A stretch of 64,000 nucleotides of DNA, from contig NZ_JAGGMM010000003.1 in assembly GCF_017875315.1 (NCBI RefSeq), forward strand, positions 434,001 to 498,000, given 5' to 3'. This DNA comes from Methanomicrobium sp. W14. GTDB lineage: Archaea; Halobacteriota; Methanomicrobia; Methanomicrobiales; Methanomicrobiaceae. Shown in pieces: positions 1-64,000 of this stretch. Positions within the stretch are counted from its first letter, which is position 1, and the number at the start of each line of letters is the position of its first letter. The notes beneath the pieces were generated by a model, which saw only the letters and a list, made by a program, of their open reading frames with translations, was not told the origin of the DNA and did not search any database. Made by a program: the position numbers and the translations under genes.

Positions 1-99
1 AAAAATACACTTATTGGTGCCGGGTCTGTAGTCACAAAAGATGTACCCGACGGGATGCTCGCTGTTGGAAATCCTGCAAAAATCATAAAAAAAAGATGA
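1..99 (+). CDS. C-terminal end of a left-handed beta-helix acyltransferase (WbpD/NeuD-like), partial
   Basis: The window opens inside a reading frame of 32 codons ending in TGA at 97-99. The tail contains [20 protein letters not shown], the typical last coil of hexapeptide-repeat acetyltransferases. The next gene starts at 96, giving an ATGA overlap, so the two are translationally coupled. Followed by WbpE-like and WbpB-like genes, it is most probably the N-acetyltransferase of the UDP-GlcNAc(3NAc)A pathway (WbpD type). Only the tail is visible, so the substrate is inferred from context. Confidence 0.75.
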
Positions 100-1184
100 T
101 TCCAATGATACCTATCGCCAAACCATTAATCCAGAATGAAGAAATAAGTGCAGTTACAGAAGTGTTAAGAAGCGGGAAACTAGCCAGCGGCAGTAAAGTC
201 AAAGAATTTGAAGAGAGATTTGCAGATTATTGTAATACTGACTTTGCTGTAGCGACAAACTCAGGAACTTCAGCTTTACATACGGCTCTTCTTGCTGAAA
301 ATATTACCCATAATGATGAAGTAATTGTTCCTGATTTTTCATTTGTTGCAACGGCATCTTCAGTTTTAATGTGCGGGGCCAAACCCGTATTTGCAGATAT
401 TAACATGGATACATATAATATAGATTATCAAAATATTGAAGATTTGATAACATCCAAAACCAAAGCAATAATTTGCGTTCATCTTTTTGGAAATCCCTGC
501 GATATGGATAAATTGATACAAATCGCAAATGAACATGACCTTGCTATAATTGAAGATGCTGCACAGGCGCATGGATCTAAATATCATAACAAAAAAGCGG
601 GAAGTTTGGGAGACGCAGGATGTTTTTCATTTTATGCAACAAAAAATATGACAACTGGTGAAGGAGGAATGATTACAACATCGGACCCGGAAGTATATGA
701 AAAAGCCAAAAAAATTATTGATCATGGACAAAAAGGCAGATATCTTCATGAAATACTTGGGTACAACTATAGAATGACAGACATTGCAGCAGCTATAGGA
801 ATAGAACAACTAAAAAAATTAGACAAATTTAATTCAGAAAGACAAAATAATGCAAGGAGATACAATGAAAAACTTAATGCAGACGGAATAATTAAACCGC
901 ACCCAATGGATAACTGCGAACATGTATATCATCAATATGCAATAAGAGTCACTGAAGATTATTCCATGTCCAGAGAAGAATTAATCGAATATCTTAGAAA
1001 TAATGAGATTATTACAGCTGTGCATTATCCGTCCTGCATAAGTTCACAGCCACTTTTCAATAATAAAGAACCTGATAATTCCACTTCAAACAGACTTTCT
1101 AAAGAAATACTAAGTCTTCCGGTTCACCCTTCAGTAAAAGAAAATGAGATTAAATTTATCTGCGATCTTATAAACGAGGCATAA
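96..1184 (+). CDS. DegT/DnrJ/EryC1-family sugar aminotransferase (WbpE-like)
   Basis: PLP-dependent aminotransferase of 362 aa, the usual family length. Visible landmarks are the phosphate-binding GTSA near residues 57-60, the PLP-ring aspartate in [10 protein letters not shown] (about D154) and the Schiff-base lysine in [13 protein letters not shown] (about K183). The family transfers an amino group from glutamate to a nucleotide-linked keto-sugar. Lying between an acetyltransferase and a Gfo/Idh/MocA oxidoreductase, it fits the WbpE step that aminates UDP-3-keto-GlcNAcA to UDP-GlcNAc3NA. It overlaps the upstream gene by ATGA and lies 2 nt from the downstream gene. The exact sugar is inferred. 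Confidence 0.9.
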
Positions 1185-1186
1185 CT

Positions 1187-2107
1187 ATGGATTTAGGCGT
1201 TGTTGGTGTCGGTGCAATGGGAGTTAACCATGCCCGCATTTACTCAGAATTGAAAGAAGTTAAAAACCTGTATATATATGACATTGATCAAAATAAAACT
1301 AAAGAAATAGCTGAGCTATATGATGCAAATATATGTTCATCATATGATGAACTACTAAAATCCGTAGAAGCTGTAAACGTCTGTGTTCCAACTCATTTTC
1401 ACTATGGATTTGCAAAAAAATCAATTGAAAAAAATATTCCCACGCTTATAGAAAAGCCCTTGTGCAATAATCATTTTGAAGCACAAAAAATCATGGAAAT
1501 AATTCCTAAAGGTCTTATTGTAGGTGTAGGCCACATAGAACGTTTTAATCCAATAATTCCTAAAATTTTGAATATTGTAAAAAATCCGTTATATGTAGAA
1601 ATTAATCGTCACAACCCGGACTCTGCAAGAATTAAAGATTCTACGGTTATTGAAGACCTTATGATACATGACATAGATATTGTATTTAACAATTTATTCC
1701 CGGAGAAATATGAAAAAATAAATAACATGGGAAATGCAGACATTGCCTCGTGTCAAGTAAAATTCAAAAACTCAACCGTGCACATATCAGCAAGCAGAAA
1801 AGCATCTAAAAAAATTCGTAGAATTTACATCGAGGAAGAGGAAAGAACAATTGAAGCTGATCTAATGAACCAGGAAATCTATGTTTTCAGAAAACCTACA
1901 AATCTCCAATCAGACAGCAGGCAGTATCTTCAGGAGAATGTCATTGAAAAAATATTAATAAACAAACTTGAGCCTCTGAAAACAGAATTGAATAAATTTA
2001 TAGAATGCATAAAAAATTCATCAAATTTCCCGGTAACACCTGAACAAGCAGCATATAATTTACAAATCTGCGATATTATAAAAGAAGATTTGAATTTGTC
2101 GATATAA
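1187..2107 (+). CDS. Gfo/Idh/MocA-family nucleotide-sugar oxidoreductase (WbpB-like)
   Basis: NAD(P)-dependent dehydrogenase of 306 aa. It begins with the Rossmann motif GVVGVGAMGVNHA (residues 4-16) and carries the family's catalytic-region EKP motif at about residues 89-91, then GHIERFNP. The family oxidises or reduces C3/C4 of sugar substrates. Beside the WbpD- and WbpE-like genes it probably supplies the 3-keto UDP-sugar (WbpB role). It is the last gene of the rightward operon and converges on the epimerase gene across about 25 nt. Confidence 0.88.
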   Translation: MDLGVVGVGAMGVNHARIYSELKEVKNLYIYDIDQNKTKEIAELYDANICSSYDELLKSVEAVNVCVPTHFHYGFAKKSIEKNIPTLIEKPLCNNHFEAQKIMEIIPKGLIVGVGHIERFNPIIPKILNIVKNPLYVEINRHNPDSARIKDSTVIEDLMIHDIDIVFNNLFPEKYEKINNMGNADIASCQVKFKNSTVHISASRKASKKIRRIYIEEEERTIEADLMNQEIYVFRKPTNLQSDSRQYLQENVIEKILINKLEPLKTELNKFIECIKNSSNFPVTPEQAAYNLQICDIIKEDLNLSI

Positions 2108-2132
2108 CTAAAAAAATAATTTTTACAATTAA

Positions 2133-3221
2133 TTATTTTCTCACAAAAGTACTGCACAAGTAATCCAAAATTAATTCAGAAGAGTTTCCTTTCCCAAATG
2201 GATTATCCCAGTTGTTGTTTCTTAACAACATCTCTTCAACTGAATTTAATATGCTTAAAGGTTCTGACCCTGCAATTTTGTTCGCTCCCACTATGACACT
2301 CTCAGGAATCTCTGTTTCTTCCCTGAGAGTAACACATGGCACCTTTAACACGCAGGCTTCAAACTGAACTCCACCTGAATCAGTCAAAATTAATTTTGCA
2401 CATGATTCCAGCATCAAAAAGTCCAGATAACTAGCAGGATCTATACAGATTATTCCGTTTGGGACAGAAATTTCATTTAAATCGATCATTTTTTTACTTC
2501 TCGGATGTACTGGAAAAACCACAGGTAACCCGTATTTCTGGATAACCAGATCAAGTCCCTTAAGAATCCTATTTAATATTTTAGGGTCGTCAACATTTTC
2601 CTGCCTATGAAGTGTCAGTAAGAAATAACTCTTATCTGAAAGACTTAATTTAGAGAGCACTTTTGAGGACTCTCTGGCATGCGTTATATTTTGGTATACA
2701 GAATCAACTACAGTATTTCCTGTAACAATTATCTGATTTTCAGGAATTCCTTCCCCTAAAAGGATATTTTTTACAAGTTCAGACTGTACAAACAGATAAT
2801 CAGAGATATGATCGGTTACTACTCTGTTAATTTCTTCCGGCATTAAACGATTATATGACCTGCATCCGGCTTCAATATGACAAATTTTCACAGGTATTTT
2901 TGAAGCAGCCAAAGCTGAACCAAGAGTAGTGTTTGTATCACCAAGAACTATTAAGTAGTCTGGCTTTTCTAATTTTAAAATATTTTCAACCCTGCACATT
3001 ATCTTTCCTGTCTGACAAGCATGGGTTCCTGAACCAACTTCAAGGTTATAATCAGGCTTCGGAAGTTTTAATTCATTATAGAATATTTCATCCATTTCAT
3101 AGCTATAGTGCTGACCACTGTTAATCAAAACAAAATTAATGCCCTTTTTTTGACAAGCCCTTATAACCGGAGATAGCTTTATGATCTCCGGTCTTGTTCC
3201 TGTAACAATTGCTATTTTCAT
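2133..3221 (-). CDS. wecB: UDP-N-acetylglucosamine 2-epimerase, non-hydrolysing
   Basis: Interconverts UDP-GlcNAc (or its uronic derivative) and the manno isomer. Motifs seen: GTRPE near the N-terminus, LGDTNTTLGSALAA, the catalytic stretch HIEAGCRS...MPEEINR, TDSGGVQFEA and REETEIPES. Length is about 362 aa from the ATG at 3221, which I prefer because the family signature MKIAIVTGTRPE begins there; an ATG 8 codons further out at 3245 would add residues not typical of the family. With the adjacent Wbp-like genes it could equally be the WbpI-type UDP-GlcNAc3NAcA 2-epimerase. It is the last gene of a leftward group. Confidence 0.92.
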   Translation of the reverse strand: MKIAIVTGTRPEIIKLSPVIRACQKKGINFVLINSGQHYSYEMDEIFYNELKLPKPDYNLEVGSGTHACQTGKIMCRVENILKLEKPDYLIVLGDTNTTLGSALAASKIPVKICHIEAGCRSYNRLMPEEINRVVTDHISDYLFVQSELVKNILLGEGIPENQIIVTGNTVVDSVYQNITHARESSKVLSKLSLSDKSYFLLTLHRQENVDDPKILNRILKGLDLVIQKYGLPVVFPVHPRSKKMIDLNEISVPNGIICIDPASYLDFLMLESCAKLILTDSGGVQFEACVLKVPCVTLREETEIPESVIVGANKIAGSEPLSILNSVEEMLLRNNNWDNPFGKGNSSELILDYLCSTFVRK

Positions 3222-3249
3222 AAACCACTCACATTCATATTTCAATCGT

Positions 3250-3984
3250 TTATTCCCAGCATTTATTGGATAACTTAATGTAGAATATTTTTATTAATAA
3301 TTTGAGGTTATTTATTGTTTCTTTTTTCATATCCAGTTTAGATTCTCCAAATTCCCTATTATGAAGTTTTACAGGAACTTCTACAACTTTCATACCGCTA
3401 AGAAGCATTTTTGAGATTATTTCAGCACAAACATCATAATTCTTACTTTTTATATGTATTTTATCAAATATTTCACTCCGGTATAATCTAAATATTGAAC
3501 TAAAACAGGTCATATTGGTATTTAAAAATATTTTGTACAAATAATTTACAGATTTACTTGGGAAAAGTCTAAAAAATGAAACATTTTCGGTCATTTGCCC
3601 GTAAAGATACGGTGAGCCTGAGATACAATCCCAATTTTTACTCTCTTTTGCAGCATCAAGAAGAATTGTAATATCTTCAGGTCTGTATGTTAGATCTGAG
3701 TCCAAGGTAACAATATATTCCCCATGAACATTTTTTATGCCTGTATTTATAGCTTCACCCAGTCCCCTATTTTTCTCATGCTTACAAATATGTACATTTT
3801 CATGACATTCAGAGAGCTTTAATAGATTTTGAAATGTTTTGTCTGAACTGCCATCGTCTACAAAGATATACTCAAATACTTGATTATATCTCTTTGAAAT
3901 ATCCATTAGAACAGGAAATAATGTTTGATTATATAATTCAACATTTTTTTCTTCATTAAAGCAAGGAACAATAACTGATATCAT
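3250..3984 (-). CDS. Family 2 glycosyltransferase (dolichyl-phosphate sugar synthase-like)
   Basis: GT2 enzyme of 244 aa with the GT-A fold signatures: N-terminal SVIVPCFNEE, the nucleotide-binding DDGSSD and the metal-binding LDSDLTY. It resembles polyprenyl-phosphate mannose/glucose synthases that load a sugar onto a lipid carrier at the inner membrane face. I see no clear C-terminal membrane anchor. It overlaps the flippase-like gene upstream by ATGA (3981-3984), so the two are probably translated together. Donor and acceptor are unknown. Confidence 0.88.
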   Translation of the reverse strand: MISVIVPCFNEEKNVELYNQTLFPVLMDISKRYNQVFEYIFVDDGSSDKTFQNLLKLSECHENVHICKHEKNRGLGEAINTGIKNVHGEYIVTLDSDLTYRPEDITILLDAAKESKNWDCISGSPYLYGQMTENVSFFRLFPSKSVNYLYKIFLNTNMTCFSSIFRLYRSEIFDKIHIKSKNYDVCAEIISKMLLSGMKVVEVPVKLHNREFGESKLDMKKETINNLKLLIKIFYIKLSNKCWE

Positions 3985-4997
3985 TCTACCATCACATCAT
4001 TTAATTCTTTAAAAGATATTTTTGATACTAAAAGTCCTATAACCAAAACAAGGTACATTGAAATTACTCTGTCAGCCATGACTATTGCAATTGCGGTAGT
4101 GGACACAACGCCCATTTCACCAATCATTAGAGACAATGAACCCTCCATAAACCCTATACCAAGTGGGATTTGGGATAGTAAACCGATTATAATTGACAAA
4201 CAAAAAGAAACGGATAATGTTATAAAATTTAAATTCACACCAAAAGCCAACGCAACGATCCACAATCTACAAAATTCTGCGAATAAAGACACAGAAGTAA
4301 TTAAAAATACAGAAACTGATTTTGTTACACCTATTTTCCGAATATTTATATCCCCGTTTAAATCAAGATTTACGAAAGGCACCTTGACAAGGTATTTCTT
4401 TGAGATATTGATAAAATAATCAATTTTCCAAAAAATAAAAAGTAAAAGTAACAAAAAAACAATAAATAACGTTATCATAAGAATTGTAGTATTTTCTACC
4501 CTTAAAACAAATATCGAACAAAAAGCAATAGCGATTAAAATGAAAAGTTCAAAAAAGCGTTCATAAAATATCATAGAGACCCCGTTAGCATATCCAAGTG
4601 AATACTTTTTTTTCATAAAGTACGCTTTGTAAAGGTCTCCAACCTTTCCAGGAGTTATGTTGCAAAAAAATAACCCAGACAAAGTAACTATTGACGACAT
4701 TCTCCAGGACATTTCGGTGCCAAACAAATGCGACAAATATTTCCACCTGTATATTTTAACGGCCACACTTACAAGTGAAAGCAAAATTGCAAAAAGATAT
4801 AAATACAAATTCATCTGAGAAAAAACACTCAGATCCTCCAAAACACCTGAAGAATATATAAAGTATATAAGTATCAATAATCCAATTAACAGAAGGATCT
4901 GTTGCAAAAGTTTATCTTTTTTTTTATTTTTACCATAGATTCGCATTATTTTTTTAATTCCAAGAATATATAAGTATTCATTTTCTTTTATAGGCAT
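3981..4997 (-). CDS. Lysylphosphatidylglycerol synthase/AglD-type flippase-like membrane protein
   Basis: Polytopic membrane protein of 338 aa with about eight hydrophobic segments and the family motif NITPGKVGDLYKAYF. That motif is typical of the UPF0104/LPG-synthase transmembrane family often paired with polyprenyl-sugar glycosyltransferases. Its ATGA overlap with the GT2 gene supports a joint role in moving or using lipid-linked sugars. No ribosome binding site precedes the ATG at 4997, so it may be leaderless; an internal ATG at 4946 is an alternative start. The region is very AT-rich. Confidence 0.8.
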   Translation of the reverse strand: MPIKENEYLYILGIKKIMRIYGKNKKKDKLLQQILLLIGLLILIYFIYSSGVLEDLSVFSQMNLYLYLFAILLSLVSVAVKIYRWKYLSHLFGTEMSWRMSSIVTLSGLFFCNITPGKVGDLYKAYFMKKKYSLGYANGVSMIFYERFFELFILIAIAFCSIFVLRVENTTILMITLFIVFLLLLLFIFWKIDYFINISKKYLVKVPFVNLDLNGDINIRKIGVTKSVSVFLITSVSLFAEFCRLWIVALAFGVNLNFITLSVSFCLSIIIGLLSQIPLGIGFMEGSLSLMIGEMGVVSTTAIAIVMADRVISMYLVLVIGLLVSKISFKELNDVMVE

Positions 4998-5250
4998 ATT
5001 ATTTTAAGATCTCAAACACAATAAACGTAAATTAACTTTCATTCAGTTTTTGACTTAATATATAACCCAAACAAATAATGGGTAAACAGATAATTTCAGA
5101 GAGATGTGAAACAAAGTTTTTAGTATTTATAGAAATGACGGTATAAAACGGAACGAATCGTATAATAAATAAACTTATGTTAATAAGGATTTTACAGATT
5201 TAACAAAAAAATATTCATTTAAAAATCCGTAAAACACTCTAAAACATGAT

Positions 5251-6570
5251 TTACCTGACCTTTATCAATGATACTAAATTAGAGGGTAATTTTTTAAACT
5301 GAGACAATAATTTTTCATCACTTTTAAAAATATGATATATTGCATAGATCATAACAGCATATTCAATAGTAAAAAATAAAACAGTCATATACCAGCCGAA
5401 TGTCTCAAAAGAGTTGAGATATTCCAGATTAGTATAATAAACATTATATAACAAAGGAAATTCGACATAAGAGAACAACTGCATAATATAAAACAGAGCA
5501 ATTCCTTTTACAGAATTAGCTAAAAGAAGCGCGAAAAATGGCGTTATCCATACTATATATTGCGGACTGTGAAACTTTGTGAAAAATATTATTGCAAATA
5601 GTGTCATTAGTATATACGTTATCATATCTCTCTCAGATTCAATTTTACAGATAAGTGCATTTAATATTAACAGGACAATACAAATTGCCATAAGAATGTA
5701 CATTACCTGAGATACCAGAACTGTTGAAAGATTCATTCCTGTGATACTAATTAAAGAATAGAGCGTATAAGTTGCAGTATTAACATATACATTAACTGAC
5801 CCCGTCCCTGTTGCAAAAATGTATGTTTTTATTATATCCGGATCAAGAATGAAAATCGGAACAAACAATAATAAACCAACAGGTATTGCATATTTTAGAA
5901 ATCTGATAATTTCCGATTTCAATGTGCTATTCCTGGAATTATAAAGGATAATATAGGGTGCAGCAATAATGGGAAAAATTTTTGTAAAAAAACCAAAAAT
6001 TACCGATAAATAACCAGCAATTTCATGATTATATACTGTCAGAAAAACAGCGAGTAACAATAAAAATGTAGGAAAAGAATCATATTTTGTGAGAATGAAA
6101 TATGACGAGGAAAAAGCAGTTGCATATAATATCCCTGAGCACATAGCCGTTTTTTTATTTGAAATTTTCAACGCTATGAGATAAATGAAATAAAGTGTAA
6201 ATAAATCGAATATTGACATAATCGCCTGATACGAATATACATACATATAGGGATTATTTGTAAACACTGCAAATGGAAGAGGCAATAATACAGGTATTAA
6301 AAAGAGAACAGGGTATTCTATAGAGAAATCAACATATGGGATCTGACCCCCGAAAATGTTCACTGCATACTGCAAATAAATACTGATATCAAAAAGATCA
6401 ATAAAAGATGAAAAAATAGCAGGAGTTACAAATAATACCAACAACTTTACAAATACTGAGACTATCAAAAGAATAATTAAATCAGTTATTAAACTATGTT
6501 TATCTATGCCCTTTATTTCAATTCCAAATATTTTACAACAGGGCTCTTTCTTAGTATTATTTGTCCTCAT
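5251..6570 (-). CDS. Polytopic membrane glycosyltransferase (GT-C type, GT87/DUF2029-like)
   Basis: About 439 aa with roughly ten hydrophobic segments. Near the N-terminus is PYVDFSIEYP, resembling the first-loop acidic region of GT-C mannosyltransferases, and near the C-terminus FHSPQYIVW, as in GT87-like proteins. Such enzymes take sugar from a polyprenyl-phosphate donor on the outer membrane face. The frame also has a TTG one codon upstream of the chosen ATG. A stretch of about 250 nt without a gene (4998-5250) separates it from the flippase-like gene; I see only AT-rich sequence there. Substrate unknown. Confidence 0.75.
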   Translation of the reverse strand: MRTNNTKKEPCCKIFGIEIKGIDKHSLITDLIILLIVSVFVKLLVLFVTPAIFSSFIDLFDISIYLQYAVNIFGGQIPYVDFSIEYPVLFLIPVLLPLPFAVFTNNPYMYVYSYQAIMSIFDLFTLYFIYLIALKISNKKTAMCSGILYATAFSSSYFILTKYDSFPTFLLLLAVFLTVYNHEIAGYLSVIFGFFTKIFPIIAAPYIILYNSRNSTLKSEIIRFLKYAIPVGLLLFVPIFILDPDIIKTYIFATGTGSVNVYVNTATYTLYSLISITGMNLSTVLVSQVMYILMAICIVLLILNALICKIESERDMITYILMTLFAIIFFTKFHSPQYIVWITPFFALLLANSVKGIALFYIMQLFSYVEFPLLYNVYYTNLEYLNSFETFGWYMTVLFFTIEYAVMIYAIYHIFKSDEKLLSQFKKLPSNLVSLIKVR

Positions 6571-6688
6571 CAAATAATGAAATAAGAAATTTAATATAAA
6601 TAAATGCTATGCTTTAAATTCATTAATACTAGTTTATCCAATATTTTATTTAATCAAATATTTTCTTAACAAAAATTTTTAAAATAAA

Positions 6689-7810
6689 TTATTGAATATT
6701 CAATTTCCAGGTTAAATTTCTGTTTACAAAAAAGTTCCACAAAAAAGCCACAATTATCCCGGCAATATTTGAAAAGATATACCATAAACCAAAGTATTCC
6801 GTGAGAAGAAACAGGACGGCCATATTTATGATGACGCCTATTACCGAGACAACCTGAAAAGATATCAGTCTCCTCCATTTCTGTCTCATTCTGCTTTTTT
6901 GCCCTCCTTCAAAGGTCCAGAAGTCATTCAGGATAAAATTGGTGATAATCGACGCTTCAATCGCAAAAAAAGATGAAAACAGGTAATAAAAACCTGCGTA
7001 CTCGGTAAGGGCATACAAAATCCCGGTATTTACAAATATTCCCGATATTCCAACCAGACCAAATTTAAATACTTTTTTCCACTCTTTCCAGACATTGGTC
7101 TCATGGTGGTATAGTGCATACAGGCCGATATCAATACACTGGCAAATATAATCAGCCATCGTACCAAGCTTTAGTTTGCTCTCCCCCTCTTCGCGGTCCT
7201 TAAATACGAAAGGAATCTCCTTAAAACTGCTCCAGTTCCCTTTTCCAAGCACTTCCATAAGAATTTTGTACCCCCGTGGTTTTAAAACGGCGTTTTTAAG
7301 GACACTCTTTTTCAGTGAAAAAAAACCGCTTACAGGGTCTGTAATCTCAGGGAACAGAATTCTGCCGAAGAAAGTTGCACCCAAAGAGATTATACGGCGC
7401 TTTAACGGCCAGTTTTTTATGTCACCGCCTTTTGCATACCTGCTGCCCATAACTACGTCATAGCCGCTGTCTTTTATTGCCCTGTAGAATTTGGGGATCA
7501 TTTCAACAGGGTGGGAAAAATCCGCATCTATTACCTGTATAATATCAGCTTTTGCGCGACCAAAACCTTCTGCAACCGACTGGGAAAGACCGTGATCACT
7601 TTCACGGACAACAAGATGAAGACCCGAATGATTTATTTGAAGTTCTTTTACCTTTTCAACCGTCCCGTCCCCGGAATCGTCATCAACGACAAGAATCTCA
7701 GCATTTATACCGCTGTTTTCCATAACGCCGAAGACTGCCTCAATTATATTTTCAATATTGTCTGTCTCATTAAAAGTAGGGATGATTATCGTAAGGGAAT
7801 ATTCTGCCAT
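6689..7810 (-). CDS. GT2 glycosyltransferase fused to a GtrA-like membrane domain
   Basis: Protein of 373 aa in two parts. Residues 1 to about 235 are a GT-A domain like dolichyl-phosphate mannose synthase (TIIIPTFNETDNI, DDDSGDGT, QVIDADFSHP, VVMGSRY). Residues from about 248 hold four membrane helices of the GtrA/DPMS_TM type, ending in NFFVNRNLTW. Archaeal enzymes of this architecture make polyprenyl-phosphate sugars. It follows the GT39-like gene by 15 nt on the same strand, which suggests donor synthesis and transfer are encoded together. This gene has higher GC than the genes to its left. Confidence 0.9.
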   Translation of the reverse strand: MAEYSLTIIIPTFNETDNIENIIEAVFGVMENSGINAEILVVDDDSGDGTVEKVKELQINHSGLHLVVRESDHGLSQSVAEGFGRAKADIIQVIDADFSHPVEMIPKFYRAIKDSGYDVVMGSRYAKGGDIKNWPLKRRIISLGATFFGRILFPEITDPVSGFFSLKKSVLKNAVLKPRGYKILMEVLGKGNWSSFKEIPFVFKDREEGESKLKLGTMADYICQCIDIGLYALYHHETNVWKEWKKVFKFGLVGISGIFVNTGILYALTEYAGFYYLFSSFFAIEASIITNFILNDFWTFEGGQKSRMRQKWRRLISFQVVSVIGVIINMAVLFLLTEYFGLWYIFSNIAGIIVAFLWNFFVNRNLTWKLNIQ

Positions 7811-7825
7811 TAGTATTATCCTGAA

Positions 7826-9349
7826 TTATTTTGATTCAAACACATATATCCCCATGTACTGCCCAAGCTGTTTCGTATTGTTTTTAAGCCATTTTATCGC
7901 GTCACCTTCAGGGTCGGCAGCAGTAATGTCCCAGGTCATTACATAATAAGCAGTGGAGTTTCCTCTTTCATTCTCTATTTCATCAAGCCTATCCGAAGAC
8001 TGTGCCAAAACCTCAATCGTCTTGTCAGTCGCATTGTCATAGTAGTAATCAAGAGGCTGGCTCATATACCCGGGCATTACAACAATAAAGTCCCCTTCAA
8101 CTGTCTGGGAGGAAATTGCCTGCGAAAACCCTCTCCAGTCGTTTTTTGAATAATTCGTATAATATACGGAAAGATACGGGACGCTTATCAGGAAAAGAAC
8201 GATTACCGCGACAAAAGCAACTTTTTTCAGGTCAAACTTCTCAGGAATAAAGCCTTGCGATGCAGCAATTGAAGCATAAAAGAAGGGAAGAATATAAATC
8301 ATGTACCTTGAACTCATCGGGATTCTGGACGAGAGGATAATACTTACAATAAAAGGGAGGACTATCGAAAGAACGAGAAGATAGGATAAATCTCTCTTAT
8401 CCTTATCCAGGTAAAGGCAGACTATACCAACAACAGCAAGAAGACCAAAAATAACCGCAAGCACTGCATTGCTCCCCGATATCGTAAGAAAAGTGCTTGT
8501 AAAAACATCAAGACCGGAAAGGCCCCATGTGGGCGCCGCGGAAGTCCTTTTGAAGAACAGGCCGACTGTTACGGCTATCAAAGGAAGTGATACTACAATA
8601 AAAGACAACAGACCCGCCAATATTGGTTTCAGGGTTTTGATATCCTTTAAAATTGTCTTTCTTTTTACAATCAGTGCATGAAGAATCATTACACCTACAG
8701 CAACGAAAACATAGAAATGCGTCCAGAAGGCAAGTGCAGAAAATACACCGAATAAAATCCAGTATTTTAAAGAACCTGATTTTATTGCAAGAAGATAAAA
8801 CAAAACGGCCAGTGAAAAGAAGAAGAGCATCGTGGTATAGGCCCTTGCATCCTGTGAGTAATATATATGAAATGACGAAAACGTCATAAGGGCGGCAGCA
8901 ATAATTCCGCCGCATCTTCCTGAAATCTCCTTTCCGATAAGGTACATTACAGGAACTGTAAGCGACCCGAAAAGGGCAGGCAAAAATCTGAGGACGAATT
9001 CACTGTCACCGAAAACAAGCATGAAATGTTCTAAATAATAAAACAGAGGAGGATTGAACTCCCCGCCTGCTGTAGACTGCCATATCCCGGCAAGTGTCTC
9101 CTTTGCATATCCAAGCGTGGAACCTTCATCAAGCCATATCGAATTAAATCCAAGATGATAGAACCTTAATGCAAATCCTATAATTACAAGCCCTATAAGC
9201 ATCTGGGCGTACCGGTTGCCAAGAACTACACCTTTCAGGTTTTCAGGGTTTAAGTCCTTAAAAGAGTTCACCTGAAACTCTTCACTTTCTGCGGTCACAA
9301 AATCTTTTTTATCCTTTTTTGGACCTCTTTTTGTATCCTTCTTCCCCAT
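7826..9349 (-). CDS. GT39/ArnT-type membrane glycosyltransferase
   Basis: 507 aa with a charged cytoplasmic N-terminus (rich in K and D) followed by about twelve membrane segments. The first extracytoplasmic loop has LDEGSTLGYA, with the acidic residues that define the PMT/ArnT GT-C family, followed by FNPPLFYYLEHF. The C-terminal soluble part is small. It would transfer sugar from a lipid-phosphate donor to a surface acceptor, and pairs with the GT2-GtrA gene 15 nt downstream. The AT-rich sequence TGATATAAT lies directly before the ATG, so transcription may start very close to the start codon. Confidence 0.85.
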   Translation of the reverse strand: MGKKDTKRGPKKDKKDFVTAESEEFQVNSFKDLNPENLKGVVLGNRYAQMLIGLVIIGFALRFYHLGFNSIWLDEGSTLGYAKETLAGIWQSTAGGEFNPPLFYYLEHFMLVFGDSEFVLRFLPALFGSLTVPVMYLIGKEISGRCGGIIAAALMTFSSFHIYYSQDARAYTTMLFFFSLAVLFYLLAIKSGSLKYWILFGVFSALAFWTHFYVFVAVGVMILHALIVKRKTILKDIKTLKPILAGLLSFIVVSLPLIAVTVGLFFKRTSAAPTWGLSGLDVFTSTFLTISGSNAVLAVIFGLLAVVGIVCLYLDKDKRDLSYLLVLSIVLPFIVSIILSSRIPMSSRYMIYILPFFYASIAASQGFIPEKFDLKKVAFVAVIVLFLISVPYLSVYYTNYSKNDWRGFSQAISSQTVEGDFIVVMPGYMSQPLDYYYDNATDKTIEVLAQSSDRLDEIENERGNSTAYYVMTWDITAADPEGDAIKWLKNNTKQLGQYMGIYVFESK

Positions 9350-9709
9350 ATTATATCACACGAATATCTGATTTCAGCCATTATAATAAATCTGATCATC
9401 TTACTAATTATTTTATAAATATTTTTTGTACTTCTGCGATGTTAAAACCTCTTTATCAGGACCACTCCACAGCGGACTTAACATTTCAGGGAAGAAAAGA
9501 CTGTAAGTCCATGGAAATCTCACTTAAGCCTGGTTAATTCTTATTTTTCGGGCGACTGAGTCCACACAAAATAAAGTTGTCACCGGAAAACGGGAGTATT
9601 CCGCGTTTTTTATGTTGAGAATCAGCATTGTTCTAAATTTTTCATAAAGCTAAAAGCAGAACAATTTTATTAATACCCTCAGGCAAACTAAAGACAGGAG
9701 TTTAAACCA
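9350..9709. other. Intergenic stretch of 360 bp between divergent genes
   Basis: Between the leftward GT39 gene and the rightward cyclophilin gene. It must hold both promoters. TTATTTTATAAATATTTTT around 9408-9426 is a plausible TATA region. I see no coding frame with a protein-like composition and no RNA gene. Confidence 0.5.
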
Positions 9710-10192
9710 ATGACAGAAAAAAAAGTAAAACTTGAGACAAACATGGGTGACATCATAATATGTCTTTACGAAGATATGCCGGTTACGACAGGAAACTTCG
9801 AGAAACTTGTAAGAGAAGGCTTTTATGACGGAATAATCTTTCACAGGGTCATAAACGGGTTCATGATACAGGCAGGGTGCCCGTTAGGAAACGGAACGGG
9901 AGGACCGGGTTACAACATAAAGGATGAGTTTGTCAAGGGACACTCCAATACCCGGGGGACGATAGCGATGGCAAACACAGGCCAGCCGGATACCGGGGGG
10001 AGCCAGTTTTTCATAAATCTTGTCGACAACTCGTACCTCGACTGGGACAATAAGTCCACACCTTACAAACACCCTGTATTCGGAGAGGTATGCGGGGGTA
10101 TGGACGTAGTCGATAAAATCGCAAAGCTTCCTACGGACAGGATGGACAAACCAAAACAGGAAGCAAAGATAATAAAGGCTGAAATAGTCTGA
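9710..10192 (+). CDS. Cyclophilin-type peptidyl-prolyl cis-trans isomerase
   Basis: 160 aa single-domain cyclophilin without signal peptide, hence cytoplasmic. Family residues are evident: FHRVINGFMIQAG (catalytic R in FHR), GPGYNIKDE, MANTGQPDTGGSQFFI and HPVFGEV. It catalyses proline isomerisation during protein folding. A GGAG motif about 12 nt before the ATG supports the start. Monocistronic, followed by a convergent gene. Confidence 0.95.
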   Translation: MTEKKVKLETNMGDIIICLYEDMPVTTGNFEKLVREGFYDGIIFHRVINGFMIQAGCPLGNGTGGPGYNIKDEFVKGHSNTRGTIAMANTGQPDTGGSQFFINLVDNSYLDWDNKSTPYKHPVFGEVCGGMDVVDKIAKLPTDRMDKPKQEAKIIKAEIV

Positions 10193-10248
10193 AAAAAATT
10201 CAAAAAGGAAATAACTTATTTTTTAGGATTCTTTTAATCATTTACTGT

Positions 10249-11241
10249 TTATTCACAGTTACTTCCGGTTCTGGCGCGAAAACGGTCTCCCTTTCCTTTT
10301 ATCAGGTCCAGCTTTTTCATGTCCTGAAGAATATCTGCGACGTATTCCTTTTCAAGATCAAATATAAATTCATCACCTGTTTCATGAAAAGAAAACCCGG
10401 CGTTTTTTATTTCCAACGCTATCTCCTCTGATGAAGCTTTTTCCGTTTTTTCAAGGAATTCCAGGACCTTCTGGGCAATGAGGGTCTTTAAAGATATATT
10501 CTCTTTCAGGTGCAGATAAGAATTCTCGTCGACATCCAGCCCTTCTGTAAGGGTATCCACGTCGGCAAATGCTGTACTGAACGCAAATTCAGGGGGTGTC
10601 GTAACCTGGCATTCAAAACCTGACATTACGTTCACGATAGTTTTTATGCCGTATTTTTTCCTGTTCTCCTCGGAAGACCCCTCGAAAATGACATCACACG
10701 GAAGCGAGATTAAAAGTTCATTTGCACACTTTGTCTTACGGAGATATTTTTTGCCGTCAACAGTTTCAATCATACCGTTTTCATCCAGAACGGGAATCAC
10801 ATCTTTCATCAACGGTTCAGAATTGTCTGCATATCCCGATTTTGAATTAGTGCCGTCTGTAACATCGGTCTCTTCATTTGTCCCGGGAATCTCCCCGTTT
10901 TCATTAAGAACACCTGCCCCGGGGTCCTCTGAAATGCACTCTTTGTCATCTCTTAAATCCAGGAATTCGCTGACATTCTTTTCAAGAGACTCAAGATCGT
11001 TTAAAGCGGCACTGTAAACTTCCTTAAAAAATGCAGCTATTTCATCAGTATTTTTGTTCAGGGCCTTTGATTCTTCCAGTATGAAATCCCTGAAATTTTT
11101 TATCCCTGCCTTGTAAACAGTATCACTGACAAGCGTTCTGACGCTTTTTGTCTTTACCCTTATGCCCTTTTCACGAAGCCTTTTTGAAAACTCCTCTGCA
11201 TCGTTCAGGGAATAAAAAACCAATGTCTCTTCAAACACCAT
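10249..11241 (-). CDS. Uncharacterised protein with a C-terminal winged-helix-like region
   Basis: 330 aa, not recognised. The N-terminal half is charged, with an acidic low-complexity linker around the middle (runs of E, D, G, N). The C-terminal ~80 aa (KVLEFLEKTEKASSEEIALE ... KKLDLIKGKGDRFRA) looks like a winged-helix DNA- or protein-binding fold. The ATG at 11241 is preceded by GGGTG at a suitable distance, so I prefer it to an ATG 12 codons upstream. It diverges from the PolD small-subunit gene across 106 bp, which could mean a replication or repair link, but that is only positional. Confidence 0.7.
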   Translation of the reverse strand: MVFEETLVFYSLNDAEEFSKRLREKGIRVKTKSVRTLVSDTVYKAGIKNFRDFILEESKALNKNTDEIAAFFKEVYSAALNDLESLEKNVSEFLDLRDDKECISEDPGAGVLNENGEIPGTNEETDVTDGTNSKSGYADNSEPLMKDVIPVLDENGMIETVDGKKYLRKTKCANELLISLPCDVIFEGSSEENRKKYGIKTIVNVMSGFECQVTTPPEFAFSTAFADVDTLTEGLDVDENSYLHLKENISLKTLIAQKVLEFLEKTEKASSEEIALEIKNAGFSFHETGDEFIFDLEKEYVADILQDMKKLDLIKGKGDRFRARTGSNCE

Positions 11242-11347
11242 TAATACGCACCCTTTGGAAAAGGTTATGTCCGCCAAACCTATTTAAACAGTCAGGAGGA
11301 ATCAGCACTATTTTTACAGCACAGCACAAACATAGAATGCGTTTAAC

Positions 11348-12895
11348 ATGGATGTGAAAGGGGAGATTATCCGCAGATTTCTGGAGGCAGACCTTCAGGT
11401 CCACCCTGATGTCGTCATTGCAATCCAGGAATCCAATGACCCCTCTTTAATAGATGAAATAATAAAAAACGTCCCGAAAGAAGCTCCGGTAGCTCTTCCC
11501 AGGCACATCCCCGGCTATAAAAACAAGGACTTCGAGCCTCCGCCCCCCCGAATGAAAATACCTGTACCAAAACCTGAAGAGGCAGAGGAAGCAAAGGAGA
11601 CTGACGGGACAAGGTTCGTTTCTGGTGCGGACTTTGAAATAGTCTACGGAAAACCCGAGGAACACAAAAACGGAGTGGACTATACTGACTTTATATATTA
11701 CTTCAGGGACAGGTATGAGAAGCTCTCAAAGATGCTTAGGGGGAGAGGAGACCCCATGCCTATCTCCGCCCTCACCCAGACGACAAGGTACAGGCAGCAG
11801 ACAGTCACCATAACAGGAATGATATCAGAGGTCAGAAACACAGGAAAAGGCCACAGGATAGCAGTCCTTGAAGACCCGACCGATACGATAAACGTCCTCT
11901 TCTACAATCCCCAGAACGGGTCTTCGAATTATACAAAAAAAGACCCTGAAAAAGAGAAAAAACGCCAGGAAGTCTATGAAGAAGCCGAAAGGCTCATTCC
12001 CGACGAGGTTATAATGGTCAAAGGCTCACTGTCAAACGAAGGTACAATAGTCTTTGCGGACGAACTTTTCAGGCCTGACATACCCTTACGAAACGCACCA
12101 TACAAGTGCCCCAACCCTGCAAAGGCGGTTTTTATATCGGATGTACACGTGGGAAGCAACACGTTTCTCAGTGAGCAGTGGGAAAGGTTTTCAGACTGGC
12201 TTCACACGTGCGATGCAAAGTACCTCCTTATAGCAGGTGACCTTGTCGACGGCATAGGAATATACCCTGACCAGGACAAGGAGCTTACCGTCCCGAACAT
12301 CTACAAGCAATATGAAATTTTTGCAAAAATGCTCTCTAAGCTGCCGGAAAACCTCGACATAATAATTTCACCGGGAAACCACGACGCAATAAGGGGTTCC
12401 GAGCCGCAGCCGGCACTTCCGGACGTTTTTACGGAGCACTTCCCAAAAAACGTGACACTTGTCGAAAATCCCGCGATGGTAAACCTGCAGGGTGTGCGTG
12501 TCCTGATGTACCACGGGAGGTCGTACGACGACCTCATATCAATGATACCGGGTGCATCATACAACCACCCCGAGGAGATGATGAAGGAGATGCTTATCAG
12601 GCGTCACCTTGCGTGCACATACGGCCTCAGGACACCGATTTATGCCGCAAAAGAGGACAGGCTCATAATAGACCCTATACCTGAGATATTTCATACCGGC
12701 CACGTGCATATCTGCGGTCTTATGAAGTACAGGGGGGTTTTGTGCATCAACACCGGTACATGGCAGTCCCAGACGTCTTTTCAGAAGCAGATGAATATTC
12801 AGCCGACTCCCGCAAGGGCTTTCGTCGTCGACCTGCACACCCTTGAACACAAACTTTACGACTTCAACGAAGAGACTGTAAAGGTTGTGCAATAA
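11348..12895 (+). CDS. polB: DNA polymerase D (family D/Pol II) small subunit DP1
   Basis: 515 aa. The N-terminus is a short helical domain followed by a proline-rich linker, then an OB-fold segment (around QQTVTITGMISEVRN), then the calcineurin-like phosphoesterase domain with intact metal-binding motifs: FISDVHVGSN, IAGDLVDG, SPGNHDA, MYHGRSYDD and HTGHVH. DP1 is the proofreading 3'-5' exonuclease subunit of the euryarchaeal replicative polymerase PolD and partners DP2, which is not in this window. Length is typical. Probably monocistronic; TATTTAAA near 11281 could be its TATA box. Confidence 0.96.
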   Translation: MDVKGEIIRRFLEADLQVHPDVVIAIQESNDPSLIDEIIKNVPKEAPVALPRHIPGYKNKDFEPPPPRMKIPVPKPEEAEEAKETDGTRFVSGADFEIVYGKPEEHKNGVDYTDFIYYFRDRYEKLSKMLRGRGDPMPISALTQTTRYRQQTVTITGMISEVRNTGKGHRIAVLEDPTDTINVLFYNPQNGSSNYTKKDPEKEKKRQEVYEEAERLIPDEVIMVKGSLSNEGTIVFADELFRPDIPLRNAPYKCPNPAKAVFISDVHVGSNTFLSEQWERFSDWLHTCDAKYLLIAGDLVDGIGIYPDQDKELTVPNIYKQYEIFAKMLSKLPENLDIIISPGNHDAIRGSEPQPALPDVFTEHFPKNVTLVENPAMVNLQGVRVLMYHGRSYDDLISMIPGASYNHPEEMMKEMLIRRHLACTYGLRTPIYAAKEDRLIIDPIPEIFHTGHVHICGLMKYRGVLCINTGTWQSQTSFQKQMNIQPTPARAFVVDLHTLEHKLYDFNEETVKVVQ

Positions 12896-12969
12896 AAAGA
12901 TAAATACTGATTAAATAAGAGACAAAGAATGTTTTAATCAGTAATTTGATTATTTTTCAGGCCTTAAAC

Positions 12970-13409
12970 TGACACCCGCAAATCAAAAGGTACTTTTCAG
13001 CCGCGATATTTTCTTATCCGGTCACTTTTCCTGCAACAGACATCATATCCGAGGTCCACGGGCAAAAAGCATCGAGAGGACTTGTCATCGCGGGCGTAGT
13101 ATCGTACTTGCAAGTATTATCTCTTTTTCGATAAGCCAGACGCATGATGTCTGGTCATTTCATTTCTGGAGAAAAAAAACAAGGGGAAAACACCTCTGGC
13201 TCAGAAACAACGTTTCAACGATAACAAGTCAGTTTATAGACACGACGGTGTTTATGTTCGTGGGGTTTTACGCGGTGTCTCCCCTTTATACCGCAGGTTT
13301 TATCTTTAAAATGATAATCCCCTATTGGATTCTGAAAGTCGCCGCCGCACTTGTTGACACGCCGCTGTGCTATCTCGGGGTATCCTGGATGAAAAAATCC
13401 ACGGACTAA
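12970..13409 (+). pseudogene. Degraded VUT-family (queuosine precursor transporter-like) gene
   Basis: Two adjacent frames together read as a decayed member of the VUT_1 (YhhQ/queuosine precursor transporter) family. The first (about 12973-13135) reads SYPVTFPATDIISEVHGQKA and ends at an in-frame TAA. The second (about 13132-13409) resumes with SQTHDVWSFHFWRKKT, then RGKHLWLRNNVSTITSQFID and ILKVAAALVDTPLCYLGV. A stop precedes the first part, no start codon is present, and the N-terminal helices plus a segment between the two parts are missing. It is non-functional as it stands, with deletion plus frameshift. Confidence 0.8.
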
Positions 13410-13471
13410 AAAACAAATTAAATATTTTTTTGCAAATGCAATTTATGCGGGGCCGAAAAAAATATCACATA

Positions 13472-13486
13472 AAAACCTTTGGTTTT
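13472..13486. promoter_or_regulatory. Short dyad upstream of the pyrophosphatase gene
   Basis: AAAACC-TTT-GGTTTT, a perfect 6-bp inverted repeat in the non-coding stretch (13410-13624) before hppA. It could be a hairpin or an operator; nothing else in the stretch is recognisable. Confidence 0.35.
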
Positions 13487-13624
13487 GGTATGATCTTTCG
13501 TCTATTGTTGAAAGGATAATTGTCTTTGGTCGACTGAAAGCGGATTTTTTTTATTATTGAAGTCAACATTTATAGGCAAATTGGTACTTTGGGGTACCCC
13601 TGGATTTCAGGTTTTCCCAGAGGG

Positions 13625-15673
13625 ATGGTAGAAAAAATTATGGATATGTTGATCTATCTTGCACCTGTATGCGCTCTCTTAGGGCTTCTTTTTGCAGGAT
13701 ATTCTTTCAGGAATGTCAAAAAAGAAGGTGAGGGCACTGAGGTCATGAAAAAGATCACCGCGGCAATTCATACCGGCGCTATGGTCTACCTTAACAGGCA
13801 GTACCGTGCAATCGCTGTTTTCGTCGTGGTGTTTGCAATAGTAATTGCAGTTCTTCTGCCAAACGGAGCTCTTACCGCAGGATGTTTTGTCCTCGGTGCA
13901 GTGCTTTCGGCAACGGCAGGATACATAGGAATGTTTACGGCAACAAATGCAAACGGAAGAACAACAAACGCCGCAACCCGCGGCATTGCTGATGCATTCA
14001 AGGTCTCGTTTGCAAGCGGAACCGTTATGGGCATGAGCGTTGTCGGTCTCGGCCTGTTCGGTCTTTCGATTGCATTCATCGGTCTGACCGACATCCTTGC
14101 CGGAGCCGATATGAGCACAATCGTAAACACTCTTGCAGGGTTCTCACTCGGAGCTTCATCAATCGCTCTCTTCGCCCGTGTCGGCGGCGGTATATTCACA
14201 AAGGCCGCAGACGTCGGCGCTGACCTCGTAGGAAAGGTAGAGGCTGGAATTCCTGAAGACGACCCGAGAAACCCGGCTGTTATCGCCGACAACGTCGGGG
14301 ACAATGTCGGAGATATCGCAGGTATGGGTGCTGACCTTTACGAGTCTTACGTCGGATCGATTATTGCAACAATGCTTCTTGCAGCATCAACCGCGGCCAT
14401 CACATTCCCAGGAATCCCGATGATAAACGTAATTATGGTCCCGATGACCATTGCGGCTCTCGGAATTGTAGGGTCTATTATAGGGACTTTCTTTGTACGC
14501 ACAAAAAAGACCGAATCTTCCGCCATCCATATGGCTTTTAACCTCGGTCTTATCGTGGCGCTTGTACTTGTTGTTATCGCGTCATACTTCGTGACAAATA
14601 TGCTTCTCGGCGACTTCGGGTTCAACGTATTCCTCTCAACTGTAGCAGGTCTTGTGGCAGGGTTTATAATCGGCCAGATAACCGAATACTACACGTCGTT
14701 TGAGAGAAAGCCGACCCTTACAATAGCAAAGTCATGCGAGACCGGTGCCGCTACAAACATCATTACCGGATTTGCAAAGGGAATGGAGTCTACGGTCTGG
14801 TCCGTCATCGTTATCGGAGTCGCAATATACATCGCATTCCACCTCTCGGGTCTTTACGGTATAGCAATATCTGCTGTCGGTATGCTTGCAACACTCGGAA
14901 TATCCCTTGCAGTCGACGCATACGGTCCTGTTGCAGACAACGCAGGGGGTATTGCAGAGATGAGCCACCAGAAGCCTGAAGTAAGAAAAATTACCGACAC
15001 TCTTGACGCAGTCGGAAACACGACCGCTGCTATCGGCAAGGGTTTTGCAATCGGCTCGGCCGCATTAACCGCTCTTGCTCTCTTCGCATCATACGGCATC
15101 GCAGTCGGTCTTGAGTACATCGATGTAATGAACGCAGGCGTATTCATTGGTCTTTTAATCGGTGCAATGCTTCCTTTCCTCTTCTCGTCCATGACGATGA
15201 TGGCTGTAGGCCGTGCCGCATACGAGATAGTAATCGAGGTCCGCAGGCAGTTTAAGGAGATTACAGGCTTAATGGAAGGAGAGGCGGACCCTGACTACGA
15301 GAAGTGCATTGCAATCTCGACGCACTCTGCATTAAAGGAAATGATTGCTCCGGGTATTCTTGCAATCGCAGCTCCTCTTGTAGTAGGAAAAATCCTCGGT
15401 GCAGGTGCACTCGGAGGTCTTCTCGCAGGTTCTCTTGTCTCAGGATTTATGCTTGCAATCACAATGGCAAACGCCGGTGGTGCATGGGACAATGCAAAGA
15501 AGTACATTGAACTCGGAAACTACGGCGGAAAAGGCTCTGAGGCGCACAAGGCAGGTGTCACCGGAGATACCGTCGGTGACCCGTTCAAGGACACATCAGG
15601 CCCTGCAATCAACATCCTCCTAAAGCTTATGAGCATAGTGGCTGTTGTATTCGCACCGCTGTTTATCCTTTAA
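13625..15673 (+). CDS. hppA: K+-dependent membrane-bound pyrophosphatase (H+ or Na+ pump)
   Basis: About 682 aa with some 16 membrane helices. The substrate and metal site is intact: [44 protein letters not shown], and later [16 protein letters not shown] and [15 protein letters not shown]. The type-determining position reads [10 protein letters not shown] (alanine where K+-independent enzymes have lysine), so it is the K+-dependent subfamily. These couple PPi hydrolysis to Na+ or H+ export, and I cannot tell which ion. Starts: ATG 13625 or 13640; a TTG at 13589 would add an unrelated leader. No partner gene is needed. Confidence 0.95.
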
Positions 15674-15810
15674 ATTCAATTAAACACTTTTTTTACGGAA
15701 TGTTTTTTATTTTCTTTTAATCCTGAAGAAATGTCTATTTAGCCTCTTGAACCTGTTATCACCCTGAGAACACGTAGACTATTGTGGCGTAAGATGTATC
15801 TAATATAAAA

Positions 15811-15843
15811 TTCAACTTTCAGTCAGTCCGACTGAAAATTGAA
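15811..15843. promoter_or_regulatory. 14-bp inverted repeat next to a TATA-like box
   Basis: TTCAACTTTCAGTC, a 5-nt spacer, then GACTGAAAATTGAA: arms match at 13 of 14 positions. It directly follows TAATATAAAA (15801-15810), a good archaeal TATA box. A transcription start about 25 nt downstream would therefore fall inside the repeat. That is where a repressor operator or a leader hairpin would act on the gene at 15887. Confidence 0.5.
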
Positions 15844-15886
15844 GGTTACGCGTTAATGTTCGAAAGCCTGCCGGAAAAAGAAAACG

Positions 15887-16678
15887 ATGGAAAATAAAAT
15901 GAAAACAGGAATACCGTCACTGCAATTAATTTTTGTTATATTGGTAATTATGCCGGCATTTTTTGTTTACTCTGCCCAGGCCGCCCCATCTTTTGAAAAC
16001 GGTGACAACAGTATTCAGCCGATATCAATAACAATCACATCACCTGAAAACGGTTCAAAAATTTACAGCGATGTAGTCCCCCACAGGCTGAGGGTCCTTG
16101 CAAATATATCCTCCGAATACGGTATTGCAAAAATTACACTTGAAAGCGACTATGAGACAAAAGAGACAATACCTTCGGAAAATATAGCCGATGAGATTTG
16201 TTTTAACGGCAGTGGGGAAAAATCAGTCGTTGTTAGAGTTTGGGACGATAAAGGAAACTCTGCTTATGAAAAAACCGAATTTACAATAATTACGGGACCT
16301 CCGCCGCCACCAGTGGTTTCTGTGTACGGCAGGGTCACCGGTACGGACGGCGAACCTGTAGAAGGCTGCATTGTAAGCGTCAATTCGACTGTTTTCAGTT
16401 CAAAAGGTGTGTACACCGGCTCTGCCAATACGACTGACTCAGACGGCAGGTATATTGTTGAAAATGTCCCGGGGCGAAAAGTTAAAATTTCAGCGGAAAA
16501 AGAAGGCTTCAAAGACTATTCAGTCCCGGAAAGCTTTGAAGAAACGGTCAGTGAGTTCAACATTACAATGGAGCCGGAAAAAAAGGAATCTGCCGGTTCT
16601 GGATTTGCAGCCGTGATTTTTGGGATTTTAGCCGCATTATGTATCATGACTTTTATTTTTGAGGGAAAAAACAAATAA
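15887..16678 (+). CDS. Membrane-anchored extracellular protein with a carboxypeptidase-regulatory-like domain
   Basis: 263 aa. N-terminal signal peptide (hydrophobic stretch ending VYSAQAAPS), an Ig-like segment containing ITSPENGSKIY (about residues 45-130), a PPPPP linker, and a CarboxypepD_reg-like beta-sandwich starting VYGRVTGTDGEPVEGC and including DSDGRYIVENVPG. It ends with a transmembrane helix and a short basic tail (FEGKNK). The domains suggest a surface-exposed binding or structural protein; function unknown. It is followed 85 nt later by a small membrane protein that may be co-transcribed. Confidence 0.8.
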   Translation: MENKMKTGIPSLQLIFVILVIMPAFFVYSAQAAPSFENGDNSIQPISITITSPENGSKIYSDVVPHRLRVLANISSEYGIAKITLESDYETKETIPSENIADEICFNGSGEKSVVVRVWDDKGNSAYEKTEFTIITGPPPPPVVSVYGRVTGTDGEPVEGCIVSVNSTVFSSKGVYTGSANTTDSDGRYIVENVPGRKVKISAEKEGFKDYSVPESFEETVSEFNITMEPEKKESAGSGFAAVIFGILAALCIMTFIFEGKNK

Positions 16679-16763
16679 CAGGCCAGGGGGATTACGGGTT
16701 TTAAAGTGTGCGGAGCTTTACAATTGAAATGCTGTTGAACAAAAAAAAGGAGTCATATAAAAA

Positions 16764-17273
16764 ATGAATGAATTTTACTTTCGTATTGCCGTAACAGAGA
16801 TTGTTCTGGTATTATTTTTCACTGCGGCAGCGATAATTGTGGACGTTTTCGGAGTGTATAACGCCGGTCTGAATATGTTGATATTTATTCTTCCTCTCCT
16901 GGTAGTGTACTTAGGGACAGAAAGTATAGATTTGTCAGGCGCATTTGAGACATCCGGTTCGGGCGGTTTCCTAAAATCAGAGCAGTTTATTTTTCTGGTT
17001 TTATCCTTTGTTGCACCCTTCATCGTCTTCTTAGTGGTGATACCCGTTATACAGGCATATTCGTCGTCATTTTCACAGCTTTTTCACGCCGGAATTACAG
17101 GAGGGCTTTTTAATTCCTATATCAGGATAGCCGGCTCTCACCTTGTCCCGTCACTGTGTTTTGGAGTTGCAGGGACAGCCGGCCTTCTGAAAAAGAATTA
17201 TACTATATACTCTCTGGCACTTCTTGCCGCGGGATATTTTGTAATGTTTCTGAATTCCATGGGAGGATTATAA
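16764..17273 (+). CDS. Small polytopic membrane protein, unknown function
   Basis: 169 aa with about five hydrophobic segments and few charged residues. I recognise no family. AAGGAG sits 10 nt before the ATG and supports the start. It shares direction with the secreted protein upstream and converges on the PepSY-like gene. Confidence 0.75.
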   Translation: MNEFYFRIAVTEIVLVLFFTAAAIIVDVFGVYNAGLNMLIFILPLLVVYLGTESIDLSGAFETSGSGGFLKSEQFIFLVLSFVAPFIVFLVVIPVIQAYSSSFSQLFHAGITGGLFNSYIRIAGSHLVPSLCFGVAGTAGLLKKNYTIYSLALLAAGYFVMFLNSMGGL

Positions 17274-17292
17274 ATAAATTTCATGGAATTTT

Positions 17293-18147
17293 TCACAAAT
17301 ATGAACTCTTCATATAAACCTCACCGGTCTGTGCGTCTATTGAGACAATTCCTCCTGTAAGAGTGTAGTCCTTTGGTTTTCCAGTGATTTCAACCTGCCA
17401 TACCAGCTTTTGGGAATCTTTTTCAGGGTAATCCACCATAAGCTGAGCTGACGAACTATTTACAACAATTCCGTCAAACTGCTTCTCTGCAATCTCCAGC
17501 GCTTCACCCTCACTTATCTTCGGGACAAGAGAGACCTCTGTGTCCCTGCATACTGAGACGTAGTTTAAAATGTCTCCGGTCGAAGGGCTTACTGAAACCG
17601 ATGCCCTTTTGAACAAAATGACACCGTCCTCTTCTGCGGCAAATAAAAAGGAGTACTCTTTATAGCTTCCATGGTCGAGGAGTTTTGCATCAGTCGTTTC
17701 CAGACTTCTGTCAAGGCAGAAAGACGCATTCTCTTTTAAAAAATCACGGGCTTTCTTTTCGGCTTCTTCTATTGTTATATTCAAACCAGACAAACTGCTG
17801 CGTTCTGAAGAAAATACCGCACGGACGACTGCAAAAGTCTCATTATCAACATAATATCCACCGCCGTCTCCGGTTGAAAAATGGTAAAAATTTCCGAAAC
17901 CAGTCTCTTCCATGCCCTCAAATGTGAGGTTTAAGGACGAATTCCCAACTAACTTAAGAACGGAATTTTCTGCCATTGTTTCCGGAGAATTTTCAGCTAA
18001 AATGACAGATGCATTAGTCTTTTTTTCATCCCCCGTGCTGTTAAACCCGAAATCCTGGGAATAAAAGATCGCAAATGCTGCAAAAGCAAAAATAACGACA
18101 GCAGCTGTGATGCAGTACAGGTATATTTTCTTTAAATCCACAGTCAT
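17293..18147 (-). CDS. Membrane-anchored PepSY-like protein
   Basis: 284 aa: one N-terminal membrane anchor (about residues 10-28), then an extracytoplasmic region with two PepSY-type repeats. The second is clearest, with EGEALEIAEKQFDG, then WQVEITGK and GGIVSIDAQTGEVYM at the very C-terminus. PepSY domains are associated with inhibition or chaperoning of extracytoplasmic proteases and with surface proteins. No protease gene lies alongside, so the role here is open. AGGGG immediately before the ATG is a close but usable binding site. Confidence 0.78.
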   Translation of the reverse strand: MTVDLKKIYLYCITAAVVIFAFAAFAIFYSQDFGFNSTGDEKKTNASVILAENSPETMAENSVLKLVGNSSLNLTFEGMEETGFGNFYHFSTGDGGGYYVDNETFAVVRAVFSSERSSLSGLNITIEEAEKKARDFLKENASFCLDRSLETTDAKLLDHGSYKEYSFLFAAEEDGVILFKRASVSVSPSTGDILNYVSVCRDTEVSLVPKISEGEALEIAEKQFDGIVVNSSSAQLMVDYPEKDSQKLVWQVEITGKPKDYTLTGGIVSIDAQTGEVYMKSSYL

Positions 18148-18262
18148 CCCCTAAAAATATAACTGCATAAAAATAAGTGAATAATACTATATATTTTCTG
18201 GTATTTTATAAACACAATTTATATAGGGACGTCACGTAAAAAAACATATGTCTGAGGACCTG

Positions 18263-18275
18263 GTACTACGAGTAC
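18263..18275. promoter_or_regulatory. Small perfect dyad between divergent genes
   Basis: GTACT-ACG-AGTAC, 5-bp arms, in the 210-bp region between the leftward PepSY-like gene and the rightward MscS gene. Candidate operator, weak evidence by itself. Confidence 0.3.
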
Positions 18276-18357
18276 ATAAAATACTATAATCCCGGCAAAA
18301 TGTTTCATCACTTTTCAAATGTTTATCTGGTTATAAGTCCAAACAATTAGGGCTAAA

Positions 18358-19383
18358 ATGTCAGACATAGTAACTGCAGTCGCCTTTGTCCTTGCCGGAA
18401 TTGTCATTTCATACGCTGTATGCAGGCTTTTTAGGTGGCTTGAAAAAAAGGCGGACAAAACCGAATCGAAAATAGACGACATACTTGTATTGTCCCTCGG
18501 AAAACCGATAATAATAGGAATCCTCGTAACATCAGTCTTCACTGCGCTCGGCTACGTAACCCTCCCATCCTCCGCCGGGTGGATACTCCAGGGAAAATAC
18601 TTCAACACGATAATAATAATTCTTGCGACATGGATCTTCTCGACGTTTGCGCAGAACTTCATAAAACTCTACGGCAGGTGGATTTCGGAGCAGACGGAGA
18701 ACAGCATGGACGACAAAATAGTCGATGTTTTGGAAGTCTCGGTCAAATACATAATATGGTTCGTCGCGTTCCTCCTGATCCTAAGCTACCTGAACATTGA
18801 CATCACACCGCTTATAGCGGCAGGGGGCGTTGCAGGTATTGCTATAGCACTTGCGGCACAGGACCTTGTATCAAATTTCTTCGGCGGGGCCCTAATAGTC
18901 ATGGACAAGCCGTTTAAAATTGGCGACAGGATAAAAATAGACGGAAATCTCGGGGACGTGGTCTCAATCGGGCCGCGTTCCACGCGTATCCAGACACTTG
19001 ACTACCAGCTTTTAACGATTCCCAACTCAAAGATTGCAAACACGATAGTGACAAACTACGCAATGCCTGATGTAAAACTCAAAGTCAAAATACCGGTCAG
19101 TGTCGCCTATGGCAGCGACGTCAAAAGGGTAAAGGAGGTACTCTATGAGATAGCCGGGGATGCCGCAAAAAAATCGGATTATATCCTGAACAACCCGAAA
19201 CCGGGCGTTTATTTCCTGGAATTCGGGGCATCGAGCCTGGACTTCATGATGGTCCTGTGGGCGAAAAGGTTCAATATGTCATGGGAGATTAAAGACCAGG
19301 TAAACCTTGAGATAGACCGAAGGTTTGCCGAAGAGGGAATAGAGATACCCTTCCCGCAGATGGACGTCCACATGAGGGATTAA
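18358..19383 (+). CDS. MscS-family mechanosensitive ion channel
   Basis: 341 aa. Four or so N-terminal helices, then the pore helix region with GGVAGIAIALAAQDLVSNFF (the Gly/Ala-rich TM3 of MscS), the beta domain DKPFKIGDRIKIDG...STRIQTLDYQLLTIPNS and a C-terminal cage domain. It releases solutes on hypo-osmotic shock. AGGGCTAAA precedes the ATG. Stand-alone gene. Confidence 0.94.
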   Translation: MSDIVTAVAFVLAGIVISYAVCRLFRWLEKKADKTESKIDDILVLSLGKPIIIGILVTSVFTALGYVTLPSSAGWILQGKYFNTIIIILATWIFSTFAQNFIKLYGRWISEQTENSMDDKIVDVLEVSVKYIIWFVAFLLILSYLNIDITPLIAAGGVAGIAIALAAQDLVSNFFGGALIVMDKPFKIGDRIKIDGNLGDVVSIGPRSTRIQTLDYQLLTIPNSKIANTIVTNYAMPDVKLKVKIPVSVAYGSDVKRVKEVLYEIAGDAAKKSDYILNNPKPGVYFLEFGASSLDFMMVLWAKRFNMSWEIKDQVNLEIDRRFAEEGIEIPFPQMDVHMRD

Positions 19384-19512
19384 ATAACAAAAAAAATCAG
19401 ATAAATATCCTTTTACTTTTTTTGATTAACAGAAATACGTTTAAAAAAATTTCAGGGGTAAAAATCCCGGGGTTTTTTATAACATTATTATACTGTCCCG
19501 GAGAGACAGAAT

Positions 19513-20154
19513 TTATTTCTTTATAATTATCCAGAAACCGGAATCGTCGCTTATGGACTCGTATGGGATTTCCTCCTCTTCGAGGGCCGTTATAATCCTC
19601 AGCCTGTTTTCGACCGTCTTCTTCTTTCCTTCAGCGTTTCCCTTCTCCCATTCGGGGTCGTCCTTTGCCATTTGTGCACAGATCATATCCCGGACTTCCC
19701 CGTTTCCGAAGCCGCCGCCGATAAATGTAGCACCGCCGGGCTTTAACACACGCAGAATCTCATGAAAAGCCGCTTTCAGATCGTTCCAGAAAAAGATGGA
19801 GCCGCGGCTTACGATAAGGTCTGCATACAAGTCCTCAAACGGCATTTTTTCAACGTTTCCGTGGACATAGCGGCACCTGTTTTCAAGACCTGCCTCAGAA
19901 ATGTTTTTCTTCGCAAAAGCACCTGAATATTCCGACAGTTCAAGTAGGTCTATATCAAGGCCCGTTGTTTTTGCAAGCGATATCGCAAGCATTCCCGGGC
20001 CTGCACCGGCATCTATGCACTTTCCTTCCTGGACTTTCAGGGTTTTTACGATTTTTTCTGCAATTGCCGGATATGCCGGGGCAAAGAGTCCCTTTGAAAC
20101 TTTGTCCATCGCTTCGGCCTTTTCCTTATCTTTATTGTTATCCTGTGAAGACAT
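19513..20154 (-). CDS. Class I SAM-dependent methyltransferase
   Basis: 213 aa. SAM-binding motif I is CIDAGAGPGMLAISLA; an acidic loop (DLLELS), NVEKMPFEDLYADLIVSRG and VLKPGGATFIGGGFG follow, as in UbiE/Methyltransf_11 proteins. Substrate unknown. It is shorter than, and lacks the CYYS signature of, the methyltransferase family found repeatedly from 44 kb onwards. Divergent from the Gate-domain gene. Confidence 0.88.
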   Translation of the reverse strand: MSSQDNNKDKEKAEAMDKVSKGLFAPAYPAIAEKIVKTLKVQEGKCIDAGAGPGMLAISLAKTTGLDIDLLELSEYSGAFAKKNISEAGLENRCRYVHGNVEKMPFEDLYADLIVSRGSIFFWNDLKAAFHEILRVLKPGGATFIGGGFGNGEVRDMICAQMAKDDPEWEKGNAEGKKKTVENRLRIITALEEEEIPYESISDDSGFWIIIKK

Positions 20155-20354
20155 CCGTAATCAAAAACCTCTTTTTACTCTATTTAAGTATACTTAGTGT
20201 ACTTTTCTTATTTTCCCTTTTCACAGGTAATGCTTTTGATGTTTTTCCCCGGGAATTCAATAAAACATTTCGCATATGAAAATATTCTGTCTGAAGAAAA
20301 CAGAATTGTTTATGAAATTATCGTACATAACAGGAATACAGGAAAACTAAAAAA

Positions 20355-21329
20355 ATGGTTGACGCCGTCTCGTTTACTTCAATGCTTGAGTACCTTGCAA
20401 GGGCCCTTATCCTTGTCTGTACAGGAATTATCCTTGTAAATATAATAGGAGAGACCGGCATCTTCAAAAAGATACAGAAAATCAGCAGGCCTTTGTGCAG
20501 GGTATCCGGTCTTTCGGAGGGGGCGGCGATATCCGTCCTTTCGATGACAGTGAACTCGACCGCCGGAAAGGCGATGCTTGCCGAGTACTACAGAAACGGG
20601 AGGGTGAAAAAGGAGGAGATTGTCCCGTCTCTCCTCATAGGGACCTTTCCGACGGTCTTAGGCGAATCCCTGTTTCGCGTTCAGCTCCCGACTGCAATTA
20701 TTCTCGTAGGCCCTGTTGCAGGCCTCATATACACGCTGTTCAACTTTTTTTCCACATTTATCCAGGCTTTTTTTGCTATACTGTACAACCACATCTTCCT
20801 TAGGGAAAAAACGTATGAAACACAGGTAACGGGGGATGAAAAAAATACTGAAAGTCCTCACGGCAAAAAAACGAGGATAACCAGGCAGAACCTAAAGGAC
20901 GGGGTCAGAAAATCGGTTCCGAGCCTGAAAAAAATCGTCCCGATAACGACTGCTGCAATGCTTATATTCTACATCCTTTCGGTTGCAGGGCTTATGGACT
21001 ACATCGCAATGGCGTTCAGCCCGGTCTTAAACCTAATAAATCTGCCCGGGGAGGCGTCAGCTGCGCTTGTTGCGCAGTTCATGCATTTTTCCGCAGGGTA
21101 TGCAATTGTAGGTTCACTTATACAGACAGGTGTTTTAGACCTTGAGCAGGCCCTTGTAACACTCATCCTCGGAAGCATGGTCGTAATTACAATGATCTAC
21201 ATCAAATACACGTTTCCGATGTATATCGCCCTGTTCGGAAAGGAAGGCCTTGTAATAACCTATAAGACCTACGCGATAAGCATGGCGGCAAAAGTTTTCT
21301 GCATCGCGATAGTCATGGTGATTTTTTAA
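20355..21329 (+). CDS. Gate-domain (nucleoside recognition domain) membrane protein
   Basis: 324 aa with two Gate-type halves: residues about 10-140, including SVLSMTVNSTAGKAMLAEYY and LIGTFPTVLGESLF, and residues about 195-324, including AQFMHFSAGYAIVGSLIQTG. A polar cytoplasmic linker separates them. This fold is shared with FeoB and CNT transporters and sporulation proteins SpmA/B; archaeal members are uncharacterised, probably transporters. The gene start has no strong ribosome binding site. Confidence 0.82.
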   Translation: MVDAVSFTSMLEYLARALILVCTGIILVNIIGETGIFKKIQKISRPLCRVSGLSEGAAISVLSMTVNSTAGKAMLAEYYRNGRVKKEEIVPSLLIGTFPTVLGESLFRVQLPTAIILVGPVAGLIYTLFNFFSTFIQAFFAILYNHIFLREKTYETQVTGDEKNTESPHGKKTRITRQNLKDGVRKSVPSLKKIVPITTAAMLIFYILSVAGLMDYIAMAFSPVLNLINLPGEASAALVAQFMHFSAGYAIVGSLIQTGVLDLEQALVTLILGSMVVITMIYIKYTFPMYIALFGKEGLVITYKTYAISMAAKVFCIAIVMVIF

Positions 21330-21346
21330 TGCACGTAAAAAAGTAA

Positions 21347-21772
21347 TCAGTCGTCCCAGACCCATTCATCGTCAAAGTCAAGTTCACCGGGATTATGCGG
21401 CTTTTTTTTGGGCGGCTCTTTTTTCTCTTCATGATAATGCCTGCACGGCAGTTTCACGATATATTCGATTATCCTGTACATCCACAGGTATGGTCCGGCA
21501 AATCCGGCACTGATTATCTGCGTCGAAAACTGCCTCTGGTCCCATACGGCCATTACAGATTTTGCATTGTATGCAAGGCCAACCACAACCAAAAAACCGT
21601 ATAAAATAATTATTGGTCCGGTCCAGGACAAATAATCAAAAAATGCGTCTTTATAGATAAGGTGCACAACGTATACCAGAAAAATCTCCAGAATAATATA
21701 AGTCACAATAAACATTTTTGCCCACATGGGCATTCTGCACCAGAAAACCAGTATTTTGGAATGTTTTCCCAT
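21347..21772 (-). CDS. Small membrane protein, unknown
   Basis: 141 aa with three hydrophobic stretches (near residues 16-40, 50-70 and 88-108) and a hydrophilic tail rich in K, P and then D/W. Not recognised. Converges on the Gate-domain gene at 17 nt. The high tryptophan content at both ends is unusual but gives no function. Confidence 0.65.
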   Translation of the reverse strand: MGKHSKILVFWCRMPMWAKMFIVTYIILEIFLVYVVHLIYKDAFFDYLSWTGPIIILYGFLVVVGLAYNAKSVMAVWDQRQFSTQIISAGFAGPYLWMYRIIEYIVKLPCRHYHEEKKEPPKKKPHNPGELDFDDEWVWDD

Positions 21773-21879
21773 AAAGAATATTTTTTATCGTTATCTTTTG
21801 TTCTCAAAACAAACAGCCCTGCCTGACTTACCCGGCATAGCCATATGGCATAAAAAATCTAAGTAAAGGGCAGGATAAT

Positions 21880-22551
21880 TTATTTAAACGCCCCGAAAAC
21901 ACCATAAATTCTGTTCTTATAGGGCATGACCACCTTAAAACCGGCACCCGTGCACCTCTTCGAAAAATCATGAAACATATCGATGTAACCGTAGTTGCCC
22001 TTTCTTTTGGTTACCATTGAACCGGCTTCCGAAGGGTTTAGCCCTGCATTTATCATCGCATAATGCCACCATTTCATGTTAAGGTCCTCCTCGAAAGAGT
22101 CCTTCCCGGTGAAAACGTCCCCGTTTATGAAAATGCCGTCGTCTTTAAGGGAAGAATATATCTTTTTCAGAAGCGCGTCCTTGTCGCCTTTGGGGATGTG
22201 GTGCATGCAAAGAGTCGTTACGACCACATCAAAGAGACCTTCCTTCCACACTTCGCGAAAGTCCCCTTCAATCAGTTCAACTTCCTTAAGGTCAGGCTTA
22301 TTTCCCGCGACGTCAAGCATTCCCTTCGAAAGGTCTATGCAGACTATTTCTGCACCGCTGTTTTTCTTAAGCATCATCGACGTGAAAAATCCGGTGCCGC
22401 TTCCGAGTTCAAGTATGCGGATGTCTTTTCTTTCAGGAATAAACGAAAGAACGGAACCGTAAAAATCTACGTAGCACGGGACAATACGCTTTATAGTCTC
22501 TTCATATTCGTTTTCTATACCTTCAAAATGCTCTTTCCCTTTATCCATCAT
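21880..22551 (-). CDS. Class I SAM-dependent methyltransferase next to a metal importer
   Basis: 223 aa. Motif I is ILELGSGTGFFTSMML, followed by CIDLSKGMLDVA, DVVVTTLCMHHIPKG and LKDDGIFINGD. Closest in look to Methyltransf_12/25 proteins, and different from the 285-300 aa family seen further right. It lies 34 nt after the ZnuA-like gene on the same strand, with GAGGTG 5 nt before its ATG, so it is probably the last gene of the FmdE-ZnuC-ZnuB-ZnuA operon. Substrate unknown. Confidence 0.88.
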   Translation of the reverse strand: MMDKGKEHFEGIENEYEETIKRIVPCYVDFYGSVLSFIPERKDIRILELGSGTGFFTSMMLKKNSGAEIVCIDLSKGMLDVAGNKPDLKEVELIEGDFREVWKEGLFDVVVTTLCMHHIPKGDKDALLKKIYSSLKDDGIFINGDVFTGKDSFEEDLNMKWWHYAMINAGLNPSEAGSMVTKRKGNYGYIDMFHDFSKRCTGAGFKVVMPYKNRIYGVFGAFK

Positions 22552-22585
22552 AAAAACACCTCAAAAATTGTTTAATTTAAATATT

Positions 22586-23596
22586 TCAGTTAAATCTTCT
22601 CTTAAAAATAACCAGCGTGGAAAGTACTCCCGTTAAAGCAAGAATTCCGGAAAAACCGGGGGACTTTGTCGCTGTACTCACGGGCCGTGTCTGCGCTGAA
22701 GTTACGGAACCGTTTCCGGCAGGAACGCTTCCGGGATTTACAAGATTCTTGTTGTATGCAAGAACGTCAGGTATTGAGTCGACACCGTCTATAGAGCGGG
22801 GGAAGTTTGTAAATACGACTCTTTTTGAGTTGTAGCCAAGGTCCGTAAGTGCCTCCTCAACACCTTTTGCAATCTCGCCTGACTGCATGTTTTCTACGAC
22901 ATATGAGACATCCCTGTAGTCATTGGGGTTTTCATTTATACTGTCGACAAGTTTTGCTGCGGTATAGTTTCCTCCCATATAGAAATCTGGGGCGAATATG
23001 TCAACGATATCAAGGCCGAGCCAGTTTTGTGCAGCGTCCTTCTGCCAGATCATAACGACGGCCTTCTGGCCGGGAATTGTGTTCTTTTCCTCCTGTGTCA
23101 GGTTTCCCTTTTCATAGATTTCCTTTATGTAGTCCTCAAGATTTGCGTCGTAATAGTCCTTGTGTTCAGGGTCAGCCTCAACAAGCCAGGACTCTGTCTC
23201 CTCCGCAAGGGCTTTCGCTTTGTCAGGGGTGTTCCATGACATATCGGGGTCTTTAAGCGTTGTCCATTTTATCTTCCCGAAACCGTTTGCCTCCATGAAC
23301 TTGTCAAGATAAGGCATGACATACTCCTTGTCAACCGAACTGTTGTGGGCGACGAACATGTCCGCCGACTCAATAAAGTCCATCTGCATCTGTATTCTGT
23401 TCGGGATAATGTCTCCCTGCATATGCGGGCAGATTGCAGGGTCGGCGATGTAGGTCACATTGACGTATTCCCCGCCTATGCTCTGGAGAGGGTCCCAGAG
23501 AACGCTTGTCGTCGAAACTATGTTCAGTGCGCTGCAGGACGGCGCAAAAACAAGCAGAACGACCAGAAGTCCGAAAAAAACAGCTTTAAAGTTCAT
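22586..23596 (-). CDS. ZnuA-like metal ABC transporter substrate-binding protein with PGF-CTERM-like tail
   Basis: 336 aa, cluster A-I type binding protein. Signal peptide ends CSALN; then IVSTTSVLWDPLQSIGG, ADPAICPHMQGDIIPNR, SADMFVAHNSSVD and a long alpha-helical linker. The presumed ligand histidines are in ICPHMQ and VAHN; the usual His-rich loop of ZnuA is absent. The C-terminus reads SPGFSGILALTGVLSTLVIF followed by KRR, the tripartite PGF-CTERM pattern processed by archaeosortase. Metal not deducible (Zn, Mn or other). Operon with permease and ATPase. Confidence 0.88.
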   Translation of the reverse strand: MNFKAVFFGLLVVLLVFAPSCSALNIVSTTSVLWDPLQSIGGEYVNVTYIADPAICPHMQGDIIPNRIQMQMDFIESADMFVAHNSSVDKEYVMPYLDKFMEANGFGKIKWTTLKDPDMSWNTPDKAKALAEETESWLVEADPEHKDYYDANLEDYIKEIYEKGNLTQEEKNTIPGQKAVVMIWQKDAAQNWLGLDIVDIFAPDFYMGGNYTAAKLVDSINENPNDYRDVSYVVENMQSGEIAKGVEEALTDLGYNSKRVVFTNFPRSIDGVDSIPDVLAYNKNLVNPGSVPAGNGSVTSAQTRPVSTATKSPGFSGILALTGVLSTLVIFKRRFN

Positions 23597-23621
23597 AGTA
23601 ATACATATTTTAAATAATGTA

Positions 23622-24452
23622 TTAATTTTTTCTATATGAAATTCTTCTCTTGCGAGACAATATTACAGACGCCACAAATACTATGCTGAACATAATTGCC
23701 GTAAGAGGACCTACGGGAAGTGAGTATTCAAGACCGGCAACGGCTCCGGAGACGCTTATAACCGAAGCAACGACAGGCGCCATTATAAAAAGCCCTTTTA
23801 CGTTGAACATAAACTGGTAGGCTATTGCGGCAGGTGTTATGAGCCATACGTAGAGCAGAAGACCTCCTACAATATTAAGGCTCAGAGACACCGTGAACGC
23901 TATCATAAAAAGAAGTGCATAATATATCGGTTTTACGTTGATACCGGCCGCTTCCGCAATTTTTTTGTCGAATATTATAGCCGATATCTCCTTGTAGAAT
24001 ATTGCAACGAAAAGGACTGCTGCAAGGGATATCAGTGCAAGTGCATAGATGTCCTCCCTGTAAAGAGAGACCACATCCCCGAAAAGAAGGGAGCTTGCGC
24101 TGAAACCCTTTCCTATATACTGCATATAGGCTATGAAAAATACGGCTACAGCCATCAGCATCCCAAAAAGCACCCCCAGTATGGTGTCTTCGGGCATCTT
24201 GGCACGGTCAGAAAGGGGCCCTATGAGTACCGCTATAAGAAGACTCAATGCTATTGCCGAAACCCTTGAGTCGAAACCGAAAAACATACCGACGGCTGCA
24301 CCTGCAAACGCTGCATGCGCCATTGTAAAACCTATGGACGATATTTTCAGCTGCGTTATTATAACACCGAGGACACTGCACGCAATAGATGCAAAGAGCA
24401 TGGCCTCGACTGCATGGCATACTATGTTGTTCGGGATTATGAATTCCAGCAT
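23622..24452 (-). CDS. ZnuB/MntB-type metal ABC transporter permease
   Basis: 276 aa, about eight membrane helices, ABC-3 family: SSIGFTMAHAAFAGAAVG, ILGVLFGMLMA, FGDVVSLYREDIYAL and VVGGLLLYVWLITPAAIAY-like motifs are characteristic. Its ATG overlaps the ATPase stop by one base (TGATG). Together with the neighbours it forms a complete Znu-type importer. Confidence 0.93.
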   Translation of the reverse strand: MLEFIIPNNIVCHAVEAMLFASIACSVLGVIITQLKISSIGFTMAHAAFAGAAVGMFFGFDSRVSAIALSLLIAVLIGPLSDRAKMPEDTILGVLFGMLMAVAVFFIAYMQYIGKGFSASSLLFGDVVSLYREDIYALALISLAAVLFVAIFYKEISAIIFDKKIAEAAGINVKPIYYALLFMIAFTVSLSLNIVGGLLLYVWLITPAAIAYQFMFNVKGLFIMAPVVASVISVSGAVAGLEYSLPVGPLTAIMFSIVFVASVILSRKRRISYRKN

Positions 24453-25204
24453 CAGGTCAGCCCCGACATTTTGCGCATCTTATCTTCGACTTCGGACGAA
24501 TCACAGTGTTCGTCAAGGGTAATGCTCCCGCCGTCCATCGAGATTATCCTGAGGTCCCCGCCGGGAAGAGCGTCGAATGCATGCGAGACCATCACAACCG
24601 TACATCCCTCTTTTGATATTTTTTCAAGGACACCTGAGACGAACTCCCTTGTGCATATGTCGAGGTTACTGAACGGTTCGTCGAGGAGCATCACCCCGGG
24701 ATTTTTGGCAAGGTTCTGGGCGATTAAAACCTTCTGCTGCTGTCCGCCGCTCAGGGTCCCGATGGTTTTTTGTGCAAGGTCCTCGAGCCCGAGCATCTTC
24801 ATCGCCGATTCGGAAAGCGAATAGTCCTCTTCAGCCGGTTTTTTAAAGCATCCGAGAATTCCATATCTTCCCATCATCACAACGTTTTCGACCGTAAAAG
24901 GGGTCAGGGGGTCGAATGCAAAGCTCTGGACGACATAACCCATCTTTTTTCTGACCTCAACCGGATTTTTTACCACATCTATCCCGAAAGCCTTTGCAGA
25001 CCCGTAGGTTATCGGGAGCATCCCGTTCATCGTCTCAAGAAGGGTGGTCTTTCCGGCACCGTTGGGGCCCCCGACAATTACAAATTCTCCTTTTTTTATC
25101 GAAAGGCTGAGGTCTCTTATTACCGGATACTCCGCTCCCATATAGGCGGTGTAGACTCCTGAAAGCTCAATCTGCCCCGGGCATTCCGCTTCTTTCTCAT
25201 TCAT
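24452..25204 (-). CDS. ZnuC/MntA-type metal ABC transporter ATPase
   Basis: 250 aa single ABC domain: Walker A GGPNGAGKTT, Q-loop VVQSFAFDP, signature LSGGQQQKV, Walker B VMLLDEPFSNLD and switch histidine VMVSHAFDA. It energises the adjacent permease. It overlaps the end of the FmdE gene by 8 nt, so the four genes FmdE-znuC-znuB-znuA are tightly coupled. Confidence 0.94.
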   Translation of the reverse strand: MNEKEAECPGQIELSGVYTAYMGAEYPVIRDLSLSIKKGEFVIVGGPNGAGKTTLLETMNGMLPITYGSAKAFGIDVVKNPVEVRKKMGYVVQSFAFDPLTPFTVENVVMMGRYGILGCFKKPAEEDYSLSESAMKMLGLEDLAQKTIGTLSGGQQQKVLIAQNLAKNPGVMLLDEPFSNLDICTREFVSGVLEKISKEGCTVVMVSHAFDALPGGDLRIISMDGGSITLDEHCDSSEVEDKMRKMSGLT

Positions 25205-25640
25205 CTCTTTTTATCTCGAACAGAAAATCCGGGTTCATCCTGTAGAGCTCTTCGGCATATTTCTCAATTTTGACCTCATAGTCCCCGTCGTTTTCAGGAA
25301 GAGGAGGCATATTCTTCGGTTTTATCCAAAGAATCTTTGAGTTCGCGATAAATTCGCATTCGATTTCGCTCTGTTCTACAATCTCGATGTTTCCCTTGCC
25401 GAGCGTACAGCCGGAACCTAACTGGACACCGTCCACGATACAGCTTTCAGGTGTTTTTTTCGGGCAGAAAACCTTCGCCTTAAGGCTGAAGGGGTCGCAG
25501 CACAGGTTGTCAGATGCATACTTTCCCATCATGTAGCCGAGGACTATATTCGGGCCGAGGTGACCGTGAAATCTTGCGAGATCTTCTACCGAATAGTCCT
25601 TGGGAAGCTCCATATATTTGCAGTGGGGATGCCATTTCAT
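25197..25640 (-). CDS. Cytoplasmic FmdE-family protein, first gene of a metal importer operon
   Basis: 147 aa, PF02663-like. It has LARFHGHLGPNIVLGYMMG (HGH at about 25-27), KTPESCIVDGVQLGSGCTLGKGNI and an N-terminal HPHC. FmdE proteins are named for a gene beside molybdenum formylmethanofuran dehydrogenase, but the fold is a general metal-binding module; no fmd/fwd genes are here. Lacking the C-terminal zinc ribbon of long FmdE and leading a ZnuCBA operon, it is best seen as a metal-handling or metallochaperone-like protein. GGTGA precedes the ATG. Confidence 0.85.
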   Translation of the reverse strand: MKWHPHCKYMELPKDYSVEDLARFHGHLGPNIVLGYMMGKYASDNLCCDPFSLKAKVFCPKKTPESCIVDGVQLGSGCTLGKGNIEIVEQSEIECEFIANSKILWIKPKNMPPLPENDGDYEVKIEKYAEELYRMNPDFLFEIKRDE

Positions 25641-25882
25641 TACATTTTCACCTTTTTTTATTTTTTTGGAGTACTAATTTTGATTAATAAGGCACAGATA
25701 GAGAGAGTAACTTTTCAGGTAAGCTTTTTAATGGGGAATTTCTCCAAAAAATCTGCATTCCGAAAAGACTTCATGTGAATGTTGTTATTGATTAATAATA
25801 TTATTATTTATGATATTTATTGATATTTTTTTTAATGTTTTGGGTTTTTAAGATACTTTTAACTCTCTCGGAGATTAAACGA

Positions 25883-26866
25883 TTAATCCCTTTTAACACG
25901 TAAAACGGCAATTATACAAAGTGATGCAATAACTCCGGATATAACCGTTGCAAATGAGAGAGGAGTGCTTTTCGGACTTTTAATTTCCTGCGGACCGGAC
26001 AGATTTGAAAGAATCAGCATTTTATTGTATTTTATTACATCCGGAAGGGAATCAACGCCCGGAACAGAGCCGGGAAAATTTGTGAACACAACTCTTTTTA
26101 CAGGAATGCCATTGTCAATAAGCGCTTCCTCAAGCCCTTTTGCAATCTCTTCAGACTGCATATTTTCGATAATGAAATCCACATTCCTGTATTTATCAGG
26201 ATTTTCATAGACGTCGTTTACAACCGCTCTAGGCGTAAACTGCCCGTTCCTGTAAAAACCCGGTGCATATATTGTAGTAAGGTTCAGCCCCAGCCATTCT
26301 GCCGCGGCTTCCTTCTGCCAGATCATGACAATTGCACTTTTGCCAGATATAGCCTCTCTTTCTTCAGGAGTCAGGTCGGCATCATCTATTAAAGAAAGAT
26401 ATTCTTCAAGTCTTTTTTCATAGTAGCTTTCATTTACAGGGTCTGCATCAATCAGCCATCCTGCAACTTCAGCCGAGAGATTCTTTGCACCCACGGGCGT
26501 ATCCCATATAGCAGAAGGATCTTTGAGTGTAACCCAGTTTATCTCACCGAAACCGTTCGCGTCCATAAATTTTTCGACATAAGGCATAGTGTATTCGCTG
26601 TCCACCGAACCGTTATGCGCAACAAACATGTCCGCCGATTCTATGAAGTCCATATCCATCTGAACCCTGTTCGGGATGATATCAGACTGCATATGGGGGC
26701 ATATCGCAGGGTCTGCAAGAGAGATAACGTTCACATTGTCTCCCCCGATATATTCAAGCGGGTCGCTGAGAACAGTCGTCGTTGATACGATATTAATGGC
26801 ACTGACTCCTGTGAAAAGGGTCATGAGAAGGAAAAATGCTGCTATGGTATTAACCATTTTATTCAT
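25883..26866 (-). CDS. Second ZnuA-like metal-binding protein (paralogue)
   Basis: About 327 aa, closely similar to the binding protein at 22586-23596 and sharing ADPAICPHM and DIIPNR, SADMFVAHN, MIWQKEAA, NMQSEEIAKGLEEAL and KRVVFTNFPGS. The C-terminus is a plain membrane anchor (TPLSFATVISGVIASL...RVKRD) without the PGF motif. I start it at the ATG at 26866 because GTGAT lies 5-9 nt before it and the signal peptide then has normal length. No permease or ATPase adjoins, so it presumably uses the ZnuBC at 23.6-25.2 kb. Confidence 0.87.
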   Translation of the reverse strand: MNKMVNTIAAFFLLMTLFTGVSAINIVSTTTVLSDPLEYIGGDNVNVISLADPAICPHMQSDIIPNRVQMDMDFIESADMFVAHNGSVDSEYTMPYVEKFMDANGFGEINWVTLKDPSAIWDTPVGAKNLSAEVAGWLIDADPVNESYYEKRLEEYLSLIDDADLTPEEREAISGKSAIVMIWQKEAAAEWLGLNLTTIYAPGFYRNGQFTPRAVVNDVYENPDKYRNVDFIIENMQSEEIAKGLEEALIDNGIPVKRVVFTNFPGSVPGVDSLPDVIKYNKMLILSNLSGPQEIKSPKSTPLSFATVISGVIASLCIIAVLRVKRD

Positions 26867-27145
26867 AATATCACTAATTATAATAATCATCATAATTTTT
26901 TGAAACTTTTTCTCAAACCGTCACATGCAACATCTATCTTACAAATCTGCCTTAATTTTTCATAAGACAACACAGATCAAAAAAGCTACCGATGAAAGGC
27001 AGTACACCTTAATGATGCACAACAAAACACCTGTAACTTTTTTCTTTTTTTTCAGGCTAAATAAAAAAAATCAAAGGAACTAATATCACAGAATTACAGT
27101 GCTGACACCATAACCCGTGAATTCATTAATTCCATGTTTTGTTTT

Positions 27146-27868
27146 TCAGCTTTGACTAACAGTAAACTGCGGGACAGTAATCTTTCCTGACGCAATTACC
27201 TTCTGGCTGGCTTTGTCCATGATATCATACGTGAGAACGTCACCCTCTTTTATCGGGAAACCGTATGCACCGCCCTGTTTATGCCAGGCAATCAGGTTAT
27301 CTCCGTTAGAGTCTTTAGCACCGTAATCGGCATGAAGCACGAATCTGTCTCCGGGTTTTACAACAACCTCATTCTTGTCGGGGAAACTTTCTATGTACTT
27401 GTCCCACCCGGAATTATACCCTGAAATAAGGCTTTTGTCACCAATTGTACCGAAGTTTCCCTGTGAAGTACTCATATCAGGACCAGTCTGGGGCTCCATT
27501 GTACGTGAAACCAGTGAACTTACCTCGGGTTCACTCTGTTTTCCAAGGTGGATTTCAATCTGGTCCAAGTTTAAGGTGTCACCGCCTTTATGCTCAAAAA
27601 CCACGTTTATGACTCCCGCTGCAGTATTAAGGCCCTGATCAGGCCTTGCAAGTCCCTGGCCATATGCGTTGCCCGGGGTTGCATCAATTACACCGCTTAT
27701 GTCAAAATCAGTTGCAACAACGGAAGCCTGCGGGGCAACACTGGTTCCTCCTGCAAGACCACTGGCAAAACCGCTGACAACGGCTGCAATAATAATTGTA
27801 ACAACAAGCATCAGCATCACACCCACTACAGGTGATACTGCTTCGTCAGAAATAGCATTTGTTTTCAT
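27146..27868 (-). CDS. Type IV pilin-like protein (type A)
   Basis: 240 aa. N-terminus DEAVSPVVGVMLMLVVTI, the archaeal pilin/archaellin class III signal and hydrophobic helix (PF07790-like), then APQASVVATDFDISG and EHKGGDTLNLDQIEI. The mature domain is predicted extracellular beta-rich. GGGGTGATAT precedes the ATG. It follows another pilin by 5 nt, so the two form a pair. I call it type A after the PQAS/GGD motif shared with the pilins at 54550 and 56124. Confidence 0.9.
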   Translation of the reverse strand: MKTNAISDEAVSPVVGVMLMLVVTIIIAAVVSGFASGLAGGTSVAPQASVVATDFDISGVIDATPGNAYGQGLARPDQGLNTAAGVINVVFEHKGGDTLNLDQIEIHLGKQSEPEVSSLVSRTMEPQTGPDMSTSQGNFGTIGDKSLISGYNSGWDKYIESFPDKNEVVVKPGDRFVLHADYGAKDSNGDNLIAWHKQGGAYGFPIKEGDVLTYDIMDKASQKVIASGKITVPQFTVSQS

Positions 27869-27873
27869 CTATA

Positions 27874-28614
27874 TCACCCCTGAAGTATAATCGACTTGTC
27901 CAGAATGTATTTCCCGCTCGGAATATGCATAAGTTTGATGTCGAGATTACAGTTGTTGTCCACACATTCCTTGAGAAGACTGCATGCAGAATCATAAACA
28001 TTGTCTGTCCCCGGGAACGGATTATCACCCGTTTCGCTGTCAGGAGTTACATAATCAACAAGGCCTACGAAATTTGCGGTGTAGCCGTTGTTGTATGTCC
28101 TTGCGACATCACCGGAAAGCCATACCGCATCCCCAAACCATGCGTAGTTTTCTCCGTTTTCAAGGCTGTTTATTCCTTCGACAGTCCAGCCTGAAGGCAG
28201 TGATTCATTTTCGATAGGACTACACGGATATGCATACTTCTGCGGGTCGGTCAGATGGGGGCCGCGTGAATAAGTATAAACAGTGCCCTTTAAGACAGGC
28301 GTTTCACTCCTTGCCAGAGGAGAAGTCCCAGTCTGCGTATGTTTTACCACAGTTCCGTTAGGAAGCGTCAGATATGTGATAAATTCACAGTCGGACGTTT
28401 TTATTGGGTCTCCGCCAAGGTGCTCAAATTTTATATCAAAATTGTCACCTGCATAACCTGTCGAAACGGCAATACTTGCCTGAGGGGCAACCTCCTGGGA
28501 ACCGGCAAGACCACCGGCAAAACCGGAGACTACAGCGGCAAGAATTATCGTTACGACAAGCATAAGCATAACGCCCACAACAGGCGAGACTGCTTCATTT
28601 TCTTTACCAGACAT
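27874..28614 (-). CDS. Type IV pilin-like protein
   Basis: 246 aa. Class III signal and helix NEAVSPVVGVMLMLVVTI, then APQASIAVSTGYAGD and FEHLGGDPIKTSD as in type A pilins, but its C-terminus LMHIPSGKYILDKS resembles the PTGK ending of type B pilins. Two cysteine pairs in the second half could form disulfides. GGTGA precedes the ATG. First gene of a two-pilin operon. Confidence 0.9.
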   Translation of the reverse strand: MSGKENEAVSPVVGVMLMLVVTIILAAVVSGFAGGLAGSQEVAPQASIAVSTGYAGDNFDIKFEHLGGDPIKTSDCEFITYLTLPNGTVVKHTQTGTSPLARSETPVLKGTVYTYSRGPHLTDPQKYAYPCSPIENESLPSGWTVEGINSLENGENYAWFGDAVWLSGDVARTYNNGYTANFVGLVDYVTPDSETGDNPFPGTDNVYDSACSLLKECVDNNCNLDIKLMHIPSGKYILDKSIILQG

Positions 28615-28982
28615 AATTTCACCTTTTTGTTTAACTACAACACAAAATAGCTAGCATATAAAATTTAAATTTCATATTACTAGTTATGATAAAAATAGAA
28701 TATTCTCCTATAAAAGTATTATTTTTTGAGTTTTTGATGAGATAAAATATTAAATATTATCCTTTTTACCAGATAATTAATGACAATTATAATCAGACAA
28801 ATACCGGATAAATTTTTACAATAACCGTTTTTGGCCGTATTAACTGGAAAATAACCGGAAAAAGATTATTCAGACAAATTTTCGGACAAAATTCAATAAC
28901 TGTCAAAAAGCACATAATAATAAAATACATGCGCTATTGCCATAGCAGTCTGAAAGGCACAAATATTCATGATCCATAAAAT
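28615..28982. other. AT-rich intergenic stretch
   Basis: Holds the promoter of the leftward pilin pair. ATAAAAGTATTATT at 28712-28725 resembles the core of the repeated element found at 41.3, 46.6, 50.6 and 52.2 kb, but the rest of that element is missing. No coding frame of note. Confidence 0.4.
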
Positions 28983-29222
28983 GAAACTACAGAACGTACA
29001 GGTGCATCTTCCATGAAGGCCGTCAGGGAAAACAGGACATTCGTCATCAGAAATGACATATTGTACGGTCCGCGATCATTTGCCGGAGCTGCACTGATGG
29101 CTAAAATATTATACCCTGATGAATTATCAGATATTAATGTAGATAATCTGCTGGATAAATACAACCAGGAATTCGGGCTCAACTTTTCGCATTGTACTAT
29201 CTCATACCCGAAAGTTCCTTAA
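28983..29222 (+). pseudogene. C-terminal fragment of a BtuF/FecB-type binding protein
   Basis: The frame reads TGASSMKAVRENRTFVIRND, then SFAGAALMAKILYPDEL and a tail ending KVP. This matches the last ~75 residues of ABC importer binding proteins such as the intact one at 30064-31323 (GWSSLDAVKDNRLHILSTD, LYLAKWFYPGEF). A stop codon lies just upstream and no N-terminal part is present, so it is a remnant, probably of an earlier or duplicated binding-protein gene. The 290 bp after it are AT-rich and hold the promoter region of the following operon. Confidence 0.75.
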
Positions 29223-29514
29223 TTAAACCTAAAAAATTATTTTAGGCCTTAAATTATACAGTATCAGGTTCTGATAAAAACTTTTCTGATTTTTCTGGAT
29301 GCCAAAAATATCAGCATCGAATGGTTTATTTTTTAATAGTAGCAACAAGTGACATTAAATAGAAAATAGTCTTTCTTTTAATTACTTTTTTTTAAAATAG
29401 TGACACTTTTTTAGTATTGGATAATATAATAGACCTAACCGATGCCGTGACAGAATTATTACAATATACTCAAAAATTAGTCTTATAAAAAGGAAGTCAG
29501 AACAGGAAGAGAGG

Positions 29515-30063
29515 ATGAGGTTCTTTGGATTACTTTTAACCGGATTTTTTCTGGTATCTGCATTAATTGCAGGAGCATCTGCACAGGAAATTCAGCAGGG
29601 CGTATCATACACGATAAACCCCGTAAATACGACAGGGGAGGACGACGGATACAAAATAGACTTTGAGATATACAACATATCCGCCGGCGGCCTTTCAGTC
29701 GAATTTCCCGGCACTTTTGAAATGAAGGACACTAACATCCCGGACGGCCATTACGGAAGCGACGGGAAAACACTTATCATAAGCCTCACCGGGGAGACTG
29801 AAATATGGGTTGACGTAGTCTGCAAAGACCTCAAATCCGGCGAAATACTTGCGACATGGGATGACCTTGAAAACGGGACTCACGGCGGCGACGAGATGAC
29901 GGTAAAGGAATCCGAAAAAGAAGAGAAGGAAGAAGCGGAGGGAAAAGGCAGCCGGTCACCCTCGAAACAGGCAACTCCGGGATTTCTGTGGGTTACCTCC
30001 GCAATGTCCGTCCTTGCGGCCGGGGCCTGTCTTGGCGCTCTGAAGGAAGAGGGTGAGGCATAA
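29515..30063 (+). CDS. Secreted/anchored small protein heading a BtuFCD-type importer operon
   Basis: 182 aa. Signal peptide ending AGASAQE, a ~110-residue beta-rich domain, a strongly acidic/basic linker (about residues 123-150) and a C-terminal hydrophobic stretch beginning TPGFLWVTSAMSVLAAG, which resembles a PGF sorting tail except that it ends acidic (KEEGEA) instead of basic. Its stop abuts the start of the binding-protein gene, so it belongs to the importer operon. Not recognised; possibly an accessory surface ligand-binding protein. GGAAGAGAGG precedes the ATG. Confidence 0.75.
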   Translation: MRFFGLLLTGFFLVSALIAGASAQEIQQGVSYTINPVNTTGEDDGYKIDFEIYNISAGGLSVEFPGTFEMKDTNIPDGHYGSDGKTLIISLTGETEIWVDVVCKDLKSGEILATWDDLENGTHGGDEMTVKESEKEEKEEAEGKGSRSPSKQATPGFLWVTSAMSVLAAGACLGALKEEGEA

Positions 30064-31323
30064 ATGACCGCAATAAATAAAACTGTCCTTCTGGTGTTTT
30101 GCATATCAGTCATTTACCTGGCGGGAGCTGCATACGCGGGAGCAAACTCCGGTACAGACGTTTTGCCGCTTGACAAAAACAATGACCAGAATATTTCTTC
30201 AGATGAACTTTCCGAAGGTATTCTCTCTTACCTTGCGGAAAAATACCTCAACAAAACCGACACTGAGCCTGACGAAAACCTCTCGGACGCCGCATACATA
30301 TACGCAAACTGGGGAGGAAAACCGAAGACGATAACGGACTCCACAGGCCGGACGATAACACTTTACCGGCCCTTAAAGAATGTGGTCGTATTAAACGGCG
30401 AGATGCTTGAAACTCTGCGGTCTCTCAACTTCAGTTCCGACAAGATTTCGGGAGTCGGGAAGTATACGCTTCAGGACACAAACTTCTTCCCGGAATACAG
30501 CAAAAAAACGAACGTAGGAAGCGTCTGGTCGCCTGACTACGAGAAGATAATAGAGTTGAAGCCCGACGCAGTCCTGACGTATGCGACGTTTATGCAGGAC
30601 ACCTGCGACGAGATACAGCAGAAAGTCCAGGGGATGGACCCTTCGATAAAATTCATCCGCTTTGACCTGTATTACCCGTCAACATACATTGAGGAGGCAG
30701 AAAAACTTTCAAAGGCAGTAGACAGGGAAGAAGAGGGAGAAAAACTTGTCTCATTCTATGGAAAAAACCTTGACCTGATTAAATCAAAAGTCGGCTCATT
30801 ACCTGAGGATAACAGGACGAAGGTATACTTTGAAAGCTGGGACGACTACAAGAGCGCCGCAAAAGGTTCCGGGTACAATGAAAAGATAAATCTTGCAGGA
30901 GGATTCAGCATATTCGAGAATGCAACGCCCGAATACCCTATAGTAAGCCCTGAAGAAATTCTTCTCAAAAACCCTGATGTCATCGTAAAACTCATCGGCT
31001 CAGGTCAGCTTAAATTCGGCGGGTACGAGGACAACGACACGGATTCTGCAAAAAGCGTATATGTCACCCTGACATCACGTGCCGGGTGGAGCAGCCTTGA
31101 TGCAGTTAAAGACAACAGGCTTCATATCTTAAGCACCGACATTTTCGGGGGACCGGAGTATATCATAGGAACGCTTTACCTTGCAAAATGGTTTTATCCT
31201 GGCGAATTCGAAGATGTCGACCCTGAAGAAGTCCACCAGGAGTATGTCTCCGACTTCCAGCACCTGGACTACAACGTGAGCAGTTCAGGTCTTTTCACAT
31301 ACCAAGAGACTGCAAAGGTGTAA
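30064..31323 (+). CDS. ABC importer substrate-binding protein (BtuF/FecB type) with an EF-hand-like motif
   Basis: 419 aa. Signal peptide (to about residue 26), then a calcium-loop motif DKNNDQNISSDEL at 37-49, reminiscent of dockerin/EF-hand segments, then the binding-protein fold: TDSTGRTITLYRPLKNVVVL, ELKPDAVLTYA, ILLKNPDVIVKL and a C-terminal LAKWFYPGEF. The family binds corrinoids, haem or ferric siderophores. It is followed 7 nt later by its permease. The chelatase at the end of the operon favours a tetrapyrrole or cobalt-linked cargo, which is inference. Confidence 0.9.
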   Translation: MTAINKTVLLVFCISVIYLAGAAYAGANSGTDVLPLDKNNDQNISSDELSEGILSYLAEKYLNKTDTEPDENLSDAAYIYANWGGKPKTITDSTGRTITLYRPLKNVVVLNGEMLETLRSLNFSSDKISGVGKYTLQDTNFFPEYSKKTNVGSVWSPDYEKIIELKPDAVLTYATFMQDTCDEIQQKVQGMDPSIKFIRFDLYYPSTYIEEAEKLSKAVDREEEGEKLVSFYGKNLDLIKSKVGSLPEDNRTKVYFESWDDYKSAAKGSGYNEKINLAGGFSIFENATPEYPIVSPEEILLKNPDVIVKLIGSGQLKFGGYEDNDTDSAKSVYVTLTSRAGWSSLDAVKDNRLHILSTDIFGGPEYIIGTLYLAKWFYPGEFEDVDPEEVHQEYVSDFQHLDYNVSSSGLFTYQETAKV

Positions 31324-31330
31324 ACCTGAT

Positions 31331-32416
31331 ATGCCAATAAACTCGCAGGAATTTCAGGAGAAGTGCAGAAGGCAGAATGCAAAAAAAAGGACATTTATTC
31401 TGGCAGCAGTCCTCCTGATAATACTTCTTGCGGGAGCGGGGATAGCGATAGGTTCTGCCGATATTTCCGTTCTTGATGCATACCGTGCAGTTTACAGCGG
31501 TCTTATCGACAGGATATCACAATTTTTATCCGGAAGCGAACCGTTATCAGCCGGTACAACCGGAATTGTGGTCTGGGACATAAGGCTTCACAGGGTTTTG
31601 TTTGCAGTCGCAGCAGGGTTCGGCCTTGCAATCGCGGGAACAGTGATGCAGGGGATTCTGAGAAACCCGCTTGCAAGCCCGTTCACGCTTGGAATAGCAT
31701 CGGCCGCATCATGCGGGGCATCGGTCGCGATAATCCTTTTCGGGGGAATCGCCGTTTTAAGCGGAAACCTTGCGGTAATACTCCTTGCATTCATATTCGC
31801 AATGCTCGCGTCGTTCGGGATATACGCGATGTCAAAGAAGAAGGGCCTCTCCTCATCCTCCATGATACTTGCAGGAATTGCTCTGATGTACCTTTTTTCA
31901 GCAATAACGTCACTTCTGCAATACTTCGGGTCCACCGACCAGGCCGCGGCTGTAGTATACTGGATGTTCGGCTCTCTTGACAGCACAACCTGGGCGAAAC
32001 TCGGGATTGTATGTCTAATCCTCGCCGTAATCACGCCTTACCTCGTATACAAGGCATGGGATCTGAACGCACTTGCAGAGGGTGATGAGATTGCAAAGAG
32101 CATAGGCGTCCCGGTAGAGAGGTCGATGACCACTTTCATGTTCATATCGTCAGTCATCACGGCCGTTATAATAGCATTCACCGGGACTATAGGGTTTATC
32201 GGGCTTGTCGCACCGCATATGACGAGAATGGTCACAGGAAGCGACCACAGGATCCTGATCCCGGCATCGGGGCTTGTGGGGGCCGCCGTCCTCCTCGCGG
32301 CAGACGACTTCAGCAGGATAATAATATATCCTTCAGTAATCCCCGTAGGAATCATGACCGCATTTTTAGGCGTCCCGTTCTTTTTGTACCTGTTCCTCAA
32401 AAGAGGTGACTACTAA
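31331..32416 (+). CDS. FecCD/BtuC-type ABC importer permease
   Basis: 361 aa, about ten membrane helices: an N-terminal cytoplasmic stretch, then RLHRVLFAVAAGFGLAIAGT, QGILRNPLASPFTLGIASA and GTIGFIGLVAPHMTRMV-like motifs that define the family (the last interacts with the ATPase). Forms the channel with the ATPase 2 nt downstream. Confidence 0.94.
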   Translation: MPINSQEFQEKCRRQNAKKRTFILAAVLLIILLAGAGIAIGSADISVLDAYRAVYSGLIDRISQFLSGSEPLSAGTTGIVVWDIRLHRVLFAVAAGFGLAIAGTVMQGILRNPLASPFTLGIASAASCGASVAIILFGGIAVLSGNLAVILLAFIFAMLASFGIYAMSKKKGLSSSSMILAGIALMYLFSAITSLLQYFGSTDQAAAVVYWMFGSLDSTTWAKLGIVCLILAVITPYLVYKAWDLNALAEGDEIAKSIGVPVERSMTTFMFISSVITAVIIAFTGTIGFIGLVAPHMTRMVTGSDHRILIPASGLVGAAVLLAADDFSRIIIYPSVIPVGIMTAFLGVPFFLYLFLKRGDY

Positions 32417-32418
32417 AA

Positions 32419-33213
32419 ATGCCTGAAGGCCCTGCGGTATCAGCTGAAGACCTCTCGTTTTCATACGGTGAAAAGCCGGTATTTTCAGGAATATCACTTG
32501 AAGCGGAACCCGGTGAAGTCCTCGGTCTTGTCGGCCCGAACGGCTCCGGAAAGACCACCCTGATAAAGTGCATGGACGGAATACTCAGCCCAAAGGGAAA
32601 GGTTGAGGTGTTCGGTAAGGACGTCGGAAGCCTTGACAGAACGGAAATTGCAAAAAGAATTGCATACGTCCCGCAGAGCCTTCCCGAAGGACTCTCCTCG
32701 TATGTCTACGAGACTGTCCTTATGGGTAGAAGGCCACACCTGAACTGGAATGTCCGCCCTGAAGACGAAGAGAAAGTGTTTTCGGCGATGAAGCTTCTCG
32801 GAGTCGAAGACTTTGCGTTCAGGAAGACAGGCGAGCTTTCGGGAGGCGAAAGGCAACGCGTAATGATTGCAAGGGCGGTTGTACAGGAGACACCTGTAAT
32901 TCTTATGGACGAGCCCACGAGCAGCCTTGACGTAAGACACCAGATGGAGGTCATGGAGACTATGAAAAGCCTTGCAAAAGAAAGGAGCACTGCCGTCATA
33001 GTATCCCTTCATGACTTAAACCTTGCCGCAGGCTACTGCGACAGGATTGCGATGCTAAAAGACGGGAAGGTATTCTGCTCGGGAAGACCGGAAGAGGTAC
33101 TCAAAAAAGAAACAATAAAAGACGTCTATGGGATTGAGACCTGCATAAAAAGGATTAACGACAGGGTCTGCATAATCCCGTTAAAACCTGCGGAGATTTT
33201 CCAGGAGGTATAA
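32419..33213 (+). CDS. BtuD/FecE-type ABC importer ATPase
   Basis: 264 aa. Walker A GPNGSGKTT, Q-loop YVPQSLPEG, signature LSGGERQRV, Walker B VILMDEPTSSLD, switch VSLHDLN. The C-terminal ~35 aa (VYGIETCIKRINDRVCIIPL) is typical of FecE-like proteins. AGGAGGT within its last codons serves the next gene, so the chelatase subunit is part of the same operon. Confidence 0.94.
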   Translation: MPEGPAVSAEDLSFSYGEKPVFSGISLEAEPGEVLGLVGPNGSGKTTLIKCMDGILSPKGKVEVFGKDVGSLDRTEIAKRIAYVPQSLPEGLSSYVYETVLMGRRPHLNWNVRPEDEEKVFSAMKLLGVEDFAFRKTGELSGGERQRVMIARAVVQETPVILMDEPTSSLDVRHQMEVMETMKSLAKERSTAVIVSLHDLNLAAGYCDRIAMLKDGKVFCSGRPEEVLKKETIKDVYGIETCIKRINDRVCIIPLKPAEIFQEV

Positions 33214-36200
33214 ATTACGGTTAAAATATCAGCGATATCATGGGGAAGTGAAATTTCAGTAATCAGGCATGCGGCAAAAAGAATAGGATTCGAGCTTTCG
33301 GACTGGAACGTCTACGACTTAAAGGAGAACAAAGACCTCGTTTCGGAATGCATAAAATCCTTCGCCGACTCGGATTTCGTCCTGATACACCCGTCGCACG
33401 ACCCCTACTGGGATGACATAACGGAAGGCTTTCCGGAAAATCTTCCGGTAGTCTCATACGGCTACTCCGACATGTTCTGGTCCGCATCAACAGTCCCCCT
33501 TTCGGTGGTATCAACCGTAAGCGCCTATTTTCTCTACGGGGGACTTGAAAACATCTACAATATGCTTGCTTTCTGTGCGACAAAAGTCCTGGGGCTTAAC
33601 TACCCCTACGCGGAGCCGTCCGAGACCAGGTGGGAGGGAATATACCATCCGGATATCCCGTTCGTCCTCGACTCGCCCGGTGAATACTTCGACTACAGGG
33701 GTGTCATATCCGGGTACAATATAGGGATAATGTTTCCGAGGACGCAGTGGATATGCGGAGACCTCAGGGCCGTCGACTCTTTTATCAGGAAGCTGGAGAG
33801 GTATGCAAACGTCGTCAGCGTATTCTGCTTTTCAAACGGAGACGATGAGCTTGGAGCACTTTCAAGTGCAGAGTGCATCAGAAAATACATGCCGGAAAAT
33901 CTTGACGCACTTGTCGACCTAAGGTCGTTTGTCCAGACAAAAGACCGTGAATCCCTGATAAAACTGCTTAAAGGAATGGACATCCCCGTATTTCATCCCC
34001 TGACGATGTACCACAGCTCGGCAGATGAATGGGAGAAGTCCGAGTCAGGGATGACAGGCTCCGAGACCGGATGGACTGTTGCACTTCCCGAGTTCCAGGG
34101 GTTCATTGAGATGATACCCTTTTCCTTTGCCGAAAAGGAGGCTTCATCCGGAGTCGAGACGAACCTTCACGCTGCACTTGAAGAGAGGATGGACAAAATT
34201 GCAAAGCGGATAATGAGATGGGTTCGCCTCTGCAAAAAGGACAGGTCAGAGAGAAAGATTGTCTTTATACTTCACAACAAACCGTGCGCATCGGTCGAAG
34301 GGACCGTTGGCTCGGGCGCAAACCTCGACACCCTTGAAAGCGTATCCGGTATCCTCAAAGCCATGAAGGCCACCGGATACGGCGTCAGCCCCCCGGAATC
34401 GGGCGAGACTTTAATCAACGAAATAATGTCGAAAAAGGCGGTGTCTGAATTCCGGTGGACCTCGGTTGAAGAGATCGTCAAAAAAGGCGGGGCGCTTGAG
34501 ATAATGAAGGCCGGGGAATACAGGAATTGGTTTTCCACGCTGCCGGAAAAAGTCAGAAACGATGTATCCAAATCCTGGGGAAATCCTCCGGGAGAGGAGA
34601 TTGACGGCGTCCCCCCGGCCATGCTCTATAAAGGAGACATTGTCATAACAGGGATATCTTTTGGAAACGCCCTTGTCTGCGTCCAGCCCAAAAGGGGGTG
34701 TGCAGGGTCAAGGTGCGACGGAAAGGCGTGCAGGATACTCCATGACCCGAAGATTCCCCCGACCCACCAGTACCTTGCAACCTACCACTACTTCGACGAA
34801 GTCTACGGGGCAGATGCGATAGTCCACGTCGGAACGCACGGAAACCTTGAGTTTCTGCCGGGAAAGGGCGTGGGACTTTCCGAATCCTGCTATCCAGACC
34901 TTGTTATAGGAGGAATGCCTCACCTCTACATCTACAACTCGGACAACCCGCCGGAGGGGACGATTGCAAAGAGGCGTTCATATGCGGTTACCGTCGACCA
35001 TATGCAGACCGTTATGGCGACTTCGGAGCTTTACGGGAATTTAAAGGAGCTTGAAGAGCAGATATCCGAGTACAAAAGAGCGAAGGACTCCGACAGGGCA
35101 CGTGCACATGCACTGACGCATACGATAGAAGACCTCCTTGAAGAGACGGGAATATCCTACTCGATAAACCTGAAGGGCCTGAAGTACATGGAGGCTTCCT
35201 TCGACGAGATAATCGACGCCGCCCACAAGGTGGTAACCGAGACCTACGAGACCAAAATCCCGAAAGGGATGCATATCTTTGGCAGGCTTCCCGAAGGCGA
35301 AGACAGGGCAGACCTGATATACTCCGTTTTAAACTACAACGAAGGCCCGAAAGAGTTTGCAGCCGAAGCCTTCGGGGGACCCGCGGGCGATGACATAGAA
35401 CGCCTGAGGGCCGATGAAGAACTCTCAAAAAAAGTCATTCTTGACGTAATGGACGGTCTTGACCCATACCCTGCGATAAAGGATGCGACCGGAAAAGACC
35501 CTTTGAAAAACCCCTCTCTCAAAGAGAAGGCCGACCGCTTCATAGCTGACGCCGGTTCGGTCAACGAAAGAATAGAAAATTCTGATGAAATAGGCTCCCT
35601 TCTCCACGGGCTGAACGGTAAATACATAGAGCCCGGGCCGTCCGGCCTTATAACAAGGGGAAACCCTGAAATAATGCCGACAGGAAGAAACCTCTACTCG
35701 CTTGACCCGAACAAGGTCCCGACAAAGGCCGCCTGGAGAATAGGAAACAGGCTTGCTGACGAGGTCCTGAACAAATACACGACGGAAAACGGCGAATACC
35801 CTGAAAACATCGCCTTCTACTGGGTCTCGACCGACATCATGTGGGGAGACGGGGAGGTATTCTCGCAGATGATGAAGTTAATCGGCGTCGAACCTGTGTG
35901 GAAGGGAGGAAAAGTGAAGTCCTTTAAAATAATCCCCGCTGAAGAGCTCAAAAGACCGAGAATCGATATAACGGTAAAAATCGGCGGGATTATGAGGGAC
36001 AGCTTCTACAGCTGCGTCGAACTTTTAGACGACGCGGTAAAAGCGGTCTCTGAACTGGACGAACCTCCCGGGACAAACTTCGTAAGAAAGCATACTCTTG
36101 AATCCGGGTGCAGCGACAGGATATTCGGTAACAGCCCCGGAACTTACGGCAACGGAGTAAACCTCGCCGTCTACTCGTCAGCATGGAAGGACGAGGCCGA

Positions 36201-36918
36201 TCTCGCCGACGTATTTCTCGAATGGAACAGCTATGCATACGGGAGGGACAACTTCGGGGAAAAGTCAAAGGAGAACATGACAAAACAGCTCAGGTCCGTA
36301 AGCCTGACGTTCAATGTCGCGATGACCGACGAATACGACCTTCTCGGTTGCTGCTGCTACTTCGGCGCCCACGGGGGGCTTACAGCCGCTGCAAGAACGG
36401 TCTCGGAAAAAGATATTCCCGTATACTACGGGGATACCAGGAGCAGGGACAAAGTAGGAATCAGGACGATTGCAGACGAAATCAGGCGTGTCGTGAGGAC
36501 GAAACTCTTAAACCCCAAATGGATAGACGGGATGAAAAAGCACGGCTACAAAGGGGCAGAAGACATCTCGAAGAGGGTAACTCACGTCTACGGCTGGGAG
36601 GCTACGACTGGAGAGGTAGACGACTCCATCTTTGATGATATTGCGAAAACTTTCGTTTTAGACGAGGAGAACAGGAAATTTTTCTCCGAAAAGAACCCGT
36701 GGGCTCTTGAGGAGATCGGAAGACGGCTTCTTGAGGCCGAAGCAAGAGACTTGTGGGACGCCGACCCTGATGTGCTCGACAGGCTCAAAGAGGCATACAT
36801 GGACATAGAAGGCGACATGGAGGACAGAAGAGGAGACGCGGAAGGTGAAATCCAGGGAGGAGCGGTCGACGTTTATACGCTAAAAGAGATAGCTGAACAG
36901 AAACACAAAAGGCAGTAA
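33214..36918 (+). CDS. cobN: CobN/BchH-like large chelatase subunit, apparently without a canonical start codon
   Basis: About 1,234 aa. Family signatures: GTHGNLEFLPGKGVGLSESC (about residue 538), NPPEGTIAKRRSYAVTVDHM, IFGNSPGTYGNGVN and WGDGEVF. It is the large subunit that binds the tetrapyrrole in ATP-driven chelatases (cobalt into hydrogenobyrinate, or Mg in BchH). The reading frame stays open with family-like sequence (VKISAISWGSEISVIRHAAK) from the preceding stop at 33211-33213, but the first ATG is only at 33472. With AGGAGGT at 33203-33209, the likely start is ATT at 33214 or ACG at 33217. GTG and TTG are absent there. Last gene of the importer operon. Confidence 0.88.
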   Translation: MTVKISAISWGSEISVIRHAAKRIGFELSDWNVYDLKENKDLVSECIKSFADSDFVLIHPSHDPYWDDITEGFPENLPVVSYGYSDMFWSASTVPLSVVSTVSAYFLYGGLENIYNMLAFCATKVLGLNYPYAEPSETRWEGIYHPDIPFVLDSPGEYFDYRGVISGYNIGIMFPRTQWICGDLRAVDSFIRKLERYANVVSVFCFSNGDDELGALSSAECIRKYMPENLDALVDLRSFVQTKDRESLIKLLKGMDIPVFHPLTMYHSSADEWEKSESGMTGSETGWTVALPEFQGFIEMIPFSFAEKEASSGVETNLHAALEERMDKIAKRIMRWVRLCKKDRSERKIVFILHNKPCASVEGTVGSGANLDTLESVSGILKAMKATGYGVSPPESGETLINEIMSKKAVSEFRWTSVEEIVKKGGALEIMKAGEYRNWFSTLPEKVRNDVSKSWGNPPGEEIDGVPPAMLYKGDIVITGISFGNALVCVQPKRGCAGSRCDGKACRILHDPKIPPTHQYLATYHYFDEVYGADAIVHVGTHGNLEFLPGKGVGLSESCYPDLVIGGMPHLYIYNSDNPPEGTIAKRRSYAVTVDHMQTVMATSELYGNLKELEEQISEYKRAKDSDRARAHALTHTIEDLLEETGISYSINLKGLKYMEASFDEIIDAAHKVVTETYETKIPKGMHIFGRLPEGEDRADLIYSVLNYNEGPKEFAAEAFGGPAGDDIERLRADEELSKKVILDVMDGLDPYPAIKDATGKDPLKNPSLKEKADRFIADAGSVNERIENSDEIGSLLHGLNGKYIEPGPSGLITRGNPEIMPTGRNLYSLDPNKVPTKAAWRIGNRLADEVLNKYTTENGEYPENIAFYWVSTDIMWGDGEVFSQMMKLIGVEPVWKGGKVKSFKIIPAEELKRPRIDITVKIGGIMRDSFYSCVELLDDAVKAVSELDEPPGTNFVRKHTLESGCSDRIFGNSPGTYGNGVNLAVYSSAWKDEADLADVFLEWNSYAYGRDNFGEKSKENMTKQLRSVSLTFNVAMTDEYDLLGCCCYFGAHGGLTAAARTVSEKDIPVYYGDTRSRDKVGIRTIADEIRRVVRTKLLNPKWIDGMKKHGYKGAEDISKRVTHVYGWEATTGEVDDSIFDDIAKTFVLDEENRKFFSEKNPWALEEIGRRLLEAEARDLWDADPDVLDRLKEAYMDIEGDMEDRRGDAEGEIQGGAVDVYTLKEIAEQKHKRQ

Positions 36919-37010
36919 GACCAGAAGGTGCATACAGTATTTCATATTTATTAAATCGAATCTTCTTTTTTCATACTCATATGATTTTTACGCATTTTAA
37001 GTATTAACAT

Positions 37011-37019
37011 AATATAAAA
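37011..37019 (+). promoter_or_regulatory. Putative TATA box of the chlID gene
   Basis: AATATAAAA, 38-46 nt before the ATG at 37057, in the 138-bp gap after cobN. Transcription would start near 37043, leaving a very short leader, consistent with the lack of a good ribosome binding site. It suggests the ChlID gene has its own promoter. Confidence 0.45.
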
Positions 37020-37056
37020 ACTTAATACCAAAGGGAAACCAACTGCTTTTACAGTA

Positions 37057-39120
37057 ATGCAGTCGTCAGCAAGAAGAAGCATCCTGCCGTTTACGGCCAT
37101 AATCGGGCAGGAGACAATGAAAAAGGCCCTTGTTTTAAACGCAGTCAACCCGAAAATAGGCGGGGTCCTGATAAGAGGAGACAAAGGAACGGCCAAGTCC
37201 ACGGCAGTACGTGCACTTGCAGAGGTGCTGCCTGAAATAACCGTCTCCGCGGGCTGCCCGTACAGCTGCAATCCTGAAAACGAAAAGGAGATGTGCGATT
37301 TCTGCCGCTCAAAGAAGGAAAAACCGAAGCCGTTCAAAAGAAAGGTGAGGGTTGCAGAGCTCCCCCTCGGTGCGACCGAAGACCGTGTTTTAGGGACTAT
37401 AGACATCGAAAAGGCAATTAAGGAGGGCGAGAAGAGAATCGAGCCGGGGATACTTGCGGATGCAAACAGGGGAATTCTCTACGTCGACGAGATAAACCTC
37501 CTTGACGACCACATTGCAGACATACTCCTTGACGCGGCCGCGATGGGAGTAAACGTCGTGGAAAGAGAGGGAATATCACTGTCGCATCCGTCATCCTTCA
37601 TCCTTATAGGGACTATGAATCCGGAAGAAGGCGAGCTCCGCCCGCAGCTTCTGGACAGGTTCGGCCTGCAGGTCGCGGTAGAAGGTATAGAAGACATTGA
37701 ATCAAGGCTTAAAATAGCAAGAACCGCAGAAAGCTTTGAAAAAGACCCGGAGGAGTTTGCCGGAGAATATGAAGTGAAGCAGGACGAACTCAGGGAGAGA
37801 ATTAAAGATGCAGTGGAGATACTTCCCTTTGTTGCCATCTCGGACGGACAGATAAGAAAAATAGCAGAAGTCTGCCTGAACTGCGGCATCACGACCCACA
37901 GGGCCGAAATTGCCGTTATGAGGACAGCAAAGGCGATAGCGGCACTCGACAAAAGAGGAGAAGTCAGCGACTCCGATATAAAAGAGGCCATGCAGCTTGC
38001 ACTTCCGCACAGGATGAGAAAAAAACCCTTTGAGGAGCCGAAGCTTGACAACGACATGATAAACGAAGTCATGGACGAAAAAAACGAGAGTGAAAAGGAG
38101 AAGGAGGAACAGGATAAAAAAAGCGAAAAACCTTCCGAAACCCCAAAAAACACCGGGGAAAATGAAATCGGAGAAGACGAACCGAAAGATAAACAAAAAT
38201 CCCCAAAAGGAGGAAACGGTTCACCTTCAGGAAATGACGAAGGCGATGCACCTGACGTAACCTATGCAATAGGAAGACCTGTGGATACCTCGAAGATCTC
38301 CTCATCCGTAAAAAAAGATAAAATTCGGCGAAAAAACGTATCGGGCAGGAGAACGGAGTCTGAAACGACATCAAAAAGAGGTTCGTACAGGGGGTTTCGG
38401 ATATCAGGTGAACCCTCAGACATCGCGTTTGACGCAACGATACGTGCCGCCGCACCTTTCCAGAAGGAAAGAGAAAAGAAAAACTTTGCAATATCAATAG
38501 CTGAGTCAGATTTAAGAGAGAAAAAAAGGGCAGGCAAAACGTCCGCCGCGTGCATGTTCGTAGTTGATGCAAGCGGTTCAATGGGTGCAAAAAAAAGGAT
38601 GGAAAGCACAAAAGGCGCTATTCTTTCAATGCTTAACGATTCATACAAAAAAAGGGACAAAATCGGGCTTGTAGCGTTCAGGGGTGACTCCGCGGAGGTA
38701 ATACTTCCATTGTGCTCAAGCGTTGACCTTGCAAAGAAATGCCTTGAAGAACTCCCGACCGGCGGAAGGACGCCCCTTTATGCAGGGCTTTCAAAAGGAA
38801 TGGATGTATTAATGCAGGAAAAGCGGAAAAACGGCGATATCGTTCCTCTTCTCGTATGCATATCCGACGGGAGGTCAAACAAATCAGTCTCTGGAGACAT
38901 AAAAAAAGAGCTTATGGCAGTATCGGAGGAGATATTCAGAAACGACATTCATACTGTCCTGATTGACACCGAAACTTCTGGAAGTGGTTTTCTTAAAATG
39001 CAGCTTGGGTACTGCAAAATGGTTGCCGAACACTCGAAGGGGAGCTACTATTCACTTGACGATCTGGGATTTCAGGAGGTCTCAGGGATAGCTTCAGCCG
39101 AAATCAGCCGTTTTACATGA
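37057..39120 (+). CDS. Fused ChlI-ChlD-type chelatase AAA+/VWA subunit
   Basis: 687 aa. Residues 10-340 are an AAA+ ATPase: Walker [10 protein letters not shown] (41-49), a cysteine cluster C67/C71/C80/C83, Walker [13 protein letters not shown] and [21 protein letters not shown] charged K/E/P/S linker (about 340-470) follows, then a VWA domain with MIDAS residues in VVDASGSMG (about 500) and [10 protein letters not shown]. This single chain corresponds to BchI plus BchD (or CobS/CobT) and would drive the CobN subunit encoded just upstream. Whether the pair inserts Co, Mg or another metal is not decided by sequence. Confidence 0.93.
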
Positions 39121-39175
39121 ACATAAAAACCAAAAATAAAACAAAAAAAACTTTAAAAGAATTTAAATGGATATT

Positions 39176-39808
39176 TCATCTGCTTTTTGCATTCACGTAG
39201 ACGTCTTCGTCGTAGACTATCGTCCCTGTCGGGACATATATCAACATAACGGAAACAACGTCGCCTGACTGAAGATTCTTCCAGTCATCACCAAGAACCG
39301 CCTGCATCATGTCACCGGAAAAACCGCTTTCATATGAAAAATCATTGTATTCTTCAGCAGGGTACGCCTCCATTCTTGAGCCGGCCATCAGTGCGTAATC
39401 CCCAAAGTCACAAATCTCCCCGCTGTCATTCTCAACAGGGGCCACTCCCTTATTTTCGGTATTTCCGACTGTATAATCAAAATTCTCCACACCTGCAGAA
39501 ACCGTAGTGTCACTTGACACCAGTTCTCCGGTTTTATTGTATGTCTTCCACGAAGTCTTAAGCTTCAGGTTTTTTGTCTGCAGGGGAGTGCACGAGATTA
39601 CGTCTATAAAAAACCTGCTGTCATCACCGCCTGTGTTTGTAATAGTCGTATGCGCAGTAATCCGGAGGTCCCCGCCGCTGTTAGTTTCGCTTCCGGCAAT
39701 CCCCCCGGCATATCCGCTGAGGACGGCCGCAAGAATAATTACAAGCGTAAGCATGAGCATTGTCCCTACAACCGGCGATACGGCATCTGTTCTTTTATCA
39801 GACAGCAT
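39176..39808 (-). CDS. Type IV pilin-like protein (type B)
   Basis: 210 aa. Class III signal and helix DAVSPVVGTMLMLTLVII, then a beta-rich domain. Its plan follows the type B pilins at 55234 and 56758: KLKTSW, a variable middle with DFGDYALMAG, AVLGDDWKNLQSGDVVSVML and the ending YVPTGTIVYDEDV. AAGGTAAT precedes the ATG. Stand-alone, converging on the ChlID gene. Confidence 0.9.
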   Translation of the reverse strand: MLSDKRTDAVSPVVGTMLMLTLVIILAAVLSGYAGGIAGSETNSGGDLRITAHTTITNTGGDDSRFFIDVISCTPLQTKNLKLKTSWKTYNKTGELVSSDTTVSAGVENFDYTVGNTENKGVAPVENDSGEICDFGDYALMAGSRMEAYPAEEYNDFSYESGFSGDMMQAVLGDDWKNLQSGDVVSVMLIYVPTGTIVYDEDVYVNAKSR

Positions 39809-40057
39809 AATATTACCTTATCCTTCAAATGTCCATATAAGTAACGTTTTTCAGGCAGTACAAAAAATTATCCGGGCTCCCGTTTAAAAACCAAAAGTCC
39901 TTCTGAATCGTCCCGCCGAAAAACAAACCAGCCAATTACTATTTATTTTTATTTTTGTAATATTTAATATGAACTCTGAACCAAAAGGACAGTGTAAAAA
40001 AAAGATTAATAAAGGATTATACCAGTTTTAAACGCCTTTTTTGGAAAAATCCGCATT

Positions 40058-41140
40058 TTACATCATACCGCAGACTTCATACGGGTTGTTCAGCGGATTT
40101 TGAAACTTTTTGAGCATATCCGAATCCACGTCAAACTCCTTCATGACAGTCACGTACTTCTCCGGGTTGTCAAGGTTTTCCACCATGTCAACAGTCTGGT
40201 ATATCTTCTGCCCCCATGAAGGCCCTGTCCACTCCGAAGAGTCGAAGTTGAACCCTACGGCAATGCCTTTTCCTGTCTTCTCTGTGTTGTTCCACAGGAC
40301 AAATATCCCGGCAGGACGTGTTCCGTAACTTTCAGTAAGGACTGCCTGGGAATCAGACGTAAAGTTAACAGATGTGCAGACACCTCCCTTTCCGGGCGTC
40401 ATATCCCATAAAGTCACGTAGACGTCCTCCTTGCACCACGTAGGGGAAGACACTACGACATATGAAGTGCCGTCGGTGAGAGGAAGCCTGTCCTGCACGA
40501 ACTCAGATATAATGTACCCGCTCGAAACACCGGGGCAGAAATGGTTGTGAAGAGACGCCGCATACATAAGGTCGTAAGGTGCCCCGTGCGCCCAGGCGTT
40601 TGCTATTGAAAGAATCGAAAATGCCTCTCCCCCGAGGGCTTTTTCAGTTTCATTGCCCTGGTTTGTGTCTGCAAGCATCAGGTTTATGTCACCGGTTACA
40701 GATGCAATCTTTGAAAACGCAGCGGTTGTCGCAACCTTGGCGGCATCGCTTTCGCTCATGTTGTAAAACGCGGTGTCAGGCTCAAGGTAGACACCTTTTC
40801 CTGTGCCCTTGTCATAGAAATAGAACCACAAGGGTTTCCATTCGGCACGGTTTATCTGGAAAAGATTGCCGTTTCCGTTCTGAAGACCACTCACCTTCGT
40901 AATTCCGGAAACCGCACCTTCAGTAGTCCGGCCGTCTATTACTACGCGTCCCGCATCAGTCAATGCCACAACATCCGGGTCATTGTAGGAAAATCCAAGC
41001 TTTTCCATTGCAATTAAAGCCGCACGCTGTCCAAGATCATTAAATCTGTCAGAACCGGACGATGATGCACCCATCACCGGAGCAAAGAGAAGGCACACCA
41101 GAAGTATGCCTGCCGCCAATTTCAGGTAATTAATTTTCAT
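40058..41140 (-). CDS. Secreted FmdE-domain protein
   Basis: 360 aa with a signal peptide (hydrophobic 7-24, MGASSS). The FmdE-like core lies in the second half: LHNHFCPGVSSGYI (H198, H200, C203 region), TWCKEDVYV and LWDMTPGKGG. The HxHxxCPG motif with a later cysteine is the metal-site pattern of FmdE proteins. The N-terminal ~180 aa (DAGRVVIDGRTT...) is shared only with the paralogue at 50852. Exported location rules out a role in cytoplasmic formylmethanofuran dehydrogenase and suggests capture of a metal or metallated cofactor outside the cell. Confidence 0.82.
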   Translation of the reverse strand: MKINYLKLAAGILLVCLLFAPVMGASSSGSDRFNDLGQRAALIAMEKLGFSYNDPDVVALTDAGRVVIDGRTTEGAVSGITKVSGLQNGNGNLFQINRAEWKPLWFYFYDKGTGKGVYLEPDTAFYNMSESDAAKVATTAAFSKIASVTGDINLMLADTNQGNETEKALGGEAFSILSIANAWAHGAPYDLMYAASLHNHFCPGVSSGYIISEFVQDRLPLTDGTSYVVVSSPTWCKEDVYVTLWDMTPGKGGVCTSVNFTSDSQAVLTESYGTRPAGIFVLWNNTEKTGKGIAVGFNFDSSEWTGPSWGQKIYQTVDMVENLDNPEKYVTVMKEFDVDSDMLKKFQNPLNNPYEVCGMM

Positions 41141-41155
41141 TTTATCTCCAAAACC

Positions 41156-41170
41156 CCGGATATATTCCGG
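41156..41170. promoter_or_regulatory. CCGGA-N5-TCCGG dyad upstream of the secreted FmdE gene
   Basis: CCGGA-TATAT-TCCGG, 16-30 nt before the ATG at 41140, and the same arms again at 41222-41240 (CCGGA, 9 nt, TCCGG). Together they look like paired operator half-sites or small hairpins in the leader. A TATA-like AATTATAC (minus strand) lies just upstream at about 41171-41178. Confidence 0.4.
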
Positions 41171-41330
41171 GTATAATTTTTTTCAAACCAGAATAACACC
41201 GGTCAACAGAATTCCTGTCACCCGGATTTTTGATTTCCGGATTTCCACAATTTCAGATTATACTGTTTCCTGGTATGGAAAAAGTAGAGAAATCACAGAA
41301 TCCACAATCATTTTCTTAAGAAGTATAAAC

Positions 41331-41353
41331 ATAAAAGTATTACTAAATGAATC
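41331..41353 (-). repeat. Repeated upstream element, copy 1
   Basis: ATAAAAGTATTACTAAATGA plus ATC on the plus strand, matching the core of the element at 46569, 50640 and 52215. It lies 190 bp upstream of the secreted FmdE gene. The second block (TTATTAC, 14 nt away in two of the other copies and TTATTAT in the third) is not clear here. The surrounding 364-bp gap (41141-41504) contains no gene. Confidence 0.6.
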
Positions 41354-41504
41354 TATAATTCCCAACAATCATATTCTGCATAAAACAGAAATCTTTACAA
41401 AAAGCATCAAAATTAAACGGGTTTTAAAAAACAGGGTTTTAATGCAAAAATTGTTTTATTTTGGCTCAGACTGAAAAAAAAGTCATATTGACAGGTCTTT
41501 CTTG

Positions 41505-42296
41505 TTACCGTCCGGCCTTTACCGGAATCCTTTCAAGCGGGACTATATACAAAAAGTCGTCCGAACGCTTTACGTTTGCCTTTACCCCGTATACTTTTTC
41601 AATATTTTCAGAATTTATGACGCTTTCGGGGTCGCCTGCCGCAACAATCCTGCCCCTCTTCATCATGACAACGACGTCCGAATATTTTGCAGCCATATTC
41701 AGGTCATGTATAGCGATAATCGCCGTAAGCCTCTTCTTTTTGACAAGAGAGCGGATGACTTCCATTACGTCTATCTGGTGCCACAGGTCAAGATTGCTCG
41801 TGGGTTCGTCCAGGAGAATAAGACCTGTGTTCTGGACGAGTGCACGGGCGATAAGGACCTTCTGCTGCTGGCCTCCGGAAAGTTCCGTAAAAGACGACAT
41901 TGCAAGGTTTTCAATTCCAAGAAGCCTTAAAACACTCCATACCTCATCTTCGTCAGACACATCCTCACGCCACCCGAGATAGGGCCTTCTCCCCATAAGG
42001 ACTACGTCAAAAACACTGTTCGGAAAAGACCTTATCGAGTTCTGGGGGACGTAAGCTATGGTCTTTGCAATGTCCATCCTCCCCATTTTAAGAAGGTCCT
42101 GGCGGTCGACAAGCACCTTTCCCGCCTGCGGTTCAAGAATCCTGTCGATGCATTTGAGAAACGTCGATTTTCCCGAGCCGTTGGGACCAAGAAGGCTTAC
42201 GACCCTTCCGTCGGTCACGTTAAGAGAAATTCCGTTGAGAATATCTTCGCTGTCATAACTGAAGTGAAGGTTTTTGACAGAGAGTTTTATTATCAT
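41505..42296 (-). CDS. BtuD/FecE-type ABC importer ATPase
   Basis: 263 aa with Walker A GPNGSGKST, YVPQNSIRS, signature LSGGQQQKV, Walker B LILLDEPTSNLD and switch AIHDLN. It overlaps the permease stop by ATGA. This is the second importer of this type in the window. No binding protein adjoins it directly, but two lipoprotein binding proteins lie a few kb upstream on the same strand. Confidence 0.94.
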   Translation of the reverse strand: MIIKLSVKNLHFSYDSEDILNGISLNVTDGRVVSLLGPNGSGKSTFLKCIDRILEPQAGKVLVDRQDLLKMGRMDIAKTIAYVPQNSIRSFPNSVFDVVLMGRRPYLGWREDVSDEDEVWSVLRLLGIENLAMSSFTELSGGQQQKVLIARALVQNTGLILLDEPTSNLDLWHQIDVMEVIRSLVKKKRLTAIIAIHDLNMAAKYSDVVVMMKRGRIVAAGDPESVINSENIEKVYGVKANVKRSDDFLYIVPLERIPVKAGR

Positions 42297-43423
42297 GTCC
42301 AGTACTCCTTTTTTCTTCCGCGGAGGATTAGATACAGGAAGAACGGAACTCCGATTATCGACATCGTAACACCTGTCGGAATTATTATCGGCGATAACAG
42401 GTGCACAGAGACTGCATCCGCTATGAGAAGTATCAGCGCCCCCAGACCTCCTGCAGCGGGGATCATGTACCTGTGGTCAGAGCCAAGGATCATACGCCCC
42501 ATGTGAGGCGCTACAAGGCCTATAAATCCCAGGACCCCGATAAACGCCACAATAACCGCGACATAAAGGCTTGAGACCACCATGATGTAAATGCGTGTAA
42601 AACCTGCATCAACACCCATACTTTTTGCACTTTCGTCTCCTGCCGTCATAAGGTTCAGGTCCCAGGCTTTCATGTACAGGAGAGGCAGGCAAATTATGGT
42701 TACGCCGGCAAGAATACCTATACTGTTCCAGTTTAAGTCGGACAGTCCTCCCATTCCCCACATGTTCATGACCTCCTGCTGCTCTTCGCTTGCTACAAAG
42801 CTGAAAAGCTGGTTCAATGCCTGAAATAAATAATTTACTGCAATTCCTGCGAGGACAAGCATCTCGGAAGTAGCCCCCTTAAGTCCCGAAAGGCAGATTA
42901 TGACCGCAGAACACACGAGTGCACATACAAAAGCGTTACCTATGAGAAAATAAGGCCCGCCAAGAAACGTTATCCCAAATACGGCTGCAACCGACACCCC
43001 GAACTGTGCACCTGAGGATATTCCGAGTGTAAACGGACTTGCAAGAGGGTTTTTGAGAACGGCCTGCATTACGCAGCCGCATATGCCGAGACCGAGACCT
43101 ACAATAATGTCACCTGCAACCCGCGGAAGGCGTATTTCCCAGACAGTATTTTCCATGGCTTTTGTGACCTCACAAAAGCCCGGCACAACCCTGTCTATTA
43201 TTATGGAATAGACTTCAGTCACCGTTATCGGCATCGGGCCTATCGTTATGATAAAACCCGAGGCAATGACTATAATCAGCACCACAGCGAGAAGAAAGAG
43301 AAGCTTCTTCCATACCGACAACGAGTGTTCTTTTTCTACTTCACTTACCTTTCCGGTCCTGGTCCGTCCTGTAGCAGGAACCTTTCTCGGGACAGGACTA
43401 CGCCTCATCCTGTATTCCCTCAC
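42293..43423 (-). CDS. FecCD/BtuC-type ABC importer permease
   Basis: 376 aa. A long basic N-terminal stretch (about 35 aa) is followed by ten or so membrane helices with IRLPRVAGDIIVGLGLGICG, QAVLKNPLASPFTLGISSG and GVLGFIGLVAPHMGRMI. The first codon is GTG, overlapping the slipin stop as GTGA; ATG at 43408 is an alternative start. The coupling with a slipin gene is unusual for this family. Confidence 0.92.
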   Translation of the reverse strand: MREYRMRRSPVPRKVPATGRTRTGKVSEVEKEHSLSVWKKLLFLLAVVLIIVIASGFIITIGPMPITVTEVYSIIIDRVVPGFCEVTKAMENTVWEIRLPRVAGDIIVGLGLGICGCVMQAVLKNPLASPFTLGISSGAQFGVSVAAVFGITFLGGPYFLIGNAFVCALVCSAVIICLSGLKGATSEMLVLAGIAVNYLFQALNQLFSFVASEEQQEVMNMWGMGGLSDLNWNSIGILAGVTIICLPLLYMKAWDLNLMTAGDESAKSMGVDAGFTRIYIMVVSSLYVAVIVAFIGVLGFIGLVAPHMGRMILGSDHRYMIPAAGGLGALILLIADAVSVHLLSPIIIPTGVTMSIIGVPFFLYLILRGRKKEYWT

Positions 43424-44187
43424 CGCTCCATCGCCTTTGTGCAGCCGACAGTGGTTGCAATGCTATCTGCATTCCCGACACCGGAAGTGACTACAATAAG
43501 GTTTCTCTCCTTTGCTATCTCGGTCAGTGTCTGGAACTCGCGAAGCTTCATTGCAGAAGGTGTTTTGTCATAGAGACCTGCTGCCTCGCACATACGCTCA
43601 GACGCCTGATATTCACCTTCAGCAAGGATTATGCGTGCTCTTTTCTCTCTTTCTGCCTCAGCCTGACGTGCGATTGCACGCAGCATATTTTCAGGAACAG
43701 ATACGTCGCGGATTGTTACGATATCCACTTTAATTCCCCAGGGGCTTGTCACGTTCTCGATTTCGGTGTGTATCTCACGGTTTAAAGAGTCCCTGTCAGA
43801 AAGAATCGTATCAAGTTCGTTCTGGCCGAGGATGTCACGAAGCGTCGTCTGGGCAATGAGTGCCGTTGCAGCCTCGTAGTCCTCAACCTCCACTATCGCC
43901 TGGCACGCATCTGTTACATGGTAATAGATTATGGCGTCGACGTCGACACTTATGTTGTCCTTTGTTATTATCGTCTGCTTCGGAACGTCAAGCTGCCTTA
44001 CTCGGAGGTCTACCCTTACAATCCTGTCGGTCGGAAAAAAGACAGGGAATATTCCGGGGCCTCTCTGGCCGACAAGCTTTCCTAACCTGAATATTACGGC
44101 ACGCTCATACTGGCGTGTCACCTTTACGGACAGGAACACTACGACAATTATCACCAGAATCAGCAGTACAGCCTCAAAAATATCCAC
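43420..44187 (-). CDS. Slipin (stomatin/prohibitin-like, SPFH domain)
   Basis: 255 aa. One N-terminal membrane helix (5-20), then the SPFH/band 7 domain: YERAVIFRLGKLVGQRGPG, DRIVRVDLRVRQLDVPKQ, SVDVDAIIYYHV, and a coiled-coil-prone region KRARIILAEGEYQASERM. GTG start at 44187 preceded by GGAGGTGTC. Slipins scaffold membrane complexes and are usually paired with an NfeD protease-like gene; none is present. Here it overlaps the permease gene instead (GTGA), which implies a role linked to that importer. Confidence 0.92.
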   Translation of the reverse strand: MDIFEAVLLILVIIVVVFLSVKVTRQYERAVIFRLGKLVGQRGPGIFPVFFPTDRIVRVDLRVRQLDVPKQTIITKDNISVDVDAIIYYHVTDACQAIVEVEDYEAATALIAQTTLRDILGQNELDTILSDRDSLNREIHTEIENVTSPWGIKVDIVTIRDVSVPENMLRAIARQAEAEREKRARIILAEGEYQASERMCEAAGLYDKTPSAMKLREFQTLTEIAKERNLIVVTSGVGNADSIATTVGCTKAMER

Positions 44188-44481
44188 TTAAAGACACCTC
44201 CACCCTGCGGATATTACACTGGCAAAAATAGTATTATACAATAATTTAAAGTTCATTCATATTATGTAAAATATTAATAATTTTAACACTTTTGATTTGC
44301 TATTTTGTATAACAAGGCTACAGACAGGTATCCGGCCAAAACAGATTTAACCGTTTTTCAGGATCTAATCAATTAAAAAAACATAGATTACAGATTTTTA
44401 GAAAAGGTGTAAAAGAAAAAAAGAGAAACAATAAAAAATGATAATATCACACAATTTCTTCGCGAAAATGCATTTAACAGA

Positions 44482-45369
44482 CTAAATGACTCTCCACACC
44501 ATCATCCCGTGGCACCCGCGTGAAGGTGCTTTGTACATCCCGTTAACGGAGACTTCCCTGTAATATGAAAAGATTTTTTCTTTTGCACTCTCGTCAGGCT
44601 CATGGTCCCGCGAAAGGTGCATTATAGCAGCTTCAGCCGCTTTTTCAAAAGGCATCTCAACGTTTCTTCCGAAACCGTCTATTTTTACTACGGGCTCAAT
44701 ACCCGAGAAGTAGAGGTGCATCAGGGGAAAAAACATGTTGTACGCATGATGAATTTTGGCAGTCCTGTCGTTTTCCCGAATCCCCCCAAATACGGTCATG
44801 CAGATTTTCCTGAAGTCCTCATCGTCAGCAAAACTGAGAAAGCTTGAGTAATAGCACATGTTTTTTGAGCATGCAATCATCTTTTCAAAGCTTTTGGTGT
44901 CATTTACAGAGGCCGTCCTTGACGCTATCACAAGGTCAAAATTCCTTCTGAATCCCAGTTTGTCGATATCGGCCGTCCACCACGAGCATTCCGTCGTATC
45001 TACAGACAGACCCTCTTTCTCTGCGGTCTCTTTTATCTTTTCAAGAGAAGTAGCGGAGATATCAAGTGCAGTTACAGCTGCACCCTCCCTTGCAAGCGGC
45101 AGTGAAAGAGCGCCCATTCCGCAGCCTATATCAAGTACTGACGAGCCTTTGATGCAGAAACCGTTTTCCTTCAGAAACTGTACCGTTTCTTCGGCACTTT
45201 TCTTCAGAATTTTATCGTCACCGTGACTTTTTTCGGAATTTTTGGAACGCTTATCCCATATTTTGTTCCACATCACGGCTGTTTTGGTCTCGTCATCGTC
45301 ATCATGAACCTCTGTGGTGGTCTCCTCCCACAGCCTGCTCCAGCTGTCCAGGTTGTCCTCCTGCGTCAT
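44482..45369 (-). CDS. SAM-dependent methyltransferase, CYYS family, member 1
   Basis: 295 aa. Motif I VLDIGCGMGALSLPLA, acidic ALDISATSLEK, SWWTADIDKLGFRRNFDLVI, then the family signature ACSKNMCYYSSF, FPLMHLYFSGIEP and C-terminal HGMMVWRV. Core SAM-binding residues are intact. It overlaps the next upstream methyltransferase by ATGA, so two paralogues are translated in tandem. The N-terminal CW motif of the other members is replaced by WSRLWEE. Substrate unknown. Confidence 0.9.
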   Translation of the reverse strand: MTQEDNLDSWSRLWEETTTEVHDDDDETKTAVMWNKIWDKRSKNSEKSHGDDKILKKSAEETVQFLKENGFCIKGSSVLDIGCGMGALSLPLAREGAAVTALDISATSLEKIKETAEKEGLSVDTTECSWWTADIDKLGFRRNFDLVIASRTASVNDTKSFEKMIACSKNMCYYSSFLSFADDEDFRKICMTVFGGIRENDRTAKIHHAYNMFFPLMHLYFSGIEPVVKIDGFGRNVEMPFEKAAEAAIMHLSRDHEPDESAKEKIFSYYREVSVNGMYKAPSRGCHGMMVWRVI

Positions 45370-46262
45370 GCCTTCCTCCCGTTCACGTTCCAGACCATCA
45401 TCCCGGTATATGTAACCGATTTCGGGCCGTAAAGACCGTCTTCGGACGCGTTTCTGAAGTAGTTTCTTATTATGTCCTTTTCAGCGTCTCCAAGCTTTTC
45501 GTCGCGGTCCATCATTTCTATCGTCATATCGGCCGCTTCGGTCCAGCTGCGCTTCATCATATGCCTGGATGAAAGAATCCTCACATCCGGCCTGAAGCCG
45601 GCAAGGTAAAGGTACATAAACGGATAAATCAGACCGTTTCCGTGGCCGTGAGGGACGCCGTGCTTGTCTTTCGCCTCAAACCCTTTTTCTTCGAGAAGCT
45701 TTCCTATCTCCTCGCGTGCAGGGTCTTTTCCCGTACTGACGAAATTGCTGTAGTAGCAGAGTCCGTCTGAGCAGTCAATCATCTTTTCAAAACTTTCGAT
45801 GCCGTTTATCCCCGGGGTCATTGACGCGATAACAAGGTCGAAACTCTTCCGAAAGCCCAGTTCGTCTATATCGGCAGTCCACCAGGAAAGCTCCCTTGCA
45901 TCTATAGAGAGCTTCTCATCCTCAGCGGTTTTTTTAAGCCTGTCAAGCATCCCGGACGCTATATCAACGGCCGTAACACTGGCCCCCTTCTTTGCCAGCG
46001 GTATGGACAGAGTTCCCGGACCGCATCCTATATCAAGGACTTTTGCACCTTTTGGGTTAAATCCTGCGTTTTCAAGAAGCCTGAAAATTTCTTCCGTCCT
46101 TTTGTTCCCGGAGTCGTCTTTGTCTCCTCTTCCCTTCCCGAAAGTTGCAGAGCGTTTGTTCCACATCTCGGCAGTGCGGTTTTCATCAAACAGACCATGC
46201 ATCTGTTTTGAATTCTTTTTCCAGCATTCAGTCCAGTTATCAAGATTTTCATTGTTGCACAT
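45366..46262 (-). CDS. SAM-dependent methyltransferase, CYYS family, member 2
   Basis: 298 aa. N-terminus NLDNWTECWKKN, motif I VLDIGCGPGTLSIPLA, SWWTADIDELGFRKSFDLVI, DCSDGLCYYSNF, YPFMYLYLAGFRPD and C-terminal TGMMVWNV. GAGGAG precedes the ATG. First gene of a two-methyltransferase unit whose leader carries copy 2 of the repeated upstream element. Confidence 0.9.
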   Translation of the reverse strand: MCNNENLDNWTECWKKNSKQMHGLFDENRTAEMWNKRSATFGKGRGDKDDSGNKRTEEIFRLLENAGFNPKGAKVLDIGCGPGTLSIPLAKKGASVTAVDIASGMLDRLKKTAEDEKLSIDARELSWWTADIDELGFRKSFDLVIASMTPGINGIESFEKMIDCSDGLCYYSNFVSTGKDPAREEIGKLLEEKGFEAKDKHGVPHGHGNGLIYPFMYLYLAGFRPDVRILSSRHMMKRSWTEAADMTIEMMDRDEKLGDAEKDIIRNYFRNASEDGLYGPKSVTYTGMMVWNVNGRKA

Positions 46263-46838
46263 TCGGATTCTCCTCTAAAATTATGAGCCGGAATATACGG
46301 ATTCCCTTTTTTAGGACCTGCATTTTCAGGCCTTATGCACTTTGTTTATTATGAATACCAAAAAATTCAGGCCAAAAACCTCTTTTCTGATTTTTACGGG
46401 AATATCTGATATAACCCTTTAAATCTGACTTTCAGAACGCCCATGGCAAAATCGCCATAACTTAGAGATACAGGAATTCACGCTACCTGCCGTAGGGTTT
46501 TTTTGCAGGAGACAAGAGGTCTATCGTAATATCCGACGCCGTACAGGAGGTACATTATTACGTTGGCCATTAAAAGTATTACTAAATGAATCTTCAGGTT
46601 TTTTTAGTTATATAATCAGCCAGGCGGACATTTTTTGCATATCCCAAAATTTGTGTAAAAAGATAACCGAAAAAAAGACTTTTCTGTAAATGGTAAAAGG
46701 TTAATTAATTACATTCGGTTAATTGCTAAGGCTCACCTTTGTGCTGGCTTTTCAAAACACCTTTAAAAAGACATTTAGATAATATTTTTTAGAGATTAAA
46801 TATTAACAATTAAACAAAATGTTTGCCGGTTTTTTGCT
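46263..46838. other. 576-bp divergent intergenic region with a long leader
   Basis: No gene seen. It holds copy 2 of the upstream element (46555-46592). On the minus strand, a small hairpin TATGGC-GATTTT-GCCATG (46442-46458) lies between the element and the methyltransferase start, and GGCCTGAAAATGCAGG (about 46317-46332) can fold back on itself. The right part should hold the promoter of the rightward thioredoxin-CcdA gene. Confidence 0.5.
46555..46592 (-). repeat. Repeated upstream element, copy 2
   Basis: Plus strand: TTATTAC at 46555-46561, then 7 nt, then ATTAAAAGTATTACTAAATG plus AATC (46569-46592), followed by TTCA. About 293 bp upstream of the methyltransferase pair. The two blocks keep the same 14-nt offset as in copies 3 and 4. 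Confidence 0.7.
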
Positions 46839-48038
46839 GTGACCACCAGAAATATGATATCCAAAGTTCTTCTTGCAGTATTCGTTTTATCCGCTGCCGT
46901 GTTCCAGGTGTACGCCGGCGACAGCCTGAAAGGGCAGGACTGCCTTAAAAATGATGACAACTTCACGTTTTCAAACACATCTGTGTACTTCTTCTACGGC
47001 AGCCACTGCAGTGCATGCCATAGGACAATGCCGGTTATAAAAGAGGCCGCAGAGAAATACCCGGATTTAACCGTTTATTACTATGACGTTGAGCTGTCTG
47101 ACGAGAACCTTACGATTTTCTATGACTTCGCCGATAAATACGGTCTTTCGTACCCGGGCTATCCGATAATTTATACAGGCGACACAGTAGCGCTTGAAGG
47201 CTATAGCGAAATAAATTCGAACATCACCGAAGTCTTTGAAGGACTGAAAGAGGGACTGATACCTGACCTTTCATATGAGAAGAGATGGAAAAAAGAGCCT
47301 GAAGACAATTCCACGGGATACGCTTTACCGGATGAAAAAAACGGAGAAAACGGCCATTACCTTGACGCAGGCCTTGTATGCCTTGCAGGTCTTCTCGACG
47401 GAATCAACCCCTGTGCATTTGCGGTTCTGATATTCCTCCTTATTTCCCTGAACAAGGCCGGTTCAAAGAAGTTTGTGATTTTAACGGGCTTTTCATACAT
47501 TGCCGGAGTCTACATCATATATATTCTTGCAGGACTTGGAATAATGAGTGCAGTTTCGGTGTCGGGATTTGCAGGTCCTTTTTCGGTAGCTGCGGGGCTG
47601 ATTGCGGTGGTTGCGGGAATTATCAGTTTATACGAGGGCATATCCGAAAAAGCGGCGGTTTCTTTAAGGGTTCCTGAATTTACAAAGGGAATAATTGCGG
47701 AAAGGGCTAAAAAGGCGACTGTTCCCGGAGCTTTTGTTCTCGGGATTCTTGCGGGAGGCTTTGAGCTTCCGTGCACCGGAGGGATATATCTTGCGGTCCT
47801 TGGCCTTTTGTCTTCCTCCGTTGCTTTTGGAAGGGGATTTTTGTACCTTGTACTCTATAACCTGATGTTTGTCCTTCCGCTTGCGGCAATTGTCCTTCTT
47901 GTATCATTCGGGACGACTTCCCTTGCCGCAGATCTGTTCAGGAAGAAAAACAGGAGAGTTTTAAGGTTCATTATGGGTGCAGTGCTTCTTTTAATCGGCT
48001 TTTTTGCGTTTTTTGAGGGACTGACTCCCTACATGTGA
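46839..48038 (+). CDS. Thioredoxin-like domain fused to a CcdA-type membrane domain
   Basis: 399 aa. Signal peptide/anchor, then an extracytoplasmic thioredoxin-fold domain (about 45-145) with active-site SHCSACH (C57-x-x-C60), then a six-helix CcdA/DsbD-beta domain with the paired cysteines in GINPCAF (C192) and ELPCTGG (C312). Such proteins carry electrons from cytoplasmic thioredoxin across the membrane to reduce extracytoplasmic disulfides. Here the CcdA and thioredoxin parts are in one chain. Start is GTG 46839 or ATG 46854. In this neighbourhood it could keep secreted Cys-containing metal-binding proteins reduced (inference). Confidence 0.87.
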   Translation: MTTRNMISKVLLAVFVLSAAVFQVYAGDSLKGQDCLKNDDNFTFSNTSVYFFYGSHCSACHRTMPVIKEAAEKYPDLTVYYYDVELSDENLTIFYDFADKYGLSYPGYPIIYTGDTVALEGYSEINSNITEVFEGLKEGLIPDLSYEKRWKKEPEDNSTGYALPDEKNGENGHYLDAGLVCLAGLLDGINPCAFAVLIFLLISLNKAGSKKFVILTGFSYIAGVYIIYILAGLGIMSAVSVSGFAGPFSVAAGLIAVVAGIISLYEGISEKAAVSLRVPEFTKGIIAERAKKATVPGAFVLGILAGGFELPCTGGIYLAVLGLLSSSVAFGRGFLYLVLYNLMFVLPLAAIVLLVSFGTTSLAADLFRKKNRRVLRFIMGAVLLLIGFFAFFEGLTPYM

Positions 48039-48201
48039 ATTTTTCGGCCTGCTCTTTTTGCATAAACCTTCTAAATTCCAAACGCCTGAAGAAATCCCGC
48101 CTTCTCAGGAAGAAAAACAGTATAAAAAATATTATTTGAACTGTCCCTATGAACTTCAGAAAGGCCGTTTTTTAGTTTTTACCGGACCAAAGATCAAAAA
48201 T

Positions 48202-49383
48202 TTATTTGAGGGAAACCTTCTCAAATCCCTGGTTGTTGCAGATAGTATTCAACCTGTCAAAGACAGGTTCGCCAACGAACTCTGTGAATATCTCATTGGC
48301 CTTCTCTTCAGGGTCGACATCCGAGAACCTTTCGGGATAAACGGTCTTTCCTATGAAATACGCGTCCGCAATGACTGTAGCATAGTTGGTCGCACGATAG
48401 TTGTACGGAAGGGTCGCGTATACGTCACCGTTTTGCACTGCCTTCATATCAGAAAAGGCTGCACTTTTTATATCCTGAAAACCCCCTATTTCGTCCTCAA
48501 CGCCAAGGGTCCCGGCATCTATGAATATATAATCGGGATCGGCATATAACAGGGATTCCTTTGAAAACTCGGTACTGTACATGTCCGTAATATTAGCAAT
48601 ATTCTCCACATTGCACCACGATAAAGGAACATACTGCGAACTCGTCGACATAAGTCCGTGTGCTCCTCCAAAAGAGAGCCCTCCTATATAGGCGGTTTTT
48701 CTTTCGGATTCGGAAAGATTTGCGGTTCTTTCCTGCAGGTCGTCTTTGCAGGACTTAATGTATGAAATTAATTCTTCGGCACGGTCCTCTTTTGAAAGGG
48801 CCTCTCCAAGAACCCTCAGCCCTGAAAACATCTCCTCAAGCCCTTCATCGTCCCTGAATGACCCCGGAGAAAATGCCACTACGGGAATATTGGTCTTTTG
48901 CTGCATGATATCCGCTGAAGATGTCGTCTGGCCGGACTCATTCATGACAGAATTCCCGGCCATAAATATGACCTGAGGGTTTAACAGCATCACCTGTTCG
49001 AGATTTGTACCGTCACCTCTGGTACTGATTACGGGCAGGTCTGAAAACCGGGGGTTTACGAGAGTATACGGCCTGCTGGTCTCGGTTTCGTCTTCCCCGC
49101 TTTCTATTCCGATAATTTTGTCCGAGGAGTCAAGATATGTGATGTACCTTGTACACGTTCCGCCGGATGAACACACTATGGTGTCAAGTTCGGAGGGGAT
49201 GATAACTTCCCGCCCGTAGCTGTCGTTTATTGAAACCGAGGAGTTCACATCCCCACTGTAGCTGTACCCGCCTCCTGCCGCTGTACACCCGGAGGTTGCA
49301 ACAGTGGCTGCAAGAATAACTGATGTTGCCAGCAGGATAAGACCTGTCTTAAAAAAAGTCAGAGTATTCTCAAATCCGGTCAT
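48202..49383 (-). CDS. Lipoprotein-like ABC importer substrate-binding protein (BtuF/FecB type)
   Basis: 393 aa. Signal with a lipobox-like ATSGC, a Gly/Ser-rich spacer, then SINDSYGREVIIPSELDTIV, LEQVMLLNPQVIFMAG, YADPDYIFIDAGTL and FIGKTVYPERF. GGAAGGGG precedes the ATG. It follows a CYYS-family methyltransferase by 60 nt on the same strand. No permease adjoins; the BtuCD-like pair at 41.5-43.4 kb is the nearest candidate partner. Confidence 0.9.
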   Translation of the reverse strand: MTGFENTLTFFKTGLILLATSVILAATVATSGCTAAGGGYSYSGDVNSSVSINDSYGREVIIPSELDTIVCSSGGTCTRYITYLDSSDKIIGIESGEDETETSRPYTLVNPRFSDLPVISTRGDGTNLEQVMLLNPQVIFMAGNSVMNESGQTTSSADIMQQKTNIPVVAFSPGSFRDDEGLEEMFSGLRVLGEALSKEDRAEELISYIKSCKDDLQERTANLSESERKTAYIGGLSFGGAHGLMSTSSQYVPLSWCNVENIANITDMYSTEFSKESLLYADPDYIFIDAGTLGVEDEIGGFQDIKSAAFSDMKAVQNGDVYATLPYNYRATNYATVIADAYFIGKTVYPERFSDVDPEEKANEIFTEFVGEPVFDRLNTICNNQGFEKVSLK

Positions 49384-49443
49384 AAAAAGCCCCTTCCTCT
49401 GAATTTATTTTCCGGGCATGGTTTTCCGGTACAAGATTTCTCT

Positions 49444-50346
49444 TCATACCTTCCACACCATCATACCGGTGTACATACCCTGCTTTGGCGGGCAGATTCC
49501 GTCTTTGGCCGAATTTCTGAAATAATCATTTATTTTGCCTTTTGCCGCATCATCAAGGGTGTGCTCACGACTTAAGCGCTCTATAGTACGAAGAGCCGCG
49601 TCCTCCCATTTTATCCCTTCTTTATGCCCGAAAGAGTTTATCTTTACAGACGGCCTGTACCCCGACAGGTAGAGGTACATGAACGGGTAATACAGACCGT
49701 TTCCGGGATGAAAACGGTGCGAGGGCATTTTTTTATTTTCTTCCTCCGGTTTTGGCTGCTGCTGGATTAAACTCTGTATGAGACTGTGAAACCCATCCTC
49801 TTCGGGTCTGCCCCCTCCGGCGAAGTTGCTGTAATAGCACAGATTTTTGGAGCATGCCATCATTTTTTCAAAGCTTTCGAGACCGTTGACAGCAGGTGTC
49901 ATCGATGCAATTACAAGGTCGAAATTCTTCCGGAAACCGAGTTCGTCGATATCCGCACTCCACCATGAAAGCTCTCTTGAGTCTATCAAAAGATTTTCTT
50001 CTTCCGCCTCCTGCCTGAGCCTCTGAAGCATCCCGGATGCGATATCGACCGCCGTAACACTGGCACCCGCCTTTGCAAGAGGTATGGAAAGGGGCCCAGG
50101 ACCGCAGCCTACGTCAAGGACTTTTGCACCTTCAGGGTTAAATCCCGCATCCTTAAGGAAACCGAATATCCCATCAGTCCTTTCACGGTGTCTTTCGGAT
50201 TCGTCTCCCATATGGTCCCTGCCGTAATTTTCCGACATTTTGTTCCACCTCTCAGCCGTGCGGTTTTCATTGAAAAGACCCTGCATACCTTTTGAATTGT
50301 CCTTCCAGCACTCCACCCATTTTTCCAGGTTGTCGTTATTATCCAT
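49444..50346 (-). CDS. SAM-dependent methyltransferase, CYYS family, member 3
   Basis: 300 aa. NLEKWVECWKDN, motif I VLDVGCGPGPLSIPLA, SWWSADIDELGFRKNFDLVI, ACSKNLCYYSNF, YPFMYLYLSGYRPSVKI, TGMMVWKV at the extreme C-terminus. GGGAGGT precedes the ATG. Followed by a binding-protein gene on the same strand, so it is the first gene of a methyltransferase-binding protein pair. Confidence 0.92.
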   Translation of the reverse strand: MDNNDNLEKWVECWKDNSKGMQGLFNENRTAERWNKMSENYGRDHMGDESERHRERTDGIFGFLKDAGFNPEGAKVLDVGCGPGPLSIPLAKAGASVTAVDIASGMLQRLRQEAEEENLLIDSRELSWWSADIDELGFRKNFDLVIASMTPAVNGLESFEKMMACSKNLCYYSNFAGGGRPEEDGFHSLIQSLIQQQPKPEEENKKMPSHRFHPGNGLYYPFMYLYLSGYRPSVKINSFGHKEGIKWEDAALRTIERLSREHTLDDAAKGKINDYFRNSAKDGICPPKQGMYTGMMVWKV

Positions 50347-50482
50347 TCAAAACCTCCCAAGAAATCCAAAGTTAAAATACGCCTGTTTTATCCTTTTCAG
50401 GCCCTGCAGATTTTTCCTGTTCAGGCAGACATTCATACCATAAAGTGCTGCCCGGATGTTTCCTGACATTTACAATTGCGCC

Positions 50483-50501
50483 TTTACCGGCTGCCGGTAA
50501 A
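50483..50501. promoter_or_regulatory. Perfect 9-bp dyad upstream of a methyltransferase gene
   Basis: TTTACCGGC-T-GCCGGTAAA. A single-base spacer is too short for an RNA loop, so a dimeric protein-binding site is more likely than a hairpin. Lies 137 nt before the ATG at 50346. A different perfect dyad lies at nearly the same distance before the FmdE gene at 51937. Confidence 0.45.
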
Positions 50502-50625
50502 CGTCAGAAAAAGACCTCAAACCTGTTGAATGCATGGTTTTAAGAACCGAAGCATGCCTTTATCAGGCATTCTCTGCAGGGCACGGGGAAACGGTCATAT
50601 TTTTTAATGTTTAACAGGAGATCTA

Positions 50626-50663
50626 TTATTACTTTGATTATTAAAAGTATTATTAAATGAATT
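50626..50663 (-). repeat. Repeated upstream element, copy 3
   Basis: TTATTAC at 50626-50632, 7 nt, then ATTAAAAGTATTATTAAATG plus AATT (50640-50663), followed by TTCA. About 280 bp upstream of the methyltransferase at 49444-50346. Confidence 0.7.
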
Positions 50664-50851
50664 TTCATCCAATATTTATAATATTTTATATCCGGCAGTT
50701 CATCCGAATGCTCAAAACGGTCACACCAAAATGTATAGCTGATGAAGAGATCTCCACTTTTAAATGGCAAATACCGTAATAAAACCAGAGACAGTCATAA
50801 TAATCTGCGTCAGGCTTTTCGGGGGTTTGCAATATATAGTAAAAAAGGTGT

Positions 50852-51937
50852 TTAAATCATCCCTATGACTTCATAAGGGTTGTTTTCAGGGTCTTTGAGT
50901 TCGGAAAGCCGGCTGCCATTGACCTTAAACTCATAGATGGTGGTGTAGAGGCTGTCGAGGTCGTCAAGGTCCTTTACTTTTTCAACAGAACCGTAGATTT
51001 TTGAACCCCATGAAGGCCCCTCGTAGGGCGGCGATGTCGACGGAAGAGAAGCTATAACTATCCCGTCACCGTAATTTTCCCCGCTGTTCCACCTGACAAA
51101 GACTCCTGCCGGGCTTGTGCCGTATTTAGCTTTAAAAGCCTCCTGCGAGTCTTCTGTGAACCCTTCTGACACTACTGCAAGGTTCTTTTTTCCGGGAGTC
51201 AGGTCCCACATTACAGGGAATGCGTCAAGCTTGCATGAAGCCGATGTAAATACAGCCGTATATGAATCCGACTCTTCGGCAGGGAGTTTCTCCTCAACAT
51301 ATTTTGCAGGGACGTAGCCTCCGAGGACACCGGGGCATAAGTGGTTGTGAAGTGATGCGACAGTCATCAGGTCATACGGTGCACCGTATGCCCATGAGTT
51401 TGACAGGGAAAGAAGCGAAAACGCATTGCTCCCGAGAGCCTCTTCCGTTGCATTGCCGTCGTCAGTGTCCGCGAGCATCATGTAGATGTCGCCTGTGACA
51501 AGGTCTGCGGTCGAAAAAGTGTCATCTAAAGGCAGGTCCATTATCTGTCCCTTCGTCATCGTGTAATAGTCGTCACCGGGGACCAGATAAAGCCCCTTTC
51601 CAGTATCTTTGTTGTAGAAATAAATCCAGAGCGCCTTCCAGTCTCCGCGGTTTATCGAATACATATCCGCATCCCCGTTTGAAAGCCCGGATACGTTCGT
51701 TATGCCTGAAAGCACCTTATTTGTAGGATTTCCGTCTACAACCGCCCTTCCGGCGTTTGTCAGTACAAGAACGTCAGGGTCACCGTAGCCGAAATCAAGT
51801 TCGTCCATAGCAAGGATTGCGGCACGCTCTCCGAGCTGCTCCAATACATAATCATCCGTGGCATCGGCCATCGCCGGCATTATAAGCAGGCATAAAAGCA
51901 CTACACCTGAAATAAGTTTTAAATAACCAGTCCTCAT
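50852..51937 (-). CDS. Secreted FmdE-domain protein, paralogue of 40058-41140
   Basis: 361 aa. Signal peptide (MPAMADATD), then the same two-part plan as its paralogue: N-terminal NAGRAVVDGNPTNKVLSGIT and C-terminal FmdE-like LHNHLCPGVLGGYV with a later SASCKLDAF and MWDLTPGKKN. The metal-site HxHxxCPG is retained. GGAGGAAAA directly precedes the ATG. Single gene with a long leader containing element copy 4. Confidence 0.82.
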   Translation of the reverse strand: MRTGYLKLISGVVLLCLLIMPAMADATDDYVLEQLGERAAILAMDELDFGYGDPDVLVLTNAGRAVVDGNPTNKVLSGITNVSGLSNGDADMYSINRGDWKALWIYFYNKDTGKGLYLVPGDDYYTMTKGQIMDLPLDDTFSTADLVTGDIYMMLADTDDGNATEEALGSNAFSLLSLSNSWAYGAPYDLMTVASLHNHLCPGVLGGYVPAKYVEEKLPAEESDSYTAVFTSASCKLDAFPVMWDLTPGKKNLAVVSEGFTEDSQEAFKAKYGTSPAGVFVRWNSGENYGDGIVIASLPSTSPPYEGPSWGSKIYGSVEKVKDLDDLDSLYTTIYEFKVNGSRLSELKDPENNPYEVIGMI

Positions 51938-52070
51938 TTTTCCTCCGTTTAATCATCAGAACAGACATCTTCATGAAAAAAGTGCTTCCCTTCCTGAAAA
52001 TCACATAAATCCGTAATAATTTTCCAAATCCATCACGCGGGCAATGAGTTCACGAATTACCAACCAGTTG

Positions 52071-52090
52071 TTAATGGACCTGTCCATTAA
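52071..52090. promoter_or_regulatory. Perfect 9-bp dyad upstream of the secreted FmdE gene
   Basis: TTAATGGAC-CT-GTCCATTAA, 134 nt before the ATG at 51937. Candidate operator for a dimeric regulator; sequence differs from the dyad at 50483. Confidence 0.45.
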
Positions 52091-52200
52091 ACTGCGAATG
52101 AATTCAGGACTAATTTACGGATTCTGCTGGTTCACTGACATTCGGCGGAAAGCGGCTTTTGAAGAAAAATCATATTCGCAACAATAAACCAAACCAATAA

Positions 52201-52238
52201 TTATTATGTTTACTATTAAAAGTATTACTAAATTGATT
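52201..52238 (-). repeat. Repeated upstream element, copy 4
   Basis: TTATTAT at 52201-52207, 7 nt, then ATTAAAAGTATTACTAAATT plus GATT (52215-52238). About 264 bp upstream of the secreted FmdE gene. Spacing between blocks equals that in copies 2 and 3. Confidence 0.7.
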
Positions 52239-52420
52239 TCATATCCCATTTAGATCATACCGCACAGTGAAAACAGCTCAAAGAGGTTAATATATAAAAA
52301 TAATTAAGGATTACAATTTTTATTTATTAAAAACTTAAAATTCCAAAACAAATTCGTTGAAAAAATAAATTTATTTCAAATGGAATTATAATTTTTCTTC
52401 ACATAATCAATGCAGAAAAA

Positions 52421-53584
52421 TCATGTGAGATTTACCTTTTTAAGTCCAAGTCCGTTACAGTTTGCATTCAGCTTATCAAAGACAGGCTTTCCTTCAAACA
52501 TCATATAGATTTCATCGGCTTTTTTTACCGGATCTATGTCGCTGAACCTGCCAGGGTAGACGACTTTTCCTATGTAATAAGCGTCAGCAAGAACTGTTTC
52601 AAGATTATTTCCTGCATGATTGTAAGGCAAAACGCTGTAGACATCACCGTTTTTCACTGCTTTCATATCAGAGAACGTATTACTCCTTATATCCTGAAAT
52701 GCACCTGTTTCATCCATTAGGTTTAATGTTCCAGCGTCTATAAAGATATAATCAGGATCGGTATACAATAAAGACTCCTTTGAGTATTCCACGTAGTTGA
52801 GATCATAATCACCTGCAATATTTTTTACATGGACCCATTCGAACGGGGGGTAATTCGGCTGGGAAGACGTTATGCCATGAGGACCGCTGTGTGAAAGACC
52901 TCCTATATAAGCGGTTTTCTGCTCCGAATCAGTAATATTTTTGGTTCTCTCTTCAAGATCAGATATTGACAACTTAATATAGTCCACAAGCTCCCCGGCA
53001 CGCTCAGTCCTGTTAAAAACATCTCCCATCAAACGGAATGTGGAGTACATCTGTTCTCTGCCTTCTTCGGTCAGAAGAGATCCGGTTGGGGCGGATATTA
53101 CAGGAATATTAGTCTTTTTCTGCATTATGTCAGCATCAGACACCGTTCCAGGAGAGTCATTGAGGCTGGTACTGGTATAACCTGCCATAAACAGGACCTG
53201 AGGATTCAGCGTCATAATCTGTTCAAGATTTTCACCGGTCTTAGAAGATCCTATAGTCGGAAGGTCTGCAAACTGAGGATTTGCTATCTTATAAGGTCTT
53301 GTCTCATGCGAAGACGTATCATTTGTCTGTTCACCGCTTGAAACACCTGCCAGCAGGTCCGCAGCATCAAGATATACAATATATCTTACACCTGAACTTC
53401 CTGTGCATATAACACTGTTAATTTCAGACGGGACTGTAACCTCACGGCCAAATCCGTCAGTAATATTTACAAAACCTGAACTGTTGTTCTGGACGGGCTG
53501 AGTCACTTCAGTGCATCCTGAGATCAAAATAAAAGAAAATACAGTCACAATAGCAAGATTTTTCACTAAATAAGCTGGCTTCAT
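52421..53584 (-). CDS. Lipoprotein ABC importer substrate-binding protein (BtuF/FecB type), paralogue of 48202-49383
   Basis: About 387 aa. Clear lipobox ILISGC, then NITDGFGREVTVPSEINSVI, LEQIMTLNPQVLFMAG, YTDPDYIFIDAGTL and YYIGKVVYPGRF, closely parallel to its paralogue. I start it at the ATG at 53584, which overlaps the methyltransferase stop as ATGA and gives a normal signal peptide; an upstream ATG at 53620 would overlap more and add 12 charged residues. No adjacent permease. Confidence 0.9.
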   Translation of the reverse strand: MKPAYLVKNLAIVTVFSFILISGCTEVTQPVQNNSSGFVNITDGFGREVTVPSEINSVICTGSSGVRYIVYLDAADLLAGVSSGEQTNDTSSHETRPYKIANPQFADLPTIGSSKTGENLEQIMTLNPQVLFMAGYTSTSLNDSPGTVSDADIMQKKTNIPVISAPTGSLLTEEGREQMYSTFRLMGDVFNRTERAGELVDYIKLSISDLEERTKNITDSEQKTAYIGGLSHSGPHGITSSQPNYPPFEWVHVKNIAGDYDLNYVEYSKESLLYTDPDYIFIDAGTLNLMDETGAFQDIRSNTFSDMKAVKNGDVYSVLPYNHAGNNLETVLADAYYIGKVVYPGRFSDIDPVKKADEIYMMFEGKPVFDKLNANCNGLGLKKVNLT

Positions 53585-54480
53585 ACCTTTTTTGTCCTCC
53601 AGATCATCATTCCGTGACACCCGGAAGATTTTGGCTTGTAAATTCCGTTTTCCGAAGCATTTCTGTAATAATCACGGATATTTTCTTTTACTTCATCGTC
53701 AAGGAAACGACCATGCCCAAAGAACTTTATTGCACGCTCTGAAGCTTTATCGCATTCTTCTTCTCTTTGTCCCGGGCGGTTTATCCTTATATCAGGTGAA
53801 TATCCTGAAAAATACAGGTACATAAACGGGAATATCATTGTATATGCCCCGTGATGATTACGCATTTTCCGGCCTGAGTTGTCTTCTCCTGAAATCATCT
53901 TCTGAATATCCATAAATGCCTTATCTTCTCCGACATTAAGAAAACTTGAATAATAACAGAGATCTTTTGAGCATGCCATCATTTTTTCAAGAGTGTCAGC
54001 ATCGTTTATCGAAGGCGTCCTTGAAGCTATGACAAGGTCATATTTGCCCCTAAAACCAAGCTTGTCAATATCCGCCGACCACCAGGAGACAGCAGATGTG
54101 CTCACTGAAAAACCCTCTTCTTTTGCAGTTTTCGAAAGACGCTCAAGCACCCCCGGGGAAATATCAAGAGCAGTCACCTCGGCGCCCATCCGTGCAAGAG
54201 GAAGAGTCAGTACACCCGGACCGCATCCTATATCAAGGATTTTCTTACCTTTAGGATCGAACCCAAAGTCTTTCAGAAAATCAATCGTTTCGATAGTCGA
54301 CCTTTTAATATGGTCGTCTTCAAAATCTCCTGGGGGCCTTTCATGGCGTTTATCCCATCTTTTATCCCATGCATCCGCAAGTTTTTTTTCATCCTGCTCC
54401 TCCTGAACAAAAGAGGTTACAGCTTTCCAGCATTCGCTCCAGCATTCAAGATTCCAGGAATTATCAGGTTTAGTGTCCAT
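53581..54480 (-). CDS. SAM-dependent methyltransferase, CYYS family, member 4
   Basis: 299 aa from the ATG at 54480 (a farther ATG at 54534 would add a hydrophobic leader unlike other members). NLECWSECWKAV, motif I ILDIGCGPGVLTLPLA, SWWSADIDKLGFRGKYDLVI, ACSKDLCYYSSF, FPFMYLYFSGYSPDIRI and C-terminal HGMMIWR. Translationally coupled to the binding protein that follows. Confidence 0.9.
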   Translation of the reverse strand: MDTKPDNSWNLECWSECWKAVTSFVQEEQDEKKLADAWDKRWDKRHERPPGDFEDDHIKRSTIETIDFLKDFGFDPKGKKILDIGCGPGVLTLPLARMGAEVTALDISPGVLERLSKTAKEEGFSVSTSAVSWWSADIDKLGFRGKYDLVIASRTPSINDADTLEKMMACSKDLCYYSSFLNVGEDKAFMDIQKMISGEDNSGRKMRNHHGAYTMIFPFMYLYFSGYSPDIRINRPGQREEECDKASERAIKFFGHGRFLDDEVKENIRDYYRNASENGIYKPKSSGCHGMMIWRTKKV

Positions 54481-54496
54481 GGTTCTTATCCTGTTA

Positions 54497-54540
54497 AAAA
54501 TGAAAAAAGAGAGGTTATTTTTAAAGTGAAACAACCTCTA
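54497..54540 (-). terminator. Hairpin plus T-tract after the pilin array
   Basis: On the minus strand, AGAGGTT, a ~16-nt loop and AACCTCT, then CTTTTTTCATTTTT. It lies 10 nt after the stop of the last pilin and 20-60 nt before the methyltransferase ATG. It could end or attenuate transcription between the pilin array and the methyltransferase-binding protein pair. Confidence 0.55.
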
Positions 54541-54549
54541 TTCACTTAT

Positions 54550-55230
54550 TTACGGCTGAATTGTCATATCGTAAGAGGAGATCATATCTCCTTCTTTATC
54601 ATAGACTTCAAGTGTAATTGTCTTGCCAATATTGAACTGGTTGTTAAAGCCGTCAACTTCAGGACGACCGCTGCCGTCATAATTATCATACGCATCGTAG
54701 TACGGTTCAACTTTAGCTCCTGTCGCAGGATAAGTATGACCATGCCAGGTACCACCTTTATCATAATCAAGAAGACCACTTAATGCAAGGTCACCGTTCA
54801 ATGCGTCCCCGTCATTGATAACATACATTGTCTCACCCGGAAGCCATGACACAACACCTGAAGTACCATGCTGCTCAATCCAGTAAATATGGCTGCCGTC
54901 AACCTGTTTTCCATTTGTAATTGTCGAAAAGTTAAGTTTTCTCGAACCGAAACTACTCATACCGTTTCCGAACTCCTCTGAAGGTCTGACCAGAATTTCA
55001 AGGTCAGAAATCTCAAGGCTGTCACCACCGCCATGCGTCATTGTAAGGCCGTTTGACTGACTGTATGTTCCGGAAATTGTAGCCTGAGGTGCGGAATTGT
55101 CGGCAGTCATCATATTGCCGGCGAACGCACTCACTACAGCTGCTATAATCACAGTCACAACAAGCATAAGCATGACTGCAACAACAGGTGACACACCTGA
55201 ATCACGGTTTACACTATCATAAAACTTCAT
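54550..55230 (-). CDS. Type IV pilin-like protein (type A)
   Basis: 226 aa. DSGVSPVVAVMLMLVVTVII, then APQATISGTYSQSNGLTMTH, GGGDSLEISDLEILV and a C-terminal EVYDKEGDMISSYDMTI. Closely related to the pilin at 56124. Last gene of a four-pilin operon, starting 3 nt after the preceding stop. Confidence 0.9.
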   Translation of the reverse strand: MKFYDSVNRDSGVSPVVAVMLMLVVTVIIAAVVSAFAGNMMTADNSAPQATISGTYSQSNGLTMTHGGGDSLEISDLEILVRPSEEFGNGMSSFGSRKLNFSTITNGKQVDGSHIYWIEQHGTSGVVSWLPGETMYVINDGDALNGDLALSGLLDYDKGGTWHGHTYPATGAKVEPYYDAYDNYDGSGRPEVDGFNNQFNIGKTITLEVYDKEGDMISSYDMTIQP

Positions 55231-55233
55231 GTT

Positions 55234-56112
55234 TCAGGCCTCCACTGTAACATCTTTCTGCCATATCGTTTTGCCGCTCGGCGTATGGACTACCGTAACG
55301 GTAACTACATCTCCTGCACGGAGATTTTCCCATCCTTTTCCAAGAACTGCCTGCATCTGGTCAGTTTGCTTGTCGGAATAGAACTGGGCGTCAGTACGGT
55401 GCTGCAACCCGGAACTCTGGTTAGAGTATCTGCTTGATAAGTGTGAATAATATACGCAGGTAGACGTGCCATAACTGTATTGCCACTGGCTTTGAGGCCC
55501 GTATCCTACGTCAAAACCCTCGTATCCACCGGAAACCGGAGAAGAACTCTTTCCAAAAGGCTGTGCCCACAATGTTGTGCCTGTAGTAAGCGAATAATTT
55601 CCAAAGTCGTTTAAGGTACCGTCATGATGACCGCCTCCGGTCGTATGATCACCCTCCATACCTACACCTGTCCCATAACCCAGAGGTGAAACATAAGAAT
55701 AGTTATCCTCATTATTATCATTAGACCAAGGTGAATAGTGAACGCGTGTATTGGTTACTCCAGGAATAACTGTCGCACCTCCCGAGACAGGCTCTCCGTC
55801 GGTGTAATCCGTGGCACTCCATTCCGTCGTAATCTTCAGATCACTTGAAGGAATTGCTGAATCCACACCGGTAACAGTTGCAGTGAAGTAAGTCCCCGGC
55901 CAGTATCCGTTATTGACAATTTTCACATCCATAGTCAGGCTCGGCGCCTTTTCCGTAGTGTCAAGCAGTGATCCCGCAAAACCACTTACTGCCGCAGCGA
56001 TGATTATTGTCACGACAAGCATAAGCATAACTCCGACAACAGGAGACACCGCCGAGTCATTTTCGAACTTTGATTTTATGCCAATATTATATGCTGAAAC
56101 ATTTTTTTTCAT
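55234..56112 (-). CDS. Type IV pilin-like protein (type B, long)
   Basis: 292 aa. DSAVSPVVGVMLMLVVTIII, then KAPSLTMDVKIVNNG, SSDLKITTEW, GGATVIPGVTNTRVHYS, a Gly/Tyr/Ser-rich middle with many aromatic residues, AVLGKGWENLRAGDVVTVTV and the ending HTPSGKTIWQKDV. GAGGTGATT precedes the ATG. The Tyr/Gly/Ser-rich insert is the main difference from the other type B pilins. Confidence 0.9.
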   Translation of the reverse strand: MKKNVSAYNIGIKSKFENDSAVSPVVGVMLMLVVTIIIAAAVSGFAGSLLDTTEKAPSLTMDVKIVNNGYWPGTYFTATVTGVDSAIPSSDLKITTEWSATDYTDGEPVSGGATVIPGVTNTRVHYSPWSNDNNEDNYSYVSPLGYGTGVGMEGDHTTGGGHHDGTLNDFGNYSLTTGTTLWAQPFGKSSSPVSGGYEGFDVGYGPQSQWQYSYGTSTCVYYSHLSSRYSNQSSGLQHRTDAQFYSDKQTDQMQAVLGKGWENLRAGDVVTVTVVHTPSGKTIWQKDVTVEA

Positions 56113-56123
56113 GACAAATCACC

Positions 56124-56753
56124 TCAGGAAGTCACCGTTACCTTCGTTTTTGCTATCAGGTTTCCGCTCGTATCACTTACTGTAAGAACAAAATCCCTGC
56201 CTATGTTGTTTACATTATACAAACACAGGGACCAGCGGTTTTTGTACTTGTCATTATGGTACTGCGACTTGTCATTATCATAGTCATAACCATCAGGACA
56301 TATTCCCGGCTGGAGATAATCCGGGGCACAATATCTTTCACCGATGTAAATAGAACTACCTGCCACAAAAGAAGTCATATTGTAAGAACCGCTCGGTCCC
56401 ATAACATCCTCAACTTTTCCGTCAGCGTTGTAGTATGTCATAGTCGACTTGTTGAGTGTCTGTTTAGTTACTGTATCAACATCAGGACCAAATGTCTCTC
56501 CGTCATAGATTCCAAATACAACTTTATGCATAGCAATGGGGTCTCCACCGGTATGGGTTATACGCATCCCGTCTGACAGGCTGAATGTACCCTTTATCGT
56601 TGCCTGGGGTGTCTTATCAGAGCTTGTCATTATACCCCCGGCAAACCCGCTTACAACTGCCGCAATGATAATTGTCACAACCAGCATAAGCATGACACCG
56701 ACAACAGGAGACACCGCATCAGACTCGGATTTAAGTAATTTTTCTGACTTCAT
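56124..56753 (-). CDS. Type IV pilin-like protein (type A)
   Basis: 209 aa from the ATG at 56753, which has GGAGGGA 8 nt before it (an ATG 7 codons upstream is less likely). SDAVSPVVGVMLMLVVTIII, TPQATIKGTFSLSDGMRITH, TGGDPIAMHKVVFGIYD. A CAPDYLQPGIC loop could carry a disulfide. Second gene of the array. Confidence 0.9.
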   Translation of the reverse strand: MKSEKLLKSESDAVSPVVGVMLMLVVTIIIAAVVSGFAGGIMTSSDKTPQATIKGTFSLSDGMRITHTGGDPIAMHKVVFGIYDGETFGPDVDTVTKQTLNKSTMTYYNADGKVEDVMGPSGSYNMTSFVAGSSIYIGERYCAPDYLQPGICPDGYDYDNDKSQYHNDKYKNRWSLCLYNVNNIGRDFVLTVSDTSGNLIAKTKVTVTS

Positions 56754-56757
56754 CTTC

Positions 56758-57492
56758 TTATCCCTCCGTAACACCGACCTCTTTGCTGAGGATCACTTTG
56801 CCTGTCGGCATGTAGACAAAATTCACCTGAACCTTGTCTCCCGAACGGAGTGCTTCCCATCCTTCACCAAGAACATACTCAGCAGCGTCCATTCTCTTGT
56901 CTTCACCGGAAGTGTAATTGAATTCATTCGGAATACCATACCCTGAACCACTATTCTGAGTGACCAGGCCGCCTACTGCATCATCGTCACCTTCTTTTGC
57001 TCCTGCCGGAATTGCAAGAAGACCCGTCCCCTGTATCAGAGTAAAGTTGCCGAAATCCTGATCCACAGTGTAGGGATACGTTACATTACTCGTCCCGTCT
57101 ATACCGTTTCCAAAGCCAAACGGAGCACCCAATCCAACGTTCAGGCCGTCACCGGCAATGCGTTTGGTTACTCCCGGAGTGACTGTTGATCCACCTACAA
57201 CCGTTTTACCATCTTTCTTTGTTGACCAGGAAGTGATAATTTTCAGGTCATTTGTGGAGATAGGCTCACTTACTCCAAGAACTGTTGCGGTAAATCCGCT
57301 TCCTACCCAACTGCCGGTATTGGATATTTTGATATCCATGCTGAGGGAAGGAGCCTTCTGATTGCTGCCCATCATCCCTCCGGCAAAACCGCTTACAACA
57401 GCGGCAATAATTATAGTAACCACCAGCATCAGCATGACGCCGACAACAGGTGATACTCCTCTTTCGTCCAATCCTCTTTTCATAAAATGCAT
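56758..57492 (-). CDS. Type IV pilin-like protein (type B)
   Basis: 244 aa from the ATG at 57492, preceded by GGAAGGTCTGG; upstream in-frame codons encode no pilin-like sequence. ERGVSPVVGVMLMLVVTIII, KAPSLSMDIKISNTGS, TNDLKIITSW, GGSTVTPGVTKR, AEYVLGEGWEALRSGDKVQV and the ending YMPTGKVILSKEV. First gene of the four-pilin operon. Confidence 0.9.
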   Translation of the reverse strand: MHFMKRGLDERGVSPVVGVMLMLVVTIIIAAVVSGFAGGMMGSNQKAPSLSMDIKISNTGSWVGSGFTATVLGVSEPISTNDLKIITSWSTKKDGKTVVGGSTVTPGVTKRIAGDGLNVGLGAPFGFGNGIDGTSNVTYPYTVDQDFGNFTLIQGTGLLAIPAGAKEGDDDAVGGLVTQNSGSGYGIPNEFNYTSGEDKRMDAAEYVLGEGWEALRSGDKVQVNFVYMPTGKVILSKEVGVTEG

Positions 57493-57926
57493 AAAATACC
57501 AGACCTTCCAAAATGTGAATTCTGATAACAATGTTGAATTAATTATGTATAGAGTAATACATAATTTAATTTTATTATTAAAAATCACTTAAGTTTAAAT
57601 TTTATGATTTGATTTTATTATACATAACAGTTAATTTATTGTTAACACAAGCAGAAATTTTTGATATTTCAGCAGATAACAGAAATTGCAAAAGATTACA
57701 CAGAGATCTACTTTACAGGGCGAATGGAATATATAATTATTATATGATCTTAGGAATACAAATTTATTTTAGTTAGGTTAGAAAAAATAACCAACCTGGC
57801 TTTCCAGACCTGATCGAAGCTGTTTACACAGGGTGATCCCAGAAACGGCATTTTTCAGATGAAATATCCGCAAAAATAAAAAAATAATCAGAATTTTTCA
57901 AAAAAAATGGTTATTCAGTCTTTAAA
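57493..57926. other. 434-bp AT-rich intergenic stretch
   Basis: Carries the promoter of the pilin array. GTAATAC at 57554-57560 echoes the core of the repeated element but without its flanks. No gene seen between the array and the CooC gene. Confidence 0.4.
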
Positions 57927-58682
57927 TTATGCCTGCGCACCCAGCTTTTTTATGATGTCAAAAACGGCAGGCACACTGGCTTCGACCTCTTTTCCAAGAA
58001 GTCCTGCCGAAAGAATTTCAGGGTTCTGCTTAAACTCGGCGATAATCTTTTCCTTGTCGTCGATATTGTCCCTCAGATACCCCGAAGTCGTATCGTCTGT
58101 CTTGTTGAGGATATAATACAGGGGGAGGTCAATGACGCCCGACATCCTCTTTACATCCTTTGAAAGACGCAGGGACTCGTATGACGGGTCAACGACCATA
58201 AGAATCACGTCGCAGACACCGTCTACACCCCTTCCGAAATGCTCTATTCCGGCTTCAGTGTCGATTATCACGACTTCGTCGTCTTCGGTTTTAAGGTCTG
58301 ACAAGAACTTCTTGGACAAAACCCCCATCGGGCATGCACACCCTTCGCCGGGTTCGTGGATTTTTCCGATTGCAACAAGTCCGAGGCTGCCTTTTTTTGT
58401 AATATAACCTCCAGGAATTTCATCAATCGTCCAGTTGCACATGGAGACTTCCTGTCCCTCCTTCTCGGATTTCCTTAAACCGTCCATCATCTCTCTTTTG
58501 CCGCCGAAATACTCCATAAGGTCTTTCGGGGGCTGCATCCCCAAAATCCGGTTGAGACCGGCGTTTGACTCGTCTGTGTCAACTACAAGAACCTTTCGTC
58601 CTTCCTTAATATATTCTCCTGCAAGAAGGGAGACGATTGTGCTCTTTCCGCTCCCGCCTTTGCCGCAGATTACCATTTTCAT
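57927..58682 (-). CDS. cooC: CooC-type nickel-insertion ATPase (MinD/ParA superfamily)
   Basis: 251 aa. P-loop CGKGGSGKST (deviant Walker A with the signature lysine), VVDTDESNAGLNR, then EGCACPMG with C115-x-C117, the metal-binding CxC motif of CooC, and VVIIDTEAGIEHFGRG. CooC dimers bind Ni and use ATP to mature carbon monoxide dehydrogenase. No CODH/ACS gene lies in this window. A NikABCDE-like importer lies beside it, supporting a nickel role. Confidence 0.88.
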   Translation of the reverse strand: MKMVICGKGGSGKSTIVSLLAGEYIKEGRKVLVVDTDESNAGLNRILGMQPPKDLMEYFGGKREMMDGLRKSEKEGQEVSMCNWTIDEIPGGYITKKGSLGLVAIGKIHEPGEGCACPMGVLSKKFLSDLKTEDDEVVIIDTEAGIEHFGRGVDGVCDVILMVVDPSYESLRLSKDVKRMSGVIDLPLYYILNKTDDTTSGYLRDNIDDKEKIIAEFKQNPEILSAGLLGKEVEASVPAVFDIIKKLGAQA

Positions 58683-58707
58683 AATAAAACACTTCTTTAT
58701 TAAAATT

Positions 58708-58720
58708 TAGTGTTACACTA
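58708..58720. promoter_or_regulatory. Dyad in the cooC promoter region
   Basis: TAGTG-TTA-CACTA, perfect 5-bp arms, 26-38 nt before the cooC ATG and embedded in AT-rich sequence. It sits where a repressor would compete with transcription initiation. TTTAGT plus TTAC recalls the minus-strand core TTTAGTAATAC of the repeated element, but identity is partial. Confidence 0.45.
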
Positions 58721-58826
58721 TTAAATCATTATCTTATTTAATTGCCTTAAGAACCGGTTAAACGCATATATTTAACAGGAACATAAAAATAAAAAAGACG
58801 TCCCGGCCCCTGAAAAAAGGTTATAT

Positions 58827-60542
58827 TCAGTGCGAATGGCAGCATAAACCCATTCTTGACCCTACAAGTTTTTTTGTGTATTCGTTTCCGGGGGAAAGCA
58901 TAATGTCATGGGCGTTTCCCGCCTCGACAATCTTTCCTGACTTCATTACAGCAATCCTGTCTGCAATCTTTAAGGTAAGAGCAAGGTCGTGCGAGATGTA
59001 GATCATCGCAAAACCACGCCTGTTCTGGAGTCCCTTCAAAAGTCTCATTACGTTTGCAGAAGTCGAAACGTCAAGTGCCGATGTTATCTCGTCTGCAATC
59101 AGAAGCTTCGGCCTCATGACCATCGCACGTGCAAGGGCAACCCTCTGCCTCTGGCCCCCGGAAAGCTCGCCGCAGTATTTTTTCACAAAGAAATCGTCAG
59201 AAGGAAGCCTTACAAGTGAAAGGGCTTCTGAGACCATTTTTACCCTGTCCGCAGAAGACCCGATTTTATTTATGTCAAGAGGCTCTTTTACGGCGTCAAG
59301 GACGGTAAACCTGCTGCTTGTGGCGCTGAAAGGGTCCTGGAAAACTATCTGGACACCGTCAAAACAGGAACCGCACCCACCTGGCAGAAGGGGCTTTCCC
59401 CGAAACTTAACGCTGCCTGAAAACGGCTTTTCCACTCCCGCAAGCATATGGGCCAGGGTAGACTTCCCGCTGCCCGTCTGCCCGACGACAGCAAAGACCT
59501 CACCCTCCTTCACATCAACGGAGACACCGCCGACTGCCAAAAGCTCCTTTTTGCCAGGCAGAGAGTATTTGAATTCAAGGTTTTCAGCCTCAAGGAGAGT
59601 GATGATTCCGCCCCTGTGGCACGCTATCATGCGGCCTTTTCCGCATTCGCAGAGTTCAGGCTTTGACAACCCGCATTCCTTTGTCTTCTGGGTGCAGCGT
59701 GGCGAAAACGGGCAGCCCGAAGACTCCGTGCCATACAAAGAGTCTCCCGGAATCCCCCACAGGTCCTTGTAGATGAATATGTCAGGAGTCGAGTTCACAA
59801 GCCCCCTCGTATAAGGATGACAGGGAGAGACTATCACCTCACGTGCAGGCCCGCTCTCGACGACTCTTCCGGCGTACATAACGGCAATGTCTGATGCAAC
59901 AGACGACACAAAAGTGATGTCATGCGATATGACAATCATTGTGTAGCTGAATTCGTTCTTAAGCTTCATCAGAAGGTCGCGTATTTCCTTTCTTGCAAAC
60001 GCATCAAGAGCCGATGTCACCTCGTCAAGGATAAGAAGCTTCGGCCTGCAGGAAATGGCCATTGCGAGAAGCACCCTCTGCCTCATTCCTCCCGAAAGCT
60101 GGTGCGGGTATGAGTTCATCCACGATGGTTCAAGTCCGACGGCCTCAAACAGGGATGCACACCTGTATTCAGCCTCATCACGGGAAATTTGAAGGTGTTT
60201 TATCATCGGCTCAATAACCTGCGGCCCTGTTTTCATGACAGGATTTAATATCTCAAGTGCGTTCTGGAAGACCATTGCAATCTCTTTCCAGCGGAACCTG
60301 TCCATTTCAGGTTCGGAAATACCTGAAATCATACTGCCTTCATACAGTATTTCACCCGAAACCTCAGTATTTTCGGGAAGAAGCCCCATAATCCCAAGTG
60401 CAAGCGTGGTCTTTCCGCTTCCGGATTCACCGACGATTCCAAGGACATCACCCTCTTTTAACTCCAGGGATACACCGTCAACAGCCTTTACGGAACTATC
60501 TCCTGCCATGTACGTGCACTCAAGGCCTTTAACCGAAAGCAT
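58827..60542 (-). CDS. Nickel/peptide-type ABC importer, two fused ATPase domains (NikDE/OppDF-like)
   Basis: 571 aa with two complete ABC domains. First half: Walker A GESGSGKTT, LSGGMRQRV, LLILDEVTSALD and the Opp-type C-terminal cysteine region CPFSPRCTQKTKECGLSKPE (typical 4Fe-4S- or zinc-like Cys cluster of OppD/NikD proteins). Second half: Walker A GQTGSGKST, LSGGQRQRV, LLIADEITSALD. In most genomes these are two genes; here they form one chain. Starts 3 nt after the permease stop. Confidence 0.93.
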   Translation of the reverse strand: MLSVKGLECTYMAGDSSVKAVDGVSLELKEGDVLGIVGESGSGKTTLALGIMGLLPENTEVSGEILYEGSMISGISEPEMDRFRWKEIAMVFQNALEILNPVMKTGPQVIEPMIKHLQISRDEAEYRCASLFEAVGLEPSWMNSYPHQLSGGMRQRVLLAMAISCRPKLLILDEVTSALDAFARKEIRDLLMKLKNEFSYTMIVISHDITFVSSVASDIAVMYAGRVVESGPAREVIVSPCHPYTRGLVNSTPDIFIYKDLWGIPGDSLYGTESSGCPFSPRCTQKTKECGLSKPELCECGKGRMIACHRGGIITLLEAENLEFKYSLPGKKELLAVGGVSVDVKEGEVFAVVGQTGSGKSTLAHMLAGVEKPFSGSVKFRGKPLLPGGCGSCFDGVQIVFQDPFSATSSRFTVLDAVKEPLDINKIGSSADRVKMVSEALSLVRLPSDDFFVKKYCGELSGGQRQRVALARAMVMRPKLLIADEITSALDVSTSANVMRLLKGLQNRRGFAMIYISHDLALTLKIADRIAVMKSGKIVEAGNAHDIMLSPGNEYTKKLVGSRMGLCCHSH

Positions 60543-60545
60543 AAA

Positions 60546-61481
60546 TCAGCTCTTCCCCCCTGTTTTTCTCAACAGCTTCGGGTCAAGGACACGCTCCATA
60601 TCCCTGCTTATGAAGGCAAGGCATAAAAGAAGAAATATCAGCATGAAAAGGGGCGGAAGAAGCCACCACTGCCAGTACGGAGTAAAATATATCGAACGAA
60701 AACTCGTCGCGTAATTTATCATCATCCCCCAGCTCTTCGAGGTGGGGTCACCAAGTCCCAGAAAAGCAAGTCCTGTCTCGGCAACTATAGCATGCGAGGA
60801 TATTCCTATGATAAGCACCAGAAGAATCGGGAGGACTTCAGGGAATATGTGTTTTCTCAGCAGGTAAAACGGTTTTGCACCGAACATCCTCGCGGACACT
60901 ATGTAGCTGTTCTTTTTTATCGACAGAGTCTGAGAACGTGCCAGGCGTGCAGGTTTCGCCCAGCTGAAAAGGACAAGTATTATTATAACGTTCACGATGC
61001 TCGGGCCCAGAAACGCCGAGATTACAATCAGAAGCGGAAGACTCGGAAGGGCCATCGTGACATCGATTACCCTCATCAGGACTTCGTCGAAGATTCCCCC
61101 GCGGTAGCCTGCCAGAATTCCAAGGGCACCGCCGCCGAAACCTGCGATAAAAGCTACAGCAAGACCTATCGTAAGGCTCATCCTTGCACCGTAGCACACC
61201 TGCGACCATATATCCATCCCGAGTTCGTCGGTCCCGAGGACATGCCCCGGGTCAGGCGATTCAAGGGAATCACCCGTTATTTTGTCAGGCGGGTACACTG
61301 TTATAAGTGGTGCGAATACTGCCATCATAACAATTAAAAAAAGTCCTGCAACACCAATTTTGCCCTCTATGCTGAACTTTGAAAATGTACTTTTAAAGCT
61401 TTTAACAAGTTCATTCACATTTTCACGGGATACTTTCAGGATACGGCCAGGCTCCTGCAGTGAAGCTTTAAAACCGTTCAT
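60546..61481 (-). CDS. Nickel/peptide-type ABC importer permease (NikC/DppC-like)
   Basis: 311 aa, about six membrane helices. VLGTDELGMDIWSQVCYGAR near the N-terminus and the EAA-type loop KPARLARSQTLSIKKNSYI are diagnostic of the DppC/NikC family. ATGA overlap with the NikB-like gene. Confidence 0.92.
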   Translation of the reverse strand: MNGFKASLQEPGRILKVSRENVNELVKSFKSTFSKFSIEGKIGVAGLFLIVMMAVFAPLITVYPPDKITGDSLESPDPGHVLGTDELGMDIWSQVCYGARMSLTIGLAVAFIAGFGGGALGILAGYRGGIFDEVLMRVIDVTMALPSLPLLIVISAFLGPSIVNVIIILVLFSWAKPARLARSQTLSIKKNSYIVSARMFGAKPFYLLRKHIFPEVLPILLVLIIGISSHAIVAETGLAFLGLGDPTSKSWGMMINYATSFRSIYFTPYWQWWLLPPLFMLIFLLLCLAFISRDMERVLDPKLLRKTGGKS

Positions 61482-62461
61482 ACCGACACCCTCGGGTCAA
61501 GCTTTCCGTAGATTCTGTCGACAGTCAGGTTGCAGGCAAGTATCGCTATTGCAAGGACAAGCAGAATCCCCTGTATAAGAGGGTAGTCACGACCTACAAC
61601 AGCCGTCCTTAAAGTCATCCCAATTCCGGGATAGCTGAAAACGCTTTCGACAAGGACTGCGCCTCCCATCATGATTCCTATCATGAAGCCCGTCCTCGTA
61701 ACGACAGGAAGAAGGGCGTTTCTTAAGGCATGCCTCTTCCAGACGTTCTTCTCTCCTATTCCCTTTCCGCGTGCCGTTCTTATGTAGTCCTTCGTCATGA
61801 CCGTTATCAGGGTGTTTCTTGTGAGAAGGTACACACCTGTAAGCTGTGCAAGCGACAGAGCAACTACAGGCAGAAACGCGTGATACAAAACGTCTCCCGC
61901 AAAATAGAATACGTTTGGATAGTCTGCAAACGGCGTTACGGCGCCTGCAAGCGGGAATAGTCCAAGATAGGCCCCGAATATCAAAAGAAGGATAAGCCCC
62001 AGGAGAAATGACGGGATTTCCGCAAAAGCAATCATTCCTGTCATCATAAGCCTGTCGCTCTTTTTCTTCCTGTTTTTTGCTGAAATCATCCCCAGAAAGA
62101 CACCAAAGACCGTACTGAGAGCCGTTGACAACAGGACAATTAATATCGTCCACGGCAAATGGATTCTTATTACGTCGATTACAGGCATTTTGTAGTATAT
62201 GCTCTTACCCAGATTCCCTGATGCCAGGTTTCTGAGGTATATTGCAAACTGCTCGTAGATTGGTCTGTCCATCCCATAATAGCTGATATAATACTCCCTC
62301 TGCTCCTCTGTCATCACGATTACGTCCTCTCCTGCCTCATCTGAAGAAGTCGTCGAAAAAGGGTCTCCCGGCATCATCCTGGGAAGAAAAAAATTTATGG
62401 CAAGGATTACAAGGACAGTCAGAAAAAGCCTGAATATAAACGAACTCCTGCCATCCTTCAT
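61478..62461 (-). CDS. Nickel/peptide-type ABC importer permease (NikB/DppB-like)
   Basis: 327 aa. N-terminal helix, FLPRMMPGDPF (family FxRxxPGDP), YGMDRPIYEQFAIYLRNLAS, six helices and the EAA-loop KDYIRTARGKGIGEKNVW. Begins 9 nt after the methyltransferase gene's stop, so the methyltransferase is embedded in the importer operon. Confidence 0.92.
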   Translation of the reverse strand: MKDGRSSFIFRLFLTVLVILAINFFLPRMMPGDPFSTTSSDEAGEDVIVMTEEQREYYISYYGMDRPIYEQFAIYLRNLASGNLGKSIYYKMPVIDVIRIHLPWTILIVLLSTALSTVFGVFLGMISAKNRKKKSDRLMMTGMIAFAEIPSFLLGLILLLIFGAYLGLFPLAGAVTPFADYPNVFYFAGDVLYHAFLPVVALSLAQLTGVYLLTRNTLITVMTKDYIRTARGKGIGEKNVWKRHALRNALLPVVTRTGFMIGIMMGGAVLVESVFSYPGIGMTLRTAVVGRDYPLIQGILLVLAIAILACNLTVDRIYGKLDPRVSV

Positions 62462-62470
62462 AAAAAACCT

Positions 62471-63325
62471 TCAGAAGTCCTTTACCTTCCAGGTCATCAT
62501 CCCGGTATAGACGTCAGTTTCGGAGCGGTATATACCGTCAGGCGAAGCCTTTTTGTAGCATTCTCGAATGACATTCAGGGTGTCTTCGTCACACTCGCGG
62601 CTGCGGCCGACAAATTCTGCGGTCTTTCTGCCGGCTTCCTCCCACGGCGACTCCTCCTTCCATACGGAATGGCTTATCCTTACTTCCGGGTGATAACCCA
62701 GAAGATAAAGGTACATAAACGGGTACATCATCCCGTTCGCGTAACCGGCCGGGTTCTCCCTTCCCGTAAGCATAAATATCTCGTTTTGGACAGGGTCTCC
62801 GCCCCTTTTAAGGAAATTGCTGTAGTAGCACATGCCCTTTGAGCACGCCATCATCTTTTTAAAGCTGTCAAAATCCTTTACTCCCGGAGTCATAGAGGCA
62901 AGCACAAGGTCAAATCCGTCCCGAAAGCCGAGGCTGTCAATGTCGGCAGTCCACCACGAGCATTCGGCGATGTCTATTGCAAGGGACTCTTTTTTTACTG
63001 TTTCTTTGAGCTTTTCAAGCATTCCCGAGGAAATGTCGACCGCCGTAACCTTCGCACCCGTCTTTGCGAGAGGAATTGCAAGAGTTCCAGGCCCGCACCC
63101 TATGTCTAAAACCTTCTTTCCCTCCGGGGAAAATCCGGATGATTCAAGAAAAGAAAGAATTTCATCAGTCTTCTTTCCTCTCCAGGCATCCCTCATGCCG
63201 GCGGCAAACTCACCTGACCTCTTGTCCCAGAAGCAGGCGGTCTTTTTTTCGTCGTAAAAGCCTGTATTCACTACACTCTGCGTCCAGCAGTCCGTAATGA
63301 ATTTTATGTTATCGTTCTGCTGCAA
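62471..63325 (-). CDS. SAM-dependent methyltransferase, CYYS family, member 5
   Basis: 284 aa. NIKFITDCWTQS, motif I VLDIGCGPGTLAIPLA, SWWTADIDSLGFRDGFDLVL, ACSKGMCYYSNF, YPFMYLYLLGYHPEVRI and C-terminal TGMMTWKV. The start codon is TTG at 63325 with GAGGGAAGG just before it, inside the last codons of the binding-protein gene (17-nt overlap). It lies between the binding protein and the permeases of one importer, the strongest case in the window for a functional link. Confidence 0.9.
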   Translation of the reverse strand: MQQNDNIKFITDCWTQSVVNTGFYDEKKTACFWDKRSGEFAAGMRDAWRGKKTDEILSFLESSGFSPEGKKVLDIGCGPGTLAIPLAKTGAKVTAVDISSGMLEKLKETVKKESLAIDIAECSWWTADIDSLGFRDGFDLVLASMTPGVKDFDSFKKMMACSKGMCYYSNFLKRGGDPVQNEIFMLTGRENPAGYANGMMYPFMYLYLLGYHPEVRISHSVWKEESPWEEAGRKTAEFVGRSRECDEDTLNVIRECYKKASPDGIYRSETDVYTGMMTWKVKDF

Positions 63326-64000
63326 TTCCTTCCCTCTTCAAATATGACAGTTTGCTATGCGTCCTTGCGTGGTGGTCGTACATGTTCATCCAGCCGTCGT
63401 ATGTCGAAATCCTCCATGCATCTGTGCTTGTGGTATAATACAGCGGTATTGCAGGGACTTCTTCGGCAAGGACTTTTTGCATTTCGTATATAATCTCCTT
63501 TCTTTCGCTTTCGTTGGTCTCGTGAAGCTCCTCTTCGCCGAGTTCGTTTATCGTGTCGTTGTGGTAGCCGTATACCGCCGCTCCGGATACCACTGCCGTA
63601 CTGCTTCCCGTCTCATCCGAATACCTTGTGCGGAGATAGTCGGCGTCCTGGCCCCATCCCCCGAAACCGCTTACCAGAAGCTCATAATCGCCGCTGTTGA
63701 GATTTGCATCACGGGACTTGCTCTCAAGAGCCCTGACATCGATATTTATTCCGACATCACCGAGCCTCTCCTTCAAAAGCTCTCCTATCCTTGCCTCACC
63801 GCTTCCGACGGTCAGAACAAACGAAAGTTTTTCCCCGTCCCTGTCAAGGACCCCGTCACCGTCGGTGTCCTTCCAGCCGGCCTCTTTTAATAGCTCCTCT
63901 GCCTTCTGCGGGTCATAAGAATACGCGGGCTGGTCAGGGTTGTACCAGATATGATCGTCCGGAAGAATTCCCAGATTGCCGGATTTTCCGGCCCCTCTCG
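63309..64000 (-). CDS. Family 5 ABC importer substrate-binding protein (NikA/OppA-like), partial
   Basis: The frame is open from the right edge of the window to the stop at 63309 (about 229 codons visible; the N-terminal half lies beyond the window). It reads PDDHIWYNPDQPAYSYDPQK, AEELLKEAGWKDTDGDGVLD, LTVGSGEARIGELLKERLGD and VSGFGGWGQDADYLRTRYSD: SBP_bac_5 C-terminal lobe. First visible gene of the operon binding protein-methyltransferase-NikB-NikC-NikDE. Nickel is favoured by the nearby cooC, but peptide import cannot be excluded. Confidence 0.88.
   Translation of the reverse strand, partial: RGAGKSGNLGILPDDHIWYNPDQPAYSYDPQKAEELLKEAGWKDTDGDGVLDRDGEKLSFVLTVGSGEARIGELLKERLGDVGINIDVRALESKSRDANLNSGDYELLVSGFGGWGQDADYLRTRYSDETGSSTAVVSGAAVYGYHNDTINELGEEELHETNESERKEIIYEMQKVLAEEVPAIPLYYTTSTDAWRISTYDGWMNMYDHHARTHSKLSYLKREGIAAER

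Follow-up and report, generated by a model that had tools for sequence, protein, structure and literature searches.

A probable ACG start codon in the cobN-type chelatase gene of a methanogenic archaeon

The gene for a CobN-type chelatase large subunit, located in the 64,000-nt window analysed here (positions 434001 to 498000 of contig C3; host genome G000, 2.54 Mb in six contigs), is best explained as a working gene whose start codon was mutated from ATG to ACG at position 33217 and is used by means of a strong Shine-Dalgarno sequence, with the stop codon of the preceding gene very likely helping. Judged from sequence comparison, this reading is given a probability of about 0.68; the ACG itself is probably a real and used start. 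We infer that the full-length Shine-Dalgarno sequence, at normal spacing, would put the initiator Met-tRNA on the ACG, and that initiation would very likely be aided by ribosomes just released from the ABC ATPase gene, whose end lies 3 nt upstream. The protein would then begin with methionine and read Met-Val-Lys-Ile-Ser as in the nearest relative, giving the predicted N-terminal peptide (M)VKISAISWGSEISVIR.

The cobN start region and its orthologs

The ABC ATPase gene (32419 to 33213) ends with GTA TAA and is followed in the same frame by ATT, ACG and, at 33220, GTT (Table 1). Counting ATT as codon 1 and ACG as codon 2, the first canonical start is the ATG at codon 87 (33472). A listing of canonical and near-cognate codons contains no in-frame ATG, GTG or TTG from 33214 to this ATG, and the AGGAGGT motif lies 4 nt from the ATT and 7 nt from the ACG; on both points, as well as on the position of the motif, our results agree with the initial annotation. 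A Shine-Dalgarno sequence is practically absent at the ATG at 33472 (duplex of -1.7), and a start there would cost 85 residues counted from the ACG, close to the 86 conserved residues estimated before. The identity with the protein of the related genome G004 is 69 of 85 aligned residues for codons 3 to 87 and 924 of 1145 from codon 88 to the end. The earlier proposal of a non-canonical cobN start is supported by the codon listing, the orthologous column and the Shine-Dalgarno sequence.

The 3' end of the 16S rRNA of this genome is GGATCACCTCCTAA, and AGGAGGT can pair with it over its full length. A duplex as stable as that of cobN, or more stable, was calculated for 4 of the 55 other genes of the window, for which the median is -6.3 kcal/mol. 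Measured from the GGAGG core, the spacing is 8 nt for the ACG and 5 nt for the ATT; among 170 genes with a strong Shine-Dalgarno sequence on contig C3, 26 are found at 8 nt and five at 5 nt. An RNA structure hiding the start was not found at cobN (z of 0.52).

All five nearest orthologs (L003 to L007 from G004, G013, G007, G016 and G019; 49 to 82% identity over the first 260 residues) have ATG in the column of the ACG. The start reads ATG GTT AAA ATA TCA in G004 and ACG GTT AAA ATA TCA in G000. The initial annotation had named 33214 and 33217 as possible columns for the ATG of the relatives, which applies to the latter and not to the former; the comparison places the ancestral start at 33217, not at 33214. 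In 13 further relatives, namely those with a match reaching the N-terminus in an alignment read by eye, ATG or GTG is located one codon downstream (nine cases) or ATG a few codons upstream (four cases). The ACG at the cobN start was seen in G000 only and is not conserved between species. The Shine-Dalgarno duplexes of the five nearest relatives (-6.6, -6.6, -10.4, -3.3 and -6.6) are all weaker than that of G000, which, as a single comparison, fits compensation at least in part. The initial annotation had suggested that a weak start could keep the chelatase low relative to its importer; this may be so, but the strong Shine-Dalgarno sequence points at least partly to compensation instead.

Table 1. 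Positions of the features discussed. Plain numbers refer to the window, prefixed numbers to the genome and contig given.
Feature	Position	Strand	Remarks
Importer genes: substrate-binding protein, FecCD permease, ABC ATPase	30064..33213	+	Pfam, NCBIfam; upstream of cobN
Shine-Dalgarno sequence AGGAGGT	33203..33209	+	within 3' end of ABC ATPase gene; full complement of 16S 3' end; -11.9 kcal/mol
TAA stop of ABC ATPase gene	33211..33213	+	3 nt upstream of ACG
ATT, rival start codon	33214..33216	+	5 nt from GGAGG core; no start in this column among five nearest orthologs
ACG, most likely cobN start codon	33217..33219	+	ATG column of five nearest orthologs; 8 nt spacing
CobN-type chelatase large subunit	33217..36918	+	1,233 codons plus stop; PF02514, 1205.6 bits; NF004646, 1526.8 bits
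First in-frame ATG of cobN, unlikely start	33472..33474	+	without Shine-Dalgarno sequence; inside conserved sequence
ChlI/ChlD-type chelatase ATPase subunit	37057..39120	+	TIGR02442, 780.5 bits, cut-off 779.45; downstream of cobN
YcaO-family gene	G000:C3 325534-326814	-	CTG; L148, L152, L153, L160
MMPL-family gene	G000:C3 214513-216771	-	ATA; L182, L183, L171, L184
Response regulator gene	G000:C3 236372-237196	+	ATT candidate behind Shine-Dalgarno sequence; L169
Aconitase-family gene	G000:C3 155571-156812		start ATT, ATA or ACG; ATG in G004
Protein without Pfam family	G000:C3 320737-322029		ATT
Sulfite/nitrite-reductase-like gene	G004:C1 13413-14111	-	AAGGAGG GATTAAAA ATT; L214

Condition of the cobN gene and alternatives to an ACG start

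The match to NF004646 exceeds the curated cut-off of 1468 bits and extends over residues 4 to 1232, i.e. the full length. By this profile match, CobN is a putative cobaltochelatase large subunit, for which the insertion of cobalt is a prediction only. It is the sole PF02514 protein of the genome. The downstream ChlI/ChlD-type gene has an alternative ATG 20 codons in with a better Shine-Dalgarno sequence. A second importer-like ATPase/permease pair is encoded elsewhere in the window (41505 to 43423, minus strand) and is approximately 42 to 44% identical to the pair linked to cobN in G004.

No internal stop was found in the 1,234 codons of the cobN frame. At 250 columns that are invariant in 16 other proteins, CobN has no deviation (0 to 24 for the others in the same test). 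Lineage-specific amino-acid changes number five in G000 and seven in G004 for codons 3 to 87, compared to 105 and 40, respectively, outside the N-terminus; the latter difference is due to the shape of the tree. G000 branches outside G004, G007 and G013 in the trees of CobN, the permease, the ABC ATPase, the binding protein and the product of a small upstream gene. The length of the G000 branch is 0.152 for CobN, 0.157 for the permease, 0.142 for the ABC ATPase, 0.302 for the binding protein and 0.198 for ChlID, the tree of the latter being weak, with a probable paralog (46% identity) as the G007 entry. Ratios of dN to dS were left unused, since dS approaches saturation among these genomes. By branch length, CobN evolves no faster than its operon neighbours, and the signs of a pseudogene that were looked for, internal lesions and relaxed evolution, were not found. 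Among possible first substitution lesions of cobN, 499 create a stop and seven lose the start, so that loss of the start alone would be an outcome of decay in about 1.4% of cases.

Silencing of cobN by a recent start-codon mutation, the alternative raised in the initial annotation, is disfavoured by the intact frame, the retention of all invariant columns, the absence of acceleration, the retained strong Shine-Dalgarno sequence and the rarity of start loss as the only lesion, and we regard it as very unlikely, even though ACG is generally a poor start. A CbiX-family protein, of which the genome encodes one, could provide cobalt insertion; this step may therefore have a second route and CobN may be dispensable. 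The presence of CbiX, the occurrence of the cobN ACG in one genome only and the 105 versus 40 changes were counted as points against a working gene with an ACG start, as were the base-pairing demands of E. coli and the role of aIF1 given below. Translation could also begin at the preceding codon, ATT, which is the start codon of E. coli infC. The ACG codon would then be Thr2, and Watson-Crick pairing would be retained at the first two codon positions, as initiation is reported to demand in E. coli in vitro (PMC10158994). ATT is also the candidate start of several other genes in these genomes. Since the orthologous ATG falls in the column of the ACG, and the core spacing of 5 nt compares with a usual 7 to 10 nt, this reading is unlikely, but is the one among the alternatives to which we give the most weight.

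An error of sequencing or assembly, or a mutation in culture, at 33218 would mean that the true start is ATG. The two codons differ by one base and the species is represented by one genome; nevertheless, this appears quite unlikely. If errors were so common that several start codons were affected, many internal stops should be present too: on contig C3 there are 18.7 targets for a nonsense change to each target for start loss, so that five random start losses would bring about 93 nonsense changes. In-frame stops were seen in about five genes, which is a minimum, the method being a partial one. Cases shared by independent genomes (see below) cannot be errors, which bears on the other genes and not on 33218 itself. 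A shorter CobN beginning at 33472, or readthrough of the TAA yielding an ABC-CobN fusion, is highly improbable. The former would use the first canonical start, which lacks a Shine-Dalgarno sequence and lies within conserved sequence; the latter is permitted by the common frame of the two genes, but stop codons precede the ATG in the cobN frame of G004, and the fusion frame is thus not conserved.

Proposed initiation at the ACG and comparison with known systems

Three possible causes of near-cognate initiation were considered and rejected. Editing of ACG to AUG in the RNA is not a general cause, since the ATT and ATA starts cannot yield AUG by a C-to-U change. For a dedicated initiator tRNA, nothing unusual was detected among 46 tRNA matches, 44 of which were called by ARAGORN (29 of 30 and 15 of 16 loci, two remaining uncalled); two tRNAs carry CAT (L100 and L116), and the one with CGT (L102) was called as tRNA-Thr. 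A lax aIF1 is not indicated either: in a comparison of 14 out of 16 sequences (without G029 and G031), the factor has an ordinary core that resembles those of relatives both within the family and beyond it. This factor is reported to promote the rejection of non-canonical starts (PMC6237735), which speaks against initiation at the ACG. Reinitiation behind a stop codon has been reported to depend strongly on distance in Haloferax volcanii; for a gene pair with a native distance of +1, it dropped by 60% when the distance was 13 nt and was lost at 22 nt (PMC10666635). By this dependence, the distance of +3 at cobN falls in the range of efficient reinitiation. Such a distance may help the use of the ACG.

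The gene infC, which encodes bacterial IF3, starts with AUU and is self-regulated, and near-cognate starts as such are known. Like cobN, it has a near-cognate codon behind a strong Shine-Dalgarno sequence with no canonical start nearby; infC is self-regulated, whereas no feedback is known for CobN, a metabolic enzyme of an archaeon, and its ACG has a mismatch at the second position. All 64 codons were reportedly covered in E. coli by Hecht et al. in 2017. Starts outside ATG, GTG and TTG were seen by Ribo-seq in another methanogen, Methanosarcina mazei, but these belong to small ORFs, 5% of which begin with CTG, and neither an ACG start nor a large conserved enzyme is mentioned in the sections consulted (PMC11456600). 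The termination-reinitiation pairs of H. volcanii resemble cobN in that the upstream stop is a few nt from the downstream start; they differ in their canonical starts, with ATT as a rare possibility and ACG absent from the main text (PMC10666635). Archaeal starts are described as AUG, GUG and UUG (PMC7531240). A published archaeal ACG start was not found in the literature searched, some of it accessible in part, which does not prove absence. If used, the ACG of cobN would mean that a large conserved enzyme of an archaeon is naturally initiated at a codon mismatched in its second position. It would offer a natural substrate for testing the mismatch tolerance of aIF1 and aIF2, and a test of how far a strong Shine-Dalgarno sequence and a close upstream stop compensate.

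Candidate near-cognate starts in other genes

A script was used to flag genes in which coding sequence extends beyond the 5' side of the first canonical start, and candidates were accepted by the author's judgement. Of the 415 genes of contig C3, it flagged 15, and six of these, including cobN, were kept, with families assigned by Pfam. The accepted candidates per genes called were 6/415 in G000, 1/285 in G007, 2/253 in G004, 0/128 in G016, 1/134 in G006 and 1/88 in G011, which amounts to 11/1303 for the host family. Outside this family, 1/159 (ATC) was obtained for G030 and 0/140 for G036. A stretch of E. coli K-12, picked as a positive control for containing infC, gave 1/162, namely infC with ATT; pcnB, which is part of this sample and also starts with ATT, was not flagged. 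The script would detect an estimated 38 to 43% of ATG losses in archaeal samples (other than G006 and G011) and 29% in E. coli. Before G006 and G011 were added, the genus (8/668) compared to G007, G016, G030 and G036 (2/712) gave a p of about 0.057. An excess in the family is not established, and 11/1303 versus 1/299 in two other families does not look decisive.

The MMPL-family gene of G007 and G013 is the clearest candidate for a shared ACG start: it reads GGAGG TTTTTT ACG in both genomes, with ATG in the same column in G011 and G016. In G000, the ATA is one residue off this column, and G006 has an ATG nearby. The YcaO-family gene has CTG in G000 and G006, which represent two genera, and in the same column ATG in G004 and GTG in G011 and G016. 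Since the MMPL ACG and the YcaO CTG are each shared by two genomes, they are not independent sequencing errors. Such starts in other genes count in favour of the use of the ACG in cobN. The response regulator gene has an ATT candidate in G004 too, where it lies behind AAAGGAGGGGTCGTA; G007 and G013 have ATG, and the alignment is less clear for G011 and G016. The sulfite-reductase-like gene has ATT in G004, a single-contig genome, and ATG in the same column in G003, G011 and G016. For the protein without Pfam family, no ortholog was found among the matches listed.

Taken together, we lean slightly towards the view that the host and its family regularly start about 1 to 2% of their genes (more in G000) at ACG, ATT, ATA or CTG behind a Shine-Dalgarno sequence, conserved enzymes included, that annotation restricted to ATG, GTG and TTG truncates or misplaces these genes, and that the ACG of cobN is one such case. 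If this is true, the database N-termini of some few per cent of the genes of such genomes may be wrong.

Of the flagged genes on contig C3 that were rejected by judgement, those at 298229, 296980, 588608, 267886 and 199946 have an in-frame stop or a stop adjoining the start, and those at 132694, 463425, 150256 and 601139 either possess a canonical ATG preceded by a Shine-Dalgarno sequence or are weakly supported. In G011 (C1 164364-165956, plus strand), 96 coding codons precede the first canonical start of a gene whose likely start candidate is an ACG located behind GGTGGTGAT. The gene found in G030 (C1 52026-53129, plus strand) is transposase-like by eye, with the ATC behind GGAG as the sole start candidate. 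A conserved gene of G000 (C3 267886-268563, plus strand) is preceded by ATG ACG GAC GAC TAA, where the start is open in G007 and G013. Two adjoining genes at C3 296980-298579 (minus strand), one encoding a corrinoid-protein-like product with a TGA inside the domain and the other containing a TAA, have intact copies in close relatives, which suggests that a methyltransferase cluster is decaying locally.

Follow-up and report, generated by a model that had tools for sequence, protein, structure and literature searches.

A conserved split dyad upstream of metal-related operons in Methanomicrobium sp. W14, a predicted operator of the nickel-responsive repressor NikR

Introduction

The formation of methane depends on nickel enzymes, and the way in which methanogens sense and collect nickel is little understood. 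Binding sites of the regulator NikR have been described in several prokaryotes. The E. coli NikR operator is GTATGA-N16-TCATAC (PMC7055735). In delta-proteobacteria, the predicted NikR signal GTGTTAC-N13/14-GTAACAC, 27-28 bp long, is located upstream of nikMNQO, and a natural variant of it (GTaTTAC-N13-GTAACAC) precedes a hydrogenase operon; in one species the orientation of the signal is flipped (PMC545781). The NikR protein of H. pylori recognizes the AT-rich pentamers TRTTA and TAWTA, 15 nt apart (20 nt from centre to centre), both of which are read by one tetramer (PMC5385501). As for methanogens, the available account of the work of Rodionov (2006) reports predicted NikR sites in eight genomes, treated together with nikMNQO-type transporters (PMC10617489).

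In this work we analyzed a repeated element in a stretch of 64,000 nt of the genome of Methanomicrobium sp. W14 (hereafter "the window"; contig NZ_JAGGMM010000003.1, positions 434,001 to 498,000). Plain coordinates refer to the window, those preceded by C3 to the contig that carries it and those preceded by C2 to another contig. On the minus strand, that is, in the direction of transcription, the element reads as ATTTA-GTAATAC-N14-GTAAYAM, in which the dyad GTAATAC-N14-GTAAYAM measures 28 bp overall, the centres of its half-sites being separated by 21 bp. It shares with the delta-proteobacterial signals the two 7-bp half-sites of similar sequence (including GTaTTAC) and the 28-bp layout; however, it is archaeal, its 14-nt spacer is TATA-like, GTAATAC is preferred to GTGTTAC, and the half-sites can often be read in tandem rather than being strictly inverted. 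Like the E. coli operator, it is a 28-bp dyad embracing two helical turns in a nickel-transport promoter, but the half-site is GTAATA instead of GTATGA. AT-rich half-sites two turns apart and a high number of targets are also found in H. pylori, whereas the target genes are different and the H. pylori promoters are bacterial. The likeness to the methanogen sites of Rodionov (2006) concerns the association of NikR with nikMNQO-type transporters, and is drawn from the description of those sites in PMC10617489. The kind of site is already known and the members of the regulon are new: as far as the literature searched shows, and leaving aside the motif and gene list of Rodionov (2006), the novelty lies in a well-defined dyad for this methanogen group and in its extension to operons for secreted FmdE proteins and methyltransferases.

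Results

The bipartite 33-nt pattern TTATTAY-N7-ATTAAAAGTATTAYTAAAT has three exact matches in the window (46555, 50626 and 52201), and its second block is seen again at 41333; the fixed spacing and all four positions agree with a preliminary description of this DNA, which had assigned to the same bipartite pattern a length of 38 nt, the nucleotides beyond the 33 of the printed element being a less conserved GAATC tail. The pattern had no match in 100 dinucleotide shuffles of the window. With at most one mismatch, the core 16-mer AAAAGTATTAYTAAAT occurs in only five places of the 2.54-Mb genome, all of them on a single strand and within 24 kb (C3:475333-499189), versus one match of the reversed control pattern; a whole-genome pattern search allowing two mismatches was not discriminating (42 matches vs 52 in the control).

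All the copies of the window lie on the minus strand. Copy 1 (41316..41353) consists of the dyad GTAATACTTTTATGTTTATACTTCTTAA, whose second half-site is degenerate, and of the conserved 5' flank GATTCATTTA, and is located about 175 bp upstream of the gene coding for the first secreted FmdE-domain protein (40058..41140, minus strand; PF02663). Copy 2 (46555..46592), GTAATAC-N14-GTAATAA, was matched without mismatches in the latter search and precedes a methyltransferase operon, in which the SAM-dependent methyltransferase gene at 45366..46262 (minus strand) is followed by a paralogue at 44482-45369. Copy 3 (50626..50663), ATAATAC-N14-GTAATAA, lies upstream of an operon with a paralogous SAM-dependent methyltransferase (49444..50346, minus strand) and, downstream of it, a periplasmic binding protein (Peripla_BP_2; 48202..49383, minus strand). 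Copy 4 (52201..52238), GTAATAC-N14-ATAATAA, again matched without mismatches in that search, is upstream of the second FmdE gene (50852..51937, minus strand), the product of which is 48% identical to the first one. The fifth copy falls 1.2 kb beyond the end of the window (dyad at C3:499157-499184, window coordinate 65157; core match at window coordinate 65174, C3:499174 in the contig numbering). It precedes a leftward gene for a NikA-like protein, which spans the border of the window, and NikBC/DE-like genes follow that gene; the part of this cluster lying in the window (58827..63776, minus strand) embeds the peptide/nickel ABC transporter genes and a methyltransferase gene (62471-63325), together with the sequence for the C-terminal portion of the NikA-like protein. 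Thus, copies 2-5 carry GTAATAC-N14-GTAAYAM with minor deviations and copy 1 has a weak second half-site; the spacing of 21 bp between GTAATA-like half-sites, initially noticed on the minus strand of one copy, holds in all of them.

In the window operons, leaders of 175-290 nt separate site and gene. A scan of positions 40000-55000 against Rfam, at E values up to 5, gave no relevant RNA family match (cobalamin or NiCo riboswitch), and a riboswitch or another known RNA in the leaders was accordingly rejected. The comparison of the flanks revealed dissimilar sequences around the copies, except downstream of the two methyltransferase copies 2 and 3 (z = 3.7); therefore, apart from this pair, most copies are not merely recent duplications, and a recent duplication of segments was discarded.

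The surroundings of the copies deserve some observations of their own. Five paralogous SAM methyltransferases sharing the motif SWW(S/T)ADID are scattered among the metal-transport operons between 44482 and 63325, and no NCBIfam model exceeded its cut-off for the two of them that were tested. Moreover, archaeal type IV pilin-like gene clusters (54550-57588 and 27146-28614) are interspersed in this metal island.

A weight matrix (PWM) trained exclusively on the nikM sites of other genomes was used to scan 104 kb around the window. Its six best distinct places were position 23598 (score 30.3) and the five copies of the element, namely copies 5 (20.5), 4 (19.6), 2 (19.5), 3 (19.0) and 1 (16.3). 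In random sequences generated by a second-order model, scores of 17-23 were reached in 5 of 20 runs, so that a lone match such as that at 23598 is not a proof; six matches in one stretch, five of which coincide with the element of the preliminary description, are hard to get by chance. A sequence-only covariance model detected, in this genome, the site at 23598, copy 5, the nikM site, copy 3 and the site of the CobN operon; copies 1, 2 and 4 were not found at E <=10, probably because their spacers are less similar to the nikM ones.

The predicted extra site GTAATACATATTTTAAATAATGTATTAA (23598..23625, plus strand), which is also the best genome match of the covariance model (E 0.009), is flanked by an ABC permease gene and by the gene for a ZnuA-like binding protein, and adjoins the start codon; at the ZnuA-like orthologues of the relatives its conservation is weak. 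Two weaker candidates were found in the window. At 29379..29427 (plus strand; PWM 9.9 and 12.5, E 7.6), three possible tandem half-sites about 21 bp apart precede an ABC transporter/CobN/chelatase operon starting at 29515, and weak sites occur in similar positions before this CobN-like operon in several relatives. The other candidate (57554..57581, minus strand; PWM 14.2) lies ahead of a cluster of archaeal type IV pilin genes (Pilin_N).

Regarding the relatives, a species of another genus has three exact copies of the 16-mer in a single contig, two preceding FmdE orthologues and the third a NikA-like gene. Two species congeneric with Methanomicrobium sp. W14 carry the 16-mer, with one mismatch, upstream of an FmdE gene and of a NikA-like gene. 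All the FmdE orthologues of the same family having a complete upstream region carry the dyad. Two relatives also brought to light a further, unexpected location, ahead of nikM/cbiM, which codes for the membrane component of a nickel/cobalt transporter of the ECF type, to which NCBIfam gives the name "cobalt transporter CbiM". The search for nikM across 40 genomes led us to read 30 loci, and in nearly all of them, that of the window genome included, the dyad lies 41-49 bp before the nikM/cbiM start codon. When the upstream regions were scored, 19 of the 30 loci reached at least 12 of 14, versus 0.8% of the shuffled regions. In the nikM sites, dyad positions 8-13 read wTATAT, a TATA-like sequence lying some 35 bp ahead of the start codon.

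The preliminary description had also indicated what would speak against a regulon, that is, a crowd of unrelated matches or a lack of conservation in the relatives. Neither was seen: in a scan of 149 genomes of the group, the reversed control had 2 matches and the strict dyad 31, mostly at nikM/cbiM. Thirty of these loci were inspected, and 25 show the dyad 43-48 bp before nikM/cbiM; the other five correspond to a NikA-like gene, an FmdE gene, the methyltransferase of the window, a methyltransferase-FecCD unit of another family and one locus without a clear gene. Another match of the same scan is upstream of frhA. Overall, the dyad of the relatives also precedes FmdE, NikA-like, frhA, mcrB and methyltransferase-FecCD genes; the idea of four operons forming one regulon is thus retained as to the regulon and exceeded as to its size.

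Some of these loci are worth describing singly. Strong NikR-like dyads are located upstream of frhA, coding for the F420-reducing [NiFe] hydrogenase, in relative G006 (L184:1758-1785) and upstream of mcrB, belonging to methyl-CoM reductase, the F430 enzyme, in relative G034 (L188:1557-1584). In G129, a member of a different family, an exact dyad (L246, position 1500) is found ahead of two genes, the first methyltransferase-like and the next coding for a FecCD-like permease; this locus repeats the pairing of methyltransferase and metal transporter observed in the window. Within the genus, three species carry a dyad ahead of an operon that contains T2SSE/T2SSF secretion genes together with type IV pilin-like genes and is divergent from the NikA-like gene (L032:1407-1434; L200:12777-12804 in G003; L185:16171-16198 in G004). 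With the PWM, this site scores 16.2 in this genome and is strong (23.5 and 23.2) in two species of the genus; its position suggests that pilus-like filaments might be regulated by nickel. A strong dyad about 420 bp before an archaeal type IV pilin-like gene was also observed in relatives G001 and G005.

The genome harbors one NikR gene, on another contig (C2:134212), whose product exceeds the curated cut-offs of NF002169 and NF003381 and aligns with the NikR proteins of solved structure, the closest being that of Pyrococcus horikoshii. His76, His87, His89 and Cys95 are the nickel ligands of E. coli NikR, and the alignment shows that these positions are conserved. NikR is encoded in all 40 relatives searched, so that relatives lacking it could not serve as a negative control. 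The nikR gene is unlinked to these operons and no matching dyad was found upstream of it; hence, autoregulation of nikR was rejected.

Discussion

The comparative evidence supports the earlier proposal that the element is a protein-binding site and a shared promoter in a metal-responsive regulon and, between the NikR- and DtxR-like regulators then named as candidates, it favors the NikR encoded elsewhere in the genome. We consider it very probable that each copy is an operator of the nickel-responsive repressor NikR superimposed on the core promoter of an operon for nickel acquisition. The half-sites are about two helical turns apart in a dyad of 27-28 bp, as in the NikR operators. Their sequence is close to that of the delta-proteobacterial signals and differs from GTATGA of E. 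coli, the same genome codes for a NikR retaining the nickel-ligand positions, and the dyad precedes, with conservation in the relatives, genes for nickel transport or nickel enzymes (nikM/cbiM, NikA-like, frhA and mcrB).

As for the mechanism, a single NikR tetramer would dock with its two ribbon-helix-helix domains on the GTAATAC-like half-sites, whose separation of 21 bp corresponds to two helical turns. The AT-rich sequence that separates the half-sites, TTTTAAT here and TTATAT upstream of nikM, would represent the TATA box. Since a tetramer sitting on both half-sites would cover the box, Ni-NikR most likely blocks the binding of TBP/TFB when nickel, the presumed effector, is plentiful; when nickel is scarce, NikR would leave and the operons would fire. 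Some data count against this reading: the leaders are long for an archaeal promoter, nikR is devoid of a site and unlinked, the ECF protein bears the CbiM name, and the second half-site of copy 1 is poor.

Different explanations might be put forward. The operator might belong to the NikR family and be read by a homologue responding mainly to cobalt or zinc, which would delineate a cobalt/corrinoid or a zinc regulon. The NCBIfam name, the position of the top-scoring site at a ZnuA-like gene and the suggestion that zinc may be the signal for a NikR homologue encoded next to znuABC in Methanothermobacter (PMC3087415) agree with this idea, which we nevertheless regard as unlikely, given that the NikA-like, frhA and mcrB targets and the conserved nickel ligands point to nickel and that high levels of NikR1 and of a CobN homologue are attained by Methanothermobacter marburgensis only under nickel limitation (PMC12350162). 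The latter response also fits the weak sites before the CobN-like operon. Still less probable, in our opinion, is the control of the nickel genes by some other metal regulator, either of the DtxR type or an unrelated ribbon-helix-helix protein, because half-sites and geometry resemble the published NikR signals and NikR is universal in the group. DtxR-type operators are usually compact palindromes, and a 28-bp split dyad differs from that form.

A strong shared core promoter (BRE/TATA) acting without any regulator would account for the TATA-like spacer and for its almost constant distance from the start codon of nikM; however, a promoter of general use would be expected at many genes instead of matching in five places genome-wide, and a second half-site two turns away is conserved, which makes this scenario quite improbable. 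Lastly, the copies might be functionless remnants of a recent segmental duplication, as the occurrence of the genes in paralogous pairs and the somewhat similar downstream flanks of copies 2 and 3 could suggest. We attribute hardly any probability to this, since the remaining flanks are unrelated and the presence of exact copies before orthologues in another genus contradicts it.

If the copies are NikR operators, a question concerns the function of the genes that they precede. A protein of the FmdE family is known to have held both zinc and nickel, bound at a site of the form His-x-His-x-Cys, and most FmdE-family genes adjoin metal transporters (PMC2954224); both FmdE proteins of the window retain the motif HNH[FL]CPG (HNHFCPG in the first and HNHLCPG in the second). 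We may tentatively imagine, although we would not bet on it, that nickel starvation sets off a scavenging programme under one NikR switch, which might include secreted FmdE proteins binding nickel, methyltransferases building or modifying a nickel carrier that FecCD-type transporters would import, a CobN-like chelatase and type IV pilin-like filaments.

The conservation of the operator across a methanogen order opens the way to a direct test of the function of archaeal NikR. In some relatives the operator extends to the operons of F420 hydrogenase and methyl-CoM reductase, and, through these frhA and mcrB dyads, core enzymes of methanogenesis would there be subject to the same control. Furthermore, secreted FmdE proteins and orphan methyltransferases, until now without a role, would be assigned to metal supply.
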